From: a virus
IMG/VR virus record: IMGVR_UViG_3300042514_000940
Coordinates: 1 to 32,851 of that record
DNA: 32,851 bases
Direction: 5' to 3' (one strand)
In this document: positions 1-32,851 of the stretch, piece by piece
Layout: each line of letters starts with the position of its first letter
Numbering within the stretch: the first letter of the stretch is position 1
Notes under the pieces: generated by a model
The model's database searches: none
What the model saw: only the letters and a program-made list of their open reading frames with translations
Told to the model about the DNA's origin: nothing
Program-made: the position numbers and the translations under genes

Positions 1-1153
1 CAGCGATACCCTGTCCGATGATGTATCCCCAAGTAGGCACGCAGAAGTTCTCGATAAGCACGGACTGATACTTGCCGAACACGCGAGCGGCCTTGGCCGT
101 GACAAGCCTGATGGACGCACCGCCTAGCTTAGAAGGGTCGCTGACAAACTCATAAGGCAGAATGCCCATGCTGATGTCGCGTTCCAGGGCGGCGATGAAA
201 CCATTGAAGGTGGCGTTGGGGCGGTTGCTCTGGAAGGACGTCATGTCCTCCCCGGGCTCAAGGGCGATGAGTTTGCCGCCCATCGTGTTGGCGAGGTTGG
301 CGTAGGAGCCTGTGCCGGTCGCCCCCAGTTCGTTGGCCATGTCGCCGTCGATGACGCCGCCCGCCTTCTTGATGATGCGGGTGACGTCACCGTTGTCCTT
401 CACGGCCTGCTTTTCGAGGGCCAAGATTTCCATCTCGTCCTGGATGGAGTTGATGGAGTGTTGGAGCAGGGGCACGCCGCGAGCGCCGGACGCGTACTCC
501 TGGTCGACCACCATCATCATCGACTGAGCCAGAATCTGGCGGGACGAGCCGTCGGAGCGGTAGATGTTCACGGCGATGTATTCGCCATAGGGACCGAACT
601 GGATGCCGTCGTGCATACCCTCGGGCACCTTGCCTTCGAGGGGGTCTCCCACCCTGTGACTTTCCATCAGCTGGAGTTTCGCTTCACCGGCGCCGTTACG
701 CACCTTGGCGGCGAAGGAATCACCGTCGCGGATCATGCCGCGGAGAAGGATGGACTGAGCCTGGTAGAACGAGAAGCGGTTCGTGATGTCGATGCGCTTG
801 GCCTTCTCGGCGAAGTAAGCCTCATAGCGTTCCTGCATCTCAGGGGTCGACGCGTGGCTCTGCGGCTTGATGCCGTCGCCCACGGTGTAGAGGCAGATGT
901 CCGCAAGGATTTGCTTGAAGAGCCCGGAGTTACGTTCGGCCCAGCGGCACTTGCGCACCATCGTCAGGCGGTCGTAGGGGGTCAGGTCACGGCGGAGGTC
1001 ACGCGGTTCGGCGCCGTAGGCCGCACGGCGGGCACGCGTCACGCCGATGCTCTGCCAATCGCCGTAGGAAGCCTGCGGCTGCGGGGCGGTCGGGGCAGGC
1101 GTCACCGGCTTGGGACGCAGGCTGACGGTCTTAATCTTCTTGCGGATGGCCAT
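1..1153 (-). CDS. Portal protein, copy 1 (C-terminus cut by window edge)
   Basis: This is the lambda-family (Phage_portal_2 type) portal, the dodecameric ring at the capsid vertex through which DNA is packaged and which binds the terminase and head-tail connectors. The frame is open from the ATG at 1153 to base 1 (384 codons), matching residue for residue in length the first 384 residues of the complete 508-aa portal at 27856-29382. The C-terminal ~124 residues lie outside the window. It starts 6 nt after the gpW-like gene, as in the lambda A-W-B order. A weak AGGA lies upstream of the ATG. The residues at 205-1153 are almost identical to copy 2, but 1-204 is far more diverged (49 mismatches by hand count), so the gene is mosaic. 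Family assignment is secure from sequence and context; the truncation is only a window-edge effect. Confidence 0.9.
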   Translation of the reverse strand, partial: MAIRKKIKTVSLRPKPVTPAPTAPQPQASYGDWQSIGVTRARRAAYGAEPRDLRRDLTPYDRLTMVRKCRWAERNSGLFKQILADICLYTVGDGIKPQSHASTPEMQERYEAYFAEKAKRIDITNRFSFYQAQSILLRGMIRDGDSFAAKVRNGAGEAKLQLMESHRVGDPLEGKVPEGMHDGIQFGPYGEYIAVNIYRSDGSSRQILAQSMMMVVDQEYASGARGVPLLQHSINSIQDEMEILALEKQAVKDNGDVTRIIKKAGGVIDGDMANELGATGTGSYANLANTMGGKLIALEPGEDMTSFQSNRPNATFNGFIAALERDISMGILPYEFVSDPSKLGGASIRLVTAKAARVFGKYQSVLIENFCVPTWGYIIGQGIA

Positions 1154-1158
1154 GGAAA

Positions 1159-1413
1159 TTAGTCCTGACGGTTCTGCCAGTCGGTCGAGATGACCGTGCG
1201 ACGAGCGCCGTAAGTCGAAGGGTCGAGGCGGCTTAGGGCGAACATGGCCTCGGCGAGCATCTCCTTCGGGGGCATGGCGAACTGCTTAGACGCGGACGAG
1301 CCGGAGTCGGAGTAGGACATCAGGGTCTTACCTTCGGTGATCATGGCGACCGCCTTGGCTTTGATGTCTAGGAGTTCGCACTCCGTAAGTCCGATAAAGA
1401 GTCCAGAGGCCAT
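1159..1413 (-). CDS. gpW-like head-tail connector, copy 1
   Basis: This 84-aa protein sits between the large terminase and the portal, exactly where lambda has gpW, the small head-completion protein that attaches beneath the portal after packaging. It has the expected pattern: a helical first half with DIKAKAVAMITEGKT, a short polar turn rich in Ser, and a second helix (MLAEAMFALSRLD). It lacks clear membrane or enzymatic motifs. The start ATG at 1413 has no evident Shine-Dalgarno sequence; its leader contains a possible RNA hairpin (1445-1505). The stop is 5 nt before the portal start. The second copy at 29389-29643 differs at only a few residues. The gpW assignment rests on size, order and general pattern, so it is likely but not proven. 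Confidence 0.75.
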   Translation of the reverse strand: MASGLFIGLTECELLDIKAKAVAMITEGKTLMSYSDSGSSASKQFAMPPKEMLAEAMFALSRLDPSTYGARRTVISTDWQNRQD

Positions 1414-1526
1414 TTAAACTTGCCGAGAATGGAAGCCCGAGAGGGGGTACGCCGCCCAGCCCACGCCATAGGTCTCTTCCTCCCACGACACTAAACGGCG
1501 TACCCTTGCATATAGCGTGCCAAGGG
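1414..1526 (-). promoter_or_regulatory. terL-gpW intergenic leader with covarying hairpin, copy 1
   Basis: This 113-nt gap between the large terminase stop and the gpW-like start holds a perfect 10-bp inverted repeat, 1445-1454 (GGGTACGCCG) with 1496-1505, separated by 41 nt. In the second copy (29675-29684 with 29726-29735) the pair 1449/1501 changes from A-T to G-C, and the third change in the stem (1498 G to A) leaves a G-U pair in minus-strand RNA. All three stem changes therefore preserve pairing. No uridine tract follows, so it does not look like an intrinsic terminator. It may control translation or stability of the late transcript. Confidence 0.55.
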
Positions 1527-3314
1527 TCATGACGGTTGCAAGTCGGTTTCGGCAGTTTCCCGCCCGGCGATGCCCCAGCGGACGGCGGCCAGCAGGGCGA
1601 GGATTTCGCAGTCCATGGCGTGGTTGTCCTTCTTGCCCTGGGGAAGTATCCACATGGGCTTCCCGGTTCGCTTGTCCTTTACGCGGACTTCGGCGCTCAG
1701 CTGAGAAGCATACTCCTCGGTTGCGTCGATGGCATAGGTCCAGACGCGGCGAGCCCGGAGGCCGTGCAGGAGGTCCTTGCCGGCGGTGGCCGAGTGGACG
1801 ATCAGGACGGCCCGCTGCGGGATGCCAGGGACGACGATGGACTGCTTCTCGGAGTAGAAGCGGCGGGTCGTGTTTCCGGACTTGTCGGTCACGGCGAAGT
1901 CGTCGGAGCCTGAGCCCTTGGCCGTCTTCCAATTCCGCTTGGCCGTCTCGCGATAGACCTCGGTCGTATTGTCGCCGGAGTCGACGAGCACCATGGCGTG
2001 ATGGACGCCGTGCTGTTTGGCGAAGGCTTCGACGTTGCCCCAAGAGTCGATACGGGCGAACGCCATCAGGCGGCTGTGCCCGGTCTTGGCCCATCGGCGG
2101 ACAGTCACCCAGAAGTGGCCACGTTGGACGTCGACCCCCATCGTGCGGAAAGGGATGCTCCCGGGCACGGCGTCCTTCTGCTCGACGACGCGGGCCTTCG
2201 GCGTGATCGCGGCCTCCGCGTCCCAAGGGTCGGCCATCTTGTAGTTCGCGGCCTCCGACAGCGCCACCATTTCGCCGCCCTCTTCGCTCCAGGGTAACGC
2301 CAGCCGCTTCTGCTTGAAGATGCGCCGCGGTTCCTCGTCGCCGTATTGGTCGACCGACTCCTTGGCCTTGAGCATCAGCACGCCGAGCTCGCCCCAGCTC
2401 ATAGTCGCAAGGCTGTTCCAATGCAGGCCGATGTGCCCGGAGTTTGCGGCGGCCGATGTGGCTACAAAGGTTCCCCTGGCGTTGGCCTCAAGTCGGCTGG
2501 CGTTCGTGTCAGGCAGGAGCGTCCGACAGGCCGCGCACTCGTAGGTCGTGCCGACGCTGACCTTGTGCAAGTCCCACGTGCCGGTGGCCTTGGCGTCGAG
2601 CGGCAGCCTGACCTGTTCCCATACCCACGGCTGGAGATGGTCGCATTTCACACACCTCATATTCCAGTCACGCTGATCGGTCGTCTCGTGCAGCTGATGG
2701 AACTCCTGCCCCGCCCGTCCGCCCTGGGATAGGAAGATGCGTTTGCCCATCCAGCCGAACGCCGTCACGCGCGCGCTCAGTTCAGCCAAGTGTCCGGGCG
2801 GTGCCATCCAGCACTCGTCGGCGATGGTGTAACGCAGGGACAGGCGCTGAAGGTTAGCCTCGTTCCAGATGCCGCGACAGTAGAGCGTCATGCGGTCGAA
2901 GTCCGCGGTCGTCGAGCGGTCGAGGTCGTCGCCCGAGAGACGCGCCTTAACCGGCGGGCAGTTGTTCCAGACCGGGCGGAGGTAACGTAGCGCGAAGTCT
3001 TTGGCCTCGGGGTCCGTGGCTTGGAGGACCATGCAGGGGCCCGGAGCGTTGGCGATTATGTGACAGGTGAGCAGGCGGGCAAAGAGGGACTTGCCGGATT
3101 GGATGCTGGCGAGGACGGTCAGGAGTTTCGTCTCAGGATCGGCGGCGATGCGTAGGGCTTCGGCCACCCAAGGCGTGCGCTCGGAACGGAACGGCCCGGG
3201 CATCGGTGAGTCGGGGATGGCGTGCACGTTGGACTCCAGCCACTCGACGACGTCACCCGAGTCGGACGGACGCAGCACGTCACGGCCTACGCGGAGTAGG
3301 TCGGACTTATTCAT
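1527..3314 (-). CDS. terL: Terminase large subunit, GpA family, copy 1
   Basis: This 595-aa protein is the ATP-driven DNA-packaging motor and nuclease that cuts concatemers and docks on the portal. The N-terminal ATPase has a Walker A-type segment ending QSGKS (about residues 70-76) and a Walker B region ending IADE (about 164-167). Two Cys pairs (C221/C224 and C260/C263) look like a zinc-binding insert, as in the GpA family (PF05876). The C-terminal nuclease region has acidic motifs GVDV, LVDSGD and DNHAMDCE. The length is close to lambda gpA (641 aa). The ATG overlaps the 45-aa gene by 8 nt and has the best Shine-Dalgarno (GGAGG) I found, located inside that gene. Compared with copy 2, substitutions cluster in blocks near residues 318-355 and 515-535. 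Confidence 0.95.
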   Translation of the reverse strand: MNKSDLLRVGRDVLRPSDSGDVVEWLESNVHAIPDSPMPGPFRSERTPWVAEALRIAADPETKLLTVLASIQSGKSLFARLLTCHIIANAPGPCMVLQATDPEAKDFALRYLRPVWNNCPPVKARLSGDDLDRSTTADFDRMTLYCRGIWNEANLQRLSLRYTIADECWMAPPGHLAELSARVTAFGWMGKRIFLSQGGRAGQEFHQLHETTDQRDWNMRCVKCDHLQPWVWEQVRLPLDAKATGTWDLHKVSVGTTYECAACRTLLPDTNASRLEANARGTFVATSAAANSGHIGLHWNSLATMSWGELGVLMLKAKESVDQYGDEEPRRIFKQKRLALPWSEEGGEMVALSEAANYKMADPWDAEAAITPKARVVEQKDAVPGSIPFRTMGVDVQRGHFWVTVRRWAKTGHSRLMAFARIDSWGNVEAFAKQHGVHHAMVLVDSGDNTTEVYRETAKRNWKTAKGSGSDDFAVTDKSGNTTRRFYSEKQSIVVPGIPQRAVLIVHSATAGKDLLHGLRARRVWTYAIDATEEYASQLSAEVRVKDKRTGKPMWILPQGKKDNHAMDCEILALLAAVRWGIAGRETAETDLQPS

Positions 3315-3444
3315 ACAGGCCTGCCTCCTTCAGGAGACGATACAGCTCGTCGGATAACTCAGACCACTTCCTCGGCTTGCGCTTGAACGGACGCGACGGC
3401 TTCGGCATAGGCTTGCGCCTGGGCTTGGGCTTACGCTTCTTCAT
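3307..3444 (-). CDS. 45-aa Lys/Arg/Pro-rich protein between terS and terL, copy 1
   Basis: This short gene encodes MKKRKPKPRRKPMPKP followed by a basic stretch and an amphipathic C-terminal helix (WSELSDELYRLLKEAGLYE). It overlaps the end of terS by 14 nt and the start of terL by 8 nt, so it looks translationally coupled to both and carries the terL ribosome-binding site. The second copy at 31537-31674 keeps the frame, length and stop; of the differences only one changes a residue (Lys2 to Thr) while the others I found are silent third-position changes. That pattern supports a real coding sequence. I do not recognise a family. The high positive charge suggests nucleic-acid binding, and its place suggests a role in packaging or as a terminase accessory; both are inferences. 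Confidence 0.75.
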   Translation of the reverse strand: MKKRKPKPRRKPMPKPSRPFKRKPRKWSELSDELYRLLKEAGLYE

Positions 3445-3985
3445 GGGTCGATAGGTCGGCCTTAACGCGGCGCACCCAAGCCTCCAGAACTTTCACCGCC
3501 TTCGCCGGGTTTTCGGGGTTACATCCCTCTGCAACATCGAGGGCGAGTTTGTCGAGGCGGTTGACGATGCCCGCCGTCATCTCGCGCATGGCCTCGGTCG
3601 CTTCCTTCGCGGAGATGTAATCCTTGGTCAGGATGAGCCGACGCTCCTGCTCTTCCTCGAGGGCGACGAGCGTCTTCAGTGAGGCGTTATAACTCGACTG
3701 GTACTTCCCCTGGTTAGGGTCGCCCCCTTCCATCGCGGCCTGCCAGACGCCACGCGCCCGACTGACCAAGGTCCGATGTTCGCTGATCGTGTCAGCCAGG
3801 GAGCCGTCGTCGAGCTGCGCCGGTGCGGCCTTCGGTGCCGCGGCCCGCTGCACGTTCGCCCGGGCTTCCCGCCATGCCCGAGCCGCGTCGATGCTGTCGG
3901 TCGGCATGCCTTCGCGTCGAAGGACTGAGATGCGTTGCGCGGTGACGCCGAGCGCCAAACCCAGTTCTGAGTTGGTTAGAGCCAT
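3431..3985 (-). CDS. terS: Terminase small subunit (Nu1-like), copy 1
   Basis: This 184-aa protein is the likely DNA-recognition subunit of the packaging terminase. The N-terminus (LTNSELGLALGVTAQRISVLRREGMP) is a winged/helix-turn-helix of the kind in lambda Nu1, which binds the cos site. The middle and C-terminal parts are charged and helical, with a probable coiled coil around residues 80-170 suited to oligomerisation and contact with TerL. The ATG at 3985 follows a 119-nt conserved non-coding segment that could hold its binding site. No Shine-Dalgarno is evident. The second copy at 31661-32215 differs at only two residues (Glu to Asp in both), which is less than for any other duplicated gene. 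The assignment rests on the HTH, size and position directly before terL. Confidence 0.85.
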   Translation of the reverse strand: MALTNSELGLALGVTAQRISVLRREGMPTDSIDAARAWREARANVQRAAAPKAAPAQLDDGSLADTISEHRTLVSRARGVWQAAMEGGDPNQGKYQSSYNASLKTLVALEEEQERRLILTKDYISAKEATEAMREMTAGIVNRLDKLALDVAEGCNPENPAKAVKVLEAWVRRVKADLSTHEEA

Positions 3986-4104
3986 GGTTTGTTAAACGGC
4001 CTGTTTACGCTCTTCGACCCCACGAAAAACCTTCGTGGTGTCGGGCCACGCGTGACGTAGGGGGGGGTCTAGGAGACTCCTTAGAGGGGGTATTTGGGCC
4101 GTTT
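3986..4104. promoter_or_regulatory. Conserved non-coding segment upstream of terS (cos/pac candidate), copy 1
   Basis: This 119-nt gap between the 177-aa gene and terS contains a 7-bp hairpin (CCACGAA 4020-4026 with TTCGTGG 4032-4038, five-base loop) and a run of eight G at 4060-4067. Against copy 2 (32216-32334) only about four positions differ, and 4016-4091, including the hairpin, is identical. Non-coding sequence more conserved than neighbouring coding sequence suggests a functional site. In lambda the cos site lies just before the small terminase gene, so a cohesive-end or packaging site is the leading guess. A promoter for the late genes is the alternative. Confidence 0.4.
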
Positions 4105-4638
4105 TCATCGCTTGGGCGTGGCAGGGGGCAGGGGGCTAGGCGCCTTATTCTTGCCGCGTCTGGCATTCACATGAGGAAACAGACCGCACGCATCAGAGTT
4201 TACGGTGCGTTGGATCTCCTTCGCCCTGGCACGCATCCAGAAGTGGGAGCGTCCATACATCTTGCCGATCAGGCGAGAGGACAGACAACCGGGCAGACTG
4301 AGCGCCCAGCGGATGAGCTCGACGTGACGACGGAAGGCGAAGTTGTCCGTGCAGGCCAGCGCATCCATGAAGCCCTTGAGCATCACGCCCACATGATCGC
4401 GGGAGATGAACGCATCGACCTCTTCGCGTCTGCCGATGTCAGTCGGGTTGAACGCCCAGTCAGGATGATTGGCGTCGATGTTGAAGACGTGCCGAGGTTG
4501 CGCCATCTCAGCGTAAGGCAGCACGCCGTTCTCTCGCATCTTCTCCTGGACCTTCTTCGGCTGCGCAAAGAACCAAGCGTCAAACGACTTGGCCTCCTTA
4601 GCCGGAGCCGTCAGGTCGTTGAGCCTAGCGCGTGTCAC
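4105..4638 (-). CDS. Unknown 177-aa protein upstream of terS, copy 1
   Basis: I do not recognise this family. The protein starts with GTG at 4638, 11 nt after the previous gene. The first half is hydrophilic with a segment FNIDANHPDWAFNPTDIGRR. The second half has a helix-turn-helix-like stretch (LSSRLIGKMYGRSHFWMRARAKEIQ, about residues 118-142) and a basic tail (ARRGKNKAPSPLPPATPKR) that could bind DNA. No HNH or nuclease motif is visible, although HNH genes often occur at this place in related phages. It is the last gene before the terminase module and is retained nearly unchanged in copy 2 (32335 to the right edge). A DNA-binding role in packaging or in late-gene control is plausible but unproven. 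Confidence 0.6.
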   Translation of the reverse strand: MTRARLNDLTAPAKEAKSFDAWFFAQPKKVQEKMRENGVLPYAEMAQPRHVFNIDANHPDWAFNPTDIGRREEVDAFISRDHVGVMLKGFMDALACTDNFAFRRHVELIRWALSLPGCLSSRLIGKMYGRSHFWMRARAKEIQRTVNSDACGLFPHVNARRGKNKAPSPLPPATPKR

Positions 4639-4649
4639 GCGTCACAGCG

Positions 4650-5012
4650 TCAACTATCTTGACGGCGGGGCAAGTGGCAAAGGTTGTGCCAATATCCGTC
4701 CATGTCGAACCGTAGCATCGCCTTACGGGTGAAGCGATAGGTCAGGGATGAGTACTTGCCCGAGTAGTCCAGGGTCTGCTCGACGATGTCCTTGAGTTCC
4801 GCTGACGTCATCTTTGCCGGCCATGTGCTGATCACTTCCCTCAGCTCCATGTCTTTCCTTTCCTTGACTGCCTTGGCTGCCTCGGTGGCCTGCTGCCGGA
4901 TATGCTCCATCCTCTCAGGCTCTTCCCTCCAGGACTTCTGCCGTAGCCGGGTCAGGGCGAGCTTACGGAGGATCCATCCTCTCCGCGCGGTGGTACGGTT
5001 AGGTTTGGTCAT
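4650..5012 (-). CDS. Unknown basic 120-aa protein
   Basis: This gene encodes a strongly basic protein beginning MTKPNRTTARRGWILRK, with a central charged helix (residues ~30-65) and a C-terminal part containing TSAELKDIVEQTLDYSGKYSSLTYRFTRKAM. I chose the ATG at 5012; a longer reading from TTG at 5069 is possible but has no supporting signal. It is separated from the helicase gene by a 165-nt gap that holds short repeats, and ends 11 nt before the 177-aa gene. No known domain is recognised. Basic charge and position between replication and packaging genes would fit a DNA-binding regulator, but this is inference. Confidence 0.6.
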   Translation of the reverse strand: MTKPNRTTARRGWILRKLALTRLRQKSWREEPERMEHIRQQATEAAKAVKERKDMELREVISTWPAKMTSAELKDIVEQTLDYSGKYSSLTYRFTRKAMLRFDMDGYWHNLCHLPRRQDS

Positions 5013-5177
5013 CGCGTTAGACTTGCGGCCTCGCCAGAGACTCGGTCGAACCCCGAGCGTCAGCGACAAGGGGTGAGACTAGAGTCACCCTTGTACGTAG
5101 TACAGGGACGGAAGTTGAGTTGGAAGTTGAGAAGGGATTTGACATTGGTCTAAAGGTGGGGGTGCGGGTGTTGACCC
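5013..5177. promoter_or_regulatory. Repeat-containing gap downstream of helicase gene
   Basis: This 165-nt gap has a small palindrome (TGTAC-GTA-GTACA, 5092-5104) followed by a 10-bp direct repeat GGAAGTTGAG at 5110-5119 and 5122-5131, two bases apart. The stretch is less GC-rich than its surroundings. It lies between the helicase stop (5178) and the start at 5012. It could be a promoter/operator for the packaging genes, or iterons of a replication origin next to the helicase gene. I see no clear -10/-35 pair on the minus strand. Confidence 0.35.
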
Positions 5178-6488
5178 TCAGTTGACCTTAAAACGCCTTG
5201 GCGACCCCTTAGCGGGGCTGGAATCGCTATGTCTTGGGGCGTTGTCGGGTAGGCTTTCGGAGGGGGGCTGGCTGTATTCCCAGCGGATGACCCCCTTCTC
5301 GGCGGCGTGGCGGATGTAAATCTCGCCCTTGAACTGGTTCGCGTGGTCCTTGAGACCAGCCCGGCCACGGCGCTTGGTCAGGCCGAACTTGTAGATCGGC
5401 TCTTCGCCCTGGCATCGGAACAGGACGGCGACCTCGCGGAACCAGTTGGTGAACTCCGAGGAGCCGAGGCCAGCATAGGCTAGGTCGGCGACGGTATGGC
5501 CTTCCTTGTCGGAGGCGGCCTTGGGCTTCCCGGTGTGGTGCATGGCCACGAGGACGGCGCCTGTCTCGAGCAGGATGGGGGCGAGGTCATGGCGTAGGAA
5601 CTTGGATGCCTGCTCCTGATCGGAGACGTCGATGCCCGCGAAGGACAGGAGAGGGTCGACGAAGACGATGTCGGCCTTGTGCTCGATGATGAGGTCACGT
5701 AGGGCCGAGGTAAAGGTCGTGCCGGTGCTCACGGTGTCGCGGAAGATGGCGAGGTGTTCGCGCAGCTGAGAGCGTTCGTCGCTGTCGAGGTATGCCCCGG
5801 CGATGACGTCCTGAAGGGCTTCCCCTACGTCGAGGAAATCGTTCTCGGCCTGAAGCACGATGGCACGCAGGGGGCGGACAGGCTTGATGCCGAAGAAGTC
5901 CTTGCCGATGCACCAATGGACGGCGGCCTGCATCATGAGGGACGACTTGCCCGTGCCGGACTGGCCGACGATCAGGAGGGAGCCGCCCTTGCACAGCCAG
6001 CGGTGATTGCCGAGGATGCAGTTGGGGTCGTTCTTTCGGTCAGCCGAAATGAGCGCGTCGAAGTCCATGCGCTGCGGTCCGTGCTTTGCCTTCCGACCCT
6101 TGCGCGTCTCGGCGATGGTGGCATAATGGTCGAGCAGGGTGTCGGGGTCGGTGGCCTGTTCGGCGGCGACGAGGGCACGGCGGAGGATGGCCGCGTCCGC
6201 GATCATGTCGGCGTGTTCGGGGCGATATGTCGATTGGCCTGCGTCGCTGACCAGGAGCGAGACGGTGGCCTCGGTGACCGGGCTGTTAACCTGGCGTAGG
6301 CGCTGGCTGACCGTCAGCTCATCAGGGGCGACTCCATCCACGGCCAGCGAAAGCATGGCGGCGGCGATGTCTTGATGGGCGGGCTCAAAGAAGTCGGAAG
6401 GCTGAAGGTCGCCCGGTAATGGGAAGGCTTCGCGTAGGAGGACGCCGAGCAGGTGGCGTTCCGCGGCGACGTTATTCGGCGGGATCAT
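5178..6488 (-). CDS. Replicative helicase, DnaB N-terminal domain plus RepA-like ATPase
   Basis: This 436-aa protein is the likely replicative DNA helicase. Residues 1-110 resemble the DnaB N-terminal domain (NNVAAERHLLGVLL near the start, typical of primase-interacting helicases). From about residue 140 a RecA-fold ATPase of the RepA/AAA_25 type follows, with Walker A GQSGTGKSS (175-183), Walker B ADIVFVDPL (272-280) and a downstream VAMHHTGK segment matching the H-motif of hexameric RepA helicases. The C-terminus is a disordered Ser/Pro tail. I start it at ATG 6488, where the DnaB-like homology begins; an in-frame extension to 6695 has no domain support. No Shine-Dalgarno is visible. It lies in a row of DNA-metabolism genes. 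No primase or polymerase was found, so host enzymes are probably used. Confidence 0.88.
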   Translation of the reverse strand: MIPPNNVAAERHLLGVLLREAFPLPGDLQPSDFFEPAHQDIAAAMLSLAVDGVAPDELTVSQRLRQVNSPVTEATVSLLVSDAGQSTYRPEHADMIADAAILRRALVAAEQATDPDTLLDHYATIAETRKGRKAKHGPQRMDFDALISADRKNDPNCILGNHRWLCKGGSLLIVGQSGTGKSSLMMQAAVHWCIGKDFFGIKPVRPLRAIVLQAENDFLDVGEALQDVIAGAYLDSDERSQLREHLAIFRDTVSTGTTFTSALRDLIIEHKADIVFVDPLLSFAGIDVSDQEQASKFLRHDLAPILLETGAVLVAMHHTGKPKAASDKEGHTVADLAYAGLGSSEFTNWFREVAVLFRCQGEEPIYKFGLTKRRGRAGLKDHANQFKGEIYIRHAAEKGVIRWEYSQPPSESLPDNAPRHSDSSPAKGSPRRFKVN

Positions 6489-6538
6489 GGAAGAGAGGGT
6501 TGGGGTTTGGGGGCGTGGGTGCCCGTGGTCAAGATGCT

Positions 6539-6970
6539 TTAACGACAGGCACGGTCGAGGTCGGCCTTGCGGTAGTAAGGGACGCTCCGCGGGTTGCGGA
6601 GGATGCGGACAGGGAGGGCCATGCCGTCGATGCGGTATTGCACGCCGCGGACGGTGCGCCGGTGCTTGTGGGCATACTCGGAGAGGGTGACCCAACCCTT
6701 GGGGGCCTTGAACTTGTCGAGGGCTTCAGCTGCGGCCTTGGCGGCGGGCCAAGACTTGAACCTGGGCGACAGGCGATAGATGAAGCGGCCTCGGCGGATG
6801 GTCTTCTGTTCAGCGAAGCCAGCCTTGACGATGCGGGCGAGCGGCAAAGAGACACCGGCACGCGTCGTATAGCCTAGGAGGCGGACGACCTCCGTGGTCT
6901 TGTGCCAGCCTTCGGGGGTGTCGTCGGCGTTGATCGCGGCGACGAGGGCGTGGGCGTCGAAGCGCTTCAT
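6539..6970 (-). CDS. Winged-helix/HTH-like DNA-binding protein, 143 aa
   Basis: The protein begins MKRFDAHALVAAINADD. It has an N-terminal segment (TTEVVRLLGYTTRAGVSLPLARIVKAGFAEQKTI, split over a helix-turn-helix and a wing ending in RGRFIYRLSPRF) that looks like a winged helix. A second possible HTH follows (WVTLSEYAHKHRRTVRGVQYRI, about residues 92-115), similar to MerR/excisionase-type folds. Its ATG overlaps the stop of the metallophosphoesterase gene as ATGA, so they are probably co-translated. It precedes the helicase gene by 50 nt, so it could be an origin-binding initiator or helicase loader, or a transcription regulator. The sequence alone does not decide between them. Confidence 0.6.
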   Translation of the reverse strand: MKRFDAHALVAAINADDTPEGWHKTTEVVRLLGYTTRAGVSLPLARIVKAGFAEQKTIRRGRFIYRLSPRFKSWPAAKAAAEALDKFKAPKGWVTLSEYAHKHRRTVRGVQYRIDGMALPVRILRNPRSVPYYRKADLDRACR

Positions 6971-7731
6971 CGGGCCTTCGGGGTGAAGACCTTGAGGTCG
7001 GTGGTCCAGACCCAGCGGGAGCCGACGCGGTGGACAAGCCAGACTTTCCAGTCCTTGCCATCCACCCACCCGGCCGCAAATCCTGACCCCCACCGGCTTG
7101 TCGCCAGTCTGTGTGACGCGTAAGCCATGGCGTCCTTCTGGCAGAGACAGCCAGCGGAGAAAGCGGCGCCGCCTTCGGCCTTGGTCAAGTTAACCTGGGC
7201 GAGCGTGTGGGTGTGGCCGTGGATCAGAGCGCCTCCGCGGTCGGCGTAGTGCTTGCCCTGCTCGGCGGTGGCGTTCAGGCCGTGGGCGTAGCCGTGGATA
7301 AAGGCGACCTGACCTAGTCGGTAGACGCCCTTCTCGGCGTGGTAGGGGAGGATGGTCTTGGCTCCGCAGCTCTTTGCGGCGGTCTTTATCCGGGCCTCGA
7401 GGTCGGCGCAGTAGTCACGCACCAGGGCGGAGCCGGAGGTATGCTGGAGGGCTTGGGCGCGGTGCTCGTGGTTGCCCATCAGGTAGACGGTTGGCTTGGT
7501 GCGCTCAAGGAAGGCTTCACCGGCCTCGATGTCGGAGATGAGGGACTCGGCGCCTTCGGCATCCTGCCCTGCCCCACGGCGCAGGGATCGGAAGTCAAAG
7601 CAGTCTCCTAGGTGGACGCGCACGGTCGGCTTGTAGTCCTTGATGAACTCGACGAGGGCCTCGACGGCGTTCTCGTCAGCCATGTCGCCGTGGTTATCAC
7701 CGAAGGCGACGAAGCGGGTAGGGGTGCTCAT
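6967..7731 (-). CDS. Calcineurin-like metallophosphoesterase
   Basis: This 254-aa protein has the full set of metallophosphoesterase motifs in order: D12-x-H14 in GDNHGD, GD at 42-43, GNHEH at 86-90, HGYAH at 146-150 and GHTH at 172-175. These residues bind a dinuclear metal centre. The family includes DNA nucleases (SbcD/Mre11), cyclic-nucleotide and nucleotide phosphodiesterases and protein phosphatases. In phages such genes are common next to replication and recombination genes, where nuclease or nucleotide-signal degradation roles are suspected. The ATG overlaps the stop of the 104-aa gene (TAATG) and its own stop overlaps the next start. The enzyme class is clear; the substrate is not. 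Confidence 0.88.
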   Translation of the reverse strand: MSTPTRFVAFGDNHGDMADENAVEALVEFIKDYKPTVRVHLGDCFDFRSLRRGAGQDAEGAESLISDIEAGEAFLERTKPTVYLMGNHEHRAQALQHTSGSALVRDYCADLEARIKTAAKSCGAKTILPYHAEKGVYRLGQVAFIHGYAHGLNATAEQGKHYADRGGALIHGHTHTLAQVNLTKAEGGAAFSAGCLCQKDAMAYASHRLATSRWGSGFAAGWVDGKDWKVWLVHRVGSRWVWTTDLKVFTPKAR

Positions 7732-8045
7732 TAGCGGACGTTGATGTAAGGGATGGGCTTTCCGGCGTCGAAGGCGGCCAGCATCTCGTCACGGCGCTTG
7801 CGGGCGGTCTCGAGGTCGCTGGCGATGTTCTCGACGATGTCCTTGCCGCGGCGACGCAGGCGGAACCAATAGCAGTCGCCGAGTTTCTGGAGGTGGTGGT
7901 TAGGGTTCTCGGCCTTGATGTAGGCGGGCTTGTCGTTTCGCCCGGTGCGGGTATACTTCGGGCAGGCCAGCAGGAAGGCCACGCGGTCGGGGGACAGGCC
8001 GACCTTGTTCGCCCAGCGCAGCGTGTCGGTGTTCAGAGTTTCCAT
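7731..8045 (-). CDS. Unknown 104-aa protein with possible DNA-binding beta domain
   Basis: The N-terminus (TDTLRWANKVGLSPDRVAFLLACPKY) is helical. The second half (CYWFRLRRRGKDIVENIASD, then LETARKRRDEMLAAFDAGKP) has the strand-strand-strand-helix pattern seen in AP2/arm-type DNA-binding domains of tyrosine recombinases. No recombinase catalytic domain follows here or elsewhere in the window. It overlaps the dNMP-kinase gene by 13 nt and the next gene by 1 nt, so it belongs to the same operon. The arm-domain idea is only a pattern impression. A small phage DNA-binding protein is the most I would claim. Confidence 0.5.
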   Translation of the reverse strand: METLNTDTLRWANKVGLSPDRVAFLLACPKYTRTGRNDKPAYIKAENPNHHLQKLGDCYWFRLRRRGKDIVENIASDLETARKRRDEMLAAFDAGKPIPYINVR

Positions 8046-8629
8046 GAGCGGGCAAGGTTGCGGCCTTCGGTCATGATCGCGTTACGCGAGGACGGCCTGA
8101 AGATATACTCCTGGTCGAACAGGTGCGACGCGCGTATCTCGGCGATGCTGTCGAGCTCTTCGTCGTTGGCCGGGCCGACCCCAGCGGTGGCGACGTAGAT
8201 GGTGCGGACCTTCCAGCCCTTCTCCCAGAGGATGTCCTGGCAGACGCGCAGCTCGTTGACGTAGCGCCAATCGGAGCAGACGACCGTCTCGGGGGAGGGT
8301 TGGTCGTGGTGCTTCATGACCGGGCACCAGTTGGCGAAGTGGCGGGCGAAGACGTCCCGATCTAGGCGCCGTGCGAACTTGCCGAAGTTTACCAAGGCGT
8401 CCCGATTATCGCATTTAAACTGCTCGTTAAAAAACGAACCGTCTAGGCCGAGATAATCGAGAAAATGATTGGACGCTTCTTTGAGCGAGTCTGCCAGATT
8501 GATGTGCTCGGCGGGGCGGGTAGACCACTCGAGGATGCCGGAGGCGAGCGTGTCCTTGCCCGCCCTGGCGTAGCCTGCGATCAGGACGAGCGTCGGGGCG
8601 GACATCGGCGTGGGTGCTTCGTCAGTCAC
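8033..8629 (-). CDS. Deoxynucleoside monophosphate kinase
   Basis: This 198-aa protein is a P-loop kinase that would phosphorylate dNMPs to dNDPs to supply nucleotides for phage replication. The P-loop GYARAGKDT is at residues 19-27, the characteristic form of phage dNMP kinases (T4 gp1-like group). A nucleotide-binding/lid region with SDWRYVNELRV and VATAG follows. The reading used here starts with GTG at 8629, 4 nt after the SSB-like stop; an alternative ATG at 8605 gives a 190-aa protein that keeps the P-loop. The gene overlaps the next by 13 nt. The clustering with recombination and helicase genes fits early DNA metabolism. Confidence 0.8.
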   Translation of the reverse strand: MTDEAPTPMSAPTLVLIAGYARAGKDTLASGILEWSTRPAEHINLADSLKEASNHFLDYLGLDGSFFNEQFKCDNRDALVNFGKFARRLDRDVFARHFANWCPVMKHHDQPSPETVVCSDWRYVNELRVCQDILWEKGWKVRTIYVATAGVGPANDEELDSIAEIRASHLFDQEYIFRPSSRNAIMTEGRNLARSWKL

Positions 8630-8633
8630 GGGA

Positions 8634-9074
8634 TTAGAAGGGGACGCCTTCGGGGGGCAGCGGCTCTTCGGGGGCGGTCGGCTTCTGGGAGCCGCGCGGG
8701 TAGGTCATCTTATACTTATACTGAGGCTTGCCCTGCCACTCGCCGTTAGCCTCGACCTCGACGCCGACGAGGATGGTCTGGCCGCAGGCGGGCTCGAGAT
8801 ACTGCATATATTCGGCAGGGGTAGCGTCCAGACGGATCTCGTTGGTATACTTGCCGGAGAACTTGCCGACGAGCATGGCGAGGGCCTTGCCGTACTTGCT
8901 GGAGAAGTTCTTGGACAGGCAGAAGCCCTTGTCATCGACGAAGAACAGGCGGCAGGACGTGGTGCCGTCCTCCCACTGTTTGACCTTCTCGAACTTGGGC
9001 TTGATGAGTTTCAGTTTGTACGTGCCGTTCGTGCTGATCGAGGTGAGCGGGACGCGGTTGTTTTCGGTGGTCAT
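8634..9074 (-). CDS. Probable single-stranded DNA-binding protein
   Basis: This 146-aa protein has a strand-rich core (TYKLKLIKPKFEKVKQW, then SCRLFFVDDKG) suggesting an OB fold. It ends in a proline/glutamate-rich tail finishing PPEGVPF, which recalls the acidic hydrophobic tip (DDDIPF) through which bacterial SSB recruits partner proteins. It lies 4 nt downstream of the exonuclease and in the same operon as an ERF annealing protein and helicase, as expected for a phage SSB. No canonical SSB sequence motif is strong, so the assignment depends on the tail, size and neighbours. A recombination mediator is the alternative. Confidence 0.55.
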   Translation of the reverse strand: MTTENNRVPLTSISTNGTYKLKLIKPKFEKVKQWEDGTTSCRLFFVDDKGFCLSKNFSSKYGKALAMLVGKFSGKYTNEIRLDATPAEYMQYLEPACGQTILVGVEVEANGEWQGKPQYKYKMTYPRGSQKPTAPEEPLPPEGVPF

Positions 9075-9078
9075 GGTA

Positions 9079-9885
9079 TTAGGCGAAGTTGATGTTAGTC
9101 GCGGCGCTGGGCTTGGCGGCGATGTCGATGGTGGTGATCTCGGTCTGGTATCCTGGCCAGTTGCCCGAGGCGGTGCATTCCTTATACAGGGTCAGCGCGC
9201 GCTCGAAGTCGAAGGCGGCCCCGGTCATCAGTTCCGGCCCCAGCTCATAGACCGCGTGGGCGTAGGGCGGCTCCTTCTCGACGGCGATGAAGCGGAAGCC
9301 AAGGACGCGGCACTTGTAGGCGGACTCGACGGCGTGCCGGTAGAAGTAAGCCTGGAGGGCGTACTTGTATTTGCGGACCGACTGAAGGAAGCCGTGCGGG
9401 CTGGCGTCCTCGCAAGTCTTCAGATCGTAGATGTAGCCGTCGTCGGAGATGCCGTCGATGGCGCACTTGACCAGGGTATCGCCGATGAACGCGGTGAACA
9501 TGACCTCGGTCTTCGAGAGCACGATGCCGTTGGCCTTCATGCAGGCCGCAGCGGAGTTGGCCACGGCGTCGACGAGGGCGCCCTCTTCGGCGGTCAGGAT
9601 GGCCTTACCTTCGTTGGCGGTGACGAACTCGGCCCACTCGGCCTTGCCTTCCTTCGTGCGCTTGTCGACCTCCGGGGCGATGGCGTGGGTGGCGTTGTAA
9701 GCGTCCAGCCCTTCGAGGGCCAGCTTATGGACCGCCGTGCCCACTCGGAGGGCCTTGCTGTCTTCGCGGGTGCGGGCAAGGTAAGCCTGGTAGTGGGCGG
9801 GGGACTTGAGCAGTTCCTTCGCGCCGGATTGGTTGAGCGCTTGGATGCCGTCATAGATGACGCGTTCGGTGATGAGGTCGGGCAT
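9079..9885 (-). CDS. PD-(D/E)XK exonuclease, RecE/exonuclease VIII-like
   Basis: This 268-aa protein matches the PDDEXK-like domain of RecE-type phage exonucleases (DUF3799 group). It has the N-terminal GTAVHKLALEG motif with H53, and the catalytic core CAIDGISDDGYIYDLKT with D144, D154 and K156, followed by a helix RKYKYALQAYFYRHAVE that forms the motif IV Tyr/Gln region. It would resect one strand of double-stranded DNA ends to give single strands for the ERF annealing protein, as RecE does for RecT. It lies between the ERF and SSB-like genes, making a complete single-strand-annealing recombination set. The active site looks intact. Confidence 0.88.
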   Translation of the reverse strand: MPDLITERVIYDGIQALNQSGAKELLKSPAHYQAYLARTREDSKALRVGTAVHKLALEGLDAYNATHAIAPEVDKRTKEGKAEWAEFVTANEGKAILTAEEGALVDAVANSAAACMKANGIVLSKTEVMFTAFIGDTLVKCAIDGISDDGYIYDLKTCEDASPHGFLQSVRKYKYALQAYFYRHAVESAYKCRVLGFRFIAVEKEPPYAHAVYELGPELMTGAAFDFERALTLYKECTASGNWPGYQTEITTIDIAAKPSAATNINFA

Positions 9886-9915
9886 GGGTGTGTTATTGGG
9901 TGTTGGTGGGAAAGG

Positions 9916-10212
9916 TCAGAGCAGGGCCATGATGGCGTCGGCCTGATCGGGTCGACGGCGCTGGATGGCGGTCACGCACATGGTCGAGCCCACGGCGAAG
10001 CGGGAGCAGGCGACCGGGCGGTTGGCGTAGGTCTTGCACTTACCGGAGCCGGACAGGTGCGGGCATCGGGAAGGCAGTTCGGCGAAGGTGCGTCCGACGA
10101 TCATGAAGACCTCGCCGCGGGCGGCGTAGAACTCGGTCGTGGTCGGGGACGCGTCGATGGGCAGGAGGATGCTTTCACAGCACGCACCCTTGCAAAGTTC
10201 ACAGGCTGTCAT
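9916..10212 (-). CDS. YkgJ-type CxxCxxxCC cluster-binding protein
   Basis: The 98-aa protein starts at ATG 10212, inside the end of the previous gene (14-nt overlap). It has the signature C4-x2-C7-x3-C11-C12 (CELCKGACC), then further Cys in CPHL, GKCKTY and PVACSRF, as in the YkgJ family (PF03692) of zinc- or iron-sulfur-binding proteins. Members occur in many bacteria and phages, usually with no proven function. Here it is next to the exonuclease, so a metal-binding role in DNA processing is conceivable. I chose the ATG right before the Cys motif; longer readings in this frame run through the neighbour and have no homology. Confidence 0.75.
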   Translation of the reverse strand: MTACELCKGACCESILLPIDASPTTTEFYAARGEVFMIVGRTFAELPSRCPHLSGSGKCKTYANRPVACSRFAVGSTMCVTAIQRRRPDQADAIMALL

Positions 10213-10552
10213 CTTCGGGGCTGGCTTCTTCGACGCTGGCCGAGATGCGGCGCACGTCTTCAAGGGCGGACTCGGCGGCGTTCTCCATGGCCTCGAGCGT
10301 ATTGCGTAGGACGCGCAGCTGGACGACGAGGACGTGGACGCGGTCATGGAGCGGCTTGACCTGGGCGGCTTCGTCAGCGGTGTCGATGTGATCGGTGAAG
10401 ACCTGAAGCTCGGTGATGGCCGAGCGGTTGAGGTCGGAGAGCGTGATGATGTCGGCGTCGTGCTGTTCATAACGTCCGGCGATGTGCTGGACGGTGGCGA
10501 GCGAGCCCGTGATGTTCTCGACGAGGCGCTTGATGTTTTCGCGGTTGGTCAT
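10199..10552 (-). CDS. Unknown 117-aa alpha-helical protein
   Basis: The protein is almost entirely helical with heptad-like spacing (ENIKRLVENITGSLATVQHIA, split by a short linker from LVVQLRVLRNTLEAMENAAESALEDVRRI), pointing to a coiled coil. It ends in an acidic tail (EEASPEDDSL). The ATG overlaps the stop of the 82-aa gene as ATGA, and its end overlaps the YkgJ-like gene, so it belongs to the early operon. No family is recognised. Small acidic coiled-coil proteins of this kind are often phage-specific inhibitors or assembly factors, but nothing here shows which. Confidence 0.65.
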   Translation of the reverse strand: MTNRENIKRLVENITGSLATVQHIAGRYEQHDADIITLSDLNRSAITELQVFTDHIDTADEAAQVKPLHDRVHVLVVQLRVLRNTLEAMENAAESALEDVRRISASVEEASPEDDSL

Positions 10553-10797
10553 GAGCGGACGGGCGTGAAGGTAAGTTCCTTTATCTCCCCATTAGGGGCA
10601 AGCGTAAAGAAGCGGACGTTGGAGCGGGACAGGGACGGGTAGGTCTTGCGCTTCCACGCGTTGAGGTCGGTCAGGAAGTCGGCGTGCTTGCGGGCGGTAA
10701 ACTCGACGTAGGGGAAGCCGTCCAGGAGAAGCAGCAGGGCATACTGCTTCGGCACGGTGGCCGCGATCCGTTCGATGCCCTTGGGGACTTCGGCCAT
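10549..10797 (-). CDS. Unknown 82-aa protein
   Basis: The chosen ATG at 10797 overlaps the stop of the upstream gene (TGATG) and gives MAEVPKGIERIAATVPKQYA at the N-terminus. The rest has a hydrophobic strand ALLLLLDGFPYVEF followed by a basic helix and two strands (VRFFTLAPNGEIKELTFTPV). No family is recognised. The tight overlaps on both sides and balanced composition support it as a real gene of the early operon. A longer in-frame start at 10827 would run back into the upstream gene without support. Confidence 0.6.
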   Translation of the reverse strand: MAEVPKGIERIAATVPKQYALLLLLDGFPYVEFTARKHADFLTDLNAWKRKTYPSLSRSNVRFFTLAPNGEIKELTFTPVRS

Positions 10798-11063
10798 CAG
10801 AGTTGCCCGGTCTTGGCGCGGTTCCACTTTGCGATGGTGGCGATGCAGCAGGCCTTCGAGATGGCGTCGAACTGGCAGAGCTCAGACTGCATGATGTCGT
10901 CGAGGACGCGGGCGAGTTCGTTGCCAGCGTAGCGCATCTCGGAGATGGTCTTGGCCTGAGCCTCGGCGCGGGCTTCGGCAGCCGACGCGAGGTTCTGGTT
11001 GTGGAGGTGCCGCATGGCGGCGTTGACCGGGTCGAAGGGGTCGAAGGGCTTAGGGTCGCTCAT
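10797..11063 (-). CDS. Unknown 88-aa protein downstream of ERF gene
   Basis: The ATG at 11063 overlaps the ERF stop as ATGA. The protein begins MSDPKPFDPFDPVNAAMRHL, continues with an alanine/glutamate-rich helix (residues ~28-58) and ends in a Cys-containing helix (QSELCQFDAISKACCIATIAKW). Three Cys residues could bind metal, though the spacing matches no motif I know. Translational coupling to the ERF protein suggests that it serves the same recombination pathway, but there is no direct evidence. Confidence 0.6.
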   Translation of the reverse strand: MSDPKPFDPFDPVNAAMRHLHNQNLASAAEARAEAQAKTISEMRYAGNELARVLDDIMQSELCQFDAISKACCIATIAKWNRAKTGQL

Positions 11064-11524
11064 TTGGTCAGAGGGCGGGGGGTGGGGGAGAAGGCAGGGG
11101 CGGAGGCAGAAGAGGCCGCAGAACGGAAGGCGGCTGAGGCCACGGCGCCGTCGTCGTCGAGGTCGACCGAGATGCCGCACGCGGTCTGGATGGACTGGCG
11201 GCGGATGTAGGTGATGGCTCCGCCAATCTGCTGGGCGGTCAGGCCGTCAGCCTTCACCATCAGCTTGCCGAAGTCGAAGCGTTCGCCCGACGCGTGGAGG
11301 AAGGCGGTCGACACGCCGACCTTGCCGTCCTCGGAGACGAGCGTCTGGATCAGGGCGAGGTCGTGGTCGAGCAGCACCGGCTTGATGGCGTCGAGCAGGG
11401 CGTCGAGGGAGACGTACTTGGCCTTGAAGGCGGGGTTGATTTTGTTGGCCTTGACGTTGTCGAGCTCAGCGAGCGCGGCGACGAGGGAGCCAGTGGCGGT
11501 TTGGGTTTTGGGGGGCGTGGTCAT
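11060..11524 (-). CDS. erf: ERF-family single-strand annealing protein
   Basis: This 154-aa protein belongs to the ERF superfamily of phage recombinases, which bind single-stranded DNA and anneal complementary strands, often to circularise or repair the genome. The family core is visible: AFKAKYVSLDALLDAIKPVLLDHDLALIQ (split here as AFKAKYVSLDALL and IKPVLLDHDLALIQ), then STAFLHASGERF, and the C-terminal QQIGGAITYIRRQSIQTACG with the conserved arginine and alanine/glycine pattern. A short Ser/Ala/Pro tail follows. Together with the RecE-like exonuclease and SSB-like gene downstream it forms a Red-like pathway. It overlaps the next gene by 4 nt. Confidence 0.87.
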   Translation of the reverse strand: MTTPPKTQTATGSLVAALAELDNVKANKINPAFKAKYVSLDALLDAIKPVLLDHDLALIQTLVSEDGKVGVSTAFLHASGERFDFGKLMVKADGLTAQQIGGAITYIRRQSIQTACGISVDLDDDGAVASAAFRSAASSASAPAFSPTPRPLTK

Positions 11525-11533
11525 GGTGGGAGA

Positions 11534-11758
11534 TTATTTGTTGGGTTCGGTGGCCTTGGAGACTTCGCCGGCCTTGATGGTGGCCTCGATGTCGGCGAGG
11601 GACATCCGGGTGTAGCCAGGGACGAAGAGGTTGTAGTAGGTCACGCCGTTGCGGACGGTAGGGGTCAGCAAGCGGGCGACCTTCTGGTCAGGTAATACGA
11701 TGTATGACGAGTCCGCGATGATGCGGTAATCGGCGGGGAGTTTCGGGTCTTTCTTCAT
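11534..11758 (-). CDS. Small 74-aa protein, possibly NUMOD4-like
   Basis: The protein begins MKKDPKLPADYRIIADSSYIV. The pattern (Y-R-I-I-x3-S-Y-I-V, then LLTPTVRNGVTYYNLFVPGY) resembles the NUMOD4 module that precedes HNH domains in homing endonucleases, where a strand, a glycine/asparagine turn and a second strand form a small DNA-binding unit. No HNH domain follows; the protein ends with an acidic/lysine tail. It could be a stand-alone DNA-binding relic of a homing nuclease or an unrelated small protein. The start ATG at 11758 has a leader that is AT-rich relative to its surroundings. Confidence 0.5.
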   Translation of the reverse strand: MKKDPKLPADYRIIADSSYIVLPDQKVARLLTPTVRNGVTYYNLFVPGYTRMSLADIEATIKAGEVSKATEPNK

Positions 11759-11805
11759 TGAGGGAAAAGTTTCTATAATAAAGGTTCTTACGGAGTTATG
11801 GAAAC

Positions 11806-12270
11806 TCAGTTGATGACGCGGCGGGTGGCGGCGTCGTAGATCAGGAGGGCGTCGGCGTTCCAGAGAGTGACGTCGACAGTCGGGTAGAGTTCGGCAGCGC
11901 GTGCCTTCAGTTTGTTCTTCCACTGGGTCGTGGTCAGTTCGCCCTTGGTGCCGCAGGTGTGGGCCTTCTGCCAGATGGCGGGGCGGATGCGGTGTATCTT
12001 CCAGCCCATGGCGACGGCGGCGCCGTAGAGGACGCCCGTGTTCCACATCAGTTTGCCGATGGCGGAGCCGGGGATGTTCTTGCCGGCGAACAGGGGCGGT
12101 TCCTCGAGAAAGAGTTCCGCGTCCTTGGCCTTGCAGCTGAGATCGGCGAGCAGTTGGCAGACCTCGACATCCGACCCGGGCATCTTAGCGCACTCGACAG
12201 GGTCGCCGTCGACGGACCAGACGATGCCTCCGTTCACGCCGGGGTCGATAGCCACTAAGAGGGATGCCAT
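11806..12270 (-). CDS. RuvC-like Holliday-junction resolvase
   Basis: This 154-aa protein has the RNase H-fold layout of phage RuvC-like resolvases: the first strand with catalytic Asp in LLVAIDPGVNGGIVW (D9), an acidic pair LFLEEPP (E56/E57) after the second strand, and a C-terminal NADALLIYDAA with D140 and D146. It would cut four-way junctions and branched DNA before packaging. I start at ATG 12270, where homology begins; the longer frame from 12354 crosses the transglycosylase gene. The gene follows the lysis gene by 13 nt and precedes the early recombination genes. The four acidic residues look intact. Confidence 0.8.
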   Translation of the reverse strand: MASLLVAIDPGVNGGIVWSVDGDPVECAKMPGSDVEVCQLLADLSCKAKDAELFLEEPPLFAGKNIPGSAIGKLMWNTGVLYGAAVAMGWKIHRIRPAIWQKAHTCGTKGELTTTQWKNKLKARAAELYPTVDVTLWNADALLIYDAATRRVIN

Positions 12271-12283
12271 TGGTAAAGACTCT

Positions 12284-12733
12284 TTAACGAGGATACGGGG
12301 ACAAGCGGAAAAGATTGGCGACGCGGAAGGCGTAGTCGTTAGGGCGGAAGGCACGCTCGCGGGCGGCGGTCCAGCCGACGTTCCAGACGAGGGCCATCTG
12401 TTCGGGGGTCGGGTTGGTCATGCCGATGCGGTGGAAGTTCGACCTGATCCAGCGGAGGTGCGAAGCGGCGACCATGTCCTGGGCGGTTGCGTCGCGCCAC
12501 TTCGACCAAGGGAAGAAGTAGTGGCCCTCGGCCTTGAGGCGGGCTGACGCGTCGTCCCATGCCTCCTTGCCGACCTGATACATCCCGCGTTCACCGGCCT
12601 TGCCGATGGCGCGGCGGTTGTGCCCGGACTCGACCTCGGCCACGGCGGAGAGGAAGGCCGCGTCGGTCTTGGCTTGGGCGTTGAGGCCAAGCAGGAGCAG
12701 GGCGACGACGGAGAAGCGCTGGTTAAGGGTCAT
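12284..12733 (-). CDS. Secreted SLT-type lytic transglycosylase (endolysin)
   Basis: The 149-aa protein has a typical Sec signal peptide: MTLNQRF, hydrophobic core SVVALLLLGL and a likely cleavage after NAQA. The mature part is a soluble-lytic-transglycosylase-like fold with catalytic Glu35 in VAEVESGHN, the GERGMYQV motif and a C-terminal NVGWTAARERAF segment. It would cleave peptidoglycan between MurNAc and GlcNAc. Export through Sec means that it does not need a large-hole holin and could instead pair with a pinholin. The ATG at 12733 overlaps the stop of the upstream gene (ATGA). It could be a virion-associated lysin, but the signal peptide favours an endolysin. Confidence 0.8.
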   Translation of the reverse strand: MTLNQRFSVVALLLLGLNAQAKTDAAFLSAVAEVESGHNRRAIGKAGERGMYQVGKEAWDDASARLKAEGHYFFPWSKWRDATAQDMVAASHLRWIRSNFHRIGMTNPTPEQMALVWNVGWTAARERAFRPNDYAFRVANLFRLSPYPR

Positions 12734-13146
12734 ACGCTCGGCTTGCTCTCCTTGGCGGCTTGCCATCCGTAATACGAAGCCCACCAGCGGTCGTGGTCGA
12801 ACTCTTCGGCCATCTCGTTGGGACCGACTTCCAGCATGGACTTGTGCAGAGCATCCCCGGCCTTGCGGAGCCGCTCGACCTCGGCCTTGAGGCGGGCGTT
12901 CTCGGCAATAGTATCATCGAACAATGCTCGGTTGAACTGTGCGTGTAGTTCACTCACATCGACACGGAGGCTTGCCAGACGATACCGCTCGGCTTCGGCC
13001 TTGAGTTCGGCGTAGTCCTCCCACGCTACCCATCGACCTTCAAATGCTTCGACCATACTTGCCGAATAATCGAATTCGATTTCACCGCAAGGGTCGCCAT
13101 TGGAGATGTTGACCATCTCCTCGTTGTATCGCTTCGGTTCGCTCAC
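12730..13146 (-). CDS. Coiled-coil protein, 138 aa
   Basis: The start is GTG at 13146, overlapping the upstream stop as GTGA. After MSEPKRYNEEMVNISNGDPC the protein has two heptad regions, AELKAEAERYRLASL (around 48-62) and NARLKAEVERLRKAGDAL (around 83-100), then a polar C-terminus with HDRWWASYYGWQAAKES. A 38-bp DNA segment in the second heptad region (12869-12906) is identical to one in the next gene upstream (13258-13295). I do not recognise the family. Its stop overlaps the endolysin start, so it may be co-translated with lysis functions, but the sequence does not indicate a lysis role. Confidence 0.6.
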   Translation of the reverse strand: MSEPKRYNEEMVNISNGDPCGEIEFDYSASMVEAFEGRWVAWEDYAELKAEAERYRLASLRVDVSELHAQFNRALFDDTIAENARLKAEVERLRKAGDALHKSMLEVGPNEMAEEFDHDRWWASYYGWQAAKESKPSV

Positions 13147-13316
13147 GACTGCACCCCCTTGGCCTTTCGTAGAAGTTCAGCAAACTCCCAAGCCCGAAGG
13201 TCTTGTCTTTCGTGGCGTTCATCAAGGTCGATGATAGTCAAATCAATGGCCTTGGTCAGCCGCTCGACCTCGGCCTTGAGGCGGGCGTTCTCGGCCTTGA
13301 GTTCTTCGATACTCAT
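13143..13316 (-). CDS. 57-aa coiled-coil protein
   Basis: This short gene encodes MSIEELKAENARLKAEVERL followed by TKAIDLTIIDLDERHERQDL and a basic end. It overlaps both neighbours by 4 nt (ATGA at its start, GTGA at its end), which supports it as a gene despite its size. The heptads are almost ideal for a short parallel coiled coil. The 38-bp DNA segment encoding ENARLKAEVERL is shared exactly with the next gene, so the two genes probably exchanged or duplicated this module. It may heterodimerise with the 138-aa protein. Function unknown. Confidence 0.6.
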   Translation of the reverse strand: MSIEELKAENARLKAEVERLTKAIDLTIIDLDERHERQDLRAWEFAELLRKAKGVQS

Positions 13317-13597
13317 ACGCGGCGGGGGACTTGTGATCCGGCGACCTCGAAGCCGTCGAGCTCGTAGGAGTAGGTGATGCCGACCCAGCCACCGGCGGCA
13401 GCGTAAGCCTGGAGCGATACCTTTACGGCGCCGTCTTCGTGCAGGGCTTCGTGATAGTGGTGCAGGAGCTTCTTCATGCGCTCGGACTGGATGGCGGTCT
13501 TAGCGGAGCAGATGTCCCCGGTCATGATGCGCTCGTTGATTTCATAGACCTCGGAGAGCAGGGCGACCATCCCGTCGAGGTGGCGGAAACTACTCAT
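13313..13597 (-). CDS. Unknown 94-aa protein
   Basis: Starting at ATG 13597 (8-nt overlap with the upstream gene), the protein begins MSSFRHLDGMVALLSEVYEI and has a helical first half with many His residues (KKLLHHYHEALHED) and a strand-rich second half (GAVKVSLQAYAAAGG, then ITYSYELDGFEVAGSQ). It does not match a family I know. Its overlaps with both neighbours place it in the accessory operon between holins and endolysin. Confidence 0.55.
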   Translation of the reverse strand: MSSFRHLDGMVALLSEVYEINERIMTGDICSAKTAIQSERMKKLLHHYHEALHEDGAVKVSLQAYAAAGGWVGITYSYELDGFEVAGSQVPRRV

Positions 13598-13916
13598 GGG
13601 GATGGGCGTCGGGGATGATGGCGCCGCGGATGATGCGGCTTTCCATGTCGGCGATAACTCGCTCATTGTGCATGGCGACGGCGTAGGCCCGGTCGTGCTT
13701 GGCGATCCAATGCTCGCGGGAGTGGGAGAGCCGGGTGACCTCCTGACGGAGCAGGCGGTTCTCATCGTCGGTCTTGTCGGCCAGAGCCCGCAGCGCGTTG
13801 CAGTTGCGGTGCAGCTGACGGGCGATGCTCCAGGGGAACAGCCACCAGAGGCGGGGGAGGGAGTCGGGTCGGATGATGGTCATGGGTTGGTAGGGGCGGT
13901 GGGATGGGTCAGGCAT
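13590..13916 (-). CDS. Unknown 108-aa helical protein
   Basis: The ATG at 13916 overlaps the upstream stop as TGATG, which favours this start over the internal ATG at 13883. The N-terminus is Pro-rich with a hydrophobic aromatic patch (LPRLWWLFPWSIARQ) that could be a short membrane-associated segment. A coiled-coil-like helix follows (NALRALADKTDDENRLLRQE). The end is polar (DAHPHE). Such a layout (aromatic/hydrophobic N-terminus plus periplasmic-type helix) could suit an inner-membrane lysis accessory, but the hydrophobic stretch is short and the idea is weak. No family recognised. Confidence 0.55.
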   Translation of the reverse strand: MPDPSHRPYQPMTIIRPDSLPRLWWLFPWSIARQLHRNCNALRALADKTDDENRLLRQEVTRLSHSREHWIAKHDRAYAVAMHNERVIADMESRIIRGAIIPDAHPHE

Positions 13917-14350
13917 CAGCGGTAGTTCTGGAACTTAAACGAGGATATGTCCCGCTCGCGGTATTTGCGGACGAGGTGGCCGTTGTTCGACAGCCAGCGG
14001 TAGACGGTGCAGGAGTTGACGCCGATGGCCTTGGCGGCGGCGAGTGCGCTGCCGGTCTTCTGGTATACCGGGAGGACGGTGTTGTGCCAGTTGCTCTTAT
14101 CCCAAGAGAAGAAGCGGCGGCCGTTGTTGTTAAGCATACGGCGGCCTAGTACCTTCAGCCAGGAGCAGATCGTGACGCCCGAGACGCCGAGGCGGGAAGC
14201 CACGTCTTCGGAGTTAAGGCGCTCGCGTTCGTCGAGCTGCGGGAGCATGGCCTCGAACGCCCGGATGCGGTCGTGCTTCAGTTTGCTCATCTTCACGCCG
14301 TTGATTTCGTGCGTGGCCTTGAGGCCGCGGGGGAAGTGTCCTTTAGGCAT
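13916..14350 (-). CDS. Double-HTH DNA-binding protein, 144 aa
   Basis: The protein from ATG 14350 has two helix-turn-helix stretches: NSEDVASRLGVSGVTICSWL (about residues 46-65) and ALAAAKAIGVNSCTVYRWLS (about 97-116). Both have the spacing of homeodomain/resolvase-like HTH motifs with a recognition helix containing VTICSW and CTVYRW. The ends are basic. It starts 4 nt after the 88-aa HTH gene, and the shared pattern (a short HTH followed by a tryptophan) suggests that the two are related. It is the best candidate for a phage transcription regulator in this genome. The protein begins MPKGHFPRGLKATHEING, a feature also seen in GcrA- and gpNu1-like small regulators only loosely. Confidence 0.65.
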   Translation of the reverse strand: MPKGHFPRGLKATHEINGVKMSKLKHDRIRAFEAMLPQLDERERLNSEDVASRLGVSGVTICSWLKVLGRRMLNNNGRRFFSWDKSNWHNTVLPVYQKTGSALAAAKAIGVNSCTVYRWLSNNGHLVRKYRERDISSFKFQNYR

Positions 14351-14354
14351 GGTC

Positions 14355-14621
14355 TTACTTCTGGCGGCGGTAAGGACCGCGCTTGTTGAGGTTGACCCAC
14401 TGCGTCCCGGTGATGTCGAGCCACTGACGGAGGGTGCACACGGTCGTGTCCAGGGCGGCGGCGGCATCGGCCTGAGACTTGCCAGCGGCGTTGAGCGCGG
14501 CGATCTGCGGGAGGATGGCCTGTAGGCGTCGGGCGGCGTATTCGGCCATCGGGCGCTTGAGGGGGATGACGCGACCGGCGAAGGTCAGCGTCTCGGTGTA
14601 GGGGTGGTTGGCGTTGGGCAT
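14355..14621 (-). CDS. HTH protein, 88 aa
   Basis: The protein begins MPNANHPYTETLTFAGRVIP. Residues ~34-70 contain a helix-turn-helix-like stretch (LNAAGKSQADAAAALDTTVC then TLRQWLDITG) of the same type as the second HTH of the following gene. It ends in a basic tail KRGPYRRQK. The ATG lies 15 nt after the 33-aa membrane-peptide gene. A short regulator or a paralogue of the 144-aa protein is likely. Target unknown. Confidence 0.6.
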   Translation of the reverse strand: MPNANHPYTETLTFAGRVIPLKRPMAEYAARRLQAILPQIAALNAAGKSQADAAAALDTTVCTLRQWLDITGTQWVNLNKRGPYRRQK

Positions 14622-14636
14622 GGTGGGTGGGAAGTC

Positions 14637-14738
14637 TTAGTGCTGGTCGATGATGGTCAGGAGGTCGGGGCCTTCGGCGAAGAAGACGATGACCGTGGCG
14701 ATCAGCGCGGCGAGGAGGAGGAGCTTGATGAGGTTCAT
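14637..14738 (-). CDS. 33-aa single-membrane-span microprotein
   Basis: This small gene reads MNLIKLLLLAALIATVIVFF followed by AEGPDLLTIIDQH and TAA. Residues 4-20 form a strong hydrophobic membrane helix with a short polar C-terminus. It is the first gene after the 211-nt gap downstream of the holin-like genes. It could be a small lysis regulator or antiholin. Support is the intact frame, ATG start and close packing (15 nt) with the next gene; without a homologue the call stays moderate. Confidence 0.5.
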   Translation of the reverse strand: MNLIKLLLLAALIATVIVFFAEGPDLLTIIDQH

Positions 14739-14949
14739 GGTTTGGGCTAGGAAAGCACCTTGCCCGACTGTTCCACATTCGTCAAGCACCTTTCCGCAAA
14801 TACCCTGTGACCCCACTCAAGGGGTCAGGGCAATTCGTGTCCCTCGGGTCATCGAGGCCCGCCATGAACGAGCGTACCCCTACCCGACTGAGTTCAGTTT
14901 GCTCCTAGGGTCGCCTCCGTCAAGGGGCAATAGACCCCTCTGGCTTGCC
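14739..14949. other. 211-nt non-coding gap with inverted repeats
   Basis: No supported gene lies here. There is a long inverted repeat, CTCCTAGGG 14902-14910 with CCCTAGGAG 14948-14956, enclosing a smaller hairpin (AGGGG 14923-14927 with CCCCT 14935-14939). Its right arm overlaps the stop codon of the 107-aa holin-like gene (14950). A second short hairpin GACCCC-ACTCAA-GGGGTC occurs around 14811-14828. Neither is followed by a T-tract on the minus strand. Possible roles are a Rho-dependent or processing site, or a small RNA. A TTGACG hexamer (minus strand, 14780-14785) could be a -35 box for the 33-aa gene, but I see no good -10. Confidence 0.4.
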
Positions 14950-15273
14950 CTAGGAGGCGTTTTGACGGCGGGAGCGTAAGAAGACCGCCACCCCTACCCC
15001 AAGACACCCCACCGCCAAGGCCCAGCCAAGGTCGCGGACGGACTTTAAGGCCAAGGTCGCCGTGCTCATGTTGCGCTCGAGGTCGGCCGAGTCGGACTTC
15101 AGGCCCGCGTCCGTCACGATCATGACCAGGGCGTCGGTCGATTGCAGTTGGTCGAGGACATACCCGGCGATGTAGGCCGACGACAGGGCCGAGACTCCCG
15201 CAAAGCCGGTGAGCAGAGTGACCGCCAGCAGGAGGTTACCGCTTCCGCTTAGTGACTGCTTTGCCTTTGCCAT
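14950..15273 (-). CDS. Holin-like membrane protein, 107 aa
   Basis: The protein has two membrane helices, about residues 12-36 (NLLLAVTLLTGFAGVSALSS) and 82-98 (LGWALAVGCLGVGVAVFL), with a polar loop between and a short basic C-terminus RSRRQNAS. This fits a small holin or antiholin with both ends on the same side. It overlaps the preceding holin-like gene by 38 nt, so the pair is probably co-expressed and may act as holin and antagonist. The alternative is a spanin-type or unrelated membrane protein. Position within the lysis region supports the call. Confidence 0.55.
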   Translation of the reverse strand: MAKAKQSLSGSGNLLLAVTLLTGFAGVSALSSAYIAGYVLDQLQSTDALVMIVTDAGLKSDSADLERNMSTATLALKSVRDLGWALAVGCLGVGVAVFLRSRRQNAS

Positions 15274-15616
15274 GGGGTTTGGGTTTACCGACGACCGCGG
15301 CGACTTCCTTCTCTCCGCGGGCCTTGATGTATTTCATCAGGTAGTCCAGACACTCGGGGGCCGCGTAGCCGGCCGCACCGACGACGGCCATCCTCAGGCC
15401 CGGGCTTTGGATGTGGTCTTGGATGCCGTAGCCGACCAAGGCCGCGGTGATCGCGGCGGCGAGGACACGGCGCACGACCCAGCCCAGGGACACGGGTTCG
15501 GTCGAGAGCAGGAGGCGGGCCGTCATGGCAAGGCCGCCAAGGACTGAGGCGACGATGCCGTCCTTCAGCTCTTTCGGCAGGGACTCGGGGTCGATAGGCG
15601 GAGGGGGCGGGCTCAC
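15236..15616 (-). CDS. Holin, LydA-like (Phage_holin_3_3 type)
   Basis: The 126-aa protein starts with GTG (GTGA overlap with the HExxH gene). After MSPPPPPIDPESLPKEL it has three hydrophobic segments, about residues 20-38 (DGIVASVLGGLAMTARLLL), 46-64 (VRRVLAAAITAALVGYG) and 74-92 (LRMAVVGAAGYAAPECLDYL). The C-terminus is strongly basic (KPKPHGKGKAVTKRKR). This layout, N-terminal P-E-S-L-P-x-E-L plus three membrane helices, is that of the LydA-type holins that trigger lysis timing. Its 3' end overlaps the next holin-like gene. With a Sec-exported lysin, such a holin may only need to depolarise the membrane. Confidence 0.7.
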   Translation of the reverse strand: MSPPPPPIDPESLPKELKDGIVASVLGGLAMTARLLLSTEPVSLGWVVRRVLAAAITAALVGYGIQDHIQSPGLRMAVVGAAGYAAPECLDYLMKYIKARGEKEVAAVVGKPKPHGKGKAVTKRKR

Positions 15617-15900
15617 GAGATGCGAGGCGGCTTAGAGTTGGGCGAGATGAGGACGCGGCGGTAGTCCTGGGCCCAGAGCAGGGCGGCGAGGTCTTTGCCG
15701 GCGCGGTCGACTTGGGGCTCGCTGAGTTCGGGGAAGGTCAGGTGAATCTGCTCGTGGCAGAGGACTTCGAGCTGACGCTTGGCTCCGAGGCGGGGGTCAA
15801 TCTCGATAAGGTTCTCGCCGATTGTGGCCTGACCCCATGCGCGCTCCTTGCCGAGTTTGCGCCAGATGACCTTGGCTCCCTTATTCTTGCGGCGGCTCAT
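15613..15900 (-). CDS. Small HExxH metalloprotein (zincin-like), 95 aa
   Basis: This small protein has a HEQIH motif at residues 49-53 within LEVLCHEQIHLTFPELSE, the signature of zincin metallopeptidases (SprT-, ImmA- or M78-like folds). The downstream acidic residues (E58, E61) could supply the third zinc ligand. It begins with a basic segment MSRRKNKGAKVIWRK and contains strands ahead of the motif. It overlaps the lipoprotein gene by 20 nt and the holin gene by 4 nt, so it is embedded in the lysis cassette. A peptidase acting on cell wall, holin or host protein is possible. The fold seems minimal, so activity needs a test. Confidence 0.6.
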   Translation of the reverse strand: MSRRKNKGAKVIWRKLGKERAWGQATIGENLIEIDPRLGAKRQLEVLCHEQIHLTFPELSEPQVDRAGKDLAALLWAQDYRRVLISPNSKPPRIS

Positions 15901-16615
15901 CTGTGGGAGAGGGCTTGTTCACCGAGTCCCTAACGCGGTCAGCCAGCCACCAGAGACCGAGTCCGCAGGAGATGACGATGGTCGCACCGGCTGCATACTC
16001 GAACCAGGGCGAGTCGATTATGAAAGGCACCGATCCGCAGAAGGCTCCGCAGAGTAGCAGGGGCAGACCGATACGCGGGCCGACGAATGCGGTCGTGAGC
16101 GCACCGATGACGGCAAGGCCAGCACCGACGAGCGTCCACGTCTGGGCGGAGGCGTCCTTCTTCACGCGCTCGACCTCCTTAGTCAGCTCGACGATGCGGG
16201 CGTCCTTCAGCTGCGAGACGCGGGCGGCTTCCTTCTGGTCGGCCTCGAGTTTCTCCCACGCCTTGTTGACGGCGGTGGCGAGTTTGCGTCCGAACTCCAT
16301 CTGCTTGGCGTAGTCGATGGGGTCGGCCTTGGTAGCCCGGGCCACGGCGAAGGCTACGTCCGCCTCGGGGGGCGGGGGCAGATAGGACTGAGCGAGGCGA
16401 GACTCCGCGACGACGACCTTCGGCTTGTCGGCGTTCTTCTCGATGGCGACGAGCGCAGCGCCCACGCGGTGATCCGTCTTGTCGAGGTCTTTGCCTAGGG
16501 TCTGGACGGCGTCAGGCTTGGTCGGGGCCGGAGGCTGGACAGGCAGGGGAGCGTCGGCGGGCTTGGACTTGCACCCAGCCAGGGCCACGAGGGCGATGAC
16601 TAGGAGCAAGCGCAC
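15881..16615 (-). CDS. Lipoprotein with coiled coil and three membrane spans (unimolecular spanin candidate)
   Basis: The 244-aa protein begins with a lipoprotein signal (MRLLLVIALVALAGC, lipobox LAGC with Cys15, followed by Lys at +2, which favours outer-membrane sorting). A Pro-rich linker follows, then a long charged helix (about residues 95-157, EKLEADQKEAARVSQLKDAR and onward) and three C-terminal hydrophobic segments (about 160-179, 183-200, 205-225) with a polar cytoplasmic-type end. An outer-membrane lipid anchor joined by a periplasmic coiled coil to inner-membrane spans is the plan of unimolecular spanins (T1 gp11 type), which fuse the two membranes in the last step of lysis. The neighbours (holins, small membrane protein) agree. 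Three spans rather than one is unusual. Confidence 0.6.
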   Translation of the reverse strand: MRLLLVIALVALAGCKSKPADAPLPVQPPAPTKPDAVQTLGKDLDKTDHRVGAALVAIEKNADKPKVVVAESRLAQSYLPPPPEADVAFAVARATKADPIDYAKQMEFGRKLATAVNKAWEKLEADQKEAARVSQLKDARIVELTKEVERVKKDASAQTWTLVGAGLAVIGALTTAFVGPRIGLPLLLCGAFCGSVPFIIDSPWFEYAAGATIVISCGLGLWWLADRVRDSVNKPSPTDEPPQE

Positions 16616-16618
16616 GGC

Positions 16619-16750
16619 TTACTTGCCCTTGAGGGCGTCGAGGATGGACTTGCCCTTGGCTTCCAGTTCGGAGGCTTTAGCGGCGTGCTTGCGGAAGACG
16701 AGGGCTCCGGCGATGAAGCCAACGAGGAGGGCGATGAGGTGGGTGATCAT
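16619..16750 (-). CDS. 43-aa single-span membrane protein
   Basis: The gene reads MITHLIALLVGFIAGALVF followed by RKHAAKASELEAKGKSILDALKGK and TAA. One membrane helix (residues 4-19) precedes a basic amphipathic helix. It sits 3 nt before the spanin-like lipoprotein and 4 nt after the 64-aa gene, so it is the first membrane gene of the lysis region. It is too short for many gene callers. Small phage proteins of this type include pinholins and lysis regulators; the topology (hydrophobic N-terminus, charged C-terminus) resembles many 'phage membrane' peptides. No homologue is recognised. Confidence 0.6.
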   Translation of the reverse strand: MITHLIALLVGFIAGALVFRKHAAKASELEAKGKSILDALKGK

Positions 16751-16754
16751 GGTG

Positions 16755-16949
16755 TTATTCGGAAATGAGTTCGACGCGGACGAGAGGGCCGAGGTCGGCG
16801 GGGGTCTGCGGGGTGTCGAAGGTTACGCGGATTTTGCTGTAACCGTCGAACATCACAGGCTCTCCGTTGAAAGCGGGGAAGACGGCCTGAACCATGGCGT
16901 GGAAATCCACGACGGTTACGAGAGTTGAGATTAGGTAGGTATAGTTCAT
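16755..16949 (-). CDS. Unknown 64-aa protein after tail fibre
   Basis: The ATG at 16949 overlaps the fibre stop as TAATG, so translation is coupled to the fibre gene. The protein begins MNYTYLISTLVTVVDFHAMV and continues with beta-type segments (YSKIRVTFDTP, LVRVELISE). No membrane segment long enough for a span is present. It may be a small fibre chaperone or a distal-tail accessory, judged only from coupling and position. Confidence 0.55.
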   Translation of the reverse strand: MNYTYLISTLVTVVDFHAMVQAVFPAFNGEPVMFDGYSKIRVTFDTPQTPADLGPLVRVELISE

Positions 16950-19834
16950 TATGCTTGAGACCAGAAGACCTTGCTGCCGAAGTTGCCCATGCCGAGAGGA
17001 GTTACTGCACTAGCAGTTTGCTCAACGACTTCGCAGTAGAAGTTAGAGTTTTCTGCTGTGCTGGTCGAGGGGCCTCCAGTGCTGGTCGCGACTTGCGAGT
17101 CGTTGACCCAGAGGGTGACGTTGCCAGTGCCGTCGGAATACATTTTCCAATCAAAGACCTGTCCGAGGACCGGCGTGAATGAGGATGTCGTTTCCGTAAG
17201 TACGGATCCGGTGCTGACCGTCATAACAAGGGCAACAGACCCTCCACCAGCGACACGCCATCCGATGCCGGGGTCTGCAGCCTGCATGCCTCCAGTGCCT
17301 GCGGAAGAACGACCGCCAAGCATTACTCGGGCAGTGCAGTTTGCGTCACCGTTTAAGCCGCTGGTCGTCTCGGCGAACTGACCGAGAACGGTTCGACCAC
17401 TTACCCAAATTTTATTGTTCCATTTGCGAGCGTGAGATGAAGATCCACGTGTCATTGCGGCCATGCCAATGCCGCTAAATGAGTAGTCAAAAATATACAT
17501 CCCATATCCTGCCACTGTAGCATTGGGACTGCGGATGGCGTGCCAGCGTTGGCTTCCGAACGTGAACGTAGAAGCCGCACCGGTACCGCTCGTAGCGACA
17601 TTCCCACCACCGAAGAGATTGATGTAACCAGGATACATCAGCATCTCGCGGGTCGTGTCGGGCGTCATGCCGAGCGTCGAGCTCGAGGGACGCAGGGCTT
17701 CGTCGACGGTGGCGAGTTCGACCTTACCAGCGGCGGTAGTCGAGGCGGAGGGGACTTCCTGCTGCACGAACGCCGTAGTCGCCAGCGCCGTGGTGTTGTT
17801 GCCAGCGGTCTGCGTGACGCCGATTGTGCCGGTCGGCAGGGAGGGCGTGCCGGAAAAGGTCGGGCTTGCCAAGGGCGCCGCCCCAGAGACGTCAGCCACG
17901 GCCAGCGTGATCGCACCCGTGCGGCCAGCGACCGAGGTCACAGGGGCGGAGGTGAGGTAGCCCGCCGGGTTCGAGCTGAGCGGGTAATACAGTCCGTTGG
18001 CGACAGTCGTGGTCGAGTAGTCCGCAGCCGTGGCCGTGGCCATCGTGCCTAGGCCGAGGTTAGTGCGGGCCGTGGAGGTGCTGGCCAGCCCGCTCAGGTT
18101 GTCCGCCTTGAGCAGGAAGTCGGAAGAGCCAGGATAGGCTACGGTCTGCGTGACGCCGTCAGGGTACTTGATGCCGGTGGGGCTCAGGCGAATAACTTCA
18201 TTGGAGTTATTACGCATCGAGAAGACATTGCTGTCTAAACGAGTATCATAGCCAACGCCGCTTCCGGGTACACTGATGGCGTAGTTGCCCGGGTTGTCAA
18301 AGGTAGCCAAGCCCGTGAAAGTCGGGCTGGCCTTGGGGGCATACGTCGTCGCCGCGTCAGCCGAGGTCAGCAGGCCAAGCGCAGAGTAGGTCTTGTTCTT
18401 CCAGAGGTCGGTCGAGGACTCGTAAGCCAGGAGGTCGTTGTTGGCCAGCGTGCCGATGGACACGTCGTGGATTTCGCCAAGCTCGTAGCCGTTCTGGACA
18501 GCCACGAGGATAGTCCCAAGGGTCGGATGCGAGCGGATGACGATGCCGACGTAGACGAGATGCTGAGGGGCGGAGGGCTTGGTGGTCGTCCAAGAGCCAG
18601 CCACCGTCGGGGACAGATACAGCTGCACACCTTCGGTCAGGGCGGACGTGTCGATGTTTTCCAGTTCCCCGCGCACGATGACGTAGCCCGTGCCGTTGTT
18701 GGCGATGGCCGTCTTGACGAAGCCGATGGTCTGGGCGGAGTTCGCGTCGTTGTTAGCCTGGGCCAGCGTGATCAGGGGCTTGTTGCCCGTGGCGCCGGAG
18801 ATGTAGACGATGGAGCCAGCCGCGATTGTCGAGCCGGACTGGTTGCGGACTTCGACCTCTAGGTTGCGGGCGACCGCCGTGCCACCAGCGAGAGCGGACT
18901 GGACGAAGGCGGTCGTCGCGAGGGAGGTATCGTTGTCGCCGAAGGTCGCCGTCGGGGCGGTCGGGTTGCCCGTGAAGGCGGGGGAGGCGAGCGGGGCGTA
19001 AGCCGAGAGGTCAATCGACAGGTTGCCGGTCGTGACCGACAGGGGCGAAGAGACGCTGGTGATGTAATCGGGGGTGGTCGTTACCACATCCCAGGCGCCG
19101 TTCTTTCGGGCATACTGCGAGCCGTCCGAAGGGGCGTCGTTGACGACAGCCAGGGAGCCTAGGCCGAGGTTGGTGCGGGCCGTGGAGGTCGAGGCTAGGT
19201 CGCTGAGGTTCGAGGCCTTCGCAAGGTAGGCCGTCAGCTGAGAGGTCGTGAAGGCAGTTGTCTGGACACTGGCGTCAGGGAACGTGATGCCGACGGACGG
19301 CTGGATCGTAAAGGAGCCGGAGGTTGCGTGTGTCAGCGACAGGGAGGTCGGCGTCAGGTTCGCGACGTTGGCGCCGGAGCCCTGCGCCGTGATGCCGGCA
19401 AAGGTGGGGGAGGACAGAGAGCCGAGCCCAAGGTTGTCCCGAGCCGTGGCAAAGTTCGTCAGGCTGCCGAGGTTGTCGGCCTTGGTCAGGTAGGGCGTAA
19501 GCGAGGAGGCAGTCAGGAATCCGCTCGGGTTACCCGACAAAGGATAGAATCCAGCCGTCACCCAAGACTCGGTTGCCAAGCCCGTCAGGTTGACCGTCAC
19601 CCAGTCGGTCGCGTAATCGACGCCCGAGGTCTTCTGAAGGAACTGGCCAGAGGTGCCGCCGGCAGGCAGGCCGATACCAGCAGGGCCAGCAGGCCCAGGG
19701 ACGCCGACGCTGCCCGTCAGGGTGCCAGGGACGATGCCCGAGATGGTGCCCGAGATGGTGGACTGGTCAGCGGAGAATACCCCCGAGATTGTCCCGAAGG
19801 TCGAAGCCGTCGAGGTGATCGTCGCGTCGGGCAT
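16949..19834 (-). CDS. Tail fibre / receptor-binding protein, 961 aa
   Basis: The N-terminus (residues 1-45) is Ser/Thr/Ile-rich (STASTFGTISGVF) and likely docks on the tail. A collagen-like stretch VPGPAGPAGIG (45-55) follows. The shaft carries repeats: DNLGSLTNFATARDNLGLG (~120-138), SNLSDLASTSTARTNLGLG (~208-226) and a third copy near 577-595, plus two TTAFVQ-type fibre repeats and 'SPTFTG/SPAFTG' linkers. The last ~200 residues, with the strand-rich WHAIRSPNATVAGYGMY and VFDWKMYSDGTGNVTLWVND, look like a concanavalin-type jelly roll that could bind glycans on the host. It is the longest gene in the window. Function as adsorption fibre is clear; receptor unknown. Confidence 0.85.
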   Translation of the reverse strand: MPDATITSTASTFGTISGVFSADQSTISGTISGIVPGTLTGSVGVPGPAGPAGIGLPAGGTSGQFLQKTSGVDYATDWVTVNLTGLATESWVTAGFYPLSGNPSGFLTASSLTPYLTKADNLGSLTNFATARDNLGLGSLSSPTFAGITAQGSGANVANLTPTSLSLTHATSGSFTIQPSVGITFPDASVQTTAFTTSQLTAYLAKASNLSDLASTSTARTNLGLGSLAVVNDAPSDGSQYARKNGAWDVVTTTPDYITSVSSPLSVTTGNLSIDLSAYAPLASPAFTGNPTAPTATFGDNDTSLATTAFVQSALAGGTAVARNLEVEVRNQSGSTIAAGSIVYISGATGNKPLITLAQANNDANSAQTIGFVKTAIANNGTGYVIVRGELENIDTSALTEGVQLYLSPTVAGSWTTTKPSAPQHLVYVGIVIRSHPTLGTILVAVQNGYELGEIHDVSIGTLANNDLLAYESSTDLWKNKTYSALGLLTSADAATTYAPKASPTFTGLATFDNPGNYAISVPGSGVGYDTRLDSNVFSMRNNSNEVIRLSPTGIKYPDGVTQTVAYPGSSDFLLKADNLSGLASTSTARTNLGLGTMATATAADYSTTTVANGLYYPLSSNPAGYLTSAPVTSVAGRTGAITLAVADVSGAAPLASPTFSGTPSLPTGTIGVTQTAGNNTTALATTAFVQQEVPSASTTAAGKVELATVDEALRPSSSTLGMTPDTTREMLMYPGYINLFGGGNVATSGTGAASTFTFGSQRWHAIRSPNATVAGYGMYIFDYSFSGIGMAAMTRGSSSHARKWNNKIWVSGRTVLGQFAETTSGLNGDANCTARVMLGGRSSAGTGGMQAADPGIGWRVAGGGSVALVMTVSTGSVLTETTSSFTPVLGQVFDWKMYSDGTGNVTLWVNDSQVATSTGGPSTSTAENSNFYCEVVEQTASAVTPLGMGNFGSKVFWSQA

Positions 19835-19837
19835 GGC

Positions 19838-20158
19838 TTAGACGGTGACGGAGTCGATGACGTTGACGCGGAAGAGTTCGGTGCGCGAGATGGTCGAGCC
19901 CGGGAAGACGAACTTGATGTCCCACTTGCCGAGGCCGATCGCCCAGTCAGCGGTCGAGCCCGGGTAGGTCACCGTAAAGGACAGGCCGTCTCCGGCCTTG
20001 GTCACCGTCATCGCGTAGACGTTGTTCTGGCGGTCTTCGAGGGACGAGCTGATGGTCGTCGTCAGGAGGTTGGCCGGACCCGTCGCCCCGGGCGTCCAGG
20101 TAAAGGTGCAGGCGAAGGTGTTACCCTGCGAGACGGTTACTTGATTAGTGCAGCTCAT
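19838..20158 (-). CDS. Small beta-rich baseplate/fibre-attachment protein
   Basis: This 106-aa protein begins MSCTNQVTVSQGNTFACTFT. The pattern 'vxqGdtfxxxxxw', followed by strands ending in SRTELFRVNVIDSVTV, resembles the N-terminal domain of BppU-type upper-baseplate proteins and other immunoglobulin-like phage domains. Its stop lies 3 nt before the fibre gene. It may join the fibre to the tail tip. Two Cys residues (3 and 17) might form a disulfide. The assignment is tentative. Confidence 0.5.
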   Translation of the reverse strand: MSCTNQVTVSQGNTFACTFTWTPGATGPANLLTTTISSSLEDRQNNVYAMTVTKAGDGLSFTVTYPGSTADWAIGLGKWDIKFVFPGSTISRTELFRVNVIDSVTV

Positions 20159-20195
20159 CGGGTCTTAACCTTGCCCCGATTGGAAGGGGGGGGGG
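20159..20195. promoter_or_regulatory. G10 tract and hairpin between tail genes
   Basis: A run of ten G (20186-20195) abuts the stop of the 155-aa gene, and TTAACC (20165-20170) pairs with GGTTAA (20194-20199), with an inner CCCC/GGGG stem possible. In minus-strand RNA this gives a C-rich hairpin just upstream of the 106-aa start. It may act as an mRNA processing or attenuation element, and the G tract may be prone to length change. Confidence 0.35.
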
Positions 20196-20663
20196 TTAAA
20201 GGTCGAAGGAATCGACGGCGTTAGATGGAGTAATGCTTTGGAAACTGCCCTCTAGTCCATCTAGTGCGCTGTAATCCATCGTGTAACTAACTGAATCAAT
20301 AACAACAGTTCGGCCCACCCAATAGTTTTGCACCTCTACATCATCGAGGAGGTTTTGTGAATATGTTCCAAGAGGGTCTGAGTTTAAGCTACCGATTTTG
20401 AAAACAGAAAGTGGGGCAGGTCCTCCAGGGCCTGGGGAGGCATAAGGCCCTACAAATTCTGTTTGAGGGTTGCCGCTTCCATCCGTCCAATTATAAAGAT
20501 AAAACCAACTAGAAGCCCTAAAGAACGTATTTGCCTGAGAAATAAAAGCGTTAGAGCTAAACAAATTGTGAGATCCTTGCGTCGATGAGAAGGGTCTAAA
20601 GATAGGCGTGCGGCATCGTCCCCAAGTGGAGTATTGATCAGAGCCTCCAATCACAAAGCCCAT
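20196..20663 (-). CDS. Unknown 155-aa distal-tail protein
   Basis: The protein begins MGFVIGGSDQYSTWGRCRTP and is rich in aromatic and Ser/Asn/Gly residues (FFRASSWFYLYNWTDGSGNP), a composition typical of adsorption or baseplate proteins. No family recognised. Its DNA is clearly lower in GC than the rest of the window (AT-rich stretches around 20280-20640), which suggests recent exchange of host-range genes. The ATG overlaps the stop of the next gene upstream by 1 nt. Confidence 0.6.
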   Translation of the reverse strand: MGFVIGGSDQYSTWGRCRTPIFRPFSSTQGSHNLFSSNAFISQANTFFRASSWFYLYNWTDGSGNPQTEFVGPYASPGPGGPAPLSVFKIGSLNSDPLGTYSQNLLDDVEVQNYWVGRTVVIDSVSYTMDYSALDGLEGSFQSITPSNAVDSFDL

Positions 20664-21238
20664 CAGATGCGGGCGTAGTAGTAGCGCGCCGTTTGTCCGT
20701 TGACCTTGATGCGGTCACCCCAGAGGGAGCCGTTGACATATTGATGCAGGGTCCAGACGGTCGGGGCCGAGACGTTGTCCACGTCTACCTTGGCAAGCAG
20801 GACATACCCATTTGTGTCGGTGTCCGTCAGTTCGACATTTGACGAGATAACCTTAGGGTAAGGTGTGTTCGAAATGCTCGGGTCCGGGAAGGCGAAGGGC
20901 GCCGCGGCATCGGGACCGGCTCGGAGATAGACCCAAGACTCCTTGGTCGAGGTGTTGAACGTCAGGACATTCGTTGGAGGCGTAGGGACGCCGGATGTCG
21001 TGCTGTCCAGCAGCTTCTCGACGCCACCGATGACATCGTCCATCTCTGGGACTAGGTTGTTTAGCGTCCCGGTAATGACTTGAAAGCGGATGGCGCCGCT
21101 GACGACGCCCACAATCTTAACCTTAAATGGATGGTCGGGGGAAGAGTTAGTGGCGGACGGAAACGGATCAGACGTGTCCAGCGTGAAGCCGTGCGAGGAC
21201 GAGTCGAAGTTATAGCCGACTCCGGGTTGAATCTTCAT
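20663..21238 (-). CDS. Unknown 191-aa tail-associated protein
   Basis: The protein begins MKIQPGVGYNFDSSSHGFTL and has strand-rich blocks (FKVKIVGVVSGAIRFQVITG, split by loops from ESWVYLRAGP and TVWTLHQYVNGSLWGDRIKV). It ends QTARYYYARI. It starts where the 276-aa gene stops (1-nt overlap). A beta-sandwich tail-tip or fibre-network component is likely from position and composition. No family recognised. Confidence 0.6.
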   Translation of the reverse strand: MKIQPGVGYNFDSSSHGFTLDTSDPFPSATNSSPDHPFKVKIVGVVSGAIRFQVITGTLNNLVPEMDDVIGGVEKLLDSTTSGVPTPPTNVLTFNTSTKESWVYLRAGPDAAAPFAFPDPSISNTPYPKVISSNVELTDTDTNGYVLLAKVDVDNVSAPTVWTLHQYVNGSLWGDRIKVNGQTARYYYARI

Positions 21239-22068
21239 TAGGCAGGAGCGTAGACCGCCGAGTTGTAGCCTTCGCGGTTGAAGCGCAGCTCATACTGGAC
21301 CTTATAAAGCAGGCCGAAGTCTTCGAAGGATACCTGAGCCAGGAGCAGTTGTTTTTTGCCGCTGATCTCGAAGGCCGTTCCCATGTAAGTCGGCACTAAG
21401 TCCTTTGACGCAAAGGAGCCGTTGCCGGAGGTCTTGCCAACCGCGTTCCTTAAGTTGATGACTAAGGCCGAGCTGCTAGTGTAGAAAACGCCGGACAGTG
21501 AACACTGCGGGGCAAGGTAGTTGGTCTTGCCGTAGAAGTCCTTGAACTCGGGCTTCTTGAACCCGAGGAACTTCCGGCCGATAGCGGCTTCAAACGTGGC
21601 GCCATTGTTGCCCTGGTATTCGCTCGTAGCACCAGCGACCGAAGGGTAAGCAGGGGTCGCAATCGAACCAGTGCCCACGCCCGCAATCGGTGAGCCAGAA
21701 AAACCAAGCGCCGTGGCCGTCTCGAAGAAGTTCGGGTGGGTCGTGATGTGCTCAGAGGTCAGGCCTTGCGAGCCGGTAATCTGCGGATCGGTCGAGGCGC
21801 CGTAGCCAGGGTTGATGCCCACATAGTCCACCGAGTAGGTAGCGATGCCAAGGTTTTCGAAAGATACTGAATACTTGTGAGCCTTGCAGTATGAGTAGGC
21901 CCCCTGCGGGCAGGCCGACCCACGGTTAATCGTGCCACCGATGGACGCCGTGATTGCGGCCTTGAAGACGATGGTGCCCGTGGCGAGTCCGTAGCCATCC
22001 TCTTGGAACTTTGCCCCAGGCTGTTGGAGTACGGTGGTGAGGTTGTTGCCAGTGTCGACGCGTGCCAT
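21238..22068 (-). CDS. Unknown 276-aa tail protein downstream of tape measure
   Basis: This protein begins MARVDTGNNLTTVLQQPGAK and is rich in Gly/Ser/Tyr with few charges, a composition of structural tail proteins. It has segments YSVSFENLGIATYSVDYVGI and a C-terminus LLYKVQYELRFNREGYNSAV. It lies directly after the tape-measure candidate, where siphoviruses encode the distal tail protein or tail hub. Three Cys residues occur in the middle. I do not recognise the family, but a tail-tip role is the best inference. No Shine-Dalgarno precedes the ATG; the leader is AT-rich. Confidence 0.6.
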   Translation of the reverse strand: MARVDTGNNLTTVLQQPGAKFQEDGYGLATGTIVFKAAITASIGGTINRGSACPQGAYSYCKAHKYSVSFENLGIATYSVDYVGINPGYGASTDPQITGSQGLTSEHITTHPNFFETATALGFSGSPIAGVGTGSIATPAYPSVAGATSEYQGNNGATFEAAIGRKFLGFKKPEFKDFYGKTNYLAPQCSLSGVFYTSSSALVINLRNAVGKTSGNGSFASKDLVPTYMGTAFEISGKKQLLLAQVSFEDFGLLYKVQYELRFNREGYNSAVYAPA

Positions 22069-22071
22069 AAA

Positions 22072-22809
22072 TTATTTGGATTGGGTGCCCTTGGTGAAGT
22101 CTGCGGACATGAAAGGATTACGATCCACGAGGTTCTGGAGAAGCCCGGTCTGCTTGCGCTGCTCTTCAAGCTGGGCGTTCATGGCCTCCATGACCGGATT
22201 AGGTCCGACGCCGATGACGTTTCCGAAGCCTTCCGGGCCTTTGAAGTCTTTGGTTACATTTGCAGACGGAGTGAGGCCGGTTGCTTTAGATTCCTTGGCG
22301 ATTAAGCCCTGAACTTCGTTTTGAATCTTAGGGTCTAAGGCAATCTGACCCCGAATGAAAGACGACTCAATAACCACACCACGCTTTTTCATTTCACGAG
22401 ATACAATTTCATCGGCGGCGTCTGTTTCAAGGAACTCCTCGGTTGTCTTAATCCTTTGAATCTTTGCGGCCTCAGTGTCTTGGGCGGCTTTTTTCTCATT
22501 GTTTTTCTTGTTAGCCCAATACTTATCTTCAGCAGACATCAGGGCGTTAGTACCGTCGATAGCGGCTTGATTAGCGTCTTCTTGCTTCTTTTGGTTGTCC
22601 GCAATAATCTTGCCAATAAAGCCGATGGCAGCGCCTAGCAACGCCATAGGCCCAAGGAAGGAAAGGAAGATGTCCTTGAATGACGTGCTGAACTTCTTCT
22701 GGATGTCCTCGACCTGTTTACCAAAACCAGTCGTCGCCTGCTTGGCCTTGTCCATCGCCTGCGGGACGTCGGAGGTCGTCTTGATGTTGACTGTCAGGTC
22801 TTGGGCCAT
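22072..22809 (-). CDS. Very short tape-measure protein candidate, 245 aa
   Basis: The protein starts MAQDLTVNIKTTSDVPQAMD and continues with a coiled helix, as tape-measure N-termini do. A hydrophobic segment (IFLSFLGPMALLGAAIGFIG, about residues 45-65) follows and then a long charged helix rich in Lys/Glu/Asp/Gln. The C-terminus has VMEAMNAQLEEQRKQTGLLQ. By the usual rule of about 0.15 nm of tail per residue this would give a tail of only about 37 nm. Its ATG is 1 nt after the stop of the chaperone candidate. That position and the helix pattern support the call; the small size is odd. Confidence 0.6.
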   Translation of the reverse strand: MAQDLTVNIKTTSDVPQAMDKAKQATTGFGKQVEDIQKKFSTSFKDIFLSFLGPMALLGAAIGFIGKIIADNQKKQEDANQAAIDGTNALMSAEDKYWANKKNNEKKAAQDTEAAKIQRIKTTEEFLETDAADEIVSREMKKRGVVIESSFIRGQIALDPKIQNEVQGLIAKESKATGLTPSANVTKDFKGPEGFGNVIGVGPNPVMEAMNAQLEEQRKQTGLLQNLVDRNPFMSADFTKGTQSK

Positions 22810-22810
22810 G

Positions 22811-23395
22811 TCAGGGGGTGCTTTCCTTTGCAGGATTGGAAGCAGCCGCGGCGGCCTCCTTGGCTTCCTCCTCGGCCATGAAGGCTTCCTCCTCGGGCGA
22901 CATGATCGCCACGTCCGCACCCTTGCGGATAGCCAGGGCGGAGTTGAGCCAGATGGCCTGACACTCGGGCATCTCCCAAGCCCGCTGCTCTGGGAGGCCA
23001 GACGCGATCAGGTTGGCCACGATGGACAGCGGCCAAGGCACCCCCTTGTCTCCGCCCCCTGACTTGGTCTTAGTCTGCTCCCAGAACTTGGGCCAGTCTT
23101 GGACGAGGATATAACCGGCGAAGGCTTCCAGCAGGCGCTCGAACTTGGCGGGGTGATGGCTTAGGGTGACGATGCGCAGTCGGTCACGCCAGCCCACCTC
23201 CCCTAGCTGCTCTTCGGCGCATACTTGGCAGGCGAAGATAAGGTCGGCGGGGGTGATGCCGCGGGAGCCGGTGACCAGCGGGGAGTCGAAGGCCATCAGG
23301 CGCACGCGATACTTGAGGCACCAGGGGTAAAGAGTTCGACCCAGAATCCTGAAAGGAGCCGGGTCGACGTAGGCGTTGAGGAAGCGGCGGTCCAC
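22811..23395 (-). CDS. Tail assembly chaperone candidate, 194 aa
   Basis: The GTG at 23395 follows a good ribosome-binding site (AGAGGA). The protein begins MDRRFLNAYVDPAPFRILGR, is mostly helical and ends in an acidic alanine-rich tail (EEEAFMAEEEAKEAAAAASN). It lies between the tail tube and tape-measure candidates, the place of lambda G/GT-type chaperones, which are also helical with acidic tails. Its last codons are ACC CCC TGA, a C5 run followed by a stop. A +1 slip at CCC-TGA would enter the frame of the next gene and give a fusion of about 440 residues. I see no canonical -1 slippery heptamer. Confidence 0.6.
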   Translation of the reverse strand: MDRRFLNAYVDPAPFRILGRTLYPWCLKYRVRLMAFDSPLVTGSRGITPADLIFACQVCAEEQLGEVGWRDRLRIVTLSHHPAKFERLLEAFAGYILVQDWPKFWEQTKTKSGGGDKGVPWPLSIVANLIASGLPEQRAWEMPECQAIWLNSALAIRKGADVAIMSPEEEAFMAEEEAKEAAAAASNPAKESTP

Positions 23396-23409
23396 TGTCC
23401 TCTAGACTG

Positions 23410-23424
23410 CCCCCTTTTCGGGGG
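23410..23424 (-). promoter_or_regulatory. GC hairpin between tail tube and chaperone genes
   Basis: CCCCC (23410-23414) and GGGGG (23420-23424) form a perfect 5-bp stem with a five-base loop in the gap between the tail-tube stop and the GTG start at 23395. No U tract follows on the minus strand, so full termination is unlikely. A partial attenuator or ribosome-access element that keeps the chaperone below the abundant tube protein is possible. Confidence 0.35.
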
Positions 23425-23430
23425 TGTCAA

Positions 23431-23811
23431 TTAGGCAGGCGTGATGCCTTCGTAATCAATCGCCGTGATCGTGACGGCGGTGAAGCCCTTGTTCGAGCCC
23501 TTGTCGTCAATCTTGGTGATGGTGCCGACAAAGGAAACAGAGGCGGCTCCGCTAGGATAGGCGGAGGCGGTGTTCACCGTGAAGGAAAGGGCGGCGCCGA
23601 GGGTGGGCATGGTCGAGGTCTTGGCGATGCCTTCGATGGTGATCTCGCTCTTGCGGTCGTCGAGGCGGTGCGTCTTGGTCAGGCCCGTCTCGTCGACAAC
23701 AGTGGCTTCGGCGTTAAAGGAGGACGAGAGGCTGTAGCTCTGGACGAAGAGGTTGGTGACAGTACCAGCGACTCCGTAGATACAGGTCGTTCCGTTTGAG
23801 ATGGCGGCCAT
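23431..23811 (-). CDS. Probable tail tube protein, 126 aa
   Basis: The protein begins MAAISNGTTCIYGVAGTVTN and is a small, strand-rich protein with few charged residues and a helix region in the middle (VVDETGLTKTHRLDDRKSEI). Strand blocks end in FTAVTITAIDYEGITPA. Size and composition match short major tail (tube) proteins, which polymerise into hexameric rings. It lies between the neck proteins and the chaperone candidate, as a tube gene should. The leader AAATACAA before the ATG has no Shine-Dalgarno. Confidence 0.6.
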   Translation of the reverse strand: MAAISNGTTCIYGVAGTVTNLFVQSYSLSSSFNAEATVVDETGLTKTHRLDDRKSEITIEGIAKTSTMPTLGAALSFTVNTASAYPSGAASVSFVGTITKIDDKGSNKGFTAVTITAIDYEGITPA

Positions 23812-23837
23812 TTGTATTTGCGGGCTTTGGAATTGGC

Positions 23838-24269
23838 TTAGGCGGGCAGGACCACCAGCACGTCAAACGAAAAGGAAGTCGCCCAGGAACGCTCGTCGAT
23901 GCCTTCGTCTTCGGACTGCATCGTGACGTCGTAACAGGCCGCGTCGGTCGAGGCTACGAAGGCCGCCTTGATGCTGGTAAGGTCACGCATATTGCCGGAC
24001 AGGGCGGCGCAGCGGGCGCGGTGATCGGCGAGGGTCGTGTCGTCGGCGTTCGAGAACAGGGTGATGCGGACTGAGCAGCTGAAGTTGCCTTCGCCCTCGG
24101 GGAGGTCGGCAGGGCTGCGGGCCGACTCGCAGAGGACCACGGCCTTGGGCAGGGTCTGGGTCGCGGCGCTGTCCCCCGTCAGGAAGGCCACGGAGGTCAG
24201 CCCGGTCTGGGTGGATAGGTAGGTGGCCAAGGTGGCCTCTACGATGTGGCGGATGGATTTGGTTCCCAT
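23838..24269 (-). CDS. Probable tail terminator/completion protein, 143 aa
   Basis: The protein begins MGTKSIRHIVEATLATYLST and has an alpha/beta pattern with a helix at the N-terminus and a final strand TSFSFDVLVVLPA. That layout matches gpU-like tail terminators, which cap the tube at the head end. It is placed directly before the tail-tube gene and after the 317-aa neck gene. No sequence motif is decisive, so the call is based on order, size and predicted pattern. Confidence 0.5.
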   Translation of the reverse strand: MGTKSIRHIVEATLATYLSTQTGLTSVAFLTGDSAATQTLPKAVVLCESARSPADLPEGEGNFSCSVRITLFSNADDTTLADHRARCAALSGNMRDLTSIKAAFVASTDAACYDVTMQSEDEGIDERSWATSFSFDVLVVLPA

Positions 24270-24274
24270 AAAGG

Positions 24275-25228
24275 TTAGCGGCGGTTGGCGCGCTGGATGG
24301 TGCTGTTCATGTGGCGCTCAAAGCGGGCCTTCATCTGCTTGACGCGGTTGGCGTAGACGAGGCCGAGCACGTCCGCATCGGTGGCGATGCCGTTCACGTT
24401 GCCCTGCGTATTGGTCACGCTCAGCTCGACGACCTTCTCGTTAGCCGTCATGGTGTTTGTCCCGCGCACCTGGTTGTGCCGGTTAATCCAGGCCACCTTG
24501 AGCAGCTGAGTCCCGAAGTCTTTAGGCACGCCATTGATAACTGGCTTAGGCAGGGAGCGCAGGGCCGAGGCCCAGCCCGCCTTGATCATGCCGACCATGG
24601 CTTGGCGGTCGCGGATGTATTGGTCGAGGTCGGACTTGGACTCGACGAGCATCTTGAGTTTGACCGGGCGAACGGCCTTGCCGATGCGGCCTCCGAATTT
24701 GCCCTTGATGCGGTTATGCGGAGGACGCAGCTCCTGGACAAACCCTTGGCCGTAGTCGGTCATGACAGGGTTGGTCGTGTTAAAGTAGTTCTTAGCCTTC
24801 TTAAACGCCCGGTCATAGTCGCGGTCGTTCGCGATCTTGCGCATGATGGGCGGGAGGTTCTTCAGCGCCTGGAGCGAGCCCTTGCCGATGACCTTGTTGA
24901 ACAGGCCGATGTCATTGGTCTTGGTGGCGTAGGCCAGCTGATTGGTCAGGAGAGATGCGGCGGAGTTGGCGCTACGGTCGTTGGCGGCCACGAACATCTT
25001 CTTAATGTCTCCGGCCACGGCGTTGTCGCCCGCCACTTGGGCCGCCTTGGATAGGCCACGGCCTCCGCCCTTGGGCAGGGGAGGGGTGAAGGTCGCCGCG
25101 TCTTGGCAGGCAAGGGCAGCTTGTTCAAGCGCCGCGTCCCGCATGGTCTGCCCGGTGTTGGCCGCGAACTGACGCAGGGCGGCGATGAACTCAGCCTGAG
25201 ACTTCGGACTGATGCTGACCGACACCAC
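24275..25228 (-). CDS. Neck/tail-completion protein, 317 aa
   Basis: The gene starts with tandem GTG codons at 25228/25225. The protein is basic and helical in the middle (IMRKIANDRDYDRAFKKAKN, AVRPVKLKMLVESKSDLDQY), begins MVSVSISPKSQAEFIAALRQ and ends in a basic helix QMKARFERHMNSTIQRANRR. It takes the place of lambda gpZ or HK97 gp10, proteins that link head and tail. Its length of 317 aa is longer than those (about 190 and 150 aa), so it may be a distinct neck component. No close family is recognised. Confidence 0.5.
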   Translation of the reverse strand: MVSVSISPKSQAEFIAALRQFAANTGQTMRDAALEQAALACQDAATFTPPLPKGGGRGLSKAAQVAGDNAVAGDIKKMFVAANDRSANSAASLLTNQLAYATKTNDIGLFNKVIGKGSLQALKNLPPIMRKIANDRDYDRAFKKAKNYFNTTNPVMTDYGQGFVQELRPPHNRIKGKFGGRIGKAVRPVKLKMLVESKSDLDQYIRDRQAMVGMIKAGWASALRSLPKPVINGVPKDFGTQLLKVAWINRHNQVRGTNTMTANEKVVELSVTNTQGNVNGIATDADVLGLVYANRVKQMKARFERHMNSTIQRANRR

Positions 25229-25235
25229 GGCCTTG

Positions 25236-25616
25236 TTACTGGTTATCGTCGATGACGACGAGCGTGATCCATGCCGACCCGGGCTTGTAGGTCTGGCTGG
25301 TGATGCGGACGGTCTTCCCGCCGGCCACGATCTTCTTGCCCTGGCCTAGGCTGGCGATGGGGACGCCTGCCGACAGTAGGGCCGCCGATGCCCCAATAGA
25401 CCCGTCTGGCTGGCTCCAGGAGGCCGTTACAGCGGGGAGCCTGACCGAGTATTGGGTCCGCTCCATATACCCCCCTGCTTCGAGCACGGTCTGGACCGCG
25501 GGGTCGGAGATAAGGCAGGAGAAGGTGATGGCACCAGAGTTGGCCGACCCGGCCACGCCGAAGTCCGCCACCATCTCTTTGGCGTCGTTGAGAAACTCGG
25601 TTCCGTAGAGGCTCAT
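25236..25616 (-). CDS. Head-completion/connector protein, 126 aa
   Basis: I start at ATG 25616 (MSLYGTEFLNDAKEMVADFG). A longer frame begins with GTG at 25646, directly next to the terminator T-tract, and is less likely. The protein has strand blocks SGAITFSCLISDPAV and YSVRLPAVTASW, then a C-terminal hairpin GKTVRITSQTYKPGSAWITL. It follows the capsid gene after an intrinsic terminator and precedes the neck gene, so it is probably an FII-like head-tail joining protein. No family is certain. Confidence 0.55.
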   Translation of the reverse strand: MSLYGTEFLNDAKEMVADFGVAGSANSGAITFSCLISDPAVQTVLEAGGYMERTQYSVRLPAVTASWSQPDGSIGASAALLSAGVPIASLGQGKKIVAGGKTVRITSQTYKPGSAWITLVVIDDNQ

Positions 25617-25646
25617 CCTATACTTGCCCGGATTGGTAGGGGGCAC

Positions 25647-25673
25647 AAAAAAAGGCCCCCATTGCTGGGAGCC
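25647..25673 (-). terminator. Intrinsic terminator after major capsid gene
   Basis: On the minus strand the arms GGCTCCC and GGGGGCC (25667-25673 with 25654-25660) pair over seven positions (one G-U) around the loop AGCAAT, followed at once by seven T (25653-25647). This is a classical Rho-independent terminator 27 nt after the capsid stop. It would partly stop transcription so that the capsid gene is expressed more than the tail genes. Confidence 0.85.
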
Positions 25674-25699
25674 TCGTTTGTTTGCCTTGCGGCGGCTGA

Positions 25700-26569
25700 T
25701 TAGGCCGTGGTGAGGCGGTTGAGCGAGGTCGCGCGACCGACAGCGGCACCGAAGAGCAGCGTGGCGGTGACGTTGTAGTAACCGCTCTGCTCCTGGCCCA
25801 TGAGGACCTGGACGCCGAGGCCGGTGTCGGCGTCGACAGCGTTGGCGACTTCGAAGCCCGGGATTTCGGACATCGGGAGGGCCGAGGCGACAGCGATGGC
25901 GTCAGCGCCGCACGAGAAGCCAGCGAGGCTTTCCGCGTTGGCAGGGAGGCTGTTCCACTGGTAGACCGAGGCGCCAGCGAGGGTGCCGATCTGGCCGGAG
26001 GTCAGGATGCCAGCACCGAGGACGGAGTTGCCGATGATGGTAGCGTCGCCGAGGAGGCCGTTGGCGTAGGTCGGGTTCAGGATGAACGCGCGGGGTTCAG
26101 CGGCCTTGGCGGCGTCGAGCACGCCCTTGGAGGCGACGACTTCAGCGTAGGTCAGCGCGGCGCCGGTGTTCGTGCCAGAAGCGAAGTTCGCGACGGTGAT
26201 GAGCGCGCCGATTTCGGCGAGGCACTTTTCAGCGAGGGCGTTGGCGGCGGTCGGGACGAAGGCGTTCGAGAGGAACTGAGCGCCATACATCTTGACGTCG
26301 AGGGGCGAGAAGCGGCTCGACACCTTGAAGTGCTTGAGGGTGACGTTGGCGGCGGTGATCGTCGCGTCGTCCTGGGTGAGGTAGCCGCCGGTCGAGAACT
26401 CGGTGGCGGTGGAGGTGCCGATCAGCGGAACCTGGACCGTCTTGCCGGCGCCGGATTCGGCAGCGGTGAAGACGGACGAGAAGGCGCGGAGGGCCGGGAG
26501 CTTGCCCTTGAGGGAAGCGATGACGCTTTCAGCGAGGATGCTGGGAGCGACTGCGATGGAGTTAGCCAT
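25700..26569 (-). CDS. Major capsid protein (HK97 fold)
   Basis: The 289-aa protein begins MANSIAVAPSILAESVIASL and shows the pattern of a small HK97-fold coat protein: an N-terminal helix arm, an extended strand region (TVQVPLIGTSTATEFSTGGY), the spine-helix region with ALAEKCLAEIGALITVANF, the A-domain (RAFILNPTYANGLLGDATII) and a C-terminal SGYYNVTATLLFGAAVGRAT. It is flanked by the scaffold-like gene and a strong terminator, in the position of the most abundant virion protein. No Shine-Dalgarno precedes the ATG. A short P22-like or lambda gpE-like coat are the nearest guesses; the exact family is not certain. Confidence 0.8.
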   Translation of the reverse strand: MANSIAVAPSILAESVIASLKGKLPALRAFSSVFTAAESGAGKTVQVPLIGTSTATEFSTGGYLTQDDATITAANVTLKHFKVSSRFSPLDVKMYGAQFLSNAFVPTAANALAEKCLAEIGALITVANFASGTNTGAALTYAEVVASKGVLDAAKAAEPRAFILNPTYANGLLGDATIIGNSVLGAGILTSGQIGTLAGASVYQWNSLPANAESLAGFSCGADAIAVASALPMSEIPGFEVANAVDADTGLGVQVLMGQEQSGYYNVTATLLFGAAVGRATSLNRLTTA

Positions 26570-26602
26570 GATGTGTTAGGATAGGGTGAGGGTTGAGGGA
26601 AA

Positions 26603-27043
26603 TTAGATGCAGGCCTTGATGATGGCGTGCTTATGAGCGGCGAAGTATTCGTTGCGCTCTTTGGAGCCGACCGCCAGGGACATGAAGGTGGCGAGGTGGT
26701 CGACGGCCTCGGCGGTGGGTTTGCCATCCGCGGGGCTGAGTTCGACCGGGGAAACGCCGACGGAGGCCACGATCTTGGCGGCTTCCTTGGAGGCGCTGAC
26801 CTTGCTGGCTTCGTGCTCGGCGACGAGGGCCTTGAAGGACTCGGACTCCTTGACGGCCACTTCGAGGGCGGCGGTCAGTTCGGCGAGCTTGGCGTCCTTG
26901 GACGCGGCTTCGACCTTGAGGCTTTCGAGTTCGGCAGAGACGCCGACCGTCATCTTCTCGACAGTGGTGCGGAGGTCGTCGCGCTCGGCGGTGAGGCCAG
27001 AGACAGCGGCGGTGGCGGCGAGGAGTTGCTCTTCGATGGTCAT
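26603..27043 (-). CDS. Scaffold-like coiled-coil protein, 146 aa
   Basis: The protein begins MTIEEQLLAATAAVSGLTAE and is dominated by a long coiled coil (about residues 20-95) rich in Ala, Glu, Lys and Ser. A C-terminal globular piece ends ERNEYFAAHKHAIIKACI. It lies between the S49 protease and capsid genes, the position of internal scaffolds such as lambda Nu3. The coil and the C-terminal basic helix match how scaffolds contact coat proteins. The decoration protein role (lambda gpD) is less likely given the coil. The leader AAATCTAAG lacks a Shine-Dalgarno. Confidence 0.65.
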   Translation of the reverse strand: MTIEEQLLAATAAVSGLTAERDDLRTTVEKMTVGVSAELESLKVEAASKDAKLAELTAALEVAVKESESFKALVAEHEASKVSASKEAAKIVASVGVSPVELSPADGKPTAEAVDHLATFMSLAVGSKERNEYFAAHKHAIIKACI

Positions 27044-27065
27044 CTTAGATTTGCGGTTAATGGAA

Positions 27066-27851
27066 TTAGAACGAACGCAGGGCGTCGTTGAAAGAGTCGG
27101 CCAAGCCTGTGACCAAGCCCTGGGCGGCGGCTTGCTTGCCGGAGAAGACCTGGCCTTCCATGGCCTCGGCCTTCACCATCTTGCGCTTCATGTTCACGGC
27201 TTCCTTAAACTCGGCGTGGATCGTGTCGACGCCCTCTTGAAGGTTGCCGAGTTGGCCTTCGTCGAGGGACGTGCCTTCGATGCCCGCGCCCTTGAACTTG
27301 CCGGACTTGATGACGACCATCTTGATGCCGGCCATCTTGGCGGCTTCGGAGTAGTCAGGGATGGCCATATAGACGCCGATGCTTCCGACCGTGGAGGACG
27401 GGCTGGCGACGACGCGGTCAGCAGCCGAGCCAATCCAATAGGCGGCGGAGGCCATTTCTGAGTCGGTGTAGGCGAGGGTAGGCTTGCCGAAGTTGCGGAC
27501 CTTGTTGGCGAGTTCCTCGACGCCGGTGACCGTGCCGCCAGGGGAAGAGATTTGCAGGGCGACCTTTTCGACCTCGGGGTTCGCGGCAAAAGCGTCCAGG
27601 GCCTCGGAGACTTCATTCACGTCCACGGCGCCCATCATCTTTTCGAGAGGGGACAGGCCCTTGCCGATCACGCCGACGACCGGGATGATGCCGATGCCGT
27701 CGACGACGTAGGGCTTAGGGGCCACGCCGAAGAGCTGCGCGAGCATATCGGTAAAGCCGAACTTCTCGGCTAGGACAGCGTGGTCCTTGGCCTTGGTCGG
27801 GTCGATGAGGAGGGGCTCGCGGCCCGACAGTCCGTTGGTAAGGAAACGCAT
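27066..27851 (-). CDS. S49 (SppA/ClpP-fold) prohead protease
   Basis: This 261-aa protein is a capsid-maturation protease like lambda gpC, which processes scaffold and portal. I start at ATG 27851 (MRFLTNGLSGREPLLIDPTK), right after the portal stop; the longer frame runs into portal. The SppA core is clear: IPVVGVIG (~56-63), SSPGGTVTG (~102-110), nucleophile Ser135 in DSEMASAAYWIGSAADRVVA, SSTVGSIGVYM (~152-162), and the lysine region IKSGKFKGAG (~181-190) with a catalytic Lys near 185-187. In lambda the scaffold is nested within this gene; here a separate scaffold-like gene follows. There is no overlap with portal (4-nt gap). Confidence 0.88.
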   Translation of the reverse strand: MRFLTNGLSGREPLLIDPTKAKDHAVLAEKFGFTDMLAQLFGVAPKPYVVDGIGIIPVVGVIGKGLSPLEKMMGAVDVNEVSEALDAFAANPEVEKVALQISSPGGTVTGVEELANKVRNFGKPTLAYTDSEMASAAYWIGSAADRVVASPSSTVGSIGVYMAIPDYSEAAKMAGIKMVVIKSGKFKGAGIEGTSLDEGQLGNLQEGVDTIHAEFKEAVNMKRKMVKAEAMEGQVFSGKQAAAQGLVTGLADSFNDALRSF

Positions 27852-27855
27852 GGTC

Positions 27856-29382
27856 TTAGGAATTGGGTTGGTCGAGCTCTTCGGGCTCTTCCTGGTCAGC
27901 GGGTTCGTCCTCCATCTCGGGGGACTCGGGGCCTTCCATGACATCGCCGCTGATCGTGCCGACTGGGGTGTTGGACGGACGGAACAGCAGTTCAAACGGG
28001 ATGCCGTATTGTTCGGCCAAGTCCTTGATGTGGACCATATCAGAGGCACGCTTGGCCATCTCGGTGCGGAAGTCTAGGCCGCGCTGGGCGTAGAGTTCGG
28101 ACATGGACAGCAGGCCCATCTCGACGTCGGCTCGGTCGTTCGCGGCTTCGCGGCCAGCGTCGACGGTGACGGACTTCGGGGTCGTCCAGGATACGCGGTT
28201 CCAATCCGGGTCGTCAGGGAGTTCGCCGGCGGCGATGCCTTGGCCGATGATGTAACCCCACGTCGGAACGCAGAAGTTCTCGATCATGATGGTCTGGTAC
28301 TTCGAGAAGACGCGGCCAGCCTTGGCGGTGATGAGGCGGACGGTGGCGCCGCCCAGCTTGGAGGAGTCGCCGACAAACTCGTAAGGCAGCACGCCTTGGG
28401 AGATGTCGCGTTCCAGCGCCGCGAGGAAGCCGGTGAAGGTGGCGTTGGGGCGGTTGCTCTGGAAGGACGTCATGTCCTCCCCGGGCTCAAGGGCGATGAG
28501 TTTGCCGCCCATCGTGTTGGCGAGGTTGGCGTAGGAGCCGGTTCCCGTTGAGCCAAGTTCGTTGGCCATGTCGCCGTCGATGATGCCGCCCGCCTTCTTG
28601 ATGATGCGGGTGACGTCGCCGTTGTCCTTCACGGCCTGCTTCTCGAGGGCGAGGATTTCCATCTCGTCCTGAATGCTGTTGATGCTGTGCTGGAGAAGAG
28701 GGACGCCACGGGCGCCGGACGCATACTCCTGGTCGACCACCATCATCATCGACTGAGCGAGGATCTGGCGGGACGAGCCGTCGGAGCGGTAGATGTTCAC
28801 GGCGATGTATTCGCCATACGGACCGAACTGGATGCCGTCGTGCATACCCTCGGGCACCTTGCCTTCCAGAGGGTCGCCGACGCGGTGGGCTTCCATCAGC
28901 TGGAGTTTCGCTTCACCGGTGCCGTTACGCACCTTGGCGGCGAACGAGTCACCGTCGCGGATCATGCCGCGCAGCAAGATGGACTGAGCCTGATAGAACG
29001 AGAAGCGGTTCGTGATGTCGATGCGCTTGGCCTTCTCGGCGAAGTAAGCCTCATAGCGTTCCTGCATCTCAGGGGTCGACGCGTGGCTCTGGGGCTTGAT
29101 GCCGTCGCCAACGGTGTAAAGGCAGATGTCCGCAAGGATTTGCTTGAACAGCCCGGAGTTACGCTCGGCCCAGCGGCACTTGCGGACCATCGTCAGGCGG
29201 TCGTAAGGGGTCAGGTCACGGCGAAGGTCACGGGGCTCCGCGCCATAGGCCGCACGGCGGGCACGCGTCACGCCGATGCTCTGCCAATCGCCGTAGGAAG
29301 CCTGCGGCTGCGGGGCGGAGGGCGTAGCCTTGGGCGTCTTGGGACGCAGGCTGACGGTCTTAATCTTCTTGCGGATGGCCAT
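27856..29382 (-). CDS. Portal protein, copy 2 (complete, 508 aa)
   Basis: This is the complete lambda-family portal. After a basic N-terminus (MAIRKKIKTVSLRPKTPKAT) the family core begins with YGDWQSIGVTRARRAAYGAE, RDLTPYDRLTMVRKCRWAER and NSGLFKQILADICLYTVGDG. A glycine/Pro-rich stem region and a long acidic tail (EDEPADQEEPEELDQPNS) end the protein. It starts 6 nt after the gpW-like stop and ends 4 nt before the protease gene. The length is close to lambda gpB (533 aa). From ~28434 rightwards it is almost identical to copy 1, but the segment 28230-28433 is strongly diverged. Confidence 0.92.
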   Translation of the reverse strand: MAIRKKIKTVSLRPKTPKATPSAPQPQASYGDWQSIGVTRARRAAYGAEPRDLRRDLTPYDRLTMVRKCRWAERNSGLFKQILADICLYTVGDGIKPQSHASTPEMQERYEAYFAEKAKRIDITNRFSFYQAQSILLRGMIRDGDSFAAKVRNGTGEAKLQLMEAHRVGDPLEGKVPEGMHDGIQFGPYGEYIAVNIYRSDGSSRQILAQSMMMVVDQEYASGARGVPLLQHSINSIQDEMEILALEKQAVKDNGDVTRIIKKAGGIIDGDMANELGSTGTGSYANLANTMGGKLIALEPGEDMTSFQSNRPNATFTGFLAALERDISQGVLPYEFVGDSSKLGGATVRLITAKAGRVFSKYQTIMIENFCVPTWGYIIGQGIAAGELPDDPDWNRVSWTTPKSVTVDAGREAANDRADVEMGLLSMSELYAQRGLDFRTEMAKRASDMVHIKDLAEQYGIPFELLFRPSNTPVGTISGDVMEGPESPEMEDEPADQEEPEELDQPNS

Positions 29383-29388
29383 GGAAAG

Positions 29389-29643
29389 TTAGTCCTGACG
29401 GTTCTGCCAGTCGGTCGAGATGATCGTGCGACGCGAGCCGTAAGTCGCCGGGTCGAGGCGGCTGAGGGCGAACATGGCTTCGGCGAGCATCTCCTTCGGG
29501 GGCATGGCGAACTGCTTGGACGCGGACGAGCCGGAGTCGGAGTAGGACATCAGGGTCTTACCTTCGGTGATCATGGAGACCGCCTTGGCTTTGATGTCTA
29601 GGAGTTCGCACTCCGTAAGTCCGATAAAGAGTCCAGAGGCCAT
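29389..29643 (-). CDS. gpW-like head-tail connector, copy 2
   Basis: The 84-aa protein is the second copy of the connector. It begins MASGLFIGLTECELLDIKAK. It differs from copy 1 only by A-to-S, S-to-A, A-to-S and V-to-I type changes, while silent changes are more frequent. Order terL-gpW-portal is preserved. The call depends on the same reasoning as for copy 1. Confidence 0.75.
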   Translation of the reverse strand: MASGLFIGLTECELLDIKAKAVSMITEGKTLMSYSDSGSSASKQFAMPPKEMLAEAMFALSRLDPATYGSRRTIISTDWQNRQD

Positions 29644-29756
29644 TTAAACTTGCCGAGAATGGAAGCCGTAAGGGGGGTGCGCCGCCCAGCCCACGCCATG
29701 AGTCTCTTCCTCCCACGACACTAAACGACGCACCCTTGCATATAGCGTGCCAAGGG
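29644..29756 (-). promoter_or_regulatory. terL-gpW leader hairpin, copy 2
   Basis: The second version of the inverted repeat lies at 29675-29684 and 29726-29735. It has changed at three stem positions relative to copy 1, one pair exchanged as a unit (A-T to G-C) and one to a G-U pair in minus-strand RNA, and so still forms a 10-bp stem. Between the arms only two positions differ from copy 1. Confidence 0.55.
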
Positions 29757-31544
29757 TCATGACGGTTGCAAGTCGGTTTCGGCAGTTTCCCGCCCAGCGA
29801 TGCCCCAGCGGACGGCCGCCAGCAGGGCGAGGATTTCGCAGTCCATGGCGTGGTTGTCCTTCTTGCCCTGGGGAAGTATCCACATTGGTTTGCCCGTCCG
29901 CTTGTCCTTGATGCGGACTTCGGCGCTCAGCTGCTCAACGTACTCGGGGGTGGCGTCGAGGGCGTAGCTCCACACGCGGCGAGCCCGCAAGCCGTGCAGG
30001 AGGTCTTTGCCGGCGGTGGCCGAGTGGACGATTAGGATCGCGCGCTGTGGGATGCCAGGGACGACGATGGACTGCTTCTCGGAGTAGAAGCGGCGGGTCG
30101 TGTTGCCGGACTTGTCAGTCACTGCGAAGTCGTCGGACCCTGAGCCCTTGGCCGTCTTCCAGTTCCGCTTGGCGGTCTCGCGGTAGACCTCGGTGGTGTT
30201 GTCGCCTGAGTCGACGAGCACCATGGCATGATGGACGCCGTGCTGTTTGGCGAAGGCTTCGACGTTGCCCCATGAGTCGATGCGGGCGAAGGCCATCAGG
30301 CGGCTGTGCCCGGTCTTGGCCCATCGGCGGACAGTCACCCAGAAGTGGCCACGTTGGACGTCGACCCCCATCGTGCGGAAAGGGATGCTCCCGGGCACGG
30401 CGTCCTTCTGCTCGACGACGCGGGCCTTCGGGGTGATCGCGGCCTCTGCGTCCCAAGGGTCGGCCATCTTGTAGTTGGCGGCCTCAGCCAGGGCGGTAAT
30501 CTCGCCGCCCTCTTCTGACCAGGGCAGGGCGAGACGCTTCTGTTTCCACTGGCGACGCTGATCGTCACTGCCGTAGGTGTCGAAATCTTCCTTCGCTTTT
30601 AGGCACATCACGCCGAGCTCGCCCCAGCTCATCGTCGCAAGGCTGTTCCAATGCAGGCCGATGTGCCCGGAGTTCGCGGCGACCGACGTAGCGACGAAGG
30701 TTCCGCGGGCGTTGGCCTCTAGGCGGCTTGCGTTCGTGTCAGGCAGGAGCGTGCGGCAGGCCGCGCACTCGTAGGTCGTGCCGACGCTGACCTTGTGCAA
30801 GTCCCATGTGCCCGTCGCCTTGGCGTCCTCGGGGAACCTGATCTGCTCCCAGACCCACGGCTGCAAGTGGTCGCACTTCGGGCACCTCATGTTCCAATCA
30901 CGCTGGTCGGTCGTCTCGTGCAGCTGATGGAACTCCTGCCCAGCCCGTCCGCCCTGGGATAGGAAGATGCGTTTGCCCATCCAGCCGAACGCCGTGACGC
31001 GCGCGCTCAGTTCGGCCAAGTGTCCGGGCGGCGCCATCCAGCACTCGTCGGCGATCGTGTAACGCAGGGACAGGCGCTGAAGGTTGGCCTCATTCCAGAT
31101 GCCGCGGCAGTAGAGCGTCATGCGGTCGAAGTCCGCCGTCGTCGAGCGGTCGAGGTCGTCACCCGAAAGACGCGCCTTCACCGGCGGGCAGTTGTTCCAG
31201 ACCGGGCGGAGGTAACGCAGGGCGAAGTCTTTGGCCTCGGGGTCCGTGGCCTGAAGCACCATCGTCGGCCCAGGAGCGTTGGCGATGATGTGGCACGTCA
31301 GCAGGCGGGCGAAGAGGGACTTGCCAGATTGGATGCTGGCGAGGACGGTCAGAAGTTTCGTCTCGGGATCAGAAGCCAAGCGAAGGGCCTCCGCCACCCA
31401 CGGCGTGCGCTCGGAGCGGAACGGCCCGGGCATCGGCGAGTCAGGGATGGCGAGCACGTTGGACTCCAGCCATTCGACCACGTCACCCGAGTCTGACGGG
31501 CGCAACACGTCGCGACCGATGCGGAGCAAGTCAGCCTTATTCAT
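29757..31544 (-). CDS. terL: Terminase large subunit, GpA family, copy 2
   Basis: This 595-aa copy has the same length and motifs as copy 1: QSGKS P-loop, IADE Walker B, CPKC and CAAC zinc pairs, and the nuclease motifs GVDVQRGHFW, LVDSGDNT and DNHAMDCE. The zinc knuckle differs by Val-to-Pro (RCPKC is closer to the usual zinc ribbon). Substitutions cluster at residues ~318-355 (MCLKAKEDFDTYGSDDQRR against LMLKAKESVDQYGDEEPRR in copy 1) and at 515-535. Both copies look fully functional. The start overlaps the 45-aa gene by 8 nt. Confidence 0.95.
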   Translation of the reverse strand: MNKADLLRIGRDVLRPSDSGDVVEWLESNVLAIPDSPMPGPFRSERTPWVAEALRLASDPETKLLTVLASIQSGKSLFARLLTCHIIANAPGPTMVLQATDPEAKDFALRYLRPVWNNCPPVKARLSGDDLDRSTTADFDRMTLYCRGIWNEANLQRLSLRYTIADECWMAPPGHLAELSARVTAFGWMGKRIFLSQGGRAGQEFHQLHETTDQRDWNMRCPKCDHLQPWVWEQIRFPEDAKATGTWDLHKVSVGTTYECAACRTLLPDTNASRLEANARGTFVATSVAANSGHIGLHWNSLATMSWGELGVMCLKAKEDFDTYGSDDQRRQWKQKRLALPWSEEGGEITALAEAANYKMADPWDAEAAITPKARVVEQKDAVPGSIPFRTMGVDVQRGHFWVTVRRWAKTGHSRLMAFARIDSWGNVEAFAKQHGVHHAMVLVDSGDNTTEVYRETAKRNWKTAKGSGSDDFAVTDKSGNTTRRFYSEKQSIVVPGIPQRAILIVHSATAGKDLLHGLRARRVWSYALDATPEYVEQLSAEVRIKDKRTGKPMWILPQGKKDNHAMDCEILALLAAVRWGIAGRETAETDLQPS

Positions 31545-31674
31545 AAAGCCCTGCCTCCTTCAGCAGACGATACAGCTCGTCGGACAACTCCGACCACTTC
31601 CTCGGCTTGCGCTTGAACGGACGCGACGGCTTCGGCATCGGCTTACGCCTGGGCTTGGGCTTACGCTTCGTCAT
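31537..31674 (-). CDS. 45-aa Lys/Arg/Pro-rich protein between terS and terL, copy 2
   Basis: The second copy begins MTKRKPKPRRKPMPKP and ends LYRLLKEAGLYE. Relative to copy 1 the changes I found are silent (several third positions) except the second codon (Lys to Thr). The 14-nt and 8-nt overlaps with terS and terL are the same. The frame is intact, which with the silent-change pattern indicates selection on the protein. Function unknown; basic, so nucleic-acid or terminase binding is a guess. Confidence 0.75.
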   Translation of the reverse strand: MTKRKPKPRRKPMPKPSRPFKRKPRKWSELSDELYRLLKEAGLYE

Positions 31675-32215
31675 GGGTCGAAAGGTCGGCCTTCACGCGG
31701 CGCACCCAAGCCTCCAGAACTTTCACCGCCTTCGCAGGGTTCTCGGGGTTACATCCTTCTGCGACATCGAGGGCGAGTTTATCGAGGCGGTTGACGATGC
31801 CCGCCGTCATGTCGCGCATGGCCTCGGTCGCTTCCTTCGCGGAGATGTAATCCTTGGTCAGGATGAGCCGACGCTCCTGCTCTTCCTCGAGGGCGACCAG
31901 CGTTTTGAGCGAGGCGTTATAACTCGACTGGTACTTCCCCTGGTTAGGGTCGCCCCCTTCCATCGCGGCCTGCCAGACGCCACGCGCCCGACTGACCAAG
32001 GTCCGATGTTCGCTGATCGTGTCAGCCAAGGAGCCGTCGTCGAGCTGCGCCGGTGCGGCCTTCGGTGCCGCGGCCCGCTGCACGTTCGCCCGGGCTTCCC
32101 GCCATGCCCGAGCCGCGTCGATGCTGTCGGTCGGCATGCCTTCGCGTCGAAGGACTGAGATGCGTTGCGCGGTGACGCCGAGCGCCAAACCCAGTTCTGA
32201 GTTGGTTAGAGCCAT
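31661..32215 (-). CDS. terS: Terminase small subunit (Nu1-like), copy 2
   Basis: The 184-aa second copy has the same N-terminal HTH (LTNSELGLALGVTAQR) and coiled middle as copy 1. I find two residue differences, both Glu to Asp. Its DNA is nearly identical to copy 1 over the 5' half, far more than in the neighbouring terL. Recent exchange between the two lineages, or strong constraint on the DNA-recognition subunit and its target, would explain this. Confidence 0.85.
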   Translation of the reverse strand: MALTNSELGLALGVTAQRISVLRREGMPTDSIDAARAWREARANVQRAAAPKAAPAQLDDGSLADTISEHRTLVSRARGVWQAAMEGGDPNQGKYQSSYNASLKTLVALEEEQERRLILTKDYISAKEATEAMRDMTAGIVNRLDKLALDVAEGCNPENPAKAVKVLEAWVRRVKADLSTHDEA

Positions 32216-32334
32216 GGTTTGTTAAACGGCCTGTTTTCGCTCTGTGACCCCACGAAAAACCTTCGTGGTGTCGGGCCACGCGTGACGTAGGGGGGGGTCT
32301 AGGAGACTCCTTAGAGGGGGTATATGGGCCGTTT
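32216..32334. promoter_or_regulatory. Conserved non-coding segment upstream of terS (cos/pac candidate), copy 2
   Basis: The copy of the 3986-4104 element. The 7-bp hairpin (32250-32256 with 32262-32268), the G8 run and the flanking block are unchanged; only about four positions of 119 differ. See copy 1 for possible roles. Confidence 0.4.
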
Positions 32335-32851
32335 TCATCGCTTGGGCGTGGCAGGGGGTAGGGGGCTTGGCACCTTATTCTTGCCGCGTCTGGCATTCAC
32401 ATGAGGAAACAGACCGCACGCATCAGAGTTCACGGTGCGTTGGATTTCCTTCGCCCTGGCACGCATCCAGAAGTGAGACCGTCCATACATCTTGCCGATC
32501 AGGCGAGACGACAGACAGCCGGGCAGACTCAGCGCCCAGCGGATGAGCTCGACGTGACGACGAAAGGCGAAGTTATCCGTGCAGGCCAGCGCATCCATGA
32601 AGCCCTTTAACATGACGCCCACATGATCGCGGGAGATGAACGCGTCGACCTCTTCGCGTCTGCCGATGTCAGTCGGGTTGAACGCCCAGTCAGGATGATT
32701 GGCGTCGATGTTGAAGACGTGCCTAGGTTGCGCCATCTCAGCGTAAGGCAGCACGCCGTTCTCTCGCATCTTCTCCTGGACCTTCTTCGGCTGCGCAAAG
32801 AACCAAGCGTCAAACGACTTGGCCTCCTTAGCCGGAGCCGTCAGGTCGTTG
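32335..32851 (-). CDS. Unknown 177-aa protein upstream of terS, copy 2 (N-terminus cut)
   Basis: This is the second copy of the gene at 4105-4638. The frame is open to the right edge, which falls about six codons after the expected GTG start, so only the first few residues are missing. The HTH-like stretch and basic tail are kept (one Ala to Val in the tail). Differences from copy 1 are mostly silent. An internal ATG at 32769 exists but the upstream residues are conserved, so the full-length start is favoured. Confidence 0.6.
   Translation of the reverse strand, partial: NDLTAPAKEAKSFDAWFFAQPKKVQEKMRENGVLPYAEMAQPRHVFNIDANHPDWAFNPTDIGRREEVDAFISRDHVGVMLKGFMDALACTDNFAFRRHVELIRWALSLPGCLSSRLIGKMYGRSHFWMRARAKEIQRTVNSDACGLFPHVNARRGKNKVPSPLPPATPKR

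Follow-up and report, generated by a model that had tools for sequence, protein, structure and literature searches.

The window analysed here, the whole 32,851-bp stretch of one IMG/VR record, carries on its minus strand, in this order, a 177-aa ORF, a non-coding stretch (3986-4104), terS, terL, an 84-aa ORF and a lambda-family portal gene (Table 1). TerL belongs to the lambda gpA family, with matches to PF05876 (E 7e-29) and PF20454 (E 1.2e-18). The model of TerS, with a mean pLDDT of 79.7 and a pTM of 0.37, matched no PDB entry at E 0.001 by fold or at E 1 by sequence. Elsewhere in the window, three diverged 71-nt repeats (18039-19483) lie within a 961-aa tail-fibre-like ORF.

Table 1. Features at the terminase end of the window and in its second strain copy.
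Feature	Position	Strand	Basis
terL, 595 aa, GpA_ATPase and GpA_nuclease	1527..3314	minus	Pfam, PHROGs
terS, 184 aa, helix-turn-helix at the N-terminus (model)	3431..3985	minus	phrog_57 (E 2.4e-06); predicted structure
Element GTTTAACAAACC next to the terS start, follows the helix-turn-helix type of TerS; cosB candidate for TerS binding	3986..3997	minus	type association
Inverted repeat CCACGAA-5-TTCGTGG, adjoins the cut; probably in place of lambda I2	4020..4038	minus	sequence, relatives
cosN, 11 bases TGGCCCGACAC common to left and right genome ends	4038..4048	minus	contig ends
C-tract (G8 run), -12 to -19 from cosN, conserved in relatives; putative cosQ-like region	4060..4067	minus	relatives' alignment
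Palindrome AGGAGTCTCCT, -23 to -33 from cosN; putatively cosQ-like	4071..4081	minus	relatives' alignment
177-aa ORF, right-end side of cosN	4105..4638	minus	no Pfam/PHROGs match at E 0.001
terL, second strain copy	29757..31544	minus	Pfam, PHROGs
terS, second strain copy	31661..32215	minus	PHROGs match
cosN at the same locus, second strain	32268..32278	minus	copy alignment, L075 match

Window positions 1-4621 and 28231-32851 form one collinear alignment that has a single internal indel and reaches both contig ends, and the two versions of this 4.6-kb repeat are several percent apart. The most likely explanation for this arrangement is that the contig makes one full turn of a 28,230-bp unit and then continues into a second haplotype. 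The window would thus represent one 28,230-bp cos-to-cos unit with parts of a second strain at its flanks, and what the initial annotation had called two copies is a single locus. Among the relatives, L075 has 100% identity with the second copy (4675 nt) and L009 97.9% with window 1555-6540. The record is classed as linear in IMG/VR, and the repetition of one locus from two strains at the window ends was therefore not taken as a sign of circularity.

The initial annotation had proposed a cos site in the non-coding stretch, partly on the grounds that about 115 of its 119 bases, including an identical run of about 76 nt with a 7-bp hairpin, are shared between the copies. These figures were accurate: 3986-4104 and 32216-32334 agree at 115 of 119 positions (96.6%; mismatches at 4007, 4014, 4015, and 4094), the longest identical run is 78 nt (4016-4093) and holds the 7-bp inverted repeat at 4020-4038, and the G8 run is present at 4060-4067. 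The accompanying statement that the neighbouring coding DNA diverges more was not confirmed: terS is identical at 541 of 555 positions (97.5%) and the part of the 177-aa gene present in both copies at 500 of 517 (96.7%), and terL alone falls below the non-coding stretch (1604 of 1788; 89.7%). Between 1160 and 4621, 1134 of 3344 segments of 119 nt have at least 115 identities between the copies. Because the copies are one locus in two strains, with terS and the 177-aa gene equally conserved, we rejected conservation between copies as evidence for cos.

As a proxy for virion DNA ends we used the contig ends of IMG/VR relatives, read in terminase orientation; searches with TerL gave 260 pattern-matched relatives and those with the 177-aa protein 188, and 80 were kept from each. 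Among 122 5' ends examined, 96 could be placed and 18 of these lie exactly at window position 4048, the next best position having 2. At the other side, 109 of 125 3' ends were placed and 21 lie exactly at 4038 (next best position, 3). Four further left ends (L037, L063, L078, and L081), which the alignment did not place, begin with the motif. The resulting 22 left and 21 right ends, 43 ends altogether, come from 37 datasets. Their terminal 11-mer is TGGCCCGACAC in 18 of the 22 left and 20 of the 21 right ends and is one base off in the remainder; the left ends of L021 and L073 each have one cosN base unlike the search pattern. After identical 400-nt ends were collapsed, and with pattern scans included, 32 distinct left and 38 distinct right ends were counted.

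By counts that were not deduplicated by contig, 37 of the 124 left-motif occurrences in related loci stand at a contig edge and none at a distance of 1-4, and of the 123 right-motif occurrences 41 stand at the edge, one at distance 1 and one at distance 4. Unrelated contigs have no edge occurrence of either motif among 41 left (one at distance 3) and 26 right. In four of seven long contigs (28,886, 28,976, 29,207, and 29,554 bp) the 11-mer forms both the first and the last bases; the other three (28,915, 29,452, and 29,955 bp) do not have it at both ends. Most cosN occurrences, the window's included, are internal to contigs, which we attribute, as a conjecture, to intracellular concatemers or circles.

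Fixed contig ends at 4048 and 4038 that share 11 bases place the cos site to the base. This amounts to the pile-up of read ends by which the initial annotation had suggested checking its candidate, here with contig ends of independent metagenomes in place of reads, and the ends are unique and fixed by this proxy. With fixed ends inside 3986-4104 and a TerL carrying gpA-family Pfam domains, the proposal of cos upstream of terS is borne out, and the region is very probably where a tailed phage with a lambda gpA-type terminase has its cos site. Headful packaging, with the stretch as a pac or regulatory site and circularly permuted virion DNA, is very improbable: the window contig and many relatives do run straight through the site, but pac cleavage gives at most one imprecise series of ends, whereas the variable ends expected of it are replaced here by two pile-ups, right and left, each on a single base, next to a gpA-type TerL. 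It is equally hard to credit that assembly simply breaks off at the hairpin, at the G8 run or in the strain-shared stretch, since, for all that a hairpin, a G8 run and mixed strains coincide here, the ends fall on two exact bases with an 11-nt overlap, far shorter than usual assembly k-mers, recur in 37 datasets and in contigs with a different hairpin, and no other position of mapped ends rises above 3.

cosN lies between both flanking genes in all 72 loci that hold both, part of which were fetched by the cosN pattern. It is nearly constant among the relatives (77 upstream and 89 downstream sequences, all unique), a conservation partly set by the search pattern, which allowed variation at two positions only, and it is preceded by CGCG. 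It also occurs in L262, L265, and L303, where TerL matches at 47-55%. The TerLs of L271 and L274 look mosaic by eye, with a first half near the window's and a second half near the divergent L262/L265 type. The distance from cos to terL is 734 nt in the window and 604 nt in many relatives, with an optional stretch of ~130 nt in the terS-terL gap (window 3315-3430). In one further locus (L052, 13-2322) the sequence upstream of terL is inverted relative to the window and cosN was not found, possibly reflecting a chimera or a rearrangement.

When library ends are repaired, 5' overhangs are filled in and 3' overhangs are trimmed off. Since left and right ends share 11 bases, this chemistry points to 11-nt 5' overhangs, with nicks predicted at 4049/4048 on the minus strand and at 4037/4038 on the plus strand. 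Such overhangs fit the lambda gpA-type terminase encoded here. Two other kinds of genome end were considered. Ends with 3' overhangs (HK97-type), once blunt-repaired, would have no common bases, and the ends here share 11. Long direct terminal repeats appear unlikely from a 4.6-kb window repeat whose versions differ by several percent and from full contigs of relatives, which were compared for the 11-mer and share it at their edges.

A conserved palindrome and C-tract occur on the right-end side of cosN only, the side that matches cosQ. The palindrome AGGAGTCTCCT is exact at -23 to -33 in 35 of 77 unique upstream sequences. By analogy, we consider the two motifs together to be cosQ-like. The initial annotation had taken the hairpin and the G8 run as marks of cos; the G8 run corresponds to the conserved C-tract and the hairpin does adjoin the cut, its outer arm including base 4038, but it is not itself the cut.

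The hairpin is frequent among the relatives rather than universal. A perfect stem of at least 6 bp, formed by 14 different arm pairs, is present in 42 of 70 unique hairpin segments, and the stem is 4 bp or shorter in 20 of 70. Shuffles that kept the invariant part gave stems of at least 6 bp in a mean of 3.8 and a maximum of 10 of 70 segments (200 runs), and eight other offsets in the same loci gave 0-3 of 59-71. Among representatives at least 4 bases apart the stem is kept in 9 of 19 (0 of 500 shuffles), among those at least 6 bases apart in 4 of 11 and among those at least 8 bases apart in 3 of 8 (1 of 500 shuffles each). RNA folding of eight chosen variants gave z below -2 in four and between -1.2 and +1.0 in the other four. 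The segment shows little association with TerS type (Mantel r 0.084, 28 of 999 permutations; partial r given TerL 0.031, 189 of 999). We tentatively propose, while considering it rather unlikely, that selection on the stretch from cosN to the TerS-linked element favours self-complementarity and not sequence, and that this stretch acts as a folded strand, either as a cruciform at cos or as an RNA hairpin in a transcript crossing cos, and would thus be a structural part of packaging or regulation. The portions of the lambda-type cos literature available to us describe no such part.

The TerS N-termini of 99 loci fall into type A (67 loci), type B (25), type C (6), and type D (1), and the element before the first ORF follows these types. 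A strict GTT(T/G)NNCAAAC is present in 54 of 67 type A loci and 0 of 32 others, TGTTGACA in 23 of 25 type B loci and 0 of 74 others, and CCTGTTTTC in all 6 type C loci and 0 of 93 others; the remaining two type B loci have TGTATTTACA directly before terS. Element and TerS N-terminus type are correlated (Mantel r 0.589), also given TerL (partial r 0.547) or the TerS C-terminus (0.471), with 0 of 999 permutations in each case, though Mantel tests leave some effects of descent in this association. From this association, the element is a candidate cosB, putatively bound by TerS. Alternatively, it could track TerS by physical linkage, moving with terS, and not through binding, a serious possibility that we place somewhat short of probable. 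In types A and C the element adjoins the start of terS, so that short recombination tracts carry both. Against linkage, TGTTGACA is still present in the 23 type B loci in which terS lies ~630 nt from the element behind another ORF, the element stays when the N-terminus of this intervening ORF changes (L047, L056, and L080), and the hairpin, only ~10-30 nt from the element, has little link to TerS type (partial r 0.031).

In these 23 of 25 type B loci, ~690 nt separate cosN from terS. The intervening ORFs encode 211-217 aa (211-215 aa in the 15 non-redundant ones) with an E...RAD...ETKK pattern and a variable N-terminal part, and they overlap the start of terS (L007, L038, L085, L047, and other type B loci). 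By this motif, judged by eye, the products resemble PD-(D/E)XK nucleases; they gave no Pfam match and one PHROGs match (E 0.0095) of unassigned function, and the model had a pLDDT of 63.5. On the right-end side, an HNH-like ORF separates cosN from the 177-aa gene in some relatives (L307, L121, L118, L116, L122, and L024); that of L307 matches PF14279 (E 2e-6) and phrog_1035 (E 4e-13), and the others were recognised by eye. Methyltransferase-like ORFs were seen by eye in L053 and L076. Three related loci (L322, L323, and L324) occur in bacterial genome records, namely two MAG records of Opitutales and Opitutae, and the MAG contig L324 carries cosN. Phage contigs binned into MAGs in this way only suggest a Verrucomicrobiota host.

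We propose the following working model. The fixed contig ends would be the ends of virion DNA. TerS may dock through its helix-turn-helix on the type-specific cosB candidate upstream of the first gene and so hold TerL over cosN, where TerL would nick concatemeric DNA at positions 11 bp apart and leave 11-nt 5' overhangs, later filled in by library end repair. On the other side of cosN, the palindrome and C-tract may help the downstream cos to be recognised when packaging ends (cosQ), and a structural role may fall to the self-complementary segment that separates cosN from the TerS-linked element.

The site belongs to the lambda-type cos, with an anatomy specific to this group. As in the cosQ-cosN-cosB sites of lambda, 21, and N15, which work with TerS and TerL, a gpA-family TerL is encoded here, 5' cohesive ends lie directly upstream of terS, and the order is right-end motif, cut, TerS-type-specific element. 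In this comparison the cosQ-like region is a candidate, and counterparts of the R sites and the IHF site would be putative. According to the part of PMC4669245 available to us, lambda and 21 have identical cosQ and cosN and differ in their cosB R sites and recognition helix; similarly, cosN is kept here while the TerS-linked element changes. Unlike lambda, 21, and N15, the group described here has ends of 11 instead of 12 nt and, from cosN to the element, a segment prone to hairpins. By the length of its ends, the site falls outside the lambda-like cohesive-end group in the definition given in that part of PMC4669245 (12-base 5' ends with significant identity to those of lambda). The aquatic Roseophage R4C likewise has a 5' cohesive end upstream of its small terminase gene, of 14 bp and found with PhageTerm on reads according to the available part of PMC6836515, compared with 11 nt found from contig ends here; this comparison is by description. 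A narrow literature search for an 11-nt lambda-type cos found nothing, from which we claim no absence from print.

In a named-phage collection, blastn found no nucleotide relatives of window 1-8000, and all 116 TerL matches are below 60% identity. Verrucomicrobia phage P8625 encodes a gpA-type TerL (23.5% identity over 96% of the query, E 3e-31) and has a DNA methylase gene upstream of terL, as does L076 by eye. Its record lacks the cosN core, the palindrome and the C-tract by pattern search, as well as any exact terminal repeat of at least 6 nt, and with all three patterns absent we rejected this phage as a cultured standard for the ends.

For a widespread uncultivated phage group, these results supply the genome ends, the unit length and the likely cut chemistry, so that its genomes can be oriented and closed, and the ends of public metagenome contigs can place cos to the base without reads. 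The natural swaps of the TerS helix-turn-helix and its neighbouring element beside a near-constant cosN provide a ready test set for packaging specificity outside the enteric lambda group.
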